In this document: piece after piece, positions 1 to 64,000 of the stretch | Layout of the letters: each line of letters starts with the position of its first letter | Position numbering within the stretch: the first letter of the stretch is position 1 | The notes under the pieces: model-generated | Seen by the model: the letters and a program-made list of their open reading frames with translations, nothing else | What the model was told of the DNA's origin: nothing | Database searches by the model: none | Assembly (NCBI GenBank): GCA_003194525.1 | Contig: NBIV01000057.1 | Coordinates: 1 to 64,000, forward strand | DNA: 64,000 bases | Reading direction: 5' to 3' | Source: Gracilariopsis chorda | Taxonomy: Eukaryota > Rhodophyta > Florideophyceae > Gracilariales > Gracilariaceae | Position numbers and translations under genes: made by a program

Positions 1-1342
1 AAGACACCCCGGTCTCCGGGAATTGAAACCGACAAACCCGGATTACCGGAAGCTTTTATCATACCGGTACTACCGGCTGAAGATTCGTCACTTGGACGTA
101 CGCCCCGTGGTACGGGAAAGGTGCGAGAATGCATTAAGCGAATGCAGCTCTCGCTCCGCAACCAGTATTTTACTGGAGAGGACCCAGTCCTAGTACTGGA
201 TTTCCTATCCCGCTTTGTAGCGGAGGCCGATATCCTCGGTATGAATGAGGGACAAGCCTATTTGGCTTTACCGTATTTTTCTTACGGGGAGTGGCGGAGG
301 ACCAATACACCTCTGTCAGAGATCTTCTCGCGCCTCCGAGGGAGGAGTTACTTGCTGGCCGGAGGCTGTGCAGTATCTTCTGCGCTCCTACGCCACCAAC
401 ACCGCTATTCAGCAGGCTATCCTCGCTTTGCGAGATACACGCCAGCGTGCTGGAGAGACCGAGACCGATTACTCGGTGCGCCTTAACAAGGCTTTCCACA
501 GATGTGGTAACGTATACCCCGCTGGGGAGCGCGCAGTACCATGTTCATTGATGGTCTTGACCGGCAATCCGGAGTTTAGTTACCCGTTATCGGGAGGACA
601 AGCGAAGGATCACCTACCTCGAGCTGGTCCAACACGCTCGAGCGGAAGGGGATGCACTTCGTGCAAGAACTCCGAACAATCGGTCTAAATCCGCCAAGGC
701 GTTGTTGCTGGAAAGCGAAGCTTCCTCTCTCCCGCTCACCGCGGATGGGAACCCTGGACAGGGATTTGATACCGTGCATTTAGCGCAGGGGATGGTGTGT
801 CGATACCCACCAGTGATTACCGTCAACGACGGAGATGACCCATGATACGGGAACAGAAGATCCCGTTCTATACGGTGGTAACAGTCGGGTTCAACCCAAC
901 GACTCCCGTTTTCAAACGGTCAATCCCGTTATCAACGGCCTGGATGGACTGACACCCGCCCTGCGGTTCGCTTCTCCGATACTCGGAATAATAATCCGCG
1001 TGTCGCGGTGCTGGCTCTCATTTGCCACCTGTGCTATGCCCATGGCCATACCTCTCCTCAGTGTATTTGTTCACTGAAGGATATGGCCAAGGTGGTGGCA
1101 AATTATGAGGCCCTCACTCCAGAGGAGAAACGTTCCGTCCGACGGCTTCCTACCTCCGTGCTAAAACGGACTTTTCCCACGCCCTACCACAGACCCCGCG
1201 TGCGCGGCAAGCTTCATACACCCGATTCGAGAGATCACGCAACCATCCGTTGCAACCCCCGCTTATGCGGATAGAAACCCCCGTCAACGGGATGAAGCAC
1301 TCGTTGTCGAGGAAACCAACCCACCGCTGAAGGCGGAAAACT
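1..1342 (+). pseudogene. gag: chromovirus gag (copy A), 3' part, frameshifted
   Basis: Capsid/nucleocapsid polyprotein of the retrotransposon, recognised by collinearity with the intact 724-aa gag of copy B. The frame beginning RECIKRMQLSLRNQYF (from 121) is lost near 280 through two extra T, shifts again near 322 where one G is missing, near 530 where two bases are added, and near 563 where one C is missing. The nucleocapsid zinc knuckle is still readable around 1023-1065 as CHLCYAHGHTSPQC, the C-x2-C-x4-H-x4-C form. The reading stops at a TAA near 1342, just before the pol frame opens. With at least four frame changes it cannot make full-length Gag. Confidence 0.85.
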
Positions 1343-1361
1343 AACTGAGGGAGTCTCCCCT

Positions 1362-4300
1362 TTGGGAGAGGCGTCCTCAAGAACGAGGCTGTTGGCGCCC
1401 GAGGCGTCCTCGCCTCGCTCCCCGGTGAAAGTCCTCTCGAGGAAAGACACCGCTGACGCGGACTCTGCGCACCTCGGTGTGTTGCGTCGCCCGTGGATAC
1501 GGAGTAAAAATCCCGGATTCCCGGTAGAGTCTTGGTCTTGGCCAAGCGCAATTATAAGGTCTATGCCGACCTTGGCCTTGACCCCCAGTTTATGGTGAGG
1601 TTTCTCACCGTCCTGGATACAGGTGCAGGCCCCAACTTCGTTGTGGAATCATTGTTACCCCCGCTTGTGCGGTCTCGTATCCGCTCTGACGCGGTCCCCG
1701 ACATTTCGGATGCGAATAACAACCCGTTACAAACGGTCGGCACAGTGGACCTCGTCGTGAGACTTGGTACCTCCGTGGTGAAGTTGGACTTCATCGTTTG
1801 CCGTTCATTGGCAGCACCAGTCATACTGGGATGTGATTACTGCGACAGATTTGTCGACGCAATCAGGCCCCGCCTCAGGCGTGTAGAACTTGACGACGGA
1901 TCGTCGGTTCCGATTGTTCGCCGCCCGCTAAAGCGGTCCTCTCGGAAACAAGTTCCGCTCCCTGCTGCGCAGGAACCACCGCCCGCGTCCCGCGAGTCCA
2001 CAAAGCTCCGCGTCGCTGCCTCGGTTTCTATACCAGCTGAGTCCCAAGTCTGGGTGCAGGTAAATTCCCGTCAACACGGTCTTCGGGTTATACAACCCCT
2101 CGCCTCGTTGTACGAGAAATCCCAGCTGGCGCTGGCTAATGGAATTGTCTCCATTTCCCCGGATGCCCCTTTCCGGATATTGGTTGCCAACCTTGGCAAA
2201 CACCCCCAGTATCTGGTCAAACACCAAGTAATTGGGAGTGTAACCCCCCATCCTATGGGAATGCTGCCAACAAAGATGACAGCCGCCGATGTACTCGGAG
2301 TTACCACCTCTTCTGAGGAGTTCGCCCCGCCGTCCGAAGACGTCAAGTCTAAGGAGGGGAGGAAACCGCTACTTCAGCGCCGAACATACCGAGTAACTCG
2401 GAATTGCGAACCACACCTGTTCCACAGGACAATGCTCCATCGAGCAATGACCGGATTGATCCGGAAAAAGCACTTGAAGCGCTGGACTTCAGCCACGTGC
2501 CAGAGTCGCACCGCGACAAACTCCGTACTATGTTACGGGAATCCACCACAATGTGGGATGGCTCGCTTGGCGAGATTAATACAACGGAACACCGGATCGA
2601 TTTAATCCCCGGTGCGCGACCGGTTGCACAACCCCCTTACAGGGCAGGTCCGAAAGCTCAGGAAGAGGAGCAGTCCCAAGTGGACAAGATGCTCCGCGCA
2701 GGTGTGATTGAGCCCGCTCAATCACCCTGGGCATCCCCAGTTGTATTGGCTTTAAAGGCCGACGGAACCTGGAGGTTCTGTGTCGACTACCGCCGGCTCA
2801 ATGCCGTGACTGTTAGGGACACGTACCCTATCCCTCGTATGGACGAGTGCATTGACTCCCTTGGAGACGCCACCGTGTTCACGGCCCTTGATGCCAATTG
2901 GGGATATTGGCAAGTACCTGTCAGACAGGAGGATCGCGACAAAACCGCATTCACCTGCCATGCAGGAACGTACCGCTTCAAGCGGATGCCATTTGGGTTG
3001 ACCAACGCCCCCGCCACCTTTCAGCGTGCAGTAGATATTCTATTCAACCGCTTTAAGTGGCGGAGTTGTCTGGTCTACCTTGATGATATCATCATCTTCT
3101 CCAACTCGTTGGACGACCATCTCACTCACGTCCGAGACGTGCTCACCGTACTCCGCGATGCCGGAATTACCCTCAAGTTGAGGAAATGCGAGTTTTTCAC
3201 AGATACTGTGAAGTATCTGGGTCACATTATCCGTCCTGGACGGTTAGCGATCGAGAAAGCTCGAGTCAAATCCCTCGTTGAGGCGAAAGAACCCCGTACT
3301 CAAACGGAACTGCGCTCCTTTCTGGGACTGGTCAACGTCTATCGACGGTTTTTCCCGAACTTTTCGGATACTGCAGCGCCCCTGAACGCGTTGTTGCGAA
3401 AGTGGAACCCCCCAAAACTGGGAATATTTACGCCCGAGCAATCGGAAGCCTTCAACTCCTTAAAGGAGGCTGTCACATCAGCACCAATCCTACATCTCCC
3501 AAAACTTGGGTTGCCATAATCCGTAGATACGGACTCGAGCGACTACCAAGTCGGGTGTGCTCTTTTTCAAACCACCCCCGAGGGGGAACGGCATCCAATT
3601 GGTTATTGGTCACGTTCGCTCAATGTTCATGAGCGGAACTACTCCGTATCGGAGAAAGAGTGCCTCGCCGTCGTATGGGCGATGACCACTCTGCGCCCCT
3701 ACCTTATGGGAATTCACTTCACCATGTACACGGATCATTCCTCATTGAGGTGGTTGATGAATATCTCCGACCCGTCGGGACGCCTCATGCGCTGGAGACT
3801 CCGCCTCGCGGAATATGACTTTCAAGTCATTTATAAAAAGGGTGCGCAGAACACCCAGGCCGACGCTTTATCGCGGTTACCCACAAGTGGGGAAGCACTC
3901 CCAACGGAGGATGATGAAGTCCCATGCTTCATGGCTATAGACCCGGATGATCCGGAACATGCCGTCGAGGCTAGGCCAGAAACCTGGGACGAGGATGCTG
4001 ATTTTGACGAACTACTCGCATCGCGAGATAAATCTGAGAACCCGTTACCGGGAAACTTTGTACCGGTATCACCGGAAGAAATGATCCGAGAACAATTCGG
4101 CGACCCATTCTGTACGAGAATTCGTGCCCGTATCAACGGTGGTGAAGATCTCCCTTTCGGGGTAAACGACAAAGGCTACCTCGTAAGAAAGGTGGAAGCC
4201 CGCCCACAGATTTTGGTACCACATTCCCTGCAATCGCGGGTGTTACATCTATCACACTACGCCCCCATTGGAGGTCACCCAGGTGGGAGGAAACTCTACC

Positions 4301-6921
4301 TAACCCTGCGAAGGGATTTCTATTGGCCCGCAATGGCGGTGGATTGCTACGCAACTGTGCGGTTTTGTAGCGAATGCGCGAAGAATCGCGTCAAACTCCG
4401 CAAAAATGCGAAGAAGATGAAACTATTCCCCGCAAGGGCGCCGCTCGAGTTTATTGCGATCGATATTCTCGGACCATTACTCACCACGAAACGGGGAAAC
4501 AAGTTTCTACTTGTCATTACCGACCGCTTTTCTAAGCTGGTACGGACTGTCCCTCTTCGGAGGATAACCGCTCTCACGGTGGCCCAGGCTCTGGTGACGC
4601 ACTGGATTTTTGTCTACGGTCCCCCTGTAGAGGTGCTCTCTGACAACGGGAAGCAGTTCGTGAACAAGTTCTTCCAGGATGTTTGTCGCATCCTGGATGT
4701 CAAGAACTTGTTCACGACTACCTACCACCCCCAGTGTAATGGGCAAGTTGAACGGTTTAACCGGACGTTACTCGCGGCGTTACGTTCCTACGTCGCTGAC
4801 CACCCACCGAATTGGGATCTCTACGCTGATGCGGTAACCTACGCGTACAATACGCAGGTACACCGGACTACCGGAGTTTCGCCATTCGAGTTAGTTCTAT
4901 CTAGAACACCCCCGCCTGTGGCGCTGGAACCCCAAGCTACCTTGGACAATTTCCCATCTGTGGGTATCTACCGGCAGCAATGGAAGCAATGGCTTTCCAA
5001 GCTGGTCCCCGCGGCGCGGAAGTCTATGGCACGGGCCCAAGCCGCTTACAAGCGGGATTTTGACGCTCGCTTGCGAGGAAAACCGTCCCCGATTCGGGCA
5101 AATAACTACGCCTTCATCAGGAAGGAATACTACAACCCGGAACGGGAGAAGCGTCACAAACTCTCGCCTGTGGCGGATGGACCCTTCAAGGTGATCTCTG
5201 TTAACACCGACACTGTCGTGGTAGAGATGGGGGACACGCACGAACGGATTTCCCGTGATCGTGTTGTCCTTGCCCCTCCTCCCTCGTCAGAGGTAGTCCT
5301 GGGTCCAGGCAACCCCGTTTCTACGGACTCCGCTACACGGGAACAATCCGGGAGTACTAGACCTACGGTACTACCACACCCCAGCCGGGGACTCTCAGAC
5401 CTACCGACTCTGTCGGACTCACCGGCTCAGCCGGGTAATTCGGGCCCCTCAGCGCCCGCCCCTACCACATCTGCCCCACTGGCGCGCATTTATACCCACC
5501 AGGCGGGTAATGTTATCCCTTATCCCGCCGCTCCGTCTAAGGAGGGGGAGGAGAACACTCGTTTTCGAGGAACGATATCACCGTCGCAACGGGAAACACA
5601 CCGTAACATACGGAACACTGACAGTGGAGCACGGAGTATGTCACGCGACACTAATCCCCCGTTCCCGGGCAGTGCTGTGCAACAGGAACCAGACGCGCAG
5701 GCCCCGCAAAAGCGGCAAATACATCGTTTGTCACGGGAAAACGAGAAGCCTCACTCCAAGACCGCAGCAGCGGAAAGGCAATCACCCGATGCCTCGAAGC
5801 CGCCGTTGGCGGAAGTCCCCGCGGAAGCGGTTCAATCAGGTCGATCAGACCCGCGCCCCGCGGAGAAGAGGCGCCCAGATACACCAGCGCCGCTGGGAAA
5901 TACCCACACCCCTCTTGGGGAAAAAGGCGGCCAAGCTGCAGTCGAAGCTTTAAGCCCTGGCTTGCAAGCAACGGAAACGCCTCCCGTCGTTGACGGAATC
6001 AAAGCCCCCGCTACGGGGAATAATTTGCGCCAACCCCCGCATCGCTGCGGCGAAGAACCGAGAAACTCGGGAATAACGCGCGCCATCGCACGCTCGAAAC
6101 CGGTCGTACCGGACGCTGTTCCTCATCACGGAGATGGTGCACTGCCCTCAGCGGCAATTCCCCTGAAAAGGGTGTCATCGGCACCTGCCCAGAACCCGCC
6201 AAAGGGGAATTTTGACCAAAATACCGGTGTACCGGAGTTAGCCCCAGGCAACCCGTCAGTAGCCGGGGACACCACGGCGTCGCCGGAACGTATGGTGCAG
6301 AGCGCTCGTGCGCCTGGCAGGGAGGCGGTTTGCCACCCAATCACCGTGTCGCACGGGACCCCCCAGGGGATTGTGGAAATGACGATCCCGCAGGAGCGGT
6401 CATCTTCCCGCAAACTCGCGGTTCGTGAGCTCAACCGCGAAGGCGGAGCCCAAGTCCCCCGCCGACTGGCGGTTCGCCCGGCCTACCGTGAAGACGGGAA
6501 CAACGACACCCCAATGGGGAATGACTTGCCGGGGAAAACCGTGACACCACACACCCTCTTGAGGGATATTTTCCGGCATGAGCAGCGGCCACTAGGACAG
6601 CGCACGGCAACGTCGGAGTTATCGCCGAACACCCTGCTAAGGGACATTATACCGCACAGCGGGCAGCCCTCGCAAGGGAGTACAACCACCACCCGGCACG
6701 GCCGGCAGGTCTACGAACGAGAGTTCGTAGTAGACCGACTTGTCGGACACACCTGGAACCAGGATGGTATTCTACAATACCGCGTCCGCTGGTACGGGTA
6801 CGACCCCAGTGGGGATACGTGGGAGCCAATTGAACACCTCCCACGGTCGCAGGTTCTGCGATACCACCGTCAGACGGGAACTGCAGCCCCAGCCACGCTG
6901 GTTAATGCCCAAGTTGGGTAA
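1362..6921 (+). pseudogene. pol: chromovirus pol polyprotein (copy A): PR-RT-RH-IN-chromodomain, broken
   Basis: Domains in order: retropepsin with FLTVLDTGAGPNFV (catalytic D codon at 1616-1618); reverse transcriptase from about 2650, with FGLTNAPATFQ and the YLDD catalytic box at 3076-3087; RNase H from about 3520; integrase with HHCC zinc finger (H-H near 4250, CSEC near 4366) and D,D-35-E core (AIDILGP near 4455, SDNGKQF near 4638, NGQVERFNR near 4738); a long Pro/Ser/Arg linker; a C-terminal chromodomain. Against copy B, one C is missing near 1511 and one G near 2356, and TAC has become TAA at 3517-3519, so translation falls into four pieces. From 3682 to 6921 the frame is open for 1079 codons, covering the rest of RNase H, integrase and chromodomain. 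The element cannot be autonomous as it stands. Confidence 0.93.
5281..6921 (+). other. integrase-chromodomain linker and chromodomain of copy A pol
   Basis: After the integrase there are about 470 residues rich in Pro, Ser, Arg and Glu with no recognisable fold, then a chromodomain at about 6706-6880 (REFVVDRLVGHTW, VRWYGYDPSGDTWEP). The aromatic and W-Y-G-Y / TWEP positions are those of chromovirus chromodomains, which bind modified histone tails and steer integration. The linker is much longer than I would expect between integrase and chromodomain. It differs between copies by in-frame length changes: copy B has roughly 45 more residues near the position equivalent to 5790. It is among the densest stretches of short hairpins in the element. 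Confidence 0.8.
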
Positions 6922-7112
6922 CGTTGCCGCGCGAGCGGAGAGCGAAAGGAAAGGATAACAAGGCAAAGTCCGTCGAAGACGGGGAACTCAACCGAGAAGC
7001 ACCGTTCTAAACGGGAAAGTTTATTCAGGGGAGCAGCTAGCTCCCCACAATACTACACTACACTAACTGGCATAGCCAGGGAAAGAAGAACCAGGAAACT
7101 GGACCAGAGGTT

Positions 7113-8900
7113 TCACTCACCCCCATCGTCCGGGGCGTAACCACCAGCGAGGCGGTAGGCCAACGCGTCCGCCATGGTGGTGACATCCCCCGATACCTCG
7201 GCAGCGCTAAGACCGGCACCCCGGAGGAAACGTGCGATGATTTCGTTTTCATTCGCCGTCACCCCGCTGGGGATTGAAGGTCCGGCACTTGCCGCCGAAG
7301 GGTCAGCAGCCGGCTCGGCCGGAGATGCCCCCTCTGGGAAAGCTTCCGCGCTAGCGCCGGTTTCCTCTACGTCCATATCCCCGGGTTCTTCCGGTTCGTT
7401 ATCGACCATTGGGTCATCCCCGCCGTATGCGCGGTAGTGGTCGTCGGAATCGACGTACCCCACCGGGTGGTCTTCCGGCACATGCCGGGGCGTATCGCGA
7501 AGCTCGCGCGCCTCCTCGGAGGAAATTTCCCGGAACTCCCAGGGGTCGAAGTAGATAAAATCCCCCGCAAGGGCGGTGTTTCTACCGAGTCCCGGACCAC
7601 CGGTGTTACCGCTACCGCCATCCAGACGACCGCTTTGCTCCAGCGGGACCTCACTCCAGCTAACGCTGTCGATGTACCCAAGTAATTGGAGGACCTCTTC
7701 ATTGTTGGCCTGGCCCCCAAGGGGGATGCGAAGATCCAGGTTTCGGATCGCTGCCCGCACACGCGGTTGAAGGAACCAGAGACGATACTGGTCGTACGCC
7801 TCGTTGAGGATATAAGCCGCAGTGCGGGCCGCCCACTCCGTAACCACTACGGACCACAACCCCGACCGGGGATCCTGCATGAGCAGCGAACCGAGGTACG
7901 TAAGTACCGGCGGGAGTTCTATGTAGCACCCCCGGCAGGCTTCATGGAAGCGCCACCACTCGGGGAGTGCTACATACCGACCTAGTCGGTGAGGCGGCGC
8001 AATCCGCTCTATCTCCACGTTCTGATACGGGATAAAATAACCGATTCGGGATCGCCAACGCCGCTCGTAGCGGATGAAGTTTTGGAGAAAGTTGGACCGG
8101 TATTGCCGGGGAAGGTACCTGAACTCCGCCCGAATAATCGGTCTCTCCCAGCAAAGGGCCTCTTGCCGCGCTGCGGGGAAATTCCTCCAAGCGAGGGTCT
8201 CGAGGCGGAACAGGTTCTCGCCGTACCCAATCTCCCCGCGAGTGCGGAAGTAGCTAACGTCGAAGCCAAACTCCGGTGGGACCGGTACATCGAATGGAGC
8301 CCGGCTCTGCCGTTGATACGCCATGCGCGTCAGCGCGGTCTGTGCCGCAGTGACGGTCTCGCCCGAGTTTCTTCGGAGGTGGTGACGTGGAATCGCAATC
8401 CGGTGACGCCAATCCCACGATGTGGTGACTGCTCTGTGCAGATCCCCCGGAAGGGTGTCCGAACCATCCGCATAAGCGGTGACCAATCCCTCATTGAGGA
8501 CGGCGACCAGGTGAAACCACGGGGCAAGGCGCAGGCGCGACGCGTGATTCCGATTCATCGGGTTGAGCCCCACCAGGGTGTTGTAAGTTGGCCAGTTGGA
8601 CACCGGAGTGGTTCCGGAGGACACCACCGAAGGTGGTAGTGCGAAGGGATGGTCGGCTGCCGCAGCCATATTCCCCGGTTGTACCGGATTTCGATCGCCC
8701 TGAGGCAGGGGAACTGACCGGAAACCGGTGGTGTATCGCCCGAGAAGTCTCGGCGGTTGGCTGTGGTTGTTGATATTGTTGTCGTCGTTCATTTTTCCCT
8801 TTTGGAGGGTGGCTGTTGTTGTCGTTTGTGTGCTTGGTGACTCTGGTGCAGAGGGATTTACCGGAGAACCGGAGACAAAGCACGCGCTTTTATCACCCAT
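7113..8900 (-). CDS. antisense ORF between pol and 3' LTR, 595 codons, function unknown
   Basis: A long open frame runs against the element, from ATG at 8900 to the stop at 7113; a second ATG lies near 8789. I recognise no family. The N-terminal 80 residues are polar (Gln/Asn/Thr-rich). The middle is rich in Trp, Tyr and Arg and looks folded, with many aromatic positions between residues 130 and 400. The last 130 residues are acidic and Ala/Pro/Glu-rich. It shares the hairpin signature of the rest of the element (for example CCCCC-aa-GGGGG at 7714-7725 and CCGGT-ggg-ACCGG at 8273-8285), so it is native rather than a recent capture. Copy B retains only its two ends. Antisense ORFs in this position are known in some plant Ty3/gypsy elements (Grande and Retand types). 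A fortuitous ORF is possible but unlikely at this length. Confidence 0.6.
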   Translation of the reverse strand: MGDKSACFVSGSPVNPSAPESPSTQTTTTATLQKGKMNDDNNINNHSQPPRLLGRYTTGFRSVPLPQGDRNPVQPGNMAAAADHPFALPPSVVSSGTTPVSNWPTYNTLVGLNPMNRNHASRLRLAPWFHLVAVLNEGLVTAYADGSDTLPGDLHRAVTTSWDWRHRIAIPRHHLRRNSGETVTAAQTALTRMAYQRQSRAPFDVPVPPEFGFDVSYFRTRGEIGYGENLFRLETLAWRNFPAARQEALCWERPIIRAEFRYLPRQYRSNFLQNFIRYERRWRSRIGYFIPYQNVEIERIAPPHRLGRYVALPEWWRFHEACRGCYIELPPVLTYLGSLLMQDPRSGLWSVVVTEWAARTAAYILNEAYDQYRLWFLQPRVRAAIRNLDLRIPLGGQANNEEVLQLLGYIDSVSWSEVPLEQSGRLDGGSGNTGGPGLGRNTALAGDFIYFDPWEFREISSEEARELRDTPRHVPEDHPVGYVDSDDHYRAYGGDDPMVDNEPEEPGDMDVEETGASAEAFPEGASPAEPAADPSAASAGPSIPSGVTANENEIIARFLRGAGLSAAEVSGDVTTMADALAYRLAGGYAPDDGGE

Positions 8901-8944
8901 TTTCGTCTGGGAATCCTCCGCGTCCGCGGTCGTTTTCCCGTCTT

Positions 8945-8956
8945 AAGGGGGGGATA
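8945..8956 (+). promoter_or_regulatory. polypurine tract, plus-strand primer of copy A
   Basis: A purine run with seven G residues lies directly before the 3' LTR, the standard position for the RNase H-resistant primer of second-strand synthesis. Copy B has the same tract, read as a C-run on the + strand, at about 37850-37862. Confidence 0.75.
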
Positions 8957-9763
8957 TGAAGTGCAACGCCCTCAGGGAGGGATTCTGGGTACTTGAACGC
9001 TTTCCCGATATTATCGGTTGTGTAGTGTGTATATGAACTACGCCCCACAATGGTGGGTATGGACACGTGGGACACGGTTTTGGGTCAATTGACGGTTGGC
9101 CACAGTAGTGGATGTTGCCACGGAATGTGGAGTATTTTAGTTAGTTTTATTTATTATTTTCACACCCATTTCTGGGAAGCTAGTACTTAGTGCGACGGCG
9201 CACTGCCGTCGCACCAGTAAACCTTCCCCAACAAGGGACCCCAACCTGGGGAATTGGCTCTGAGCTTTACCGCCTCCGCGTGTTCTCAACTCCTCCTTGG
9301 AGGGAAGCACCGTAGTGTACGGAAGTTCACCCCCTTGCACATCTAAAGGAGACCCATCATTGGGAGTACTAATTGTTCCAATCATATTGGTGTTTCGCCC
9401 TGTATAGGGAGTCCTGTCCACCGGCATTGCCGTATCTACTCGTCGCTCTCGCGACCCACTTCGTCCTTCCTCTTTCCCCTTTTTAGGGTAGCACCTCCCG
9501 CTATCCGCGGCCCTCGTGTGCGCATCCGCTCACACACCCCCACTTACGTGGAAACATACCTCTACTGAGGATCACACCCCGCTCACGCGGATACCGATTC
9601 TTCGCCTTCACCTCCCTGCGCGAGTCGCGACAGGTGTCCCTGGTCTTACAAACCGGCTTCGCCGTGACACCTCTGGAAGGGCTCTACCCAACTGGGTTCA
9701 CCTCGTGAGAGGAAGATCCCGGACGTCTTTCGGTGTTTTTCCCCTTTGAGGCATTGCACCACA
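8957..9763 (+). repeat. 3' LTR of chromovirus copy A (807 bp)
   Basis: Begins TGAAGTGCAACGCC and ends GGCATTGCACCACA, matching the ends of both copy-B LTRs and the solo LTR at 10136. It contains many perfect short hairpins, including an 8-bp stem GCGACGGC/GCCGTCGC near 9191-9213. Stems at 9310-9322, 9378-9390, 9559-9570 and 9579-9590 are kept in other copies with different loops. Confidence 0.93.
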
Positions 9764-11198
9764 GATTTCAATCCTCTTCAAAAAAATAATTGACCTTCGC
9801 GCAAGTAGTACACCCCAGTGATTGTTGTCTAGATTAAGAGGTGTGACAACCATATCAATTTCATCATCACCACAGAAAAGGCGCTTTTGAAAAAGTTCCA
9901 GAAAAAGATCGAGATGCTCTTTTCTATAGCGCTCATCACCTTTGCGACCATCATAGAACTTTAGGGCTATTCCTGACAAGTAAGCTTTAATAACACATCT
10001 GCAAGGTACCACACCTTCGTTTGGCTCTAGTTCTGTAATACCAGATGTGATTAGAACATTGCACATATAGCTTTTAGGTCTACAGCTCACAATAAACACG
10101 TTTGGATCTGCAGCGTTCCTCTCATTGATCATAAGTGAAGTGCAACGCCTTCAGGGAGGGATTCTGGGTACTTGAACGCTTTCCCGATATTATCGGTTGT
10201 GTAGTGTGTATATGAACTACGCCCCCTAATGGTGGATATGGACACGTGGGACACTGTTTTGGGTCGATTGGCGGTTGCCACAGTAGTGGATGTTGCCACG
10301 AACTGTGGAGTATTCTAGTTAATTTTATTTATTATTTTCACACCCATTTCTGGGAAGCTAGTACTTAGTGCGACGGCGCACTGCCGTCGCACTAATAAAA
10401 CTTCCCCAACAAGGGACCCCAACCTGAAGAATTGGCTCTAGTTGTTACCGCTTGCGCGCGTGCTCTACTCCTCTTTGGAGGGAAACGCCGTGAACCACGG
10501 GACATCTAACCCCCTTGCACATCTAAAGGGACCCATCACTGGGAGTCATATTATTCCAATTGCATTGGTGTTTCGCCTTGTATAGGGATATTTTTACCGG
10601 CATCACCGTTCGCCCCGTCGCTCTCACGACTCACATCGTCCTATCTTCCTCCTCTTCGCCCTTCCTTTTTCCCCTTTTTGAGGTAGCACCTCCCGCTATC
10701 CGTGGCTCTCGTGTGCGCATCCGCTCACACACCCCCACTTACGTGGAAACCTACCTCTGGCGAGGACGCATTCCCGCTCTCGCGGATACCGATTCTTGTC
10801 CTAAACCCTCTTGCGCTAGTCGCGAAGGGTGGCCTCGGTCTCAAAAACGGGCTCGGCCGTGCCACCCCTACAAAGGCACTACCCGACTGGGTTCAACTCT
10901 ACGGAGGAAAGATCCCGAACGTCTTTCGATGTTTCTCTCCTTTGGGGCGTTGCACCAAAATAAGGTCTAATGCATGATTTCTTGCCGTAACAAATCTACA
11001 ATATTGGGTTACATCATGAACATTAAAGATAAGCCCATACCAATCCGCAAGATGACAATAAAACCAATCTACTGTTTTCCGTTTCTCATCATTCAATAGA
11101 TCGTAGTTTTCATGCGAATCAAGAAATTTTGTGACACAGTTTTCGTTTACATGCTTGAGAAAAAGCATTGCCCCAATTTTCAGATAGATGGTTCCCAA
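9764..11198 (-). pseudogene. ULP1/SENP-like (peptidase C48) gene, interrupted twice
   Basis: Two - strand pieces, 11198-10965 and 10135-9764, join in one frame once the solo LTR and one copy of its target duplication are removed, giving about 200 codons. The piece nearer copy A reads DMVVTPLNLDNNHWGVLLA; the NHW (codons within 9815-9826) carries the catalytic His expected in C48 SUMO/ubiquitin-like proteases. The catalytic Asp and Cys should lie further 3', beyond the copy-A insertion and outside the window. The 5' end is unclear: an in-frame stop sits just upstream of 11198. ULP1-like proteases occur both as host desumoylases and as passengers of DNA transposons; nothing here decides between them. 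Confidence 0.6.
10136..10959 (+). mobile_element. solo LTR of the chromovirus family (824 bp) with 5-bp target duplication
   Basis: Homologous end to end with the copy A and B LTRs, starting TGAAGTGCAACG. It is flanked by a perfect 5-bp direct repeat ataag at 10131-10135 and 10960-10964, the Ty3/gypsy target-duplication size. No internal region is present, so it is a product of LTR-LTR recombination. It interrupts the ULP1-like frame exactly, and removing it restores that frame. Confidence 0.93.
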
Positions 11199-11734
11199 TC
11201 AGAAAAGAGCTTAGGAATGAATGGGAACTATTCATCAAAGCAACCAAAGATCGGATCTCTACAGTAGTAGGTATAAAAAAGCATTTGCTCGTCGTGACGA
11301 CGGTACATTATTCGAAGAGTGAGGGAAAGTACTGCGAGCGAAAGAGGTGCTGCACGCAGAATGCCAAGACGAGCGAAGAAGGTGATGCACGCAGATCGGC
11401 AAAATGAGATCCGAGCTCTGCGTGCCTAATGCGGTTGTGGGAATGTCCATCAGCATCAAGGGCGGTGCGTTGACGGCACTGGGCTGACTTTTCATGCAGT
11501 GATTGGATACGCCTTTACGTACGCACCGTGGCGGGGTGAACTCTCTGCCCTGATTGGTTGGCAGAACAAGCTGCTCTGAGAGGGTCTAGAGGCGGTCCTC
11601 TCTGCCACTTCGCTCGCTGTGCCTGTGTGAACTTTGTACTGTGATTGGCACATATTTTACACATTTTACATATTTTACACGACCTACATTCAGTCCCGGC
11701 CAGTGCCAGTCAACGCCAACGTCGCCAACGTGGC
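11199..11734. other. intergenic, no gene recognised
   Basis: Only short open frames. A run of near-perfect repeats of attttacac lies at about 11652-11680. The right end adjoins the duplicated 5' flank of the Sel1-repeat gene. Confidence 0.4.
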
Positions 11735-12044
11735 TGCAGCGTATCAAAATTGGCGCTCAATGGGATCCGGTTTATCTTCAAAACTGAATCAAGCTTTGGA
11801 TTAACGCGCTCAGCTCACCTCGCATCTCACTGTGACACGGCGGCGCCGCCAGCGCAGTTGGCAAGCGGACCGTGCAATCTCCGTCTTCCACACACCCCGT
11901 CCCCTTGGCCACCAACTCCTGTCGCCACTGCTTGTTTCCTTCTTCACGGAGACGACAACCGCTCTCTAGCTAGAGACCGCCTCTTGTTATCCTGAGCACC
12001 GCACCCAGAAGACGCCGTTCACATTCACAAAGCGTAACGACAGA
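11735..12044 (+). promoter_or_regulatory. 5' flank/promoter region of Sel1-repeat gene 1
   Basis: About 310 bp upstream of the ATG is nearly identical to 58186-58499, upstream of the third copy, and a diverged copy without the gene lies at 28290-28460. No clear TATA box is seen. A perfect 14-bp palindrome TCTCTAGCTAGAGA (11963-11976) lies 82 bases before the start codon in both gene copies. Confidence 0.5.
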
Positions 12045-15000
12045 ATGGAGCTGGCCGCGCTAAGCAATGTGTTCTACATTGTGGTTCTCGCGTACATTGC
12101 GGCGTTCATGCCGTGGACGGCGTTCATTGCGAAGGATTTCATCAGCGACAAATGGAAATCAATACGGCACACACGTCAGGCCGGGTACATCAACCTGCTT
12201 TTCGCCATTGTGCCGGCGTGTTACATTTTGTTCTACTGCCGTGTTCAGTTTGCTGCTCTTGACTGGAAAGAAGGATTTGCTGCTGTTGCAGCGCTAGTTT
12301 TCGCGCTGCTCCACGGGGTTCGGTCGGGGTGGGGACTGTGGCAACTGTACTTGTTCCGGTCATGGTGCGCTGATAGCATTGAGGCACTGGAAGCGATGGG
12401 AGTAACGTACCGCTATTATGACGAGAATCGGCGTGGTGTAGTAGATAAGCACTGCAAGAGCGCTTGGAAGAAGGCCGACGAGATGCTGGTAAACAATAGG
12501 GTTGTGGACAACCAAATTCTGAACGGGGAAGCGGTATGTCACATAGAGTACGGGAATAACATACGTGTGCAAGCTGAGGTACCGTACTACATGGAGTGGC
12601 GAAACGCAGTTGAACTGGTTCCGAGGTATTTGGTATTCTTGTTGAAAATGATGTTCTGTTTCGGGGCTATTGTTTTGGAGGGTATACGGTTCAGCATGGG
12701 GCTGGGAACGAGTGGGAAAGTTCGTCAAGTTCCGAATCAGCCGGTTGAGGTGTGGATGAACTGGGTGATTGTGTTTGCAGCTCAGGGGCTTGGGGAGTGG
12801 TTGTCGGGTTTCAAGGTGGGTGCGAAAGGTAGAAGAGGTAGGAAGGGTGGTAAGGGGAGAAAGGGAGTAAGAGAGTGGGAGAAACGGAGAATGGACTTTG
12901 CGTCCGAGGTGCTTGCGACATGTATCATGCAGTTGTGGCCGGAAGTGGAGGGTGGAATAGATGGGAAGAAGGGCATGGAGCCGATGTTTTGGAGTGGGTG
13001 GGAGGAGGGGTCGGAGATGCATCGTGGAAGAATGGTGAAGGAAGAACTACTGAAGTACGCGATGAGGAGTGGAGAGGGTCTTCCGTTTGGTGTGGCACAC
13101 GAAGAGGTGTTGAAGGCGAAGGAAAGAACGGGGGGTGAGGTTGGATACAATGACTACGGGCGGCAAATCGTGAGCAAGGTGGGGAGCTTGGACGTGAGAA
13201 AGGAGTTTTGGCCCGAGATTGGTAAGCTGGATGTAGAGATGCTCGAATGGCTGACGATTTTGCTGTACATGGGACGCAGATCGGTGAAATTGCGCGAGGG
13301 AAGGGCAAGTAGTAGTGAAGATGATAGTAAGGAAGATGAGAGGAGTGAGAGTGGTGGAAAGGCAGATAGGTTATCGGATAGCGAAGATGAGAGTGTAGAA
13401 GATTGGGTGGACCAGGCGAGCAGAAACCTTAGTGAGCAGCTATCGCGACCGTTGGGAAGGGAAGCAAAAAGGGAATCAGATGAGGATGGATCGGGGGTGG
13501 AGCGGGGAGTAGTTTTGCCATCGTTCCCGTTTTCGACGAGATGGAAGAGGGCGAGGGGTAGGAACCGTCACGTTCTAAAGGTTGGAGAGATGGTTGATGC
13601 GTGGCTGTCGATGATTGGTGGAGATGGATTGAGATTTGTGTTGGAGTTGAATGAGAAATGGTCAACCGCTTGTAGAGGAGTGAGATACGAAAACAGAGAG
13701 AAGAGAGAAGAAGAAGAAGGAGACCCCAACGAGTGTATTGACATCAGAAATGTGGGTGGGGATAGAGACCAAAAGGATGAAGGGAGTTTGCGGAATGTGC
13801 ACAAGGAAGTGGAAAAGCTGAGACTGCAATTCCAATTTGGGGATGAAGGGTGCCGGTGCGAGTGGGGCGTAAACTTCGGAATGACATTCATGGGCTACAA
13901 AATGGAATCCGTAAGATCACGGCTTGCTGCGTGGGCACATCAGAATGATGAGAAGCGCGAGGAAGGGAAGTGTAGCTCAGCTTTTCGAAGAGGGCTAGGA
14001 GAACTGGAAGGCGGTGTGCAGAGTATGAGCAGACCGTTTGTTTTGAGCAAAGCACTATCGTTGGCACTGGGAGCGGGAAGGGTGGAGTCAAACTTGAAGT
14101 CAAGGCGGTTGCATGTTCGGCTGTTGTGGGAACTACAAGAGCACCTGGAGGGATGCATACAAGGTGATGAGGAGTGCGAGGGTGAACGGGTGGCGCAACA
14201 TGGACCGGAGAGTTTTGAGGCCATAGCGCTGTGTGTTCTTTCGTTTCCGTCGCTACGCGTAGATGTGGAAGAAGAGGAGGAGGATGAGGAGAGTGGAATG
14301 AGGAGGACAAGAGAGTGGTGTGGGATCCCAGTGAGATGGCTATCCGAGGATGGGTGCGAAAGCATGGAAGAAGAGCAGGGTTGGATTGGAAGGAGGATGA
14401 TAGTTTTTGAACCGGTGTGTGGACCGCAGCGTTGTCAAGTCAAAGTTCGTTTGGATGATGGTGATTCAGATGGAAGGAGGAATGCAGTGGTTTCAATTTG
14501 TTTTGGAGAAGAGAGGGAGTTTGTGTGGGAGTGGTGGCGGGAGGCGTTCACTGGTCGGCTAGAGGGGATGAGGGAATGGCAGAGTGAGCACTATATGGAG
14601 ACGTCACTGAGTGTGATACGATCCTATGGGGCTATGGATAGTGAGTTTGAGAGGTATGAGACTGTGACTAAGGAGGAGTTTGAGGTCTGGAAAGGGTGGA
14701 GACCATTTCGAGCAGAGATATGCATGTTCGAAATGCAAAGTAGTGGGCTACTGAAAGAAAGTGCGAAGATACATCATGAACCGTCACGAGAAGTTGATTT
14801 GGGATACGTCACGACAGAACTTGGGTTTCGAAAGCACGAGAGAAGAGTTGTGACATACGAGGAGGCTGAGATGCGTGTGCTTTTCCATGGGATGAGCCTG
14901 ATTCGGGAATCGATTGTGGAGGAACGAAAGACCGGGGAGAACGATGTAGGAGCTGGGGGTGAAGCTGGGATGGTGTCAACGCCGGATGATTTGGTGTGGA

Positions 15001-18000
15001 ACGCGGAGAGATTAAGTAGAGGAGAGGATGGTGAAGGTGACGTGGAGAGGGCGCTGTTGCTATATGAGGCAGCGGTAGGGGAGTTTGGAAACGAGGAGGC
15101 GCTGGAGAAGTGTGTGGACCTGATACTACGCAGCAGTCGGGTATCGGATACGCGGGCAGTTGAGGTGGTAGAGATGTTTGTCGGGAACATTCTTCCGAAT
15201 GGAGAGCTGAGTGAGAGGAGAATGAGTTCGGGTACACTGGAAGCAGTGAGAGGTGTTGTGTTCAAGACTTGCAAGAAGCTGGTGTTCAGATGTGAAGATA
15301 GTATGGAAGAGAGTGGACTATCGGACTTACTCTCACTGATTGCTTTGTTTGGAACATGGGAAGCGAGGAAGGATGCCCGAAATCTGATGGATGTGATGTT
15401 CTGTTATTCTGCGACGTTCGAAGCAGCTGTTGAGTATACTACCATGTACAAGATCATTCGGCATGTGCAGAACACAAACAGTCTCGAGGCGGGTGCCGTG
15501 AGTGGCGAAATGGGAGAGCGGGATGTGAATGCACAGAACTCAAAATACGAGGTAAGATTTGTTGAAAGAGCTTTTCAGGTGACCGGGCATATGAGGTGCC
15601 TGAACGTACTTGGAAACCTACTACGCAGGGGAACGGAGGGAGTTCCTGCTGATGCAGCGCGCGCCAAGGAGTTGTACGAACGAGCGATTGCTGATGGTGG
15701 GGATGTTGACGCTATGTACAACCTGGGGGTTCTGCTGGTGAACGGGGCTGATGGAGTAGCAGCCGACGCAGCGCGCGCCAAGGAGTTGTACGAACGAGCG
15801 ATTGCTGATGGTGGGCATGTTGGCGCTATGTACAATTTGGGTGTTCTGCTGGTGAACGGGGCTGATGGAGTAGCAGCCGACGCAGCGCGCGCCAAGGAGT
15901 TGTACGAACGAGCGATTGCTGATGGTGGGCATGTTGGCGCTATGTTCAACCTGGGTCTTCTGCTGGTGAACGGGGCTGATGGAGTAGCAGCCGACGCAGC
16001 GCGCGCCAAGGAGTTGTACGAACGAGCGATTGCTGATGGTGGGCATGTTAGCGCTATGGTGAACCTGGGTGTTCTGCTGGTGAACGGGGCTGATGGAGTA
16101 GCAGCCGACGCAGCGCGCGCCAAGGAGTTGTACGAACGAGCGATTGCTGATGGTGGGCATGTTGACGCTATGTACAACCTGGGGGTTCTGCTGGAAGACG
16201 GGGCTGATGGAGTAGCAGCCGACGCAGCGCGCGCCAAGGAGTTGTACGAACGAGCGATTGCTGATGGTGGGGATGTTGGCGCTATGTACAACCTGGGGGT
16301 TCTGCTGGAAGACGGGGCTGATGGAGTAGCAGCCGACGCAGCGCGCGCCAAGGAGTTGTACGAACGAGCGATTGCTGATGGTGGGCATGTTGACGCTATG
16401 TACAACCTGGGGGTTCTGCTGGAAGACGGGGCTGATGGAGTAGCAGCCGACGCAGCGCGCGCCAAGGAGTTGTACGAACGAGCGATTGCTGATGGTGGGC
16501 ATGTTGACGCTATGTACAACCTGGGGGTTCTGCTGGAAGACGGGGCTGATGGAGTAGCAGCCGACGCAGCGCGCGCCAAGGAGTTGTACGAACGAGCGAT
16601 TGCTGATGGTGGGCATGTTGATGTTATGTACAACCTGGGGATTCTGCTGGAAGACGGGGCTGATGGAGTAGCAGCCGACGCAGCGCGCGCCAAGGAGTTG
16701 TACGAACGAGCGATTGCTGATGGTGGGCATGTTGGCGCTATGTACAATTTGGGTGTTCTGCTGGTGAAAGGGGCTGATGGAGTAGCAGCCGACGCAGCGC
16801 GCGCCAAGGAGTTGTACGAACGAGCGATTGCTGATGGTGGGCATGTTGGCGCTATGTACAATTTGGGTGTTCTGCTGGTGAACGGGGCTGATGGAGTAGC
16901 AGCCGACGCAGCGCGCGCCAAGGAGTTGTACGAACGAGCGATTGCTGATGGTGGGGATGTTGGCGCTATGTACAACCTGGGGGTTCTGCTGGAAGACGGG
17001 GCTGATGGAGTAGCAGCCGACGCAGCGCGCGCCAAGGAGTTGTACGAACGAGCGATTGCTGATGGTGGGCATGTTGGCGCTATGTACAACCTGGGGGTTC
17101 TGCTGGAAGACGGGGCTGATGGAGTAGCAGCCGACGCAGCGCGCGCCAAGGAGTTGTACGAACGAGCGATTGCTGATGGTGGGGATGTTGGCGCTATGTA
17201 CAACCTGGGGGTTCTGCTGGAAGACGGGGCTGATGGAGTAGCAGCCGACGCAGCGCGCGCCAAGGAGTTGTACGAACGAGCGATTGCTGATGGTGGGCAT
17301 GTTGACGCTATGTACAACCTGGGGGTTCTGCTGGAAGACGGGGCTGATGGAGTAGCAGCCGACGCAGCGCGCGCCAAGGAGTTGTACGAACGAGCGATTG
17401 CTGATGGTGGGCATGTTGATGTTATGTACAACCTGGGGGTTCTGCTGGAAGACGGGGCTGATGGAGTAGCAGCCGACGCAGCGCGCGCCAAGGAGTTGTA
17501 CGAACGAGCGATTGCTGATGGTGGGCATGTTGGCGCTATGTACAATTTGGGTGTTCTGCTGGTGAAAGGGGCTGATGGAGTAGCAGCCGACGCAGCGCGC
17601 GCCAAGGAGTTGTACGAACGAGCGATTGCTGATGGTGGGCATGTTGGCGCTATGTACAATTTGGGTGTTCTGCTGGTGAACGGGGCTGATGGAGTAGCAG
17701 CCGACGCAGCGCGCGCCAAGGAGTTGTACGAACGAGCGATTGCTGATGGTGGGGATGTTGGCGTTATGTACAACCTGGGGGTTCTGCTGGAAGACGGGGC
17801 TGATGGAGTAGCAGCCGACGCAGCGCGCGCCAAGGAGTTGTACGAACGAGCGATTGCTGATGGTGGGCATGTTGGCGCTATGTACAACCTGGGTCTTCTG
17901 CTGGTGAACGGGGCTGATGGAGTACTGGCTGATGCCGCTCGCGCCAAGTGTCTGTTTGAGGGAGCAATCGCTACATCAGAGGACGTGGACGCTATGGTTG

Positions 18001-18215
18001 CACTTGGTGAACTGCTGGTGGACGGTGCAGAGGACGTTGAGGGGGACGCTGCAGCTGCACAAGAGCTCTTTGAGCGTGCAACAGAACGGAATGGAAGCGC
18101 ACTTGCGACGCTGCGTCTTGGAGAACTGCTACTGCGAGGAGCGGAAGGTGTGCCACAGGATGTGGAGCGTGGACGTGTCTTGGTGGAGCAAGCTCTGCAG
18201 GGCACTGGACATTAG
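12045..18215 (+). CDS. giant membrane-anchored Sel1-like-repeat protein 1 (2056 aa)
   Basis: Single 6.2-kb intronless frame. Residues 1-260 hold about five hydrophobic segments (near 6-29, 47-67, 76-95, 193-217 and 236-255), followed by a Lys/Arg/Gly-rich stretch (about 257-285) that should face the cytosol by the positive-inside rule. Acidic low-complexity segments follow near 425-465 and 738-752. A long unrecognised region leads to about 23 Sel1-like repeats of 38 residues from about residue 1185 to the end (consensus NLGVLL..GADGVAADAARA then KELYERAIADGG). Such alpha/alpha repeats form superhelical scaffolds for protein complexes, for example in ER-associated degradation; the actual partner is unknown. 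The start is the ATG shared with copy 3, after identical 5' sequence. Most repeats are almost identical in DNA, so the array has been recently amplified. Confidence 0.85.
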   Translation: MELAALSNVFYIVVLAYIAAFMPWTAFIAKDFISDKWKSIRHTRQAGYINLLFAIVPACYILFYCRVQFAALDWKEGFAAVAALVFALLHGVRSGWGLWQLYLFRSWCADSIEALEAMGVTYRYYDENRRGVVDKHCKSAWKKADEMLVNNRVVDNQILNGEAVCHIEYGNNIRVQAEVPYYMEWRNAVELVPRYLVFLLKMMFCFGAIVLEGIRFSMGLGTSGKVRQVPNQPVEVWMNWVIVFAAQGLGEWLSGFKVGAKGRRGRKGGKGRKGVREWEKRRMDFASEVLATCIMQLWPEVEGGIDGKKGMEPMFWSGWEEGSEMHRGRMVKEELLKYAMRSGEGLPFGVAHEEVLKAKERTGGEVGYNDYGRQIVSKVGSLDVRKEFWPEIGKLDVEMLEWLTILLYMGRRSVKLREGRASSSEDDSKEDERSESGGKADRLSDSEDESVEDWVDQASRNLSEQLSRPLGREAKRESDEDGSGVERGVVLPSFPFSTRWKRARGRNRHVLKVGEMVDAWLSMIGGDGLRFVLELNEKWSTACRGVRYENREKREEEEGDPNECIDIRNVGGDRDQKDEGSLRNVHKEVEKLRLQFQFGDEGCRCEWGVNFGMTFMGYKMESVRSRLAAWAHQNDEKREEGKCSSAFRRGLGELEGGVQSMSRPFVLSKALSLALGAGRVESNLKSRRLHVRLLWELQEHLEGCIQGDEECEGERVAQHGPESFEAIALCVLSFPSLRVDVEEEEEDEESGMRRTREWCGIPVRWLSEDGCESMEEEQGWIGRRMIVFEPVCGPQRCQVKVRLDDGDSDGRRNAVVSICFGEEREFVWEWWREAFTGRLEGMREWQSEHYMETSLSVIRSYGAMDSEFERYETVTKEEFEVWKGWRPFRAEICMFEMQSSGLLKESAKIHHEPSREVDLGYVTTELGFRKHERRVVTYEEAEMRVLFHGMSLIRESIVEERKTGENDVGAGGEAGMVSTPDDLVWNAERLSRGEDGEGDVERALLLYEAAVGEFGNEEALEKCVDLILRSSRVSDTRAVEVVEMFVGNILPNGELSERRMSSGTLEAVRGVVFKTCKKLVFRCEDSMEESGLSDLLSLIALFGTWEARKDARNLMDVMFCYSATFEAAVEYTTMYKIIRHVQNTNSLEAGAVSGEMGERDVNAQNSKYEVRFVERAFQVTGHMRCLNVLGNLLRRGTEGVPADAARAKELYERAIADGGDVDAMYNLGVLLVNGADGVAADAARAKELYERAIADGGHVGAMYNLGVLLVNGADGVAADAARAKELYERAIADGGHVGAMFNLGLLLVNGADGVAADAARAKELYERAIADGGHVSAMVNLGVLLVNGADGVAADAARAKELYERAIADGGHVDAMYNLGVLLEDGADGVAADAARAKELYERAIADGGDVGAMYNLGVLLEDGADGVAADAARAKELYERAIADGGHVDAMYNLGVLLEDGADGVAADAARAKELYERAIADGGHVDAMYNLGVLLEDGADGVAADAARAKELYERAIADGGHVDVMYNLGILLEDGADGVAADAARAKELYERAIADGGHVGAMYNLGVLLVKGADGVAADAARAKELYERAIADGGHVGAMYNLGVLLVNGADGVAADAARAKELYERAIADGGDVGAMYNLGVLLEDGADGVAADAARAKELYERAIADGGHVGAMYNLGVLLEDGADGVAADAARAKELYERAIADGGDVGAMYNLGVLLEDGADGVAADAARAKELYERAIADGGHVDAMYNLGVLLEDGADGVAADAARAKELYERAIADGGHVDVMYNLGVLLEDGADGVAADAARAKELYERAIADGGHVGAMYNLGVLLVKGADGVAADAARAKELYERAIADGGHVGAMYNLGVLLVNGADGVAADAARAKELYERAIADGGDVGVMYNLGVLLEDGADGVAADAARAKELYERAIADGGHVGAMYNLGLLLVNGADGVLADAARAKCLFEGAIATSEDVDAMVALGELLVDGAEDVEGDAAAAQELFERATERNGSALATLRLGELLLRGAEGVPQDVERGRVLVEQALQGTGH
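15597..18197 (+). repeat. 114-bp tandem array coding 38-aa Sel1-like repeats
   Basis: About 21 units of 114 bp plus two diverged C-terminal units. Units differ mainly at two hinges: LLVN/LLED/LLVK, and GGH/GGD followed by VGAM, VDAM or VDVM. The order of variants in units 8-13 recurs in units 15-20. For example the rare VDVM codons near 16620 recur near 17418, exactly 798 bp (7 x 114) later, which shows a block duplication inside the array. Confidence 0.93.
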
Positions 18216-18276
18216 AGTGACACACATGCTTGAGCAATTCGGGCACCGCCGCGTGCAACAACTAATTGCTAACCCT

Positions 18277-18978
18277 TTACCTCTTGCAAAGTGCTCCTTT
18301 AACAACGTTTACCTGATTGTGTGATGGGCGTCTTTCCCGGGACGAGACATCGTCCTGTACAGCCCTATTTAAAGGGCTGAAGTTGAGTGTCGGCTCACGT
18401 GAGCTGCGCATATGGGCTGCATTGCGTGTCAGCTCTCGTGGTGAAGCGCGGGAGGAGAGTTTCGTATCTATCACTTCAAGATTAGTCTCTCTCTCTCTTT
18501 TACGGGTTCTTCCATTAGAGTTGTAGGTGTGAGAGTTCGTCTGCAGCACCACAATTTCTGTATTTGGCGTTGCACCGCATCCTTGTCCGTCCCTTGCTCC
18601 ACTCCCTGTCAGGTAACACCCAAACGGAGTGCTTTGCAAGAGATAGCTGTTGCAGCTCCGCTTCGAGTAGTACCTGACGGCGAGTGGAACAAAGTACGAG
18701 CAAAGATGCAATGCTGCATCAGAAAGGGTTTCTGATAATATGCGTGAACTCACCAACATCTCGTTGCGCATCATAGAGCAGTCCACATCATCATCGACGC
18801 ACTGCAACGTAGATGTAGTGTCGTTCGTTCTCACATCCGCGCCCCACTCGCATCCCATGCGCCGCATTCCCGAACAAACAGTGACTGCACCACCAAGCAA
18901 CATCTCGCCCGTAGGCGGCGCTTTACACGTTTTGCAATGAACCGAAACTTCAAAGGCATCCGCAAACCCACCAAACAC
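18277..18978 (-). CDS. hypothetical ORF convergent with Sel1-repeat gene 1 (233 codons)
   Basis: Open frame from the ATG at 18978. The first 90 residues include HCKTCKAPP and a Cys/Met/Trp-rich stretch, possibly a small zinc-binding fold, and are kept unchanged in the duplicated copy at 54264-54644. Beyond that point the two copies differ by insertions that shift the frame, so only the N-terminal part has comparative support. A 4-base indel (tctc) just upstream of the ATG separates the copies and fits non-coding sequence there. I recognise no family. It may be no more than duplicated non-coding DNA. Confidence 0.3.
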   Translation of the reverse strand: MFGGFADAFEVSVHCKTCKAPPTGEMLLGGAVTVCSGMRRMGCEWGADVRTNDTTSTLQCVDDDVDCSMMRNEMLVSSRILSETLSDAALHLCSYFVPLAVRYYSKRSCNSYLLQSTPFGCYLTGSGARDGQGCGATPNTEIVVLQTNSHTYNSNGRTRKRERETNLEVIDTKLSSRASPRELTRNAAHMRSSREPTLNFSPLNRAVQDDVSSRERRPSHNQVNVVKGALCKR

Positions 18979-19100
18979 TCTCTCTACGCTCTAGAAACTC
19001 GAACATCTATCACACAACCCCGCCACCCCTTCCCGTCCATACAATCACACAATACATCAATTCACAAGTGACACATGAAATGTCAAAACATGCACGCATC

Positions 19101-19451
19101 TCATTCCTGCGCACCAGCATGCACACCCCCTCCATCCACCGCACCACCAACTTCAACCGCAGGAGGAGCAGGTGGCGCAGGCGGTGCAGGCGGAACGGCA
19201 CTACCAGCCTTCGTGGCTTCATTCTTAGCCGCCTGTTTTCTAGCACGTTCACTTCTCTCCTTAGCACGCACCAGACCCGCATCAATATCACTCGCAAACT
19301 CACGCAGCATACGCAAAATGTCTTCCTGTCGTCCACGACTCATCTTGTTTCTCTCTCCAAAGTGTTGCATCATACTCTGCAACGTCTGAATCATGAGACC
19401 CCTCAGCGAGACGATTTGCTCCGTTACCTTGGTAGCCTCCTCAGCAAACAC
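19101..19451 (-). CDS. hypothetical short helical protein (about 116 aa), conserved in the duplication
   Basis: Frame reads FAEEATKVTEQIVSLRGLM, then a charged, probably helical segment (REFASDIDAGLVRAKERSER) and a Pro-Ala/Gly-rich tail. The copy at 54742-55095 differs by scattered residues and by an in-frame deletion of three codons (PPA repeat), which supports coding. There is no ATG at the start in either copy; the frame continues upstream, so a 5' exon is possible. No family recognised. Confidence 0.4.
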   Translation of the reverse strand: MFAEEATKVTEQIVSLRGLMIQTLQSMMQHFGERNKMSRGRQEDILRMLREFASDIDAGLVRAKERSERARKQAAKNEATKAGSAVPPAPPAPPAPPAVEVGGAVDGGGVHAGAQE

Positions 19452-19972
19452 CTCCGCGCAGATCCGTGGCTTAGCGGCGCAGTGCGGAACGCGCAGCGCA
19501 GCTTAGCGAGTTGTACGTGTGCACTTTTTTTGAAATCAAATGGCAGTTCACTGGATCGACAGAGCTGCGACAGCTGAGGCAACGCGATGCAGTAACGACA
19601 AAGCAAACTGGTGAAGCGCAGGAAAAGCAAACATCCAGTTGCAACTGCCAAAGGCTTGACATGCTTCTAAAAGTAACCGTCGTAGCCAAAGCGGGATCAA
19701 CAAACCACCCTTGCGAACACACGGGGTGTCCCAATGTTCAGGACACGAAAAGGACACCAAGTAGAGTGGAAGCCTCGGTGCTTATAGCACAGACCGTCAT
19801 GCTGCGAAATGCTCCGTCTTCCATCGTCGGTTTGGTGGGCGCTGACGGCGGGCGGGTCGGAGATTTGTTGTGGTTGTTGAGGAGGGGGTTGCTTTTGAGA
19901 AGCTGCTTGTGGCGGATGGGATGAAGGTGACGAACATGATGCGCAGGCGGTTCGCGTAACGGGGACGCGCAA
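19452..19972. other. duplicated flank, no gene recognised
   Basis: Matches 55096-55610 closely. It contains low-complexity Pro/Gln-coding runs on the - strand and a piece (19735-19826) that is also related to 56365-56460. No convincing frame is conserved across all copies. Confidence 0.4.
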
Positions 19973-19982
19973 CTGTGGACGG

Positions 19983-20420
19983 AACGAACGAAAGCCTATA
20001 TTTATGATTTTGGGGTGCCCCTACACGGGGTGAGCAGGGGTTCCGGTGGCCCCCTGGGGGAGCTAAGGCGACGTCGGTTCACTGCAGCTGCTGTCAGTTG
20101 CAGGACCGTCCTTTCCACGCGCAGGAGGACGGTGTGGTACTCCGTCCCTGAATTTGACCCGCGTACGCTGCTCGCGTACTCCGCCAGCCGCCGGAAAAAG
20201 AGCTTAGCAGCAGGACCGGCGCCTCCGTGTACGTCGAAACCGATAGGATTGAAGCTAATTCCGTTTGTCGCGCACAAAGCGTCGTATTTCGTCCGTTTCT
20301 GGGCTTCCGCTCGTCTCGCGGCCCCTGCGGCTTCTTTTGACGCATACGTCAAGAAGGAGTCGTTGTGAGGGCTAACTACCGTAACATCGAGCCCCACTGG
20401 TCTTTCATTGAACCGTATAT
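19983..20420 (-). mobile_element. 5'-truncated non-LTR retrotransposon fragment with 10-bp target duplication
   Basis: The 438-bp insert is flanked by ctgtggacgg at 19973-19982 and 20421-20430. The paralogous site near 55605-55620 has a single ctgtggacgg and no insert, so boundaries are exact. On the - strand it codes the C-terminal end of a polyprotein (RPVGLDVTVVSPHNDSFL, later KRTKYDALC and a Gly-rich GFDVHGGAGP), ending at a stop near 20002 followed by about 20 bases. This resembles the C-terminal DVTVVxP-type nuclease-like tails of some algal and protist non-LTR polyproteins; that assignment is from memory of the pattern. Extreme 5' truncation and variable-length target duplication are typical of target-primed reverse transcription. 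Confidence 0.75.
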
Positions 20421-20689
20421 CTGTGGACGGGTGACGCTGCGGAGCGTAGAGAAGGGCCGCTGCATAGCCGCTGCTTAGCCGCCATGCATGTCCACTTATT
20501 TTGTGCGCTGCGAAAGAGGCCTGGTTGGGTGTGCTCTCTGTACGCGTTGCACACGTGCACCTGCTGTGTGCCTGGGAAGCTATTCGCTCAAACGCGTGCA
20601 CAATGCTCAAGTGCAAGTGCGTGAAGGCCAGGTAAGAGCAATTCAACACTCACAGCCCTAAGTAGCACATTCGCTTGTGCCTCGTCCAA

Positions 20690-20945
20690 GCACAAGCGCC
20701 AATATCAACGAGATCTTTCCCCTCTCTGCAATCTCACAAGGTCACGGGTCTGTGAGAACCCCACGCACGCGATTTGTTACCTCTCTTGATGAATTAAGTA
20801 CGCCTGAAAAAAGAAGCACTGCCACTTGCTTATTTGTGTCTGGAAACGCAACGCCTACTACGATGATGATACAAAGGAGCCTCTCTATACATACATACCT
20901 TACCACCACGATTAAATCATCACCGCTTGATTCACATTTTTATTT
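20690..20945. repeat. diverged repeat shared with 57540-57790
   Basis: Two stretches are clearly related, for example around ctcttgatgaatta (near 20783 and 57608) and tttgtgtctggaaa (near 20832 and 57656). No open frame is shared, so it is a dispersed or duplicated non-coding repeat. Confidence 0.6.
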
Positions 20946-21473
20946 CATGCTCTAACGTGTACAAGATATAGCACCAACCACAAGAAATCCACTACTACTT
21001 GACTCTGCACTGGAAAAACAAGCCAGAGCCCTGCCTGTAAAGCAAATTAATTATTCACGTCTCAAGAAACACAACTTGTTAAGAGCATTCATACTCAATT
21101 GATCTTTACTCTCACAACAGGCCCTTCCAACAAAATCAGATTTTCACGGCGCAAACAAAACTAATGAAGAAAACAGCTTCAATTGCAATCTCAAACCATG
21201 ATCTGGCAAGCGTTTTCCCACAAGCTACAATTCCAGCACACAGTTCTAGTGACCCAACAGAAAATCCTAGAATCAATAGAATTAATAGTTAAGAGTGCAT
21301 ATGTGAGTATAATTTATGTCTAATAACACAACCAAACAAGAACCAACTGTTCTGTTTTCCTCTACATAATACAACTTTGTGCAACAATCAGAAGCAAGAT
21401 ACATCACTTCCGTATACCCAAAAAAAGCTGTCTTACTATTTAAAAGTATACGTTAAATATGCCAAAAGGGTAG
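20946..21473. other. AT-rich intergenic, nothing recognised
   Basis: No frame, repeat or RNA gene seen. Confidence 0.4.
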
Positions 21474-21688
21474 TGAGACAAGTGATTGGGATGTGGAGGC
21501 TTTATTTTCTGACTGGTTGATGAAGTTCCATTTCTATGCATCTTTCTTTGCTCCGAACTTTTATAACGCTCATTCTACGCAAACTTTCTGTGGTACAAGA
21601 CCAATTAGAACCGTCTACATCCGTATGTGCCCAATTTGAAGTCAAAGCTCTTCCAATTTGAACCTTTTCCATCAGTACTGTTGCAATA
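21474..21688 (-). repeat. 3' LTR of gypsy element 2
   Basis: On the - strand it ends TTCTCTCA-like and begins near TTGCAACAGTACTG. It aligns along its full length with 26800-27014, with many point differences, so the insertion is old. Confidence 0.85.
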
Positions 21689-22076
21689 ATGTTCTCTGTG
21701 GGTATGGAAGACCTTGTCAATGCAAACGTGTAAGAAGAGTATTGTCCACTACATAATCTCGAATGATTTTTTAAGCGTCCCATCAGCACCCACAAAATCT
21801 CTCGTGGGCTGCCATTGTGTATCATGCGTATTAGAGTTTTTTCCAATAGCGTGAGCCAAAGATATTTAATCTCTCTCTTACAATGAGCCAGAATACGATC
21901 CATATTGTATAGAGTGCTTCAAAGTGATCCGGGAACTGGGGCAGGAGTACTTTGCGTAGGCTGTGCAATGTTCAGTGGCTACGAGCGATGTGGTTTCGTA
22001 TGAGAAACATGTAAGTCTGGATACGTTCCGATATTGAATCGAAAATTCACCCGCACAGCATTCTTTCCTACCTGCT

Positions 22077-25000
22077 CTAAGATGCGAAAAGGCCCAAACC
22101 TTCGGGCGGACAACTTTGCTGAATCCTGCACTTTCGAGTACGAGTCTCAAAAGAGTTTTCGTGAAACCCAAACATCATCTCCGATCTTATGCATAGGCTT
22201 CTTAAAATAAACACTCGCTTCCGCGTCTGGCGTGCCTTTGTTAGTTGATGTACATACTGGGCTTCCTGCGCAACGGCTTTGAGGCGATCATGAAAATCAA
22301 AAACAGCTTCAAAAGGTGTAGACGATTGGTAGAGCATGTACAGTGGCGTCTTCGGCTTCCACCCGAGATCAATTTCGAAAGGAGAAATACCAATGTCTTC
22401 AGAAACTGTTGAATTGTAAGCAAACTCTGCACTGGGAAAGAACATATCCTTATCAGTCTGTTCGAATAGAAAAAAAACAAGGGATGTAATTCTGGACCAT
22501 CAGGTTCAGGACTACACAAGTAAAATCAGTCTGAGGGTGTCGCGCAGAATAAATTCAGGCATTCAAGCCACATAAGGCCATCAACGACGTCCAGAAGGAG
22601 GATATAAAACGAGGGTCACGATCAGAGCCTATAGATTCAAGCAGCTCATGATGAGAAACGATGTGGGTAAAGAAAGCTGGCTCAACGTCCGGCGCTGTAT
22701 TAGTCTCCTTGCACGCGATAAAATGGACCTGTCGTGACATTTTGTCAACCCATTTTGCAATTGCGTCGAAACCTCGACTCGTTTTTGGACGTTTGACTAT
22801 AAATTCAGTCGCAACCATTCCCTATCTGCGAGTAGGAGACCGGTAGGGGGGTAGGATCGTTGAGAGTTTGGCCTTGAAAAGTTTTTTGCAGTGGACAGAT
22901 GCCACAACCATCACAAGAACGCTTGACGTTCTTGGTCTTGTGCTTCCAATGAAACTCAGCCAACCTTGCGAAATTCTTCGAAAAGGCGAAGTGATCACCC
23001 AATTTAGTATCATGGACCATTTCCAAAGCTTGACGACGGCAGTGTGATGGGACACAAATCTTTCCCTTGTACAGAAGACACTAACTGCTTTGCTAGAATG
23101 AAGGCAGCATAAGCTCAATCCGTACGAACCTTAAGCGCCTCAGGCCACTTGCCCTCTAACGCTGCAACTATCAAACTGAAGACTTGATCATGCTCATACT
23201 TCGACCACGCTTTTTCAAGCTTCGAAAAGGAGGGAGTCATATACTGGATCTGCTCAACCACTGGACAATCCCAGATACGGGACAACGATTCTCCAAGAAC
23301 ATGCAACTTTCCACTGACCAGGTTCACCTTGCAAATAATGAAAGTAGCAAAGACATCCAGCCAGCGAGCCTCACGGCGATTTAAAGACTTCTTTTTCATA
23401 AAGTGTTCCAAAACTTGATTGTCTTTAAAAGCGTAAAAAGTAGATCCTTAGAGAGAACAACGGAAGCGCTGCAAGGCGAATACAAGCGCCAAAAGTTCGT
23501 GTTCGTTGGCCGTGTAGTTCTGCTTGGCAGAGGTTAGCTTGCAAGATGTGCATGCGATTGCACGATCACAACTATCATCGTCAAACTGGGTCAGAATGGC
23601 TCCAACTGCCAACTGCGAAGCATCGATGTGGAGGCGAAACGGTCTGATCCAATCCGGAGAAACAAGAATTGGAGCAGAGATAAGTGCCGCTTTCAAGTCC
23701 AAGAAGGTTCGTTCCCACTCCTGATTCCAATCTCTAATACTGGAGCTCTGTCCTGCACGATTGGTGAGTGGGGCAGCCCGTAACGAGAAATGTGGAATAA
23801 AGCGCAGAAAGAACTGAACAAGCCCGAAAAAACTACGGATCTCAGTAACATTAACATTGGACGGGGCCAATTCTTAATGACCTCAAGCTTTTTCGGATGG
23901 ACGGAGAGCCCCTCACGGCCGACCTTCAAGCCAAGGAATTCCGTCTCGGATGCCATGAAGGAACATTTCTTCGGTAAAACTGTGGTAGAACGACCGTACG
24001 GACTACTACATACGGGCATAGGGTGGTGCATGTCGAGAAGGTGACGTGGTAGAGGGAGAAAGGAAAGTTGGGCAGGTGGCGAGACTGCACCTGACGCACG
24101 GAGAGACCGGGAATCTGGAGTAGGTCACACGTGTCCGAACGGGAGAAGTGGCAAGCGACACGTGTGGGGATATTGGGCAGAATAGGGATGTACTGTTGCT
24201 GGCTGAGGTGCCGACTGTGTAGAGCGGCACCTATTATTCTTAATAATTTAGAGTAGAGAGGGTAGTGTACGGCGCACGTCGTGGTTACACTTAGCCTGCG
24301 GAGATAGCGCCTCCACTCTCAGTAAAGCTAGACATTATACCACCAAACGGACTAGTATCTTGTTCTAGCTGGCGATACAGACTGCCCACTAGCCTGTTCT
24401 ACTAACTTTCACGATAAACCCATAGCGTTACACGACCGTCAACGCTCTACGGGTGTTCCGTGACCACAACTGACGCAGTTGCCCATCCAGTTCTGCAGCT
24501 CTCGACCAGCGTTTCCTGATTTTGACCGTTTGGATCATCGAGCCCATCTTCCGCCCGGGCTTTCTAGGAAAATTCTTCACTCACCACTGAGTTACGTCCA
24601 ACAGGTCAGCAACTTACGCAAAACATTCCCTACAGAAACATGTAAGAAATGTTTACGCAATAGCTCTAAAACAGACCAAATGTGTTCCAAATGCTCTTCA
24701 CACGTTCGGCTGTAAAAGAGAATGTCATCAATATACAATATCAGAAAGCGGTCAATGCAATCATGAAGAACTCTGTTCGTGAGAGACTGAAATGACGCAG
24801 AAGCATTGCAGAGACACATTGGCATGATCATATACTCGGAATGACCGTATTTGGTATCAAGTATTGTCTTTTCTATATCAAAGGGACGGAGACGGATCTG
24901 ATGAAAACCATTCTTAATTTATAGCTTTGAAAAGTAATCGGCTTGACCCAGACGATCGAACATTTCAACACAGCGAGGAAGCGGAGCGTTGTTGTGCTTT

Positions 25001-25892
25001 TTGATACGTTTCAAGGCTCTGTAATCGACAACACCACGATCCTCGCCTGGTTTTTTCACAAAGAAAAGTGGAGCCCTATAGGGGGAGCGACTAGGACAAA
25101 TCTTACCTGACTGTAGTAGCTTGTCAACTTATTCTCGAATGGCCAATAATTCAGCATCAAAAAGCTGATAGGAGGCACGATGAGGAGGCTTGGCAGCGGG
25201 CAATAGCTCGATGGTCTGATCGACGTGGCTAGAATGGGGAAGGCCGGGGGTATTTGTACCTGAAAAACATCCTCACATTCACAAATTTTGGCACACAGAT
25301 CTGCGTCATCTTTGTCCAATAGTTCGGCTTTTGGATCTGTTTTGGCCGGTACAGCACCCCGAAGTTTCGAGCTGCTCACTGTAGTCACCCGAACGAATTC
25401 TGTGCCCGCCTTTGGGGAACGGAGGACGCAACGAAACTACTTTACACCCATGGACCAGACGTGGCGAGTACCTTGACGAGGCACTTGTTGTGCTAATAAC
25501 TCAAATCCATCCACGATTACTGTACGCGCCTGATAATCTGCTTTTGCGTTACAGTCTACATGCCATGGCATACCCAAAAGGACATCGTATCGGGCATCGG
25601 CCACAATCCAGTCCGTGGTATACGAGTGGTTTCCAATGCGAAGTGTCCCATTAGCAATCATTCCCGTAGCAATATCACGGAAGTTTTGCTTGGATTGAGA
25701 CACATCCATTAAGATCGGACGGAATGCAAACTCAGCTCTATGCGCTTCAGCAAACTCTCTCGAAATCACATTAGAGGTACATCTATTATCTTTGAGTATT
25801 CGTGTGGGTTGGTCATTAAAGATCCCTGGCAACATCACTAAGGGAACACATCGAATACTCTGCGAACTCTGCTTCTCATAGTTAGGTGACAC
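22077..25892 (-). pseudogene. pol: pol of gypsy element 2: PR-RT-RH-IN fragments
   Basis: Protease-like piece at 25892-25437 (DNRCTSNVISREFA in place of the usual D-S/T-G, then YDVLLGMPWH). RT pieces at 25388-25056 (finger region, shifted) and 24831-24592 (ASFQSLTNRVLHD and the LYIDDILFYS catalytic box). RT thumb and RNase H at 24031-23448 (KKCSFMASETEFLGLKVG, FFGLVQFFLRFIPHFS, LHIDASQLAVGA). Integrase zinc finger at 23026-22805 (SCDGCGICPLQK), core at 22818-22555 (SDRDPRFISSFW) and C-terminal part at 22445-22077 (AEFAYNSTVSEDIG, SPFEIDLGWKP). Pieces alternate frames throughout, so it is dead. Confidence 0.85.
24011..24629. other. probable insertion inside the RT of gypsy element 2
   Basis: RT similarity stops after LRKHFLHV and resumes at LPKKCSFM, with about 600 bases of unrelated, GC-richer sequence between. 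The 5-mer ctaca flanks it at 24006-24010 and 24630-24634, a possible target duplication, but the inserted ends are not TG/CA, so boundaries are uncertain. It could be a solo LTR or another short element. Confidence 0.35.
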
Positions 25893-26047
25893 GTTATGAC
25901 AAAAAGCTCCTTCCCATGTGCACTTATTATTTTCAAAAGGACGCTTTAGTTTTCCGAACTATCAAAACTATCGTCATCATCCGCTGCAGCCAGCACAGTT
26001 TGAGCAATCGATACATTTGCATTTCGACGTGCCTCTGCGCGATGCTT

Positions 26048-26767
26048 TCAAGGACGGCACCCTGTTTTGTGGCACTTGAAACATGCGTTGTTGCGGATGT
26101 CAAGTAAGCGCTGCTTTGAACGCTCCGTGCGGCTCATTTTCGTGTTGTCAATTTCCATAGGATCCGAGGAACCATTTGGTGTGGAAACATAGGCTGGGCC
26201 AGAAGACCGCTGTTCAAGGGAAACACCAGCAAACGCAGCTTCTACTCTCATTGCAATTTTGGTTGCTTCTTCAAATTCAGCACAGTTGGACTTACGAACT
26301 TCGAACTGTATCTTAGATGTGAGACCGCTGAAAAACGTATCCCAGTTTTCACTTGCGCTCATGTCTGCAATGGTAAGCACAATCTTGTGGAAGTCGTACA
26401 GATAGCTGGCAACCGAGCCAGTCTGCTTGCAAGACCTGAGATAATCTTGTGCTCGGCGTTCATGATCGTCTGGAACAAATTCACGTCTGATAGCTGCAAT
26501 AAAGCTTTCCCACGACTATGGGACTTCATTAGCCTTCATAACCGTATACCACCAAATTGCCGCTGTACCAGTTACAAGTTTAGTTGCAAACGATATGCAA
26601 TTAGCATCAGAAAGCACCATGTTGGCATTTGCGAGTGGAATGAGAACAAAGTACTGTTCTCCCTTGTAGAGCCAAGTATTGACAGCGAGGAAATCGCGCT
26701 TTCCATTGAAACATTCGTGTTTATTTGGGTTGAGATTGATCGAAACAGAGTGGTTCTGAGCTTCCAT
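26048..26767 (-). pseudogene. gag: gag of gypsy element 2, broken
   Basis: Starts at ATG 26767. The first piece (to 26516) has the capsid pattern FNGKRDFLAVNTWLYKGEQY and a later TAAIWWY. It is separated by stops from a second piece (26380-26048) that has a charged region and a partial zinc knuckle, CFKCHKTGC. The order and spacing are those of Ty3/gypsy Gag. At least one frame change and stops lie between the pieces. Confidence 0.75.
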
Positions 26768-26799
26768 TGCATCGATGCTTACCAGTGCAACAACGGAAG

Positions 26800-27014
26800 T
26801 GAGAGAAGTGACTGGGATGTGGAGGCTTTATTCTCTGACTGGTCGATGGAGTTCCATCTCTATGCATCTTTCTTTGCTCCTGATTTTTATACCGCTCATT
26901 CTGCGCAAACGTTCTCGGGTACAAGACCAATTAGAACCGTCTACATTCGTATTTGACCGATTTGAAGTCACAGCTCTTCCAATTTGAACCTTTTCTATCA
27001 GTACTGTTGCAACA
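26800..27014 (-). repeat. 5' LTR of gypsy element 2
   Basis: Begins TGTTGCAACAGTACTG and ends CACTTCTCTCA on the - strand. The gag ATG (26767) lies only about 33 bases after it. Confidence 0.85.
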
Positions 27015-28159
27015 TATGTTTCAGAGGTATTCTGAGTTTCTCGTACATGGTTTGCCAGGCAGTTCTGAGTCGTTGGAGAGTGCATTAATATTATTGGAAC
27101 CATTAAACTTCTATCCTTATAAAAATCCTACTTAATTTGCCCACATCGCCAATTCCCTTCAAAACTGCGTGCACATTTAGTGCTTGAGTTACGGTTCAGA
27201 TACAGTTGTCACGTCATTTTCTCTTTATGGTTTTGATATAGGAGACACAATTGACGAAGAATAAGGACCACCCAAAAAAATGAGCACACATTTCAGGATT
27301 CCCCGTCATAAGAAAAAAACTCCTGTCACAGGTACCAATCACCTGTGTGCCAAAACGGGGCCAAAATACATCGCTAATGCTTTTTTCTGCCGTACGACAG
27401 TCCATGTTCAGCTTTCATCTCCAGCATACGGCAAGAAAACCACAGGTAGTGTTTTTGGTTTTATATTCACTGATTTTGAGGTATGCCAGCCTCCAAGCAC
27501 CTCTTTGTACTGCAATTAAAGCTGAGATTTACTGTTTACCATCCTTTTTTCATCTTGTAGTCTAAAGAATGCGATGGCGGCCTCCTACGCTCACACTGCA
27601 CGATCTCTCCGTCGCAACACTGAGCATCTATACGAACGGACTGCCATCACGTTGATACTCACGCCGACTTCCCGGTAAAAAAAAAAGACTTATCTTTCAT
27701 CTTTGCCCGCCTGAAAACATGATGCTGCGAATGTTTCTGCTACGCATTCCCTGGTACTGAAAATCGTATTAGTATTAAACTGTACCCGAATCTTTCCTGT
27801 CGTTAAAATCTTTCAAGTTTAAATTGTGACCGTACTTTAAATATCAACGATGATAGCTTTTTGTTGCGATAATAATATGAGGTAAACCTGAAAGAGGCCC
27901 AGAATTCGTTTTTTCTGCTACTTTTAATCATTCTAACCTGTTCGTTGCAAAGATAATTATAGAGAGAAAAAGAAAACTGCTGCACATTTCATTCACTCCC
28001 AAACATAATGAATTGCTTTGAACCGTTGCGTATTTGGCAAACCTCCTACCTTTTGTCCTCTTCACCTATGAAACGGAAGTACAAGCGTAACAAAGCACAA
28101 TCTATCCACAAAACAGACGCAGTACCGTAGTGCTGGACGCCCTATGCAACAGAAAAGGG
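27015..28159. other. AT-rich intergenic, nothing recognised
   Basis: Short scattered frames only, with several A/T runs. No repeat or RNA gene identified. Confidence 0.4.
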
Positions 28160-28460
28160 TGCTAATTCGCTCTTGTGCTCACTGTTGAGATTCTGTCATT
28201 GCTCACAGCATTTGCGAAGAGCTGCAGTACCCAGCTGCTCTCTTCGAAGAACGTAGAGTATCCTTGTCGTGTGGAGATATACAAAAGGTGGTGCGCGTGT
28301 ACAGGTTGGTTGGAACTGCCAACCAACGCCAACGTTGCCAACTCGGCTGCAGAGTATTAAATTGGCACTCAATGGGATCCGTTTTACCTTCAAAACTGAA
28401 TCAAGCTTTGGAATAATGCGCTTAGTTCACCTCGCATATCGCGACCTGTTTAGTGCGCGA
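28160..28460 (+). repeat. orphan copy of the Sel1-repeat gene 5' flank
   Basis: Aligns with 58020-58280 and, in its right half, with 11735-11840 (shared tcaaaactgaatcaagcttt). The coding region does not follow, so a promoter-side fragment of the duplicated segment was left or copied here alone. Confidence 0.7.
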
Positions 28461-28766
28461 GGAAGCGGAAAATACGTAAATCGGGGTTAACATACCACTG
28501 AAAACACTCACATCAGCTGCTTGGGAAAAAGTGTGGTTTTGTTGTCCCACGCAACAATTTACGGAGAATAGGGACTGTACCCAGCTTTCCTCGCGTCCGT
28601 CGTTGGCTACTTGATAAGCGTCACTTTCTGCAGGTTGATGAATCAGTCCTGATCGTTGTTTTTCAACTACCTGCCGAAATCTAGCCTCTCAGATGCCCAG
28701 AGGTAGTTGTGGGAGTGGTGAGTATGGACAGAGAGGTCACAAGGGATCCTTCGAACTTGCCTAGAG

Positions 28767-29548
28767 GTGGTGCGTGCTGGTGAAAACAATGAGCGCAGAC
28801 CTTCTCTTCTTGTCAGTCTCACTCAATCTCAACTCATCAACAGGGCTCATGTTGTTAAAGCTCCTTACCGCAACCCATTTGACGGACGAGAACCGGGTCT
28901 CATGCTTCTCTGTACCAACTTTTGGTCTTACAAGATAGGATGGCCTGTCATATCTGATCTGAAATCGTATGGGAAGAAGAAACATGACGCCACGTTGACG
29001 GCATGGATGAGTCTCGTTGCCCCTGCGCATCCAAACGAAACAAAAAATGCTGCATTTTTTGTTGTGTTTCTCACACTGACAACAATGTTGAAAAGACATC
29101 TTCTATTTCAAGTTCTGAACTTCGAAAGAAACCAGTCCGCAATCTTCTGCTCTTCCTTGTTCTTTTCTATTGCAAGGATTCACAAGACTATTTCTGTTCA
29201 GATCTTTGTAAAAGATCCGGGATGGCGGTTAAAGATGCGCGCTTCTTGCTTTTGAACATCCAAAAAGCTAAGTTTTGCTCTCTTCATCACATTCAGACAA
29301 GACATTCTTCCGATGCAGCAGCGCTGGGGGACCCGTCCACTCATAGTGATGGAACTGGTTTCTGTGTTCTCAAATACTTTTCGTGTTCTGGTATCAATTT
29401 TATTCTTCGACCGCTTCCAAGATTGAACAGGGACAGTCTTGAAGAGACTGAATGCTATTATGATTATGAAGAAGCCATTGAGGTTCATATAAACAGCGCG
29501 TTGTCTGTACATGATGTTGCAGGGATCCAAACACGTGAGGTTTGTTGA
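28767..29548 (+). pseudogene. unrecognised coding remnant, cysteine-rich
   Basis: Two overlapping frames with protein-like composition. The first holds LMLLCTNFWSYKIGWPVISD; after a frame change the second (from about 29003) holds the Cys-rich RCPCASKRNKKCCIFCC, then runs to 29548. This looks like one decayed gene, possibly the start of the same decayed coding stretch that continues to 35250. No family recognised; the Cys pattern recalls CXC-type clusters found on some transposon proteins. Confidence 0.3.
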
Positions 29549-29559
29549 TACATGGTTAT

Positions 29560-30520
29560 AAAATGCAAGCAAGGTACTAGGCTTAATCCCGATACAGCTG
29601 TTTTATCAAAAGAAGTTGACCGTTGCCCTGTTGATTCTATTCCATTTTCGGTAGAATCGGCCTGCAGGGAATCACCTTTCATCAAAGTAAATGAAATCGC
29701 AAATCATGAAGCTCGGAAGCTTAGATAGAGTGTCGTTGCACCTTTCCCGAATATTCCGAAATCATGTTTTCTGCCTATCACTTTTGTTTATATAGCAAGA
29801 CGCGTTGTTTTCGGAGCGACCGCTGGTACCTGCACTCACATATGTAACAAAACACTTATGTCAAGATTGGGGCCTGTACTTGCAGTGCGAAATGTCCATC
29901 TCTATACCCTTTCCAGGAAGCTATGTTGTTATGCCGTAGACAGTGCGCTTTCAGATACTCTTTGGGGTATGGTTTCACTGTCACAAGAGGTGTGGGGGAA
30001 TGACCATGAGGCAGGTGCAGTGGTGAAGTAACCATGGGGCGGGGCTGGCAGAAGTCAGAACATTGCTGGCCGAAATATTCCACGTGGCCAAGCTGGGTGC
30101 GCATGCAGGAGATACCAGGTGATGGTGCGAGTGCCAAGGCACGGTGGCCATAGGTTTTATTATGTAGCTAGTTTTAATTAATGTGTTAGGATAGTTTCCG
30201 GAGGTCAGAGCGCCTCGCCACCCATATATGCCGGCTCGAGTGCCGCCGATCTGCGAAGCGTAAAGACAAGCACCCTCACCGTCTTCTTGCCGTCATATGC
30301 AGCCAGTAAGACTACGAAGGCCTCCAAGCCCTCGCTACCATTCTACCGGCCTGTAGGGACTTGAGATAGGGCCTGACTATGGCGCCTCGCTGCCAGTTGC
30401 TGCCCGCGTCACTACTAGACCCAGTGGATTGTCACCCCAGTGGCTGGCTGTCTGCCGCTATTACCCCCTAGTAGACTACTACCCCAGTTGGCCGAAGGAC
30501 GTAGTATTGTACTACAAGAA
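29560..30520. other. GC-richer non-coding segment, possible solo LTR
   Basis: Base composition shifts upward from about 29991, where the sequence reads tgtgggggaatgacc, to about 30510. It contains catatatgccggctc, a possible TATA region. The beginning recalls copia-type LTRs, but no matching terminal CA plus 5-bp duplication was found. Confidence 0.25.
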
Positions 30521-30528
30521 TACGAATT

Positions 30529-32830
30529 TTGTCTGTCTGGAAGAGAGAGGAGAAGATTGCTAATGGCTGTAGCTCATCGGTTCTGCACAGAAAGAATTGT
30601 TTTCCCCGAAACGAGTGGTGTTTGTCGCAGGAGGTCGCGGGGATTCCGATGCAACTGTGGTCGACCTTCATAATTGACATGGCATCGAACAAGCAGCTCA
30701 AATCTTGGAAAGTAGCCTTTGCTGCTGTGAACAAAACGATTTTGGATATATTCCCGATGTCGAATGACGTTAGTCTATTGCCGAGAAAGGAACTGGATGA
30801 GTTCGCTCACCTCTTGCCCAGAGAAGATGCAGAAGGAACAGGTCTACAAATATTTGATTTTCTTTTGTGTCTGCGAGCCCTGAAGGTCATTGAGCAGGTT
30901 GGGTATTCCAGGACCCGGGTCGCCATAGGACGATTGCAGATGACATGTCCATTGCTGGGATATTGGAGAACAGTGCTTCGTAGACCAGTTTATTCCATGC
31001 ACTTGGGCTAGTTACATCTTACGACAGCACTGAAACGTTCCGGAAGGAGTTAATAGCAGAGAAGGACTGTGCAACCCACGGAGCTTTGAATGAAGTGAAA
31101 GTAGAGGACCGTTTCGTCACAAATCATATCCGTAATATCAACATGATGCCCTTACATAGTGGTTAAGGCTTGCCATAAGTGGTTCCCAATGATCAGTGGC
31201 ACGGCAACTCAATCCGTTGTATAAACAAAGAAAAGAAGAAAAACGTCAGAACCTGCAACTGCAGCTTCTCCTTCTTCATTCCAGAGAAACTCGAACGTTC
31301 ATGGAATCAACCGCTGGTGGAAACCACGAGAGGTTATTTTGTCACGTTCCACCTTTGTGGAATCTATCCACTCCCAGGAGGACAGGTGCACTTTGGATGA
31401 ATTCATGGACGTCGTTTTTGGAGTTGCACATGAATAAAGCGAGAGTCTGCTTGGAAACCCTTCTTCCAGCCCAATATACTGACGCGGGAGGAGGGCATTT
31501 TCTTACAAGCACAAGGGGGTGAATATTGATACCCTTATGCCTTCTTGCGTTAAACAGCATGGTGGTAACGACACAAAAGATTCATCACTTTCTGAGCAGG
31601 ATGTTTTGTTTGTCAACATAAGCCGTATCAGTGCGGCCAATACTCTAATAATACATCACAAGCTGTCTCTCCTCAAATTTTTGTTACGGGCCGGGGAGCC
31701 TGGTTGCCCTCTTCATGTAGTGGCTAGTGGGTATCAGCCAACGTATAGGATGATTGTTAAGATATGGAAAAGCTCCTACTTAGATTCTAAGCAGACAAAT
31801 GGTAGGGAGTATATGGTCTTGGGGCTTAAATTACATGATTTTTTTATACCTTTCCCCTTTTTTTATGTAGAGAAGCAGTCTTTATATCCTCTTTGCAAGG
31901 AAATACTGCATGGGCTCGGTTTATGGGAGCTAGCAGCTTGCTCTGGATTGTCAACTAACCAAGTGGATAACATACTGAAGCACGGTCACGCCCAAAACCA
32001 CCGGGCTGTTTTGTTTAATGTATGTGATGCGTTGGTCATTCATACTTCAGACCTTATCAAAGCGGAATGCCCTGACGTGAAGGAGGCTCTTGACAACTTG
32101 GATGACCAAGATAGACCGCCTTCCAAATCTGAGATGGCGACTGGCGACAGCTCTAAGCTTTCGTTTTGCACAACCTCCATGGTATCTACGGGATTCATGA
32201 GTATTGCGTGGCTTTTGCGAGAGTGAGTTTCAGATTTCTTTCGTCATAGCCCGAGTGGGAAGCACCTGGTTAAAACTGTCCTCTCTACATTTCTGCTACC
32301 AACATTTGGATTTCATTTCTTCTCAAGAACTGGACAATCAGATGTTCTTGAAAGCTTTTGGCTTCGTCTCATCAATGTGTTGCACTGTTCATGACATCTG
32401 AAGTACCAAGAGTTTTACTTCTTTCAGGCATTCTTTCGGGCAATTGTTCCTCACACAGTTGTCGATGACATGTTCAGTCACAAGCCTGGGGCTATTTTAG
32501 CACGCGTACATTCCTATAAATCTGATAGTAGAAGGCCTTATAACATGAGAGGATGGAATTATGTTCACTTAGACGAAATAATAGAGATGGTCATAGTTCG
32601 TCTAGTCAAGGGCTTGAACGTTGTGATCCTTCCATATCTGGAAACCATTGGAAGTGGTTTTTGGTAGTGTCTATCGCTCGAATGATGATAAGGGGTGTTA
32701 CGGAAGCATTTCATTCTTAAAGCGCAGTAGATTATGGGACCAGACTGCCATGGGTCAAGAACATACTCCTATGTCCGGATACGACATGGGCCCTGCCCAT
32801 TCAATGACTGTTCATAAAATCTCAAACTCA
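30529..32830 (+). pseudogene. unrecognised decayed coding region
   Basis: Several + strand frames of protein-like composition (30529-31011, 31519-32226, 32470-32667) interrupted by stops and shifts. The best is 31519-32226, which includes LRAGEPGCPLHVVASGYQPT and CKEILHGLGLWELAACSGLS. A further stretch near 32280-32320 reads LLPTFGFHFFSRTG out of frame with its neighbours. I cannot assign a family. Their shared strand and spacing suggest one large, dead gene, perhaps of a DNA transposon. Confidence 0.3.
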
Positions 32831-32876
32831 TAGAAAGAAAGGATTTTTATCATTAAAGCATCGTAGCAGCGAGATA

Positions 32877-34124
32877 TTGCAATATTTTCTCGGAGAGAAA
32901 TGCGAGGAGTTGCAGCACACAGCTGGTCAAAAGCGAATCATTGAAATTGAAAGTTATGGAAAGAAGAGTGTTGAATTACATTTGTCTGCAATGTTCCCGG
33001 GTATATTCGTCGCTCTAACGGATGAAGATTATAAGGAGCACTTCAATGGGAAGCGTTTCAGAGGGCAGTGGAAAGACGAACGCCAAATTCCGACAGTTGG
33101 TAGTATCATTGTTTCTCAGAGAGATGATCAGGAGCCGGTGGCACGGGCCAAAAAAGGGAAAGATCCCAAGAAAGTCCTCTCAGACTGCCGTCTTCTCGTG
33201 ACAAAGTTGATGACGAAGCTAACGCTTGCCGAGCACGTGGCAATACGCGGGAAAGATTTAAAAGGGGCTGAGCATGCGCGAAGGAGGGTGAATGCCTTAT
33301 ACAACGCTCGCTATCTAGTCCCCTCTTTCGCAGACGCCTATAGAAATGGAGATAGCGAAGCACGCCATTCCAAGAAAAGTCAGATACTTTCAGCGGTAAA
33401 GCTGAGTTCATTGCAGGGGGTTGATGGCGCTTCATTGAATGAATTCGATGAGAGAGAGGGTGTTTTATTCTACTACGGTCATGAAATGCCAGTTTACTCT
33501 TCAGTAATGGTGGATCTCATGAATGATGTATGGAGTCGGGGAACGGACGGGCGGCGAGGGAATTCTCTTTTTCATGTTACTGTGCTCAAAAGAAAGCAAA
33601 TTCGACGTCTTTGGTCTACAGGAAGGAGGAGGAAATATCTCCGCCAGCGTCACGTTCATATAGATGACCCAAGACGCGTCATCCTGGGGAAGCATGGGGA
33701 GCAGGCCCGTCGCGACTTTCTTCGCCGGATCGAAGTTGTCGTGAAAAAGACAGGTGGTCAGAAATTACATAGAATCGGATTCCGTCAACCAATAGTTGTA
33801 CCGTGGGCCATTTTAATCAGGTCAATAAGTATCAGGGATGCCATTTGTTCTCTACATCTATTGTGCAGTGGGTTGGCTACAATGGAACTGGCAGAAGAGA
33901 ATAGCATTCAAGTTGACTTGTTTCTGTACGGAGGTTGTTTCTGCATCCCGAGTAACTGCTTAGGAATAAACCTGGGTGACCTTGTAATCCAGCTGAAGAT
34001 GAAGGCTAGCTCCTGTGAACAACCCCGGCAGGGAGAGGTACTGATAACGGAAAGGAGTGCACCTGGGGATAGCAGCTTGCAGGTATTGGCAGAGCTAACG
34101 GCGCTCGACGTCCTAATGGGTTAA
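32877..34124 (+). CDS. unrecognised protein, 415 codons, probably part of a decayed gene
   Basis: The longest uninterrupted frame in the 28.7-35.3 kb region. It is Lys/Arg/Glu-rich with a charged middle (RRVNALYNARYLVPSF) and a basic segment (TGRRRKYLRQRHVHIDD). I see no signal peptide, membrane segment or known catalytic motif. The first Met is probably not a genuine start, because similar coding sequence seems to lie upstream in other frames. It may be an internal piece of a transposon or virus-like protein; function unknown. Confidence 0.35.
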   Translation: MQYFLGEKCEELQHTAGQKRIIEIESYGKKSVELHLSAMFPGIFVALTDEDYKEHFNGKRFRGQWKDERQIPTVGSIIVSQRDDQEPVARAKKGKDPKKVLSDCRLLVTKLMTKLTLAEHVAIRGKDLKGAEHARRRVNALYNARYLVPSFADAYRNGDSEARHSKKSQILSAVKLSSLQGVDGASLNEFDEREGVLFYYGHEMPVYSSVMVDLMNDVWSRGTDGRRGNSLFHVTVLKRKQIRRLWSTGRRRKYLRQRHVHIDDPRRVILGKHGEQARRDFLRRIEVVVKKTGGQKLHRIGFRQPIVVPWAILIRSISIRDAICSLHLLCSGLATMELAEENSIQVDLFLYGGCFCIPSNCLGINLGDLVIQLKMKASSCEQPRQGEVLITERSAPGDSSLQVLAELTALDVLMG

Positions 34125-35124
34125 GTTACAGGTGTGGAGATGACGGAGACGAACGAAAACATGCAGCTGGAAGAAGGGGAGGCGAGAGATGACGCAGATT
34201 AAATGTTGAGAATTCCAAGGACACACGTATTAAATATGTCAAAGCGAAAAAGGCTTCAGATATGCAACAAACGCTTGACCCATGGGAAGTCGGAAACGAG
34301 ATTCGTGTCATCTTATCATACATTTGTTGTGCCCATGCTGCAGCGAAACAGATGGCATAGAAATGAAAATTGGAAGGTACAGGCGGTGTTGCCAACTGCT
34401 TCAGTAGTGCTTTCAAATCACACATACGTGACCATGATATTGGTACTAGCAGAATGCATGCGAAGACAAGGTGTTATTCATGTACATGGGGAAATTTTCG
34501 TGAAGGTTGATACTCGAAGAAGTAATCTTATGAGATGTGGTGTAGATTTCAAGACCCTGGCGAGCGTTTAAGTACTAGCTGGTTGTGATTTCACGGCAGG
34601 AAGATGTGGCGTCACACCATGAACACTACTTAAGAGCAACAATGCGACACATCCATTTGGTTGGATTGATTAAAGATGATACTTCACCACTTTCACTCCA
34701 ATTACTTACGATTCTGGCGTACGTAGAGACGCATGGTATTGCGAAGCTGGTCACTTTTGTTGAGAAAGAATAATTGCGCAGGAATTGGACTGATGCCGGG
34801 TGTGATGCAAATGAAATTCAAAAGTGTTTAAAGCGAATGTTTGCAAGTGAAAACGTACGAGGAAAACCGGGATGGGTTTCTTGACATACAAAGGTTTATT
34901 ACCGACGGTGCTAAATCTGCGGCTGAACTCGTGCCCGCATGAGAACACATCTGTATGCAGGGGAGGAAGGTCAAGCTTGTTGTATTCCAGTACTGGTCTC
35001 GTGCAGAAAGCGAAAGGTTGTGCCCAGAGACGGTAAAATTATGTGATGAATTCAACGGATTTACTTCATCTGAGACTATTCTATTAGAGCGTGAGGAAGA
35101 TGTGAACCTATCTCAGCGGAAGTG
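34125..35124 (+). other. decayed coding sequence, no family recognised
   Basis: Short + strand frames at 34203-34571 and 34585-34773, and broken frames to 35124, of protein-like composition. No motif was identified before the CXC cluster that follows. Confidence 0.25.
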
Positions 35125-35250
35125 AAATCATTAGTATCGAAGTGCGGCTGTAAAGGGAAGTGCAGTAATAGACAATGTTCCTGCGTTAAGCGAGGAGAGA
35201 AGTGCTTGGGGCGTGATTGTAATCCTGGCATCTTTGAGAACAAAGTCACT
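35125..35250 (+). pseudogene. CXC (tesmin/TSO1-like) cysteine cluster
   Basis: In-frame CGCKGKCSNRQCSCVKRGEK followed by C-x4-DC: eight cysteines in the spacing of CXC domains, which bind zinc and DNA in tesmin/TSO1 proteins and also occur at the ends of some transposase-like proteins. No start codon is linked to it and the frame ends soon after, so it reads as the tail of the decayed gene upstream. Confidence 0.5.
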
Positions 35251-35525
35251 GCTGTACAAGCAAATCAATTCGAGTAAGCTGCATGTAGTCAAGACAGAAG
35301 GAACGTAGAAGGTATAGAAATGGAAGGGGAAGAAGTCCTTGAGGACCTAGTCGAAGTGGAAGAAACTGACATGGATGAGGTCATTGATCTCATTTGTGCA
35401 CAGTTTGATATGAGGATGAAGCTCTGTTGCAACATATACCTTCAAACCATGGAACAGGTCAAGATGGACTTAGTGATCTCCCGGGTTAATGTACATAGTA
35501 TTACATTCCTAAACGATACAGATAT

Positions 35526-36430
35526 CTAACCTTCAAAGCTTGAGAATGTCGATAGCATTGTGGAAGGGGTCCTTAGTTCCATGGGAAATGCTCTTCCAAA
35601 AGCTGACACATCTATACAAATCCCTGGCAGGCGATGAAAAGCTGTAGCGATCCAGTAGATATACAGAAGCTCGACGTCTGTAGGTGTAGGGTACTTTTCA
35701 AGATATTCCCTGTTTCTCCATATGAACAATTCCAATTCGAGAAATCCATTTTTTCTAGGCTGAACGTGGGTTGAGAAGTATTCCTCCTGATAACCAAATT
35801 CCAGGCAACCTGGAGAGATTCTAGCAATTAGAATACGTTTCGAAGACAGGTATTCCATCCTTTCAAGGACTCAATGACTCTTAGCAAAAGACATGATTAC
35901 ACAACGGCAGTATGGAGTCGTATTTCTTGCTCCTGTATCAAATTTATCCATCATCTTGTGCAAGAACTCAGTCTCGAACGGCGGGCTACCCCCAGCAGTC
36001 TCAACAACCTCTTCTGAATCGTCTCATGACCCCAATGAATCGAAGACCCCATCCTTTTCGTCAGAATTGCAATAATTTTTCACTACGCCACTCATTCAAT
36101 ACTTCCGCGAACAGCTCTGTAGTTATATGCGAAGTAAGTGACCATAATGAGTAAAGGTCTGAGCATATATTACAATTAGGACCCATTCGAATATGAAACG
36201 TTCTCTGCATAGTTTTACAAAGCTCCATCAAAAATTTTGCATCAATAGACCCGGGCACAGAATTTCTCAAACTTTGAAGTCCGCTAGTATCCATTGATTC
36301 AATCCTTGGGTCGTGATGAGGCCTTTGACCTGCTGAGTAGGATAAGAAGGCTTGTTTTTATCTCCATTAAATCCGTTCCCCATAATCTTTACGAAGGATC
36401 ACCTTGCCGAACGTTTTATGATTCCCCCGG
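35526..36430 (-). other. no confirmed gene; possible remnant 3' of the ligase pseudogene
   Basis: Two - strand frames (35858-35526 and 36294-36061) have protein-like composition but match nothing I know. The BRCT domain expected after the ligase helix-hairpin-helix region should lie at the right edge, but beyond FVVTGDF (36450-36490) the frame is closed by two stops and I cannot trace it. Confidence 0.3.
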
Positions 36431-36448
36431 ACCTTCTTATCCATTTCA

Positions 36449-37024
36449 TCACTTCATGCTCAGTTTGACAAAATCCCCGGTGACCACAAAGTTGTGGTCT
36501 GCCACGCCGGCAACTACTGTCGCCCCAAGTTCTCCAACATCAGCTTCATCTACGATGATGCTAGGAGTGACCAACTCCGTCAGAGCCTTCATTTCCCTCA
36601 GCGTCCTGTCCTTCTTCAGAAACTCAAAAAGACACTGTGCAGTTCTTTCCGCAAAATTGGTTATTCCCATCAGATTCTCTAAGCAATTTTCCTTCGGCAC
36701 TATCTCGAAGAGAGTTTGCAATGACTCAAGTTTTGCAGCAAGTGCCCGTGCCTCTGTTCGTCTCATGTCCAGGAGCCCTACCCCAAACAACACCCTTCTC
36801 AAGCTCCTGGTTGATGCTGCTTTTTGAATGTTCTCGTACAGTTGCGATGCACTTTGTTTAGCGAAGCCTTCCAAGTTCAGAATTTCATCCAGTGTCAGCC
36901 TGAACATATCAACTGGTACAACCACAACCTCCCACTCAGTTAGTTTCTCTGCATTCTTCTTACCAAGACCCCAGATATCCATTGCATCTCGCCCACAAAA
37001 GTGGATCAGTTTTCCCAGGGTTTG
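36449..37024 (-). pseudogene. ligA: NAD+-dependent DNA ligase, 3' part: helix-hairpin-helix domain
   Basis: Immediately left of chromovirus copy B. It reads LIHFCGRDAMDIWGLGKK, the end of the LigA zinc-finger region and first helix-hairpin-helix motif, then LNLEGFAKQSASQLYENIQ, RRVLFGVGLLDMRRTEA and GITNFAERTAQ, the successive HhH repeats that grip nicked DNA. It ends FVVTGDF, the first strand of the BRCT domain, followed by two stop codons, so the BRCT part is lost or shifted. Removing copy B with one target duplication joins this piece to 46927-47125 without a frame change (Q-T-L-G across the junction). Confidence 0.88.
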
Positions 37025-37849
37025 TGTGGTGCAATGCCCCAAAGGGGAAAAACACCAAAAGACGTTCGGGATCTTCCTCTCACGAGGTGAACCCAGTTGG
37101 TTAGAGCCCTCCCAGAGGTGTCACGGCAAAGCCGGTTTGTAAGACCAGGGACACCTGTCGCGACTCGCGCAGGGAGGTGAAGGCGAAGAATCGGTATCCG
37201 CGTGAGCGGGGTGTGATCCTCAGTAGAGGTATGTTTCCACGTAAGTGGGGGTGTGTGAGCGGATGCGCACACGAGGGCCGCGGATAGCGGGAGGTGCTAC
37301 CCTAAAAAGGTGAAAAAGGAAGGGCGAAGAGGAGAAAAAGAGGGCGAAGTGAGTCGCGAGAGCGACGGGGACGAACGGCGATGCCGGTAACAATATCCCT
37401 ATACAGGGCGAAACACCAATGCAATTGGAACAAGTATACTCCCAGTGATGGGTCCCTTTAGATGTGCAAGGCGGTTAGATGTCCCGTGGTTTACGGCGTT
37501 TCCCTCCAAGGAGGAGTAGAGTACGCGCGCAAGCGGCAACAACTAGAGCCAATTCCCCAGGTTGGGGTCCCTTGTTGGGGAAGGTTTACTGGTGCGACGG
37601 CAGTGCGCCGTCGCACTAAGTACTAGCTTCCCAGAAATGGGTGTGGAAATAATAAACAATATTAACTAAAATACTCCACATTTCGTGGCAACATCCACTA
37701 CTGTGGCCAACCGCCAATTGACCCAAAACCGTGTCCCACGTGTCCATACCCGCCATTGTGGGGCGTAGTTCATATACACACTACACAACCAATAATATCG
37801 GGAAAACGATCAAGTACCAAGAATCCCTCCCTGAGGGCGTTGCACTACA
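37025..37849 (-). repeat. 3' LTR of copy B
   Basis: Ends TGTAGTGCAACGCC...GCATTGCACCACA on the element strand; 825 bp, same length as the 5' LTR. Confidence 0.96.
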
Positions 37850-38105
37850 TATCCCCCCCCTAAGACGGGAAAACGACCGCGGACGCGGAGGGTTCCCAGA
37901 CGAAAATGGGTGATAAAAGCGCGTACGCCGTCTCCGGTTCTTCTTTCCTGGCATAGCCGGCTATTGTAGTATAGTGTTGTGGGGGGCTAGCTGCTCCCTT
38001 AAATAAACTTTCCCGTTTAGAACGGTGATTCTCGTTTGAGTTCCCCGTCTTCGACGGACCTTGACTTGTTATCCTTTCATATCGCTCTCCGCTCGTGCGG
38101 CAACG
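37850..38105 (+). pseudogene. deletion remnant of the antisense ORF in copy B, with polypurine tract
   Basis: The C-run at 37850-37862 is the polypurine tract read on the other strand. The antisense ORF start survives at 37907 (MGDKSAYAVSGS) but runs out after about 17 codons. The junction falls on agaacc (37936-37941 as ggttct), a 6-base microhomology present at both ends of the missing segment in copy A (7087-7092 and 8865-8870). Confidence 0.8.
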
Positions 38106-41100
38106 TTACCCAACTTGGGCATTAACCAGCGTGGCTGGGGCTGCAGTTCCCGTTTGACGGTGGTATCGCAGGACCTGCGACCGTGGGCGGTGTTCAATTG
38201 GCTCCCACGTATCCCCACTGGGGTCGTACCCGTACCAGCGGACGCGGTATTGTAGAATACCATCCTGGTCCCAGGTGTGTCCAACAAGTCGGTCTACTAC
38301 GAACTCTCGTTCGTAGACCTGCCGGCCGTGCCGGGTGGTGGTTGTACTTCCTTGCGGGGGCCGCCCGCTGTGCGGTATAATGTCCCTTAGCAGGGTGTTC
38401 GGCGATAACTCCGGCGTTGCCGTGCGCTGTGATAGCGGCCGCTGCTCATGCGGGAAGATATCCCTCAAGATGGTGTGTGGTGCCACGGTTTTCACCGGCA
38501 AGTCATTCCCCATTGGGGCAGGTTCATTTCCGCTATCGCGGTATTGCGGGCGAACCGCCAGTCGGAGGGGGACTTGGGTTCCGCCTTCGCGGTTGAGCTC
38601 ACGAACCGCGAGTTTGCGGGAAGATGACCGCTTCTGCGGGATCAGCATTTCCACAATCCCCTGGGGGGTCCCGTGCGACACGGTGATTGGGTGGCAAACC
38701 GCCTCCCTGCCAGGCGCACGAGCGCTCTGCACCATACGTTCCGGCGATGCCGTGGTGTCCCCGGCTACTGACGGGTTGCCTGGGGCTAACTCCGGTACAC
38801 CGGTATTTTGGTCAAAATTCCCCTTTGGGGGGTGCCGGGCAGGTGCCGATGACACCCTTTTCAGGGGCTTGGCCGCTAAGTGCGGTGCACCGTCTCCACG
38901 GGGAGGAGCAGCGTCCGGTATCACCGGTTTCGAGCGTGCGATGGCGTGCACTTTTTCCGAGTTCCTCGGTTCTTCCCCGCAGCGTTGCGGGAGGTGGCGC
39001 AAATTATTCCCCGGAACGGGGGCTTCAATTCCGTCGACGACGGGAGGCGTTTCGGGCGCTTGCGGGCCAGGGCTTGAACCTTCGGCTGCGGCTTGGCTGC
39101 CTTTTTCCACAGGAGGGGTGTGGTGATTTCCCAGCGGCGCTGGTGTATCTGGGCGCCTCTTCTCCGCAGGGTGCGGGTCTGATCGACCTGATTGAACCGC
39201 TACCGGGGGGCCGTCCGCCAATGGCGGCTTCGAGGCATCGCCCTGCTCAGGGGATTGGGGGCAATCGTCACCATACTTCCTTATCGGGGATCCTTCCCTG
39301 GCAGGGGTGTGCGGTAGTTGCGCTTCAACTTCCCGTGTAGCACGGTATATTTTCCGCGTTTGTGGCGATGCCTCCGGGGATGGGTCGGGCGATTGCCTTT
39401 CCGCTGCTGCGGTATTGGAGGGAGGCTTCTCGTTTTCCCGTGACAAACGGTGTATTTGCCGCTTTTGCGGGGCCTGCGCGTCTGGTTCCTGTTGCACAGC
39501 ACTGCCCGGGAACGGGGGATTAGTGTCGCGTGACATACTCCGTGCTCCACGGTCAGTGTTCCGTATGTTACGGTGTGTTTCCCGTTGCGACGGCGATATC
39601 GTTCTTCGAAAACGAGTGTTCTCCTCCCCATTCTTAGACGGAGCGGCGGGATAAGGGATAACATTCCCTGCCTGGCGGGTGTAAATTTGCGCCAGGGGGG
39701 CGGGCGCTGAGAGGCCCGAATTACCCGGCGGAGCCGGTGAGTCCGACAGGGTCGGTAGGTCTGAGAGTCCCCGGCTGGGGTGTGGTAGTACCGTAGGCCT
39801 AGTACTCCCGGATGATTCCGGTGTTGCAGAGTCCGTAGAAACGGGGTTGCCTGGAGCCAGGACTACCTCTGACGAGGGAGGAGGGGCAAGGACAACACGA
39901 TCACAGGAAATCCGTTCGTGCGTGTCGCCCATCTCTACCACGACAGTGTCGGTGTTAACAGAGATGACCATGAAGGGTCCATCCGCCACAGGCGAGAGTT
40001 TGTGACGCTTCTCCCGTTCCGGGTTGTAGTACTCCTTCCTGATGAAGACGTAGTTATTTGCCCGAATCGGGGGGGTCTTTCCTCGCAAGCGAGCGTCAAA
40101 ATCCCGCTTGTAAGCGGCTTGGGCCCGTGCCATAGACTTCCGCGCAGCGGGGACCAGCTTGGAAAGCCATTGCTTCCATTGCTGCCGGTAGATACCCACA
40201 GATGGGAAATTGTCCAAGGTAGCTTGGGGTTCCAGCGCCACAGGCGGGGGTGTTCTAGATAGAACCAACTCGAATGGCGAAACTCCGGTAGTCCGGTGTA
40301 CCTGCGTATTGTACGCGTAGGTTACCGCATCAGCGTAGAGATCCCAATTCGTTGGGTGGTCAGCGACGTAGGAACGTAACGCCGCGAGTAACGTCCGGTT
40401 AAACCGTTCAACTTGCCCATTACACTGGGGGTGGTAGGTAGTCGTGAACAAGTTCTTGACATCCAGGATGCGACAAACATCCTGGAAGAACTTGCTCACG
40501 AACTGTTTCCCGTTATCGGAGAGCACCTCCACAGGGGGACCGTAGACAAAAATCCGGTGCGTCACCAGAGCCTGGGCCACCATGAGAGTGGTTATCCCCC
40601 GAAGAGGGACAGTCCGTACCAGCTTAGAAAAGTGGTCGGTGATGACAAGTAGAAACTTGTTTCCACGTTTTGTGGTGAGTAGTGGTCCGAGAAGATCAAT
40701 TGCGATAAACTCGAGTGGCGCCCTTGCGGGGAATAGTTTCATCTTCTTCGCATTTTTGCAGAGCTTGACGCGATTCTTCGCGCATTCGCTACAGAACCGC
40801 ACAGTTGCGTAGCAATCCACCGCCATGGCGGGCCAATAGAAATCCCTTCGCAGGGTTAGGTAGAGTTTCCTCCCACCTGGGTGACCTACGATGGGGGCAT
40901 AGTGTGATAAATGTAACACCCGCGATTGCAGGGAATGTGGTACCACAATCTGTGGGCGGGCTTCGACCTTCCTTACGAGGTAGCCTTTGTCGTTCACCCC
41001 GAAAGGGAGATCTTCACCACCGTTGATACGGGCACGAATTCTCGTACAGAATGGATCGCCGAATTGTTCTCGGATCATTTCTTCCGGTGATACCGGTACA

Positions 41101-43816
41101 AAGTTTCCCGGTAACGGGTTCTCAGATTTATCTCGCGATGCGAGTAGTTCGTCAAAATCAGCATCCTCGTCCCAGGTTTCTGGCCTAGCCTCGACGGCAT
41201 GTTCCGGATTATCCGGATCTATAGCCATGAAACATGGGACTTCATCATCCTCCGTTGGGAGTGCTTCCCCACTTGTGGGTAACCGCGACAAAGCGTCGGC
41301 CTGGGTGTTCTGCGCGCCCTTTTTATAAATGACTTGAAAGTCATATTCCGCGAGGCGGAGTCTCCAGCGCATGAGGCGTCCCGACGGGTCGGAGGTATTC
41401 ATCAACCACCTCAATGAGGAATGATCCGTGTACACGGTGAAGTGAACTCCCATAAGGTAGGGGCGCAGAGTGGTCATCGCCCATACGACGGCGAGGCACT
41501 CTTTCTCCGATACGGAGTAGTTCCGCTCATGAACATTGAGCGAGCGCGACCAATAACCAATTGGATGTCGTTCCCCCTCGGGGGTGGTTTGAAAAACAGC
41601 ACACCCGACTTGGTAGTCGCTCGAGTCCGTATCTACGGAGTATGGCAACCCAAGTTTTGGGAGATGTAGGATTGGTGCTGATGTGACAGCCTCCTTTAAG
41701 GAGTTAAAAGCTTCCGACTGCTCGGGCGTAAATGTTCCCAGTTTTGGGGGGTTCCCCTTTCGCAACAACGCGTTCAGGGGCGCTGCAGTATCCGAAAAGT
41801 TCGGGATAAACCGTCGATAGACGTTGACCAGCCCCAGGAAGGAGCGCAGTTCCGTTTGAGTACGGGGTTCTTTCGCCTCAACGAGGGATTTGACTCGAGC
41901 TTTCTCGATCTCTAACCGTCCAGGACGGATAATGTGACCCAGATACTTCACAGTATCTGTGAAAAACTCGCATTTCCTCAACTTGAGGGTAATTCCCGCA
42001 TCGCGGAGTACGGTCAGCACGTCTCGGACGTGAGTGAGATGGTCGTCCAACGAGTTGGAGAAGATGATAATATCATCAAGGTAGACCAGACAACTCCGCC
42101 ACTTAAAGCGGTTGAGTAGAATATCGACTGCACGCTGAAAGGTGGCGGGGGCGTTGGTTAACCCAAATGGCATCCGCTTGAAGCAGTACGTTCCTGCATG
42201 GCAGGTGAATGCGGTTTTGTCGCGATCCTCCTGTCTGACAGGTACTTGCCAATATCCCCAATTGGCATCAAGGGCCGTGAACACGGTGGCGTCTCCAAGG
42301 GAGTCAATGCACTCGTCCATACGAGGGATGGGGTACGTGTCCTTAACAGTCACGGCATTGAGCCGGCGGTAGTCGACACAGAACCTCCAGGTTCCGTCGG
42401 CCTTTAAAGCCAGTACAACTGGGGATGCCCAGGGTGATTGAGCAGGCTCAATCACACCTGCGCGGAGCATCTTGTCCACTTGGGACTGCTTCTCCTCCCG
42501 AGCTTTCGGACCTGCCCTGTAAGGGGGTTGTGCAACCGGTCGCGCACCGGGGATTAAATCGATCCGGTGTTCCGTTGCATTAATCTCGCCAAGCGAGCCA
42601 TCCCAAATTGTGGTGAATTCCCGTAACATGGTACGGAGTTTGTCGCGGTGCGACTCTGGCACGTGGCTGAAGTCCAGCGCTTCCAGTGCTTTTTCCGGGT
42701 CAATCCGGTCGTTGATCGATGGAGCATTGTCCTGTGGAACAGGTGTGGTTCGCAATTCCGAGTTACTTGGTATGTTCGACGCTGAAGTAGCGGTTTCCTC
42801 CCCCTCCTTAGACTTGACGTCTTCGGACGGCGGGGCGAACTCCTCAGAAGAGGTGGTAACTCCGAGTACATCGGTGGCTGTCATCTTTGTTGGCAGCATT
42901 CCCATAGGATGGGGGGTTACAATCCCAATTACTTGGTGTTTGACCAGATACTGGGGGTGTTTGCCAAGGTTGGCCACCAATATCCGGAAAGGAACATCCG
43001 GGGAAATGGAGACAATTCCATTAGCCAGCGCCAGCTGGGATTTCTCGTACAACGAGGCGAGGGGTTGTATAACCCGAGGACCGTGTTGACGGGAATTTAC
43101 CTGCACCCAGACTTGGGACTCAGCCGGTATAGAAACCGAGGCAGCGAAGCGGAGCTTGGTTGACTCGCGGGACGCGGGCGGTGGTTCCTGCGCAGCAGGG
43201 AGCGGAACTTGTTTCCGAGAGGACCTCTTTAGCGGGCAGCGAACAATCGGAACCGACGATCCGTCGTCAAGTTCTACACGCCTGAGGCGGGGCCTGATTG
43301 CGTCGACAAATCTGTCGCAGTAATCACATCCCAGTATGACTGGTGCTGCCAATGAACGGCAAACGATGAAGTCCAACTTCACCACAGAGGTACCAAGTCT
43401 CACGAAGAGGTCCACTGTGCCCACCGTTTGTAACGGATTGTTGTTCGCATCCGAAATGTCGGGGACCGCGTCAGAGCGGATACGAGACCGCACAAGCGGG
43501 GGTAACAATTATTCCACAACAAAGTTGGGGCCTGCACCTGTATCCAGGACGGTGAGAAACCTCACCATAAACTGGGGATCAAGGCCAAGGTCGGCATAGA
43601 CCTTATAATTGCGCTTGGCCAAGACCAAGACTCTACCGGCAATCCGGGGATTTTTACTCCGTATCCACGGGCGACGCAACACACCGAGGTGCGCAGAGTC
43701 CGCGTCAGCGGTGTCTTTCCTCGAGAGGACTTTCACCGGGGAGCGAGGCGGGGACGCCTCGGGCGCCAACAGCCTCGTTCTTGAGGACGCCACTCCCAAA
43801 GGGGAGACTCCCTCAG
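38106..43816 (-). pseudogene. pol: chromovirus pol polyprotein (copy B), one nonsense codon
   Basis: About 1900 codons on the - strand with the same domain order as copy A: retropepsin (DTGAGPNF), RT with YLDD, RNase H, HHCC/D,D-E integrase, a linker of about 510 residues and a chromodomain ending at 38106. It is uninterrupted except for TAA at 43509-43511, where copy A has TCA (Ser), three codons after the protease GPNFV. The frame is -1 relative to gag and is open across the gag stop, which fits expression by -1 frameshifting, though I could not identify a slippery site. With one point change it may have lost activity only recently. Confidence 0.93.
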
Positions 43817-45991
43817 CTAGATTTCCGCCTTCGGCGGTGGGTTGGTTTCCTCGACAACGAGTGCTTCATCCCGTTGACGGGGGTTTCTATCCGCATAAGC
43901 GGTGGTTGCAACGGATGGTTGCGTGATCTCCCGAATCGGGGTGTATGAAGCTTGCCGCGCACGCGGGGTCTGTGGTAGGGCATGGGAAAAGTCCGTTTTA
44001 GCACGGAGGTAGGAAGCCGTCGGGACGGAACGTTTCTCCTCTGTAGTGAGGGCCTCATAATTTGCCACCACCTTGGCCATATCCTTCAGTGAACAATTAC
44101 ACTGAGGTGAGGTATGGCCATGGGTATAGCACAGGTGGCATACGAGAGACAACACCGCGACACGTGGATTATTATTCCGAGTATCGGAGAAGCGAACCGC
44201 AGGGCGGGTGTCAGTCCATCCAGGCCGTTGATAACGGGATTGACCGTTTGAAAACGGGAGTCGTTGGGGTTGAACCCGACTGTTACCACTGTACAAAACG
44301 GGGTCTTCCGTTCCAGTATCACGGGTCATCTCCGTCGTTGACGGCAAATCACTGGTGGGTATCGACACACCATCCCCCTGCACTAAATGCACGGTATCAA
44401 ATCCCTGTCCAGGGTTCCCATCCGCGGTGAGCGGGAGTGAGGAAGCTTCGCTTTCCAGCAACAACGCCTTGGCGGATTTAGACCGATTGTTCGGAGTTCT
44501 TGCACGAAGTGCATCCCCTTCCGCTCGGGCGTGTTGAACCAGCTCGAGGTAGGTGATCCTCCGCTTGTCCTCCCGATAACGGGTAACTAAACTCCGGATT
44601 GCCGGGTCAAGACCATCGATGAACATGGTACTGCGCTCTCCAGCGGGGTATACGTTACCACATCTGTGGAAAGCCTTGTTAATGCGCACCGAGTAATCGG
44701 TCTCGGTCTCTCCAGCACGCTGGCGTGTATCTCGCAAAGCGAGGATAGCCTGCTGAATAGCGGTTTTGGTGGCGTAGGAGCGCAGAAGATACTGCACAGC
44801 CTCCGGCCAGCAAGTAACTCCTCCCTCGGAGGCGCGAGAAGATCCTCTGACAGAGGCGTATTGGTCCTCCGCCACTCCCCGTAAGAAATACGGTAAAGCC
44901 AAATAGGCTTGTCCCTCATTCATACCGAGGATATCGGCCTTCGCTACAAAGCGGGATAGGAAATCCAGTACTAGGACTGGGTCCTCTCCAGTAAAATACT
45001 GGTTGCGGAGGGAGATCTGCATTCGCTTAATGCATTCTCGCACCTTTCCCGTACCACGGGGCGTACGTCCAAGTGACGAATCTTCGAGCCGGTAGTACCG
45101 GTATGATAAAAGCTTCCGGTAATCCGGGTTTGTCGGTTTCAATTCCCGGAGACCGGGGTGTCTTCTCCCCTTCTGGCGGGTTCGGACCACACCTTCAGTG
45201 GCCGATGACCGCTTCGAGCGGGAGGAGTAGCCTCGCTTCTCGTCCTCCGAGTCGGAGTCCGAGGAGCTCGAGCTAACCGAATGGTTTCGGGATGAGTCCG
45301 ACGATGTCGAAGAATCGGAGTCCGAATATTTTCGGTGGTGTTTCCGTCGGTGACGGCGTTTCTTCTTCCCAGCAAGCTGGTCGTTGTGCGATGCCTCGTT
45401 TACCGGATCACCCGGGGATGGTTTGTGCATGAGGACGAACTGCTCCAGCGTCTCCAGGCGGGCACCAATCCGATCAAATCGGGCTTCAACTCCTTCGATG
45501 AAGGTGGCAGGTTGTCCCAAACTCTCCAACACGGAGTTGACGTCAGACCGTAAAATACGGAGTTCCTCGGCGACCTCCTTTACGGGGGTTGCCGAGACCA
45601 CCTCTTGGAGGGATTTTAGTTCCCCTACAAGGGTGTCATGGGTGGTCCACAGAGCGCGGACCTGGGATTCCAGGGAAGTCCCCTGGAGGGTGTTATCGCC
45701 AGTTCCACGGGGGCTTGAAGCCACGACAGCGGGAGCAGGCCGGGGTGCCCGGGGCACTGCGGCAACAGCCGGAGTCGATGCTGCATTCCCCTGCGGGGGT
45801 GATAATGAGGGCAAAAGGAGGTTCCGGGGTTCCCGGTCGGGGGTATCATTCCGCGATGAAGCGGCGCCAGTACGGCTGGAACCTGTCCGTATAGGGATAC
45901 GGGGTACGAACCGAACTTCGGATGTGTCCGCGTTGTCGCGGGAGCGACTACGCGTAACTACTGGCTCCGCATCGGAGGGACTTCTCGACAT
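43817..45991 (-). CDS. gag: chromovirus Gag (copy B), intact, 724 aa
   Basis: ATG at 45991, stop at 43817. An N-terminal disordered Arg/Ser/Pro region is followed by a predicted coiled coil (ESQVRALWTTHDTLVGELK and neighbours, residues about 105-190), a Lys/Arg then Ser/Asp-rich low-complexity stretch (about 205-265), the capsid region (CIKRMQISLRNQYFTGEDPV to YRED) and a C-terminal nucleocapsid knuckle CHLCYTHGHTSPQC (C-x2-C-x4-H-x4-C). It would assemble the particle and bind element RNA. The Ser/Asp-rich insert is unusual for Gag and could be phosphorylated; that is inference. Confidence 0.92.
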   Translation of the reverse strand: MSRSPSDAEPVVTRSRSRDNADTSEVRFVPRIPIRTGSSRTGAASSRNDTPDREPRNLLLPSLSPPQGNAASTPAVAAVPRAPRPAPAVVASSPRGTGDNTLQGTSLESQVRALWTTHDTLVGELKSLQEVVSATPVKEVAEELRILRSDVNSVLESLGQPATFIEGVEARFDRIGARLETLEQFVLMHKPSPGDPVNEASHNDQLAGKKKRRHRRKHHRKYSDSDSSTSSDSSRNHSVSSSSSDSDSEDEKRGYSSRSKRSSATEGVVRTRQKGRRHPGLRELKPTNPDYRKLLSYRYYRLEDSSLGRTPRGTGKVRECIKRMQISLRNQYFTGEDPVLVLDFLSRFVAKADILGMNEGQAYLALPYFLRGVAEDQYASVRGSSRASEGGVTCWPEAVQYLLRSYATKTAIQQAILALRDTRQRAGETETDYSVRINKAFHRCGNVYPAGERSTMFIDGLDPAIRSLVTRYREDKRRITYLELVQHARAEGDALRARTPNNRSKSAKALLLESEASSLPLTADGNPGQGFDTVHLVQGDGVSIPTSDLPSTTEMTRDTGTEDPVLYSGNSRVQPQRLPFSNGQSRYQRPGWTDTRPAVRFSDTRNNNPRVAVLSLVCHLCYTHGHTSPQCNCSLKDMAKVVANYEALTTEEKRSVPTASYLRAKTDFSHALPQTPRARQASYTPIREITQPSVATTAYADRNPRQRDEALVVEETNPPPKAEI

Positions 45992-46076
45992 GAGAAAATA
46001 CCGTTACGACGCGAAACGATCACGGAACTTCCGGTAAATAAAAACAAACCTCGTAAGAGGGAAAACAAAAACCGAT

Positions 46077-46093
46077 TCTAGGTCGGGAGACCA
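46077..46093 (-). promoter_or_regulatory. candidate primer-binding site of copy B
   Basis: Three bases after the 5' LTR (on the - strand) the sequence TGGTCTCCCGACCTAG begins with TGG, complementary to a tRNA 3' CCA end. The priming tRNA cannot be identified from this window. Confidence 0.55.
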
Positions 46094-46096
46094 CTT

Positions 46097-46921
46097 TGTG
46101 GTGCAATGCCCCAAAGGGGAAAAACACCGAAAGACGTTCGGGATCTTCCTCTCACGAAGTGAACCCAGTTGGTTAGAGCCCTCCCAGAGGTGTCACGGCG
46201 AAGCCGGTTTGTAAGACCAGGGACACCTGTCGCGACTCGCGCAGGGAGGTGAAGGCGAAGAATCGGTATCCGCGTGAGCGGGGTGTGATCCTCAGTAGAG
46301 GTATGTTTCCACGTAAGTGGGGGTGTGTGAGCGGATGCGCACACGAGGGCTGCGGATAGCGGGAGGTGCTACCCTAAAAAGGGGAAAAAGGAAGGGCGAA
46401 GAGGAGAAAAAGAGGGCGAAGTGAGTCGCGAGAGCGACGGGGACGAACGGCGATGCCGGTAACAATATCCCTATACAGGGCGAAACACCAATGCAATTGG
46501 AACAAGTATACTCCCAGTGATGGGTCCCTTTAGATGTGCAAGGCGGTTAGATGTCCCGTGGTTTACGGCGTTTCCCTCCAAGGAGGAGTAGAGTACGCGC
46601 GCAAGCGGCAACAACTAGAGCCAATTCCCCAGGTTGGGGTCCCTTGTTGGGGAAGGTTTACTGGTGCGACGGCAGTGCGTCGTCGCACTAAGTACTAGCT
46701 TCCCAGAAATGGGTGTGGAAATAATAAACAATATTAACTAAAATACTCCACATTTCGTGGCAACATCCACTACTGTGGCCAATCGCCAATTGACCCAAAA
46801 CCGTGTCCCACGTGTCCATACCCGCCATTGTGGGGCGTAGTTCATATACACACTACACAACCAATAATATCGGGAAAACGATCAAGTACCAAGAATCCCT
46901 CCCTGAGGGCGTTGCACTACA
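46097..46921 (-). repeat. 5' LTR of copy B
   Basis: 825 bp, nearly identical to 37025-37849. Seen differences include a C-to-T in the 8-bp hairpin stem near 46676 that turns a G-C pair into G-T. Confidence 0.96.
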
Positions 46922-46926
46922 GTTTG

Positions 46927-47125
46927 CGACAAGCAGATCACATTTTCTGTGCATCTAATGAGATGTGCACTGATTCTGGGCGCTCGTGCGTGCTTCAGTG
47001 TCGGGGGGGTAATTTCGCTGCGCTCCGCTTCTTCACCTTTCTTCTCAACGGTTAAAACCTTCGAGAATACATCCCCTCCACGTTCTATCCGAACGCAATC
47101 TCCCAACGCTACCTCAAATCTCTTC
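46927..47125 (-). pseudogene. ligA: NAD+-dependent DNA ligase, middle part: end of OB fold and zinc finger
   Basis: Short piece between copy B and the solo LTR. It reads KRFEVALGDCVRIERGGDVF, the LigA OB-fold strand (usual form xxIGDxVxVxRAGDVIP), and ends RCTENVICLSQT, the second half of the four-Cys zinc finger. The first Cys pair expected about 20 residues earlier is not present (TPPTLKHARAP), so zinc binding is probably lost. Confidence 0.85.
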
Positions 47126-47130
47126 AATGC

Positions 47131-47997
47131 TGTGGAGCAACGCTTTTTTGGCGGACTTGGCGAAGATCCTCTTCATATGAGGTTGATCCCCATTGGGTTG
47201 ATGCTTCTCATTATATGAGTTTTCCCTAGGAAGAGGTGTGTCAGGATGGCCCCTGCAAGGGGATGGCTCCCCGATAGGGTGGTTATGAATAGCCCTGTAT
47301 GGGTGTAACGCGTGGTACGCGTCTGAATTTTTGGCTCTGAATTCGAAATTCTATTGCTTAGTTTTTACTTTGGCCTTGACACTAGTTTCTCCACGTGTAT
47401 GGCCCTTATAAATTGTTCACTAGTTTATTTAACTGGTTTAGATAATTCTAGTCAACCCTACTTAGGGACGAGTGACCTCGCGGTCGTGAGTCCAAAGTAA
47501 ACTCAACGAATTGTGCCTCTAACTACAACAGCCCTCGTCGGGTTTCCACTCCTCACGGAGAGTATCCACCAGTGGATCCCATTTATTTATACCCTTAGGA
47601 ACGCTTAGAGTATCTGTATCACACTGCCCGTGGGGCTCCTAACTCTACTGCTATTATTGCTTGTGTTTCCTTTCGAGGACAGGTTCCGGCCCCGTGTAGA
47701 GATATCTCTTCTTGTTTTCCCCTCGTCCCTTCGGGTCTGTGGCCTGCAAGTGCACCAAACTCATCCGCTTTTATGATGGTTGCTTTTCCCGCTTTCGGAT
47801 CTTTACACTGATTACACCGAATCCCGTACTGGATCCAATCCCGACGCACAACCTCTGTAGTTCATTCTTGAATCACCCTTAGAGTTACGTCCCAAATCTA
47901 GGTGGAATAGAGGGCTCTGTTCACTAGCTTACCTCTCCTGGGGACAAGGATTCGAAAAACTTGAGGTGCACTTCCCGCCGCCGGGTTTTGCTCTACA
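47131..47997 (-). mobile_element. old solo LTR of the chromovirus family inside the ligase gene (867 bp)
   Basis: On the - strand it begins TGTAGAGCAAAACC and ends TTGCTCCACA, paralleling TGTAGTGCAACGCC and TTGCACCACA of copy B. It carries the family hairpins: CCCCT-gca-AGGGG at 47250-47262, ACGCGT-ggt-ACGCGT at 47308-47322, ATCCAC-ca-GTGGAT at 47564-47577. The flanking 5-mers aatgc (47126-47130) and acttc (47998-48002) agree at three of five positions. Removing the LTR and one 5-mer restores the ligase frame (GATGAAGTGAAGAGA, D-E-V-K-R) at the length expected for LigA. The divergence makes it older than copy B. Confidence 0.82.
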
Positions 47998-48002
47998 ACT
48001 TC

Positions 48003-48899
48003 ATCAAAGTTGTGAAGCATTGCCAGCGACAGCATTGTACCCCCAATTTTTACGAGTTCAAAGAACGCCACTGATGTTATCAGCCCAGCCCATGAGACCT
48101 GTATCACAATATCTTTCAATTGAGTAACTTTTGACTGTACCGCAAACTTGTAGGCGATCGCTCCTCTTGGCACACGCGCTGTGCGTCCAGCTGCCTCACG
48201 AGCACGCACATCGTCAAGTTTGAACACAAACCCGTCCACCTCCATTGCTAGCGATGATCTGTTTCCTTCTATTCGCGACGCAAACTTTTCGGCCTCGGAA
48301 ATACCAGAACATGTCTTACGCATCGACAACTCGCCAAATGCCCATGCCGCAAGGCTCAAAAAAGTCTCTGCATGCGTGCGCCATGCGTTGTGCACATCTG
48401 GCACAATTGCACTCACTCCATTCTCATCTCGAGTACCACCTTCATCCAAAGCCCTAGTTAGGCATTCGTAACAAATTTATCGCAAACGTCTCGCCTTCGC
48501 CTGAGCTGGAGTTTTGTGTTTCAAAGCACCAGCAGCGATATTGCACGAATTACTGAGAGCTCGGTTGAGGGACGTATTCATCTCGTTGAATTCTGCTTTT
48601 GAAATATACACTTCACCTCGGATAACTACCATGTTTGGAGCCACAGCATCGGGAATGCATTCTGCAACTCCTCTGCCCAACAGCGCCTCCCTCACGTTCT
48701 CTGTAACTTCATATCCGATTCTACCGGTTCCCCGAGTCAATTCATGGCACAGGTGGCCATTTTGATACTCCACGCACAGGGCCACCCCCATCGATCTTCA
48801 GCTCTTCAGCGAGATCTTTGACTTTGCGGTTGATGCCTTGTTCATGAAAGCCGTGAGGGCAGAGTAAGTGTAGAAGTTGTCCTGCGAAAGCATCAGCGC
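48003..48899 (-). pseudogene. ligA: NAD+-dependent DNA ligase, 5' part: adenylation domain
   Basis: Bacterial-type LigA joins DNA nicks using NAD+. Seen in order: MLSQDNFYTYSALTAF (48893 down), matching the conserved MLSLDNAF stretch; LAEELKIDG with the adenylated Lys of motif KxDG at 48796-48798; CVEYQNGHL and TRGTGRIGYEVTENVR; VIRGEVYI; an NAAAG-like CNIAAGALK; then, after an in-frame TAA at 48477-48479, EVDGFVFKLDD (motif IV), GAIAYKFAVQSKVTQL (motif V), QVSWAGLIT in place of QVGRTG, and LHNFDE. The KxDG segment is one frame off from sequence on both sides. The N-terminal NMN-binding domain Ia cannot be traced before 48899. Eukaryotic nuclear genes normally encode ATP-dependent ligases, so this points to a transferred gene, now dead. 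Confidence 0.88.
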
Positions 48900-50021
48900 T
48901 CTATGTCAGCTCTCTAGAAAAAGTTCTGTTGAGGTCGGCACCCCTGCATAGAATGAGTCCTGCGCATCGACAGCCTCTGCAGAGATTAAGTTTTCAAATG
49001 CGAGCTCATCCTTCGAAGGGGTTTGTAAGTATCATGTTTTGTGAGAATAGTCAAAAGATGATAAATGGAAACCAAACGCTATTTTGTTGCGCCATCCGTT
49101 CCCGATTGGGGTAAAGATCAATGATTTCTACAGATGTGCTCGTGCAATTCTACGAAGCCATAATAATGAAAGTGGCGTCTCTTATTTCGCGGTGAAATTT
49201 GTCTGTTAGCTCCAGAGAAGATGCAGTAAATTGTAGCCAATGAACGTAAACTTTGCTGATATCGACAAATTATTCTACAGATTTGTAGAATGCAATACAT
49301 TGCTCCAGTTCGGTGATTGATTCATTGAATTCGTTTTGTAGATCGTGCATAGCACAAAAGTATTTTCTTTTGCTCCAAATAAATACCGCTAGACATTCAG
49401 GAAAATTTATGCCTGTGCCTGTGACACAAAAAAGAGAGAAAGCAAAGAACACAAAACGGAATATGAATGGATCAAGATTTTGTGCTTAAACATAGCAAAA
49501 AGTCTACCGGTACGGATTTCTGAGCTGCTGCCGTTGAAACCCGCCTTAAGTAGTCTAACTGCTTGAGTCCACGAAACTAAACTGCTGCGACATATTGACG
49601 TCATTGGTTTCAGCATTGACGTCAACCTGTTGCTCTCTATTTTGAAAAATTATATCTTTTTTTCTTCAATACCCAGAGTGTTTTTCGACAAGATCGTGTT
49701 TGCCTGCCAGCTGACGCTTGCGACGAAAGCAAGGTAATTTACACGGAATAGAATGGAATGTGTCAGGCATTCCCCCCAACTGTTGCCCTAAGTGGAAAAG
49801 ACTGGGAGGGGGTGGAGTCCCTATGAGATTCGATCTCATTTTAAGGGCCAACCCCCTCTCGCCGCTTCCACCCAGGCGCCTCCGCCCCAGCAGATGCGCG
49901 CGCTGCCACGCGATTGTTCAGCTTTGTCGTGTAGAACGCCGCCGTCCAACGCTACCTTGCAAACCGCCCCCGCCTTTCCCACTCACCTGCAGCCCAACGA
50001 CAGCAAACGCCGAACTTTGTC
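48900..50021. other. intergenic, no gene recognised
   Basis: Should contain the ligase 5' end, but domain Ia is not recognisable. The left half has short - strand frames only. From about 49790 the GC content rises before the ZNF706-like gene, consistent with its promoter/5' leader. Confidence 0.35.
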
Positions 50022-50261
50022 ATGAGAGGAAGAAACGGAGCTAAAGCCACCACCAACCGCGAGCGCAATGCCGCAAAGAACAAAAAGGCAAGGGGCTCTC
50101 AGATCACTTCCAATCAGTCCGCCATGAACATCATTTGTAACATTTTTCGCGCCACCTTCATGTGCACTATGAAAGAAGCCTCCCTGCGCCAGCACGCTGA
50201 GAGCAAGCATCCCGAGCATCAATTCACCGACTGCTTCCCTCATCTCGCCAAGTCCAACTAG
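50022..50261 (+). CDS. ZNF706/At2g23090-like small zinc-finger protein (79 aa)
   Basis: Complete small gene from ATG 50022. A basic, Ala/Asn/Lys-rich N-terminal half (RERNAAKNKKARG, the 4F5-like disordered region) precedes a single C2H2-type finger ending SLRQHAESKHPEH, the hallmark of the ZNF706 family (H-x3-5-H within QHxESKHP). Length, about 76-80 residues, is typical. The first half of the finger reads ICNIFRATF, where the family has C-x2-C: the second Cys codon is TTT (Phe). Either a neighbouring Cys (FMC, six residues on) substitutes, or zinc binding is weakened. The family is conserved in eukaryotes and implicated in translation and stress control; its role here is unknown. Confidence 0.72.
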   Translation: MRGRNGAKATTNRERNAAKNKKARGSQITSNQSAMNIICNIFRATFMCTMKEASLRQHAESKHPEHQFTDCFPHLAKSN

Positions 50262-50922
50262 CCGCCATATCAGCAAGCGCTATCCTCACACCCCGTATCC
50301 CAACGTCACATTACTGCGCATGTACATCTCTGTCCGCATTGCTTCGCTTGCGCTTGGAATCCTTTCAGTTCGAGTCAAAACCACTCTCCTTCGCTCCCAA
50401 CCTTCGCCACCTGCCTCCCCTGCCTGCAACACCGAGGATACCCGTAGAAATGAAAAGCGCTAGAACGATTGAGAGCACCAGGGCGGCAAAAGTATTAGCG
50501 AGGCAACCAGCCATGGAGTCGTGAACGTCGCCCACATGGAACGAGGGCAAGTTTTTGCTACCGACCCGACGTCAGCGTGAATTGGACGTAGACGTCCGCG
50601 AACAGTGTGAGAGAAACTTCTCCGTTCTACACCTACGTAGTCTTGGTAGTCACACCAATAGGCCCGGTTTTACCAAAGCGAAGAATATACAGAGCAGACA
50701 GGAATACAGCCCAAGTTATCGATGGCTCATTTTGAAGTCTCTTTGAGCTGTGGTCATCGTGTGTAGAAACAGAATAGACACACTAGCTGCCACCGCGCGC
50801 GATCGCGCAGCCATGTCGTCTCAACACCGCCGCCACCATCCGCAGTACCGCATCTCTATTGCAACGTATACACGAAAGAAGAAGTAGTTTATTGACATCA
50901 TAAGGAAAGATGGTAGCATGTC
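50262..50922. other. intergenic, no gene recognised
   Basis: Includes the 3' flank of the ZNF706-like gene. No frame above about 60 codons is convincing. Confidence 0.4.
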
Positions 50923-51351
50923 TTAGTCCTCTCTCTGCAGTTCTTCATCTATTGCTGTGGCCACCGCAAGCATGACACCCCTCCCAAGGGGACGCCGACG
51001 AATCCGCGCCACGAATACCATTCCTTCGAGAATCCCTTGTATATATAAAAGGGGAAGGCGCTCCAAACGATATTGAAGGGAAGGCTGCAGCTCACCTACT
51101 TTCTGATGGCCATCCGCTAGAGCCAGAAGTAGGCCACCAAACTGGGCAACATCGTAAGATGGGTTGATGGCGCTGTCCTGAGGCATCAGACCATACTCTG
51201 CCTGAATTGAGAGCACCTCTTCGGTGGAAGGCCCGGCCTTGGAAGCTTCGTCATCGATGAAACGACTGCGTTTAAAAGGTGGTTCCGGGAACGAATCGTC
51301 GGATATCTCTCGAACGAGCCTGGTGACATTCGGACGTGGATGTTTAGGCAT
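50923..51351 (-). CDS. hypothetical protein, 142 aa, with TATA-box promoter
   Basis: ATG at 51351, stop at 50923. The basic N-terminus (MPKHPRPNVTRLVREIS, then PPFKRSRF) resembles a nuclear localisation signal. The middle is acidic/polar and the C-terminal 90 residues are hydrophobic-rich and probably helical (FGGLLLALADGHQKVGELQ, LLYIQGILEGMVFVARIRRR). No family recognised. A TATATATA lies 55 bases upstream of the ATG on the same strand, so this is probably a transcribed gene, with a very short leader. It could also be a transposon-associated gene; nothing shows that directly. Confidence 0.5.
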   Translation of the reverse strand: MPKHPRPNVTRLVREISDDSFPEPPFKRSRFIDDEASKAGPSTEEVLSIQAEYGLMPQDSAINPSYDVAQFGGLLLALADGHQKVGELQPSLQYRLERLPLLYIQGILEGMVFVARIRRRPLGRGVMLAVATAIDEELQRED

Positions 51352-51405
51352 GGTGGGGTGGTTGGAACAATGATGTTGGAATCATCTGGTGCCAGAACAA
51401 GGTAC

Positions 51406-51413
51406 TATATATA
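51406..51413 (-). promoter_or_regulatory. TATA box of the 142-aa gene
   Basis: Perfect TATATATA 55 bases before the ATG at 51351 on the - strand. Confidence 0.5.
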
Positions 51414-52329
51414 CTCAAAAATACCCTAGGAGGTACAATGCCTTTCGCCAAACTGGTCCGTCATGGTGAGGAAGTGTCCCATGAACGATTGTTATGAGTT
51501 TTTACTTAGACCTATTATGCGAACCTAGAGGGTATTCATATAGAACCATTGTCTATAAAAGCCCGAGTTCGGTGGCTTCCAAACCAACTTGGGCCAGACC
51601 TCTTCTCTTCTCTTCGGGAACTCCGACCTTCTCTTAGAGCAGTCTGCTCCTCACTGCCATCAAACACAAAATTTTCCCCAGCTACCCTTTCACTTGGAGC
51701 GGCTTGCTCTCCCGCATCTTCACACGTGATTGTACTAACATTGCCCTTGTTTGGGCTCATCATCTGTGGCAAGGTGCACTTTGGCTGCATACTAGACCTT
51801 AAGTCTTGGTGGTGCGTGTTGGCCGTGGTACTGTATTAGAAGTTGTCATCAGCACCACGGAAGATCTAAGTTTTTGATAGCGTAGGTTATCCGCTGGTGC
51901 AGTCTCTTCGCTACATTGTCCTAAGCTTGTTCGCTTGTTGTGTTATACAATCACTACCTGGTTCCTTTGCTACGTAATACATTGGTTATTTGAGGCAGTT
52001 TGTTTCTGTTTACTACATTGGCATTGCACGCCTGTGCTGGTACTCTCGAGCTACGATTCTATTTCTGACCTGCCCTCCAGTGAACAAGGGTACAAAAAGG
52101 ACTGTCATCGTCCGGTGTCGTGGCAACGTGCAACATGACACTCACAGAATGACCTATTGACATGAATGGTTTTTTCAGGCAGGAAGAAATCTTGAAATGA
52201 TGTTTTTTCTTTTGGATTTTCACAGAATTTGGAGAGAAAATAGGAGAGTTTCGTCACGTTGAAAAGATTTTCGAAAACAACGCGTGACGTTTGCCAAGTG
52301 TAAAAATTTTTCGAAAGCATCGTTCACGG
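51414..52329. other. intergenic with a + strand TATA-like site at 51554-51561
   Basis: Tataaaag at 51554-51561 faces right, divergent to the TATA box at 51406, followed by a C/T-rich stretch (cttctcttctcttcgg near 51603). The 96-codon frame at 51549-51839 has no family resemblance and I do not call it. The rest to 52329 holds nothing recognisable. Confidence 0.3.
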
Positions 52330-53859
52330 CATCAGTGGAAACCAACTACGCAGCGAAATGATGCAGCACGCGCCAGGGATTTGTAGTTGTAGGAACGAGC
52401 GATTGCTGATGGTGGGCATGTTGACGCTATGTTCAATCTTGGCAATCTGCTGATGAACAGGGCTGATGGAGTAGCAGCCGACGCTATGTTCGATGTTCGC
52501 AGTCTGCTGATGAACAGGGCTGATGGAGTAGCAGCCGACGCAGCGCGCGCCAAGGAGTTGTACGAACTGGCGATTACTGATGGTGGGCATGTTGACGTTA
52601 TGTTCAATGTTGGCAATCTGCTGGAGAACGGGGCTGATGGAGTAGCAGCCGACGCACCGCGCGCCAAGGAGTTGTACGAAAGAGCGATTGCTGATGGTGG
52701 GCATGTTGGCGCTATGGTGAACCTGGGTGTTCTGCTGAAAGACGGGGCTGATGGAGTAGCAGCCGACGCAGCGCGCGCCAAGGAGTTGTACGAACGAGCG
52801 ATTGCTGATGGTGGGCATGTTCTCGCCATGGTGAACCTGGGTGTTCTGCTGGTGAACGGGGCTGATGGAGTAGCAGCCGACGCAGCGCGCGCCAAGGAGT
52901 TGTACGAAAGAGCGATTGCTGATGGTGGGCATGTTGGCGCTTTGTACAACCTGGGTGTTCTGCTGGTGAACGGGGCTGATGGAGTAGCAGCCGACGCAGC
53001 GCGCGCCAAGGAGTTGTACGAACGAGCGATTGCTGATGGTGGGCATGTTAACGCTATGGTGAACCTGGGGATTCTGCTGGTTAAAGGGGCTGATGGAGTA
53101 GCAGCCGACACAGCGCGCGCCAAGGAGTTGTACGAACGAGCGATTGCTGATGGGGGAGATGTTGGCGCTATGGTGAACCTGGGTGTTCTGCTGGTGAACG
53201 GGGCTGATGGAGTAGCGGCCGACGCAGCGCGCGCCAAGGAGTTGTACGAACAAGCGATTGCTGATGGTGGGGATGTTGGCGCTATGGTGAACCTGGGTGT
53301 TCTGCTGGTGAACGGGGCTGATGGAGTAGAAGCCGACGCAGCGCGCGCCAAGGCGTTGTACGAACGAGCGATTGCTGATGGTGGGCAAGTTGACGCTATG
53401 GTGAACCTGGGGATTCTGCTGGTGAAAGGGGCTGATGGAGTAGCAGCCGACGCACTGCGCGCCAAGGAGTTGTACGAACGAGCGATTGCTGATGGTGGGG
53501 ATGTTGGCGCTATGGTGAACCTGGGTCTTCTGCTGGTGAACGGGGCTGATGGAGTACCGGCTGATGCCGCTCGCGCCAAGTGTCTGTTTGAGGGAGTAAT
53601 CGCTTTATCGTAGGACGTGGGCGCTATGGTTGCACTGGGTGAACTGCTGGTGGACGGTGCAGAGGACGTTGAGGGGGACGCTGCAGCTGCACAAGAGCTC
53701 TTTGAGCGTGCAACAGAACGGAATGGAAGTGCACTTGCGACGCTGCGTCTTGGAGAACTGCTACTGCGAGGAGCGGAAGGTGTGCCACAGGATGTGGAGC
53801 GTGGACGTGTCTTGGTGGAGCAGGCTCAAGAAGCTCTGCAGGGCACTGGACATTAGAGT
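52330..53859 (+). pseudogene. Sel1-repeat gene copy 2, 5'-truncated, with nonsense codon
   Basis: Homology begins near 52333 at the edge of the repeat array, so about 1180 N-terminal codons including all membrane segments are absent. A degraded first unit (52358-52400, containing a stop) is followed by about ten 114-bp units and the conserved C-terminal end to 53859. TAG at 53611-53613 stands where copy 3 has GAG after a changed Ser codon, cutting off the last 80 residues. Unit variants (YEQAIADGG, VEADAARAKALY, GGQVDAM) and the C-terminus VEQAQEALQ match copy 3, not copy 1, so it descends from the copy-3 lineage. Confidence 0.88.
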
Positions 53860-54263
53860 GACACACATGCTTGAGCAATTCGGGCACCGCCGCGTGCAAC
53901 AACTAATTGCTAACCCTTTACCTCTTGCAAAGTGCTCCTTTAACAACGTTTACCTGATTGTATGATGGGCGTCTTTCCCGGGACGAGACATCGTCCTGTA
54001 CAGCCCTATTTAAAGGGCTGAAGTTGAGTGTCGGCTCACGTGAGCTGCGCATATGGGCTGCATTGCGTGTCAGCTCTCGTGGTGAAGCGCGGGAGGAGAG
54101 TTTCGTATCTATCACTTCAAGATTAACCTACGATTCTGTTGGCATAAGTGTCGTTCCATTAGAGTTGTAGGTGTGAGAGTTCGTCTGCAGCACCACAATT
54201 TCTGGATTTGGCCTTGCACTGCATCCTTGTCCGTCCCTTGCTCCACTCCCTGTCAGGTAATAC

Positions 54264-54644
54264 TCAAAGTGGAGTGCTTTGCAAGAGATAGCTGTTGCAG
54301 CTCCGCTTCGAGTAGTACCTGACGGCGAGTGGAACAAAGTACGAGCAAAGATGCAATGCTGCATCAGAAAGGGTTTCTGATAATATGCGTGAACTCACCA
54401 ACATCTCGTTGCGCATCATAGAGCAGTCCACATCATCATCGACGCACTGCAACGTAGATGTAGTGTCGTTCGTTCTCACATCCGCGCCCCACTCGCATCC
54501 CATGCGCCGCATTCCCGAACAAACAGTGACTGCACCACCAAGCAACATCTCGCCCGTAGGCGGCGCTTTACACGTTTTGCAATGAACCGAAACTTCAAAG
54601 GCATCCGCAAACCCACCAAACACTCTACGCTCTAGAAACTCGAA
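54264..54644 (-). CDS. hypothetical ORF, duplicate of the one at 18277-18978
   Basis: The N-terminal 90 residues are identical to the copy-1 version (HCKTCKAPP region); downstream the frame ends early because of indels. It lies in the 3' flank duplicated with the Sel1-repeat gene. Coding status is doubtful. Confidence 0.28.
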   Translation of the reverse strand, partial: FEFLERRVFGGFADAFEVSVHCKTCKAPPTGEMLLGGAVTVCSGMRRMGCEWGADVRTNDTTSTLQCVDDDVDCSMMRNEMLVSSRILSETLSDAALHLCSYFVPLAVRYYSKRSCNSYLLQSTPL

Positions 54645-54741
54645 CATCTATCACACAACCCCGCCACCCCTTCCCGTCCATACAATCACACAATACATCA
54701 ATTCACAAGTGACACAGGAAATGTCAAAACATGCACGCATC

Positions 54742-55095
54742 TCATTCCTGCGCACCAGCGTGCGCACCCCCTCCATCCACCGCACCACCAACTTCAACAG
54801 CAGCAGGAGCAGGTGGTGCAGGCGGAACGGCACTACCAGCCTTCCTAGCTTCATTCTTAGCCGCCTGTTTTCTAGCACGTTCACTTCTCTCCTTAGCACG
54901 CACCAGACCCGCATCAATATCACTCGCAAACTCACGCAGCATACGCAAAATGTCTTCCTGTCGTCCACGACTCATCTTGCTTCTCTCGCCAACATGGTGC
55001 ATCATACTCTGCAATTTCTGAATCATGAGACCCCTCAGCGAGACGATTTGCTCCGTTACCTTGGTAGCCTCCTCAGCAAACACCTCCGCGTAGAT
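54742..55095 (-). CDS. hypothetical helical protein, duplicate of 19101-19451
   Basis: Same protein with about eight substitutions and a three-codon in-frame deletion in the PPA tail. No ATG begins the shared frame, which opens upstream through AEVFAEEA. Confidence 0.4.
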   Translation of the reverse strand: MYAEVFAEEATKVTEQIVSLRGLMIQKLQSMMHHVGERSKMSRGRQEDILRMLREFASDIDAGLVRAKERSERARKQAAKNEARKAGSAVPPAPPAPAAVEVGGAVDGGGAHAGAQE

Positions 55096-55874
55096 CACTG
55101 GCTTAGCGGCGCAGTGCGGAACGCGCAGCGCAGCTTAGCGAGTTGTACGTGTGCACTTCCTTTGGCATCAAATGGCAGTTCACTGGATCGACAGAGCTGC
55201 GAAAGCTGAGGCAACGCGATGCGGTAACGACAAAGCAAACCGGTGAAGCGCAGGAAAAGCAAACATCCAATTGCAACTGCCAAAGGCTTGACATGCTTCT
55301 AAAAGTAACCGTCGTAGCCAAAGCGGGATCAACAAAGCACCCTTTCGAACACACGGGGTGTCCTAATGTTCAGGACAAGAAAAGGACACCAAGTAGAGTG
55401 GAAGCCTCGGTGCTTATAGCACAGACCGTCACGCTGCGAAATGCTCCGTCTTCCATCGTCGGTTTGGTGGGCGCTGACGGCGGGCGGGTCGGAGATTTGT
55501 TGTGGTTGTTGAGGAGGGGGTTGCTTTTGAGAAGCTGCTTGTGGCGGATGGGATGAAGGTGACGAACATGATGCGCAGGCGGTTCGCGTAACGGGGACGC
55601 GCAACTGTGGACGGGTGACGCTGCGAAGCGTAGCCAGAGGGTGGCGGTGTCTTTCAACAGCGTTTTGCACCTCGGCCAAGTAGTCTAAGCATTTTCATCT
55701 TGTATGGCATTGTGTCATATGGGGGGTCTTAATACCTTGCTGCAGCACTAGGCAAAAGGAATGTACAGGTATGATGGGTAAAGGGTTAGTTGGAAAGGAG
55801 ATAACGGGTTAATTATCTCGAGCCACACCAGAAGGAGGGAAACCAAAGATACGAACAGTAATACAGTAACAAAG

Positions 55875-56402
55875 GTGTACGAGGCCACGCAAATCGACCA
55901 GCTCTTCGAAAGAAAGAGTGGGAAGGACTCGAATACCTACGAGGCCCCCGCGCTGCAATCCAACAATACTCGTGGCACGAGTGTCACAACATGGGGAATG
56001 ACGACTATGCGCAGCCGATTACCGTTAATGCGAGCGCCAGTGAAATCTGTTCAGAGCACTGCGACCCTCAGCGAATTGCGAAAGGAACACACACACGACG
56101 GTGCACGATCAAAAAGAACGAAGAAAGTGCGTTCGGAGCTGCAACCAGATGGCCTCCCAAAGAAGACCTTTTCTGAAATACAACGAGAGAAGTATATCGC
56201 GAGGAGAGCACGTGATGCAAAAGAAATTCATCTGGCGATTTCAAGTCCAGATTCAGAGAATCTGTGTTCCCCGGGGACGTCAGTCAAAGAACCGCAGAAA
56301 GATGCGGAAGAGAGTTCATCCCTGGAGGCTGAGGTAGATCTAGAAGCACAAGATCGCGGTATCCCAGTGTTCAGGACAGAAAAAGGAGCTCAAATAGGGT
56401 AG
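55875..56402 (+). CDS. hypothetical charged protein, about 175 codons, doubtful
   Basis: Open frame with Lys/Arg/Glu/Ser-rich, disordered composition (KTFSEIQREKYIARRARDAK). No ATG at the first position; the first ATG is near 55998. The last 15 codons run into a repeat shared with 19735 and 55369. No family recognised. Confidence 0.3.
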   Translation: MYEATQIDQLFERKSGKDSNTYEAPALQSNNTRGTSVTTWGMTTMRSRLPLMRAPVKSVQSTATLSELRKEHTHDGARSKRTKKVRSELQPDGLPKKTFSEIQREKYIARRARDAKEIHLAISSPDSENLCSPGTSVKEPQKDAEESSSLEAEVDLEAQDRGIPVFRTEKGAQIG

Positions 56403-57539
56403 AAGCGTGCGTGCTCATAGCAGAGAGCGCTGCGCCGCGAAGCGCTCCGTGTTCCATCGCTTTGCGCAACGCTGTGCGGCGTGTTGCGCTGTGTGCTTGT
56501 AAACTGTGCGGTGGAGAAGCTTGCCAAGCGCCCTACCATCAATGCAAACGTGAGCTGATGTTGCCCAAATGGTGCGCTTCTCCGCGGACGGTCCGCAACT
56601 CGCGCGCAGCAACCGCGCAAACAGCGCTTCCACGGCGGTGATTACTGGCGGGTGCTGTCGGGGCGGGCTGTGGCTGTGGTCGGCGTTGACGGCGGACGGG
56701 TGGGCGGTGCGTTGTGGCTGCCGCGAGGTGGGGGGGGCGCTTCTGCGAGCGGGGGCGCTGCACACGCTGCACACGCTGCACACGCTGCACACGCTGCACA
56801 CGGGCACCCGCTGTCCGCGTGGCACGCGCAAGTGCGTCGACGCCCAATGAGCGCCACTCGCGTCTCGCATCCGCGATAACAAACGTTCCGACCTTGTCGT
56901 CGGGTGGCGCTCACTCACAAATAGTCAAAGCACCACGCCGCCAAACTGTCCGCCTGGTGCTTCAAAACTGCGCAGCCCAACCTGTGGGCAAGTATTGCAG
57001 CCAAAAACCTCTCCAATACGCCCTGTCTCTACTTCCGCACTCGACCACCACAGTTCATTAGTATCATTCTCCAAACCCATTTTCGGTGCCCCTCACCGCA
57101 ACTTCATACAGACTCCCAAGTAAAATGAGTTCCTTTAACATAATTAACACAACCACTGAGGAAGACAACCCGTCCCTACCACCACCTGCTTCCGGGGCCA
57201 GCAGCGACAACTCGAATAAACAAACTAGCCTACAGAACGCTTACAAAGCACAACAATCGTTGTCAACGCCGCGGTGAAGACGGCAGTAGAGGCTGCAATC
57301 GCAGTTCGGGCGTAGAAGTCGTTCATTTTGTGGTCCGAAACATTGGCGGACAACCTAGTTGCTTGTCTGGGAGCGCTTCGAAAGGCGTTTCAAACAGTCA
57401 GATGTGGTTTTCCACGTGCCCAAACAAAGCACTTTCAACTCACTTCCATTTGACCAACTGGAGCTTTGGTATTTTCTGCATTCACCCATTTGCTGTGCTT
57501 TTCCAAAGCTATAAAGCCCCTGCATACGTACGGAGTAAC
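56403..57539. other. GC-rich intergenic with a small ORF at 57125-57277
   Basis: 56403-56900 is GC-rich low-complexity DNA whose frames look fortuitous. An ATG at 57125 opens 50 codons (SSFNIINTTTEEDNP to QNAYKAQQS); a shifted frame continues AAVKTAVEAAIAVRA, so it may be a broken small gene or one with an unseen intron. Confidence 0.25.
56757..56801 (+). repeat. 9-bp minisatellite (gctgcacac) x 5
   Basis: Five perfect tandem units. It makes the overlapping frames here look repetitive (HTLHTL, CSVCSV), which is not evidence of coding. Confidence 0.92.
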
Positions 57540-57790
57540 CCTTTACCCCTCTTCACTTGGCACTCTCAGAAGGGTGCGAGGCATGCACGCACACGGTTTA
57601 TTATTCCTCTTGATGAATTAAATACGAATGAAAAAAGGAGCACTGTCGCTTGTTTATTTGTGTCTGGAAAAGCAACGCCTACTACCATCATAACACTTGA
57701 CAACATCTCTACACATATGTATGACACACTTTCAAATCATGAGTAAAACAGCACCACTCCATCCACATTTTAATTTCATGACCAAAAACC
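57540..57790. repeat. diverged repeat shared with 20690-20945
   Basis: Partner of the repeat described at 20690; no shared reading frame. Confidence 0.6.
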
Positions 57791-58019
57791 AGCAACCAAA
57801 GGGTCCAAATCTTCGCCAAACCGTACGCAATAAACCCAATATGTGCACCTTTCAACATGTATGGTTGTCCATATCTTCCACGTTTGTGCTCACGCAATCC
57901 AATCCATGACAGTTGTGCAAAAGACTTTGGACTGCAAACCCAAACGCCAGGAACATGCTCGTAGAGTGGATATGTCGTTCAAATCTCAGAGACCGCAACA
58001 CGTTACGACAAGCTTTCGT

Positions 58020-58499
58020 GCTCACTATTGGGACCCTGTCATGCTGTTGCTCACAGCCTTTGCGAAGAGCCGCAGTGCCCAGCTGCTCTCTTCGAACGAA
58101 GTGGGGTATCCGTGTCCCTTGGACATATGGAAAAATTGATGCGCGTGTACGTTTGGTAGACGTTGGTTGGCACTTCCAGCAGCGAAGCAGCGTATCAAAA
58201 TTGGCGCTCAACGGGATCCGGTTTATCTTCAAAACTGAATCAAGCTTTGGATTAAGGCGCTCAGCTCACCTCGCATCTCACGACCTGTGACACGGCGCCG
58301 CCGCCAGCGCAGTTGGCAAGCGGACCGTGCAATCTCCGTCTTCCACACACCCCGTCCCCTTGGCCACCAACTCCTGTCGCCACTGCTTGTTTCCTTCTTC
58401 ACGGAGACGACAACCGCTCTCTAGCTAGAGACCGCCTCTTGTTATCCTGAGCACCGCACCCAGAAGACGCCGTTCACATTCACAAAGCGTAACGACAGA
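58020..58499 (+). promoter_or_regulatory. 5' flank/promoter region of Sel1-repeat gene 3
   Basis: From about 58186 it matches 11735-12044, and it appears identical from about 58298 to the ATG. The 14-bp palindrome recurs at 58418-58431, again 82 bases upstream of ATG. The part 58020-58186 matches the orphan copy at 28160. Confidence 0.5.
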
Positions 58500-61400
58500 A
58501 TGGAGCTGGCCGCGCTAAGCAATGTGTTCTACATTGTGGTTCTCGCGTACATTGCGGCGTTCATGCCGTGGACGGCGTTCATTGCGAAGGATTTCATCAG
58601 CGACAAATGGAAATCAATACGGCACACACGTCAGGCCGGGTACATCAACCTGCTTTTCGCCATTGTGCCGGCGTGTTACATTTTGTTCTACTGCCGTGTT
58701 CAGTTTGCTGCTCTTGACTGGAAAGAAGGATTTGCTGCTGTTGCAGCGCTAGTTTTCGCGCTGCTCCACGGGGTTCGGTCGGGGTGGGGACTGTGGCAAC
58801 TGTACTTGTTCCGGTCATGGTGCGCTGATAGCATTGAGGCACTGGAAGCGATGGGAGTAACGTACCGCTATTATGACGAGAATCGGCGTGGTGTAGTAGA
58901 TAAGCACTGCAAGAGCGCTTGGAAGAAGGCCGACGAGATGCTGGTAAACAATAGGGTTGTGGACAACCAAATTCTGAACGGGGAAGCGGTATGTCACATA
59001 GAGTACGGGAATAACATACGTGTGCAAGCTGAGGTACCGTACTACATGGAGTGGCGAAACGCAGTTGAACTGGTTCCGAGGTATTTGGTATTCTTGTTGA
59101 AAATGATGTTCTGTTTCGGGGCTATTGTTTTGGAGGGTATACGGTTCAGCATGGGGCTGGGAACGAGTGGGAAAGTTCGTCAAGTTCCGAATCAGCCGGT
59201 TGAGGTGTGGATGAACTGGGTGATTGTGTTTGCAGCTCAGGGGCTTGGGGAGTGGTTGTCGGGTTTCAAGGTGGGTGCGAAAGGTAGAAGAGGTAGGAAG
59301 GGTGGTAAGGGGAGAAAGGGAGTAAGAGAGTGGGAGAAACGGAGAATGGACTTTGCGTCCGAGGTGCTTGCGACATGTATCATGCAGTTGTGGCCGGAAG
59401 TGGAGGGTGGAATAGATGGGAAGAAGGGCATGGAGCCGATGTTTTGGAGTGGGTGGGAGGAGGGGTCGGAGATGCATCGTGGAAGAATGGTGAAGGAAGA
59501 ACTACTGAAGTACGCGATGAGGAGTGGAGAGGGTCTTCCGTTTGGTGTGGCACACGAAGAGGTGTTGAAGGCGAAGGAAAGAACGGGGGGTGAGGTTGGA
59601 TACAATGACTACGGGCGGCAAATCGTGAGCAAGGTGGGGAGCTTGGACGTGAGAAAGGAGTTTTGGCCCGAGATTGGTAAGCTGGATGTAGAGATGCTCG
59701 AATGGCTGACGATTTTGCTGTACATGGGACGCAGATCGGTGAAATTGCGCGAGGGAAGGGCAAGTAGTAGTGAAGATGATAGTAAGGAAGATGAGAGGAG
59801 TGAGAGTGGTGGAAAGGCAGATAGGTTATCGGATAGCGAAGATGAGAGTGTAGAAGATTGGGTGGACCAGGCGAGCAGAAACCTTAGTGAGCAGCTATCG
59901 CGACCGTTGGGAAGGGAAGCAAAAAGGGAATCAGATGAGGATGGATCGGGGGTGGAGCGGGGAGTAGTTTTGCCATCGTTCCCGTTTTCGACGAGATGGA
60001 AGAGGGCGAGGGGTAGGAACCGTCACGTTCTAAAGGTTGGAGAGATGGTTGATGCGTGGCTGTCGATGATTGGTGGAGATGGATTGAAATTTGTGTTGGA
60101 GTTAAATGAGAAATGGTCAACCGCTTGTAGAGGAGTGAGACACGAAAACAGAGAGAAGAGAGAAGAAGAAGAAGGAGACCCCAACGAGTGTATTGACATC
60201 AGAAATGTGGGTGGGGACAGAGACCAAAAGGATGAAGGGAGTTTGCGGAATGTGCACAAGGAAGTGGAAAAGCTGAGACTGCAATTCCAATTTGGGGATG
60301 AAGAGTGCCGGTGCGAGTGGGGCGTAAACTTCGGAATGACATTCATGGGCTACAAAATGGAATCCGTAAGATCACGGCTTGCTGCTTGGGCACATCAGAA
60401 TGATGAGAAGCGCGAGGAAGGGAAGTGTAGCTCAGCTTTTCGAAGAGGGCTAGGAGAACTGGAAGGCGGTGTGCAGAGTATGAGCAGACCGTTTGTTTTG
60501 AGCAAAGCACTATCGTTGGCACTGGGAGCGGGAAGGGTGGAGTCAAACTTGAAGTCAAGGCGGTTGCATGTTCGGCTGTTGTGGGAACTACAAGAGCACC
60601 TGGAGGGATGCATACAAGGTGATGAGAAGTGCGATGGTGAACGGGTGGCGCAACATGGACCGGAGAGTTTTGAGGCCATAGCGCTGTGTGTTCTTTCGTT
60701 TCCATCGCTACGCGTAGATGTGGAAGAAGAGGAGGAGGAGGAGGAGGGTGGAATGAGGAGGACAAGAGAGTGGTGCGGGATCCCAGTGAGATGGCTATCC
60801 GAGGATGGGTGCGAAAGCATGGAAGAAGAGCAGGGTTGGATTGGAAGGAGGATGATAGTTTTTGAACCGGTGTGTGGACCGCAGCGTTGTCAAGTCAAAG
60901 TTCGTTTGGATGATGGTGATTCAGATGGAAGGAGGAATGCAGTGGTTTCAATTTGTTTTGGAGAAGAGAGGGAGTTTGTGTGGGAGTGGTGGCGGGAGGC
61001 GTTCACTGGTCGGCTAGAGGGGATGAGGGAATGGCAGAGTGAGCACTATATGGAGACGTCACTGAGTGTGATACGATCCTATGGGGCTATGGATAGTGAG
61101 TTTGAGAGGTATGAGACTGTGACTAAGGAGAAGTTTGAGGTTTGGAAAGGGTGGAGACCATTTCGAGCAGAGATATGCATGTTCGAAATGCAAGGTAGTG
61201 GGCTGCTGAAAGAAAGTGCGAAGATACAGCATGAACCGTCACGACAAGTTGATTTGGGATATGCCACGGCATCCTTTGGGTTTCGAAAGCACGAGAGAAG
61301 AGTTGTGACATACGAGGAGGCTGAGATGCGTGTGCTTTTCCATGGGATGAGCCTGATTCGGGAATCGATTGTGGAGGAACGAAAGACCGGGGAGAACGAT

Positions 61401-63083
61401 GTAGGAGCTGGGGGTGAAGCTGGGATGGTGTCCACGCCGGATGATTTGATGTGGAACGCAGAGAGATTAAGTAGAGGAGAGGATGGTGAAGGTGACGTGG
61501 AGAGGGCGCTGTTGCTATATGAGGCAGCGGTAGGGGAGTTTGGAAACGAGGAGGCGCTGGAGAAGTGTGTGGACCTGATACTACGCAGCAGTCGGGTATC
61601 GGATACGCGGGCAGTTGAGGTGGTAGAGATGTTTGTCGGGAACATTCTTCCGAATGGAGAGCTGAGTGAGAGGAGAATGAGTTCGGGTATGGTGGAAGCA
61701 GTGAGAGGTGTTGTGTTCAAGACTTGCAAGAAGCTGGTGTTCAGATGTGAAGAGAGTATGGAAGAGAGTGGACTATCGGACTTACTCTCACTGATTGCTT
61801 TGTTTGGAACATGGGAAGCGAGGAAGGATGCACGAAATCTGATGGATGTGATGTTCTGTTATTCTGCGACGTTCGAAGCAGCTGTTGAGTATACTACCAT
61901 GTACAAGATCATTCGGCACGTGCAGAACACAAACAGTCTCGAGGCGGGTGCCGTGAATGGCGAAATGGGAGAGCGGGATGTGAATGCACAAAACTCAAAA
62001 TACGAGGTAAGATTGGTTGAAAGAGCTTTTCAGGTGACTGGGCTTTCGAGCTGCGTGCGCTTTCTTGGAAACCTACTATGCAGGGTAACGGAGGGAGTTC
62101 CTGCTGATGCAGCGCGCGCTAAGGAGTTGTGGGAGCGAGCGATTGCTGATGGTGGGGATGTTGGCGCTATGTACAACCTGGGGGTTCTGCTGGTGAAAGG
62201 GGATGATGGAGTAGAAGCCGACGCAGCGCGCGCCAAGGCGTTGTACGAACGAGCGATTGCTGACGGTGGGCATGTTAGCGCTATGGTTGCACTGGGTGTT
62301 CTGCTGGTGAACGGGGCTGATGGAGTAGCAGCCGACGCACTGCGCGCCAAGGAGTTGTACGAACGAGCGATTGCTGATGGTGGGGATGTTGGCGCTATGG
62401 TGAACCTGGGTGTTCTGCTGGTGAACGGGGCTGATGGAGTAGCAGCCGACGCAGCGCGCGCCAAGGAGTTGTACGAACAAGCGATTGCTGATGGTGGGGA
62501 TGTTGGCGCTATGGTGAACCTGGGTGTTCTGCTGGTGAACGGGGCTGATGGAGTAGAAGCCGACGCAGCGCGCGCCAAGGCGTTGTACGAACGAGCGATT
62601 GCTGATGGTGGGCAAGTTGACGCTATGGTGAACCTGGGGATTCTGCTGGTGAAAGGGGCTGATGGAGTAGCAGCCGACGCAGCGCGCGCCAGGGAGTTGT
62701 GGGAGCGAGCGATTGCTGATGGTGAGCATCTTGGCGCTATGGTTGCACTGGGTGTTCTGCTGGTGAACGGGGCTGATGGAGTACCGGCTGATGCCGCTCG
62801 CGCCAAGTGTCTGTTTGAGGGAGCAATCGCTATATCAGAGGACGTGGACGCTATGGTTGCACTTGGTGAACTGCTGGTGGACGGTGCAGAGGACGTTGAG
62901 GGGGACGCTGCAGCTGCACAACAGCTCTTTGAGCGTGCAATAGAACGGAATGGAAGCGCACTTGCGACGCTGCGTCTTGGAGAACTGCTACTGCGAGGAG
63001 CGGAAGGTGTGCCACAGGATGTGGAGCGTGGACGTGTCTTGGTGGAGCAGGCTCAAGAAGCTCTGCAGGGCACTGGACATTAG
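58500..63083 (+). CDS. giant membrane-anchored Sel1-like-repeat protein 3 (1527 aa)
   Basis: Paralogue of the gene at 12045 with the same membrane domain, basic patch, acidic segments and unrecognised middle, but only about nine Sel1-like repeats. The first 528 residues are identical to copy 1, as is DNA from about 340 bases upstream; later differences are scattered and partly clustered (QVDLGYATASFGF against EVDLGYVTTELGF; LSSCVRFLG against HMRCLNVLG). It has WERAIADG units absent from copy 1. The C-terminus has three extra codons (VEQAQEALQ). The intact frame suggests a functional protein. Copies 1 and 3 differ mainly in the length of the repeat scaffold, which would change the reach or number of binding surfaces. 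Confidence 0.85.
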   Translation: MELAALSNVFYIVVLAYIAAFMPWTAFIAKDFISDKWKSIRHTRQAGYINLLFAIVPACYILFYCRVQFAALDWKEGFAAVAALVFALLHGVRSGWGLWQLYLFRSWCADSIEALEAMGVTYRYYDENRRGVVDKHCKSAWKKADEMLVNNRVVDNQILNGEAVCHIEYGNNIRVQAEVPYYMEWRNAVELVPRYLVFLLKMMFCFGAIVLEGIRFSMGLGTSGKVRQVPNQPVEVWMNWVIVFAAQGLGEWLSGFKVGAKGRRGRKGGKGRKGVREWEKRRMDFASEVLATCIMQLWPEVEGGIDGKKGMEPMFWSGWEEGSEMHRGRMVKEELLKYAMRSGEGLPFGVAHEEVLKAKERTGGEVGYNDYGRQIVSKVGSLDVRKEFWPEIGKLDVEMLEWLTILLYMGRRSVKLREGRASSSEDDSKEDERSESGGKADRLSDSEDESVEDWVDQASRNLSEQLSRPLGREAKRESDEDGSGVERGVVLPSFPFSTRWKRARGRNRHVLKVGEMVDAWLSMIGGDGLKFVLELNEKWSTACRGVRHENREKREEEEGDPNECIDIRNVGGDRDQKDEGSLRNVHKEVEKLRLQFQFGDEECRCEWGVNFGMTFMGYKMESVRSRLAAWAHQNDEKREEGKCSSAFRRGLGELEGGVQSMSRPFVLSKALSLALGAGRVESNLKSRRLHVRLLWELQEHLEGCIQGDEKCDGERVAQHGPESFEAIALCVLSFPSLRVDVEEEEEEEEGGMRRTREWCGIPVRWLSEDGCESMEEEQGWIGRRMIVFEPVCGPQRCQVKVRLDDGDSDGRRNAVVSICFGEEREFVWEWWREAFTGRLEGMREWQSEHYMETSLSVIRSYGAMDSEFERYETVTKEKFEVWKGWRPFRAEICMFEMQGSGLLKESAKIQHEPSRQVDLGYATASFGFRKHERRVVTYEEAEMRVLFHGMSLIRESIVEERKTGENDVGAGGEAGMVSTPDDLMWNAERLSRGEDGEGDVERALLLYEAAVGEFGNEEALEKCVDLILRSSRVSDTRAVEVVEMFVGNILPNGELSERRMSSGMVEAVRGVVFKTCKKLVFRCEESMEESGLSDLLSLIALFGTWEARKDARNLMDVMFCYSATFEAAVEYTTMYKIIRHVQNTNSLEAGAVNGEMGERDVNAQNSKYEVRLVERAFQVTGLSSCVRFLGNLLCRVTEGVPADAARAKELWERAIADGGDVGAMYNLGVLLVKGDDGVEADAARAKALYERAIADGGHVSAMVALGVLLVNGADGVAADALRAKELYERAIADGGDVGAMVNLGVLLVNGADGVAADAARAKELYEQAIADGGDVGAMVNLGVLLVNGADGVEADAARAKALYERAIADGGQVDAMVNLGILLVKGADGVAADAARARELWERAIADGEHLGAMVALGVLLVNGADGVPADAARAKCLFEGAIAISEDVDAMVALGELLVDGAEDVEGDAAAAQQLFERAIERNGSALATLRLGELLLRGAEGVPQDVERGRVLVEQAQEALQGTGH

Positions 63084-63580
63084 AGTGACACACATGCTTG
63101 AGCAATTCGGACATCGCCGCGTGCAACTAAATGCTAACCCTTTACCTCTTACAAAGTGCTCCTTTTAACAACGTTTACCTGATTGTATGATGGGCGTCTT
63201 TCCCGGGACGAGACATCGTCCTGTACAGCCCTTTTTAAAGGGCTGAAGTTGAGTGTCGGCTCACGTGAGCTGCGCATATGGGCTGCATTGCGTGTCAGCT
63301 CTCGTGGTGAAGCGCGGGAGGAGAGTTTCGTATCTATCACTTCAAGATTAGTCTACGATTCTGTTGGCATAAGTGTCGTTCCAATTTCTGTATTTGGCGT
63401 TGCACCGCATCCTTGTCCGTCCCTTGCTCCACTCCCTGTCAGGTAACACCCAAACGAAGTGCTTTGCAAGAGATAGCTGTTGCAGCTCCGCTTTGAGTAG
63501 TACCTGACGGCAAGTGGAACAAAGTACGAGCAAAGATGCAATGCTGCATCAGAAACAGGGTTTCTGATAATATGCGTGAA
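63084..63580. other. duplicated 3' flank of Sel1-repeat gene 3
   Basis: Matches 18216-18750 and 53860-54395, and ends abruptly after gcgtgaactc near 63580, marking this copy's duplication boundary. Confidence 0.7.
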
Positions 63581-64000
63581 CTCTCCTGCCCGAAACCTTC
63601 CCAGAAAGATACTTATGCCTGCATGATGGCTAACGTCAACCATAAAAAGTGCGACGTCAAATTGTTACCCCAGTTAACACAGTGCTGCGCAATGAACTCG
63701 ACCATGTCAAGGCTTTACGCACAAGGCGGCCACGCGACGCCGTCCACGACGCTCTACAAGGTTCAGTGTGACATCTGAGCTGAACAAAGTGTTTTGCGCG
63801 GCCAGCGCACCATGGGGCCGAATACCACTGTACTTATAGCGAGTGCCCACACTCGGCACTGCTGAATCAGCACTGCAAATGTTTAGAGCCGGTTTCGTCA
63901 TTCAAGAAGTCAGCGGAGCAATTGCTGGCGGAATGTGGAGTTTTGCAACTCCGTAGAGCACCCCTACCAAGAGAGAGAGGATTATACCATACCGGAAGCA
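63581..64000. other. unique sequence at window end, nothing recognised
   Basis: Short frames only; no homology to other parts of the window. Confidence 0.4.

Follow-up and report, generated by a model that had tools for sequence, protein, structure and literature searches.

Two copies of a Ty3/gypsy chromovirus in a 64,000-nucleotide stretch of Gracilariopsis chorda DNA (contig NBIV01000057.1, positions 1 to 64,000; hereafter the window) carry short perfect hairpins in large excess over shuffled sequence. We demonstrate that this excess is independent of codon use, that the hairpins obey a 3-nt loop threshold, have an outer clamp and keep a preferred nearest-neighbour spacing, and that a similar density occurs in one relative. 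With a probability that we put at about one half, the whole transcribed sequence of the chromovirus has been selected for folding into a chain of mini-hairpins, each self-contained.

Results

The element is a Ty3/gypsy chromovirus, as it has the gypsy domain order (in copy B pol: RVT_1, RT_RNaseH_2/RT_RNaseH, Integrase_H2C2, rve, Chromo), a chromodomain and flanking LTRs. The two LTRs of copy B are 99.2% identical over 825 bp (blastn), and copy A aligns to copy B in blastn at 96.5% over 1-5789 and at 91.8% over 5787-7096. The features of the window used below are:

1-8956, forward strand: internal part of copy A, a Ty3/gypsy chromovirus, hairpin-rich throughout; its 5' LTR lies beyond the window
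1532-2605, 2404-3519 and 3682-6921, forward strand: ORFs into which the pol frame of copy A is broken (ORF list)
2404-3519, forward strand: reverse-transcriptase (RT) ORF of copy A (PF00078, E 1.7e-37)
2704-2725, forward strand: 10-bp stem GTGATTGAGC-cc-GCTCAATCAC within the RT ORF of copy A
3682-6921, forward strand: copy A ORF with the RNase H end, integrase (IN) and chromodomain (PF17917, PF17921, PF00665, PF00385)
7097-8864, no strand assigned: insert in copy A, absent from copy B (gap in the A/B blastn)
7113-8900, reverse strand: antisense ORF of copy A, mostly within the insert 7097-8864
8957-9763, forward strand: 3' LTR of copy A (blastn)
10136-10957, forward strand: another LTR copy, with 84% identity to that of copy A
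37025-46921, reverse strand: copy B, a complete element with LTRs at 37025-37849 and 46097-46921
38106-43508, reverse strand: copy B pol ORF, 1800 aa, with RT, RNase H, integrase and chromodomain (profile matches)
43817-45991, reverse strand: copy B gag-like ORF, 724 aa, homologous to ORF1 of the related locus L006

The gag-like ORF of copy B shares 34% identity with ORF1 of L006 over 613 aligned positions (E 6e-90), and both contain a CX2CX4HX4C stretch, which in copy B we take to be zinc-knuckle-like. The antisense ORF of copy A has homologues in G. chorda and Gracilaria domingensis. The GC content of the element is higher than that of much of the window.

Against 20 dinucleotide shuffles per region, copy A (1-9763) contains 228 perfect short inverted repeats (2.82x, z 14.5) and copy B (37025-46924), to which an earlier note made from the letters alone had extended the pattern, contains 216 (2.90x, z 18.5). 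The densest 2-kb scan window relative to shuffles was 2001-4000 (ratio 4.79). All nine hairpins quoted in that note lie where it placed them, although one of them, the TGATTGAG stem at 2705, is really the longer 10-bp stem at 2704-2725. Its guess that chance would give 3-4 stems in 2286-2778 agrees with the 3.4 +/- 1.9 found in 200 dinucleotide shuffles; the actual count there is 14 perfect stems of 5 bp or longer (loops 0-8). Coding and LTR DNA both show the pattern, as had been claimed: the antisense-ORF region of copy A (7113-8900) gave a ratio of 2.17 (z 4.6), the 3' LTR of copy A 2.37 (z 3.9; 13 hairpins versus 3.7 expected) and the next LTR copy (10133-10909 scanned) 1.65 (z 1.1; 6 versus 3.4), while the copy B LTRs have 9 and 10 hairpins versus 3.7 and 3.6 expected. 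The pattern was said to be absent from the Sel1-type genes and also from the other gypsy element, a decayed remnant elsewhere in the window, and in dinucleotide shuffles the remnant indeed had no hairpin excess and the genes were near chance (non-repeat part of the first, ratio 1.48, z 1.9; the second, 58500-63083, ratio 1.14, z 0.8). Two stretches of tandem repeats in these genes gave ratios of 0.32 and 0.13. Density was at chance in 21000-37000 (0.97), and three other flanks gave 1.17-1.32 (z 1.1-2.0).

Codon bias, as the earlier note had argued, does not produce the hairpins. Counting stems of at least 5 bp with loops of 1-6 nt and using 100 synonymous-codon shuffles per ORF, we found 104 hairpins versus 30.8 in shuffles (maximum 47) in copy B pol and 55 versus 14.6 (maximum 28) in its gag-like ORF. 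In copy A the counts were 28 versus 6.5 (maximum 14) in the RT ORF, 55 versus 17 (maximum 26) in the IN-chromo ORF, 27 versus 6 (maximum 13) in ORF 1532-2605 and 30 versus 11.2 (maximum 22) in the antisense ORF. The two Sel1-type genes showed no such excess in the same shuffles (15 versus 10.5, z 1.5; 18 versus 15.6, z 0.6). Counts in the element thus lay beyond the range of both dinucleotide and codon-preserving shuffles, the comparison that the earlier note had proposed. Hairpins in coding DNA are largely written by synonymous codon choice, which suggests that RNA shape matters besides the proteins.

The hairpins have the consensus form CC-NN(N)-loop-(N)NN-GG, mostly with stems of 4-5 bp and loops of 3-4 nt. 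Copy A contains 207 CC-initiated stems of at least 4 bp versus 26 expected, and such stems have a preferred nearest-neighbour spacing of about 21 nt. Beyond the nearest neighbour, a 21-nt lattice was compared with permuted gaps, and the fraction was 0.0005 in copy B and 0.185, not significant, in copy A. Within CC..GG footprints of 10-14 nt, inner bases pair at chance when the remaining loop would be 0-2 nt (0.20-0.25; shuffled 0.23-0.27) and at 0.36-0.54 when it is 3-8 nt. Pairing above chance only where at least 3 nt remain in the loop points to a steric rule of a folding strand. The clamp, this threshold and the spacing are additions to what the earlier note had described. No loop sequence dominates among the hairpins, whose loops are varied. 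Linkers contain more A than T on the sense strand of the element (p 5e-5 in copy A, 2e-7 in copy B), also in the non-coding DNA of copy B (p 0.026); the asymmetry was absent from the copy A insert (p 0.78) and from L006. Near-perfect stems have an excess of A-A and T-T mismatches, which from the mismatch positions we read as a reflection of A-rich flanks and T-rich loops.

The proteins are not distorted at hairpin codons. In the most conserved columns these codons agree with the family consensus in 97.6% of cases versus 94.4% for the rest, and the 10-bp stem at 2704-2725 encodes, in the RT frame, VIEPAQS, a part of that consensus.

In 350-nt fragments of copy B the mean folding-energy difference was 11.3%, with 26 of 28 fragments above 0; two controls from the window gave -0.6% and 0.1% (in the 21-37 kb control, every third fragment was folded). 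In both copies, perfect stems of 5 bp or longer that close loops of 3-8 nt occur at 3.0x the expected number. Against reading the structure in RNA, the antisense strand of copy B folds almost as strongly (9.1%, 27 of 28 fragments), that of L006 is more structured than the sense strand at 30 and 60 nt, and 5-bp stems with one wobble show no G-U excess in either copy (0.84x in copy A, 1.02x in copy B). In the ssRNA phages MS2, Qbeta, PP7 and AP205 one-wobble 5-bp stems are raised 1.4-2.1x (z 1.6-5.5), and in MS2 the A-C mismatch is raised even more than the wobble, at 1.6x. phiX174, the sole ssDNA genome examined, had no hairpin excess (22 versus 34.5).

Between copies A and B, 144 of 185 hairpins (78%) are common to both, versus 64 +/- 3.5% in 200 simulations (maximum 73%). 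Divergence at stem sites is 3.0% versus 4.7% simulated (minimum 3.45%), and loops diverge by 6.0%. For stem constraint, third positions gave p 0.034, and fourfold-degenerate sites by themselves showed none that was significant (4.7% versus 6.0-7.7%, p 0.40). As the copies are homologous, their agreement is not independent evidence. The 41 unshared hairpins, of which 28 are private to copy A and 13 to copy B though copy A is the broken copy, differ by one substitution in 36 cases, by two in 4 and by four in 1; the one-base differences include 7 changes to sense G-U and 14 to A-C. Two hairpins illustrate the changes:

5851-5863, forward strand: hairpin CCGCGcccCGCGG in copy A and CCGCAcccTGCGG in copy B, in which both sides of one pair differ
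9310-9322, forward strand: LTR hairpin CCGTAgtgTACGG, whose counterpart in the LTR at 10488-10500 is CCGTGaacCACGG and in both copy B LTRs the mismatched CCGTAaacCACGG

A scan of genome contigs gave 21 related loci (L001-L021), all within bacterial or archaeal genome records, mostly MAGs, and likely to be eukaryotic contamination; two scans of viral contigs found no relatives. Relatives of roughly 60% identity were met as protein sequences. Whole-locus z exceeded 3 in three of the 21 for stems of at least 5 bp (L001, L004, L006) and in five for stems of at least 6 bp (L001, L003, L004, L006, L014). Within the region matched, L006 is clearly ahead (3.0x, z 5.2), followed by L014 (1.9x, z 2.6) and by L004 in 6-bp stems (2.5x, z 3.1). 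At about 50% protein identity L006 has a hairpin density similar to that of copies A and B, yet lacks the CC/GG clamp. Hairpin positions differ between copy B and this one relative although the density recurs: over 423 aligned codons the overlap is 21 codons versus 24 +/- 6 by shifting. L004 and L003 have longer stems and broad loops, so structure of a weaker kind may extend further through the group.

The whole-locus excess of L001 lies largely in a GC-rich repeat outside its matched region, to which the analyses of folding energy and of pairing by loop length, among others, were confined. There we found no hairpin excess (29 versus 24), no pairing step by loop length (10-23 cases per loop length) and a folding-energy difference of 5.3%. 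In an RT tree of about 131 residues with several long branches, comprising copies A and B, 18 of the 21 loci (without L013, L018 and L021) and 27 of 120 listed relatives from the 7845 proteins that passed the search, L001 falls in the same 31-row clade (support 95/97), but on a long branch. The trait is thus not needed by every member of the clade.

Discussion

The selected fold would consist mostly of Watson-Crick stems of 4-5 bp with loops of 3-4 nt, an outer CC/GG clamp and A-rich linkers, spaced by about 21 nt. The selected molecule would be the plus-strand genomic RNA, and we hold it slightly better than even that RNA is the level of action. Besides the missing wobble pairs and the folding of the antisense strand, this reading has against it the few changes to G-U among the one-base differences, the lack of significant constraint at fourfold sites, the linker asymmetry missing from the insert and from L006, and the absence of the hairpins from the matched region of L001. 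Selection may maintain hairpin density and not particular hairpins. Among the roles listed in the earlier note a structural one fits best, given the loop threshold, the undistorted residues and the conservation of stems, and template switching is less likely, given the 36 of 41 single substitutions. The array might condense the RNA so that it can be loaded into Gag particles, shield it from small RNAs and from enzymes that read single strands, or do both; any single job, whether packaging, shielding or another, is doubtful. In a bolder version, which we consider unlikely, the clamp-defined mini-hairpin at steps of about 21 nt would be a structural code over the whole element (gag, pol, the captured reverse-strand gene and the LTRs), written synonymously and read by Gag as a distributed signal for packaging or coat assembly, with other clamps in relatives.

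A mutational origin without benefit is also unlikely. A growing cDNA would fold back, copy itself and perfect near-palindromes (quasipalindrome correction), and such a process fits the strictly Watson-Crick stems of both copies, the very short loops and the presence of hairpins in coding and non-coding DNA; it would also reduce stem divergence, and single-base correction resembles point mutation. However, a single substitution in 36 of the 41 unshared hairpins looks like point-mutation turnover and not like templated tracts, residues at hairpin codons have not been pushed off the family consensus, the clamp and the spacing are not obviously produced by mutation, and the window's gypsy remnant has only chance levels of hairpins. 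Alternatively, the hairpins could work at the DNA level, as folds of single-stranded cDNA or as cruciforms of the double-stranded element, for example in minus-strand protection or chromatin marking. The lack of wobble pairing, the nearly equal folding of both strands, a spacing of about two DNA turns and the tri- and tetraloops, which suit DNA hairpins, speak for this idea. We nevertheless judge it improbable, because linkers are A-rich on the sense strand, including the non-coding DNA of copy B, phiX174 has no excess, and pairs that leave 2-nt loops, which are possible in DNA hairpins, occur at chance.

RNA structure kept specifically as a means of hiding from small-RNA silencing would account for dense local stems and for a preferred spacing near small-RNA length, and there is evidence, not entirely consistent, for an escape of structured genomes from control by siRNA or miRNA (PMC3950689). 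This narrower explanation seems quite improbable, as the window's other gypsy element, the decayed remnant, shows no excess of hairpins and the closeness of the spacing to 21 nt may be coincidence. That the hairpins simply follow from base composition, from codon bias or from repeats, as the higher GC of the element might have suggested, has a negligible probability: codon bias and base composition were refuted by the dinucleotide and synonymous-codon shuffles, and the loop threshold also stands against them.

Selection of the chromovirus for a string of mini-hairpins has parallels in known systems. Small RNA viruses have dispersed packaging signals, many degenerate stem-loops across the genome. 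The G. chorda element likewise has many degenerate stem-loops spread over it, but its loops are varied and show no recognised motif. In the ssRNA phages perfect stems of at least 5 bp are in excess by 2.9-3.2x, as in copies A and B, and pairing rises in a broadly similar way at loops of 3-4 nt, with the exception of Qbeta (0.60 of 15 at loop 0). The phages differ in having longer stems (6-bp stems 4-6x versus 2.4-2.6x in the element), G-U pairs, a pairing peak at loops of 4-6 nt in three of the four, and, as measured in MS2 and Qbeta, an overall folding that is far stronger (about 30%). Ty3/gypsy chromoviruses share with the element the set of RT, RNase H, IN and chromodomain and a gag-like ORF with one zinc-knuckle-like stretch. 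By SHAPE, the genomic RNA of yeast Ty3 has a well-folded core and individual cis elements, and a uniform array of mini-hairpins is not described in the available text of that study (PMC11381356).

As far as the available text of two papers goes, GORS genomes resemble the element in that local stem-loops follow one another by the hundred through coding sequence (PMC7642675, PMC3950689). Their folding-energy differences (7.5-10.7% in HCV, 12.5% in HPgV; PMC7642675, in part) are close to the roughly 11% found here, and the whole of copy B, at 11.3%, exceeds the GORS threshold of 3% in the accessible part of PMC3950689. In the same excerpts, positions are poorly conserved between relatives, as here for copy B and L006 alone, and paired sites are less variable; in the element they may be so too, with 3.0% divergence over all stem sites versus 4.7% simulated, p 0.034 at third positions and p 0.40 at fourfold sites. 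GORS, however, is found in RNA virus genomes with a persistence phenotype, whereas the element is an integrating LTR retrotransposon. Its stems are mostly 4-5 bp, without wobble pairs and with a CC/GG clamp and preferred spacing, while predicted GORS duplexes are mostly longer than 8 bp and never longer than 11 (PMC3950689, in the portion available). Since neither copy has a wobble excess, we regard the element as working like GORS without filing it as a member; this use of G-U pairs as a criterion is our own, calibrated on the ssRNA phages and not taken from the GORS papers.

RNA viruses already provide examples of genome-wide local structure. Among the matches listed, judged by title and abstract in a search that left subscription journals and bioRxiv mostly outside, none described a comparable hairpin array in retrotransposons. 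An endogenous LTR retrotransposon that has the short-hairpin density of ssRNA phages, together with a fixed clamp and preferred spacing, would extend such selection to mobile elements. It would also offer a non-pathogenic system for studying whether genome-wide structure serves packaging, stability or escape from silencing.

Several other explanations were set aside. A double-stranded DNA palindrome bound by a dimeric protein would presumably be blind to the complementarity of inner bases and to the 3-nt loop threshold. Conserved individual RNA elements are contradicted by the hairpin positions, which differ between copy B and L006, and specific loop motifs by the lack of a dominant loop sequence. 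A neutral equilibrium of creation and decay was rejected as transition-type stems with one mismatch show no clear excess; the exception is A-C at 6 bp, at 1.42x in copy A (z 2.3) versus 0.84x in copy B.

Results

Nine hairpins quoted in the earlier note from a chromovirus pol sequence are all present at their places, and the hairpin excess that it had claimed for both copies of this element was borne out against dinucleotide and synonymous shuffles alike. The features concerned are the following.

Chromovirus copies and associated features
37025-46921, minus strand: copy B, a complete chromovirus with two LTRs, a gag-like ORF and a pol ORF
43817-45991, minus strand: gag-like ORF of copy B
1-9763, plus strand: copy A, a chromovirus extending beyond the window edge, pol frame broken
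7097-8864: insert in copy A without an equivalent in copy B, carrying an antisense ORF
7113-8900, minus strand: the antisense ORF (595 aa), mostly inside the insert
10136-10957: additional LTR

The LTRs of copy B (825 bp) are 99.2% identical, and its single pol ORF of 1800 aa contains RT, RNase H, integrase and chromodomain. Named gag matches are from Agarophyton chilense. The antisense ORF gave no Pfam match; its homologues are in Gracilariopsis chorda (50% over 98%) and Gracilaria domingensis (47% over 74%). These matches, all to transposon-linked proteins, suggest a red algal host within or close to Gracilariaceae.

Copy A contains 228 perfect stems of at least 5 bp (loops of 8 nt or less), 2.8 times dinucleotide shuffles (z 14.5), and copy B 216 (2.9 times, z 18.5); by the same kind of shuffle the ratio is 0.97 in the 21-37 kb region and 1.1-1.5 (z below 2) in two Sel1-type gene stretches. 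About 26% of copy A lies within hairpins (stem plus loop, loops 1-6), versus 7% in one shuffle. When protein and codon counts were preserved in 100 synonymous shuffles, all six element ORFs tested exceeded the shuffle maximum, and the two Sel1-type stretches showed no excess. The hairpins are written by synonymous codon choice.

Enrichment is highest for 3-4 nt loops and disappears beyond about 8. CC opens, and GG hence closes, about half of the stems (99/196 in A, 98/193 in B). CC-initiated stems of at least 4 bp number 207 versus 26 expected in A and 209 versus 24 in B; for exactly 5 bp the counts are 83 versus 4.7 and 85 versus 4.8. The CC-to-GG distance has a peak at 10-11 nt that is echoed at 31-33; the CC-to-CC distance peaks at 21-24. 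Hairpin centres lie 17-25 nt apart more often than random placement predicts (count reached in a fraction 0.02 of simulations for A and 0.0015 for B) and 27-36 nt apart less often (21 and 19 pairs versus about 34). A period of 20.5-20.75 nt fits best; of the two copies, only B shows significant longer-range order.

The pattern behaves like folding. Within CC..GG frames of 10-14 nt, inner pairs closing loops of 3-8 nt are complementary in 36-54% of cases, and those closing loops of 0, 1 or 2 nt only at the chance rate. For any 4-bp outer stem, inner pairing rises most at 3-4 nt loops in A, B and L006, a chromovirus-like locus found in a bacterial or archaeal record. Of four ssRNA phages (MS2, Qbeta, PP7, AP205), three have their strongest rise at 4-6 nt; the profile of AP205 is flatter, and Qbeta gives a high value at loop 0 as well (15 cases). 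Below 3 nt, the L006 signal (0.31-0.38) is not as clean as that of A and B, no clear step was found in the related locus L001, and the window control showed no rise with loop length. Composition and a DNA-binding palindrome were rejected as causes, since neither would sense a 3-nt minimum loop.

In each of the four conservation classes, residues of hairpin codons match the family consensus no less often than the remaining residues do (97.6 vs 94.4, 81.5 vs 79.6, 65.1 vs 59.6 and 35.2 vs 28.4%); VIEPAQS, the peptide encoded by the 10-bp stem at 2704, is part of that consensus. Copies A and B share 144 of 185 hairpins (78%), versus 64 +/- 3.5% (maximum 73%) in 200 simulations that scattered the same substitutions, ignoring codon and CpG context. 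Divergence is 3.0% at stem sites, 6.0% in loops and 4.9% elsewhere. Third codon positions change more slowly in stems (4.0% vs 6.5-7.1%, p 0.034), but not significantly so at fourfold sites alone (p 0.40), and the two base-pair replacements, one in pol and one in an LTR, are anecdotal. Conservation is thus supported, though modest. In the aligned region, broken copy A has 28 private hairpins and intact copy B 13.

Of 21 related loci found in bacterial or archaeal genome records, L006 (pol identity 50-54%, gag homologous) has 57 hairpins versus 21 expected (z 8.5), mainly with loops of 1 and 3, and both its ORFs exceed all 100 synonymous shuffles (33 vs 15 and 22 vs 7.8); it shows neither the CC..GG clamp nor linker asymmetry. 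L003, L004 and L014 have a weaker excess, made up of longer stems (at least 6 bp; z 3.2-6.5 over the whole locus), whose loops in L003 and L004 vary broadly in length. L001, likewise placed in the clade but on a long branch, shows no excess in its matched region. The trait thus recurs without being universal, and the clamp was observed in the family of A and B alone.

Discussion

We favour selection on the hairpins at the RNA level, with a probability of about 0.55. It is supported by linkers that are A-rich on the sense strand in the element taken overall and in the non-coding DNA of copy B, by a sense-strand folding-energy difference of 11.3%, and by a 5-bp stem excess equal to that of the four ssRNA phages. 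Weighing against it are the almost equal antisense folding (9.1%), the lack of linker asymmetry in the insert and in L006, and G-U pairs, which the phages use and the element does not; wobble pairs may be unaffordable in stems this short. Templated mutation as the source of the hairpins we consider unlikely, although single-base correction would escape a criterion of multi-base change. Structure acting at the DNA level appears more doubtful still.

Under RNA-level selection, a role can be proposed. Retrotransposon RNA must stay as RNA, enter Gag particles and be copied. Folded into many small, independent hairpins, such RNA would be compact, contain no long duplex and be concealed over much of its length from factors that read single strands; reading by Gag or mere protection may each be the role. 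The closest known system is GORS, the genome-wide local RNA structure of a class of RNA viruses, and 11.3% falls within the published values for such viruses (PMC7642675). The element differs in lacking wobble pairing, a criterion of our own, and we therefore describe it as working like GORS and do not file it as a member.

Other features of the window

A 10-bp stem, GTGCGACGGC-gcact-GCCGTCGCAC, lies at 9190-9214 in the copy A LTR and recurs in one copy B LTR; the other has one mismatch, and in the LTR at 10136-10957 the stem is 13 bp long. This stem could be a functional element in its own right. At 21000-37000 (minus), the region without hairpin excess, a gypsy-type RT is matched in two different frames, so the element is probably decayed. 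A fragment at 47898-48449 (minus) matches the adenylation and OB domains of NAD-dependent DNA ligase, unexpected in a eukaryotic window. Tandem repeats of 114 nt, belonging to Sel1-type genes, lie at 15575-18205 and 52332-53613; over these repeats long ORFs are open on both strands, and hairpins are rarer than chance.
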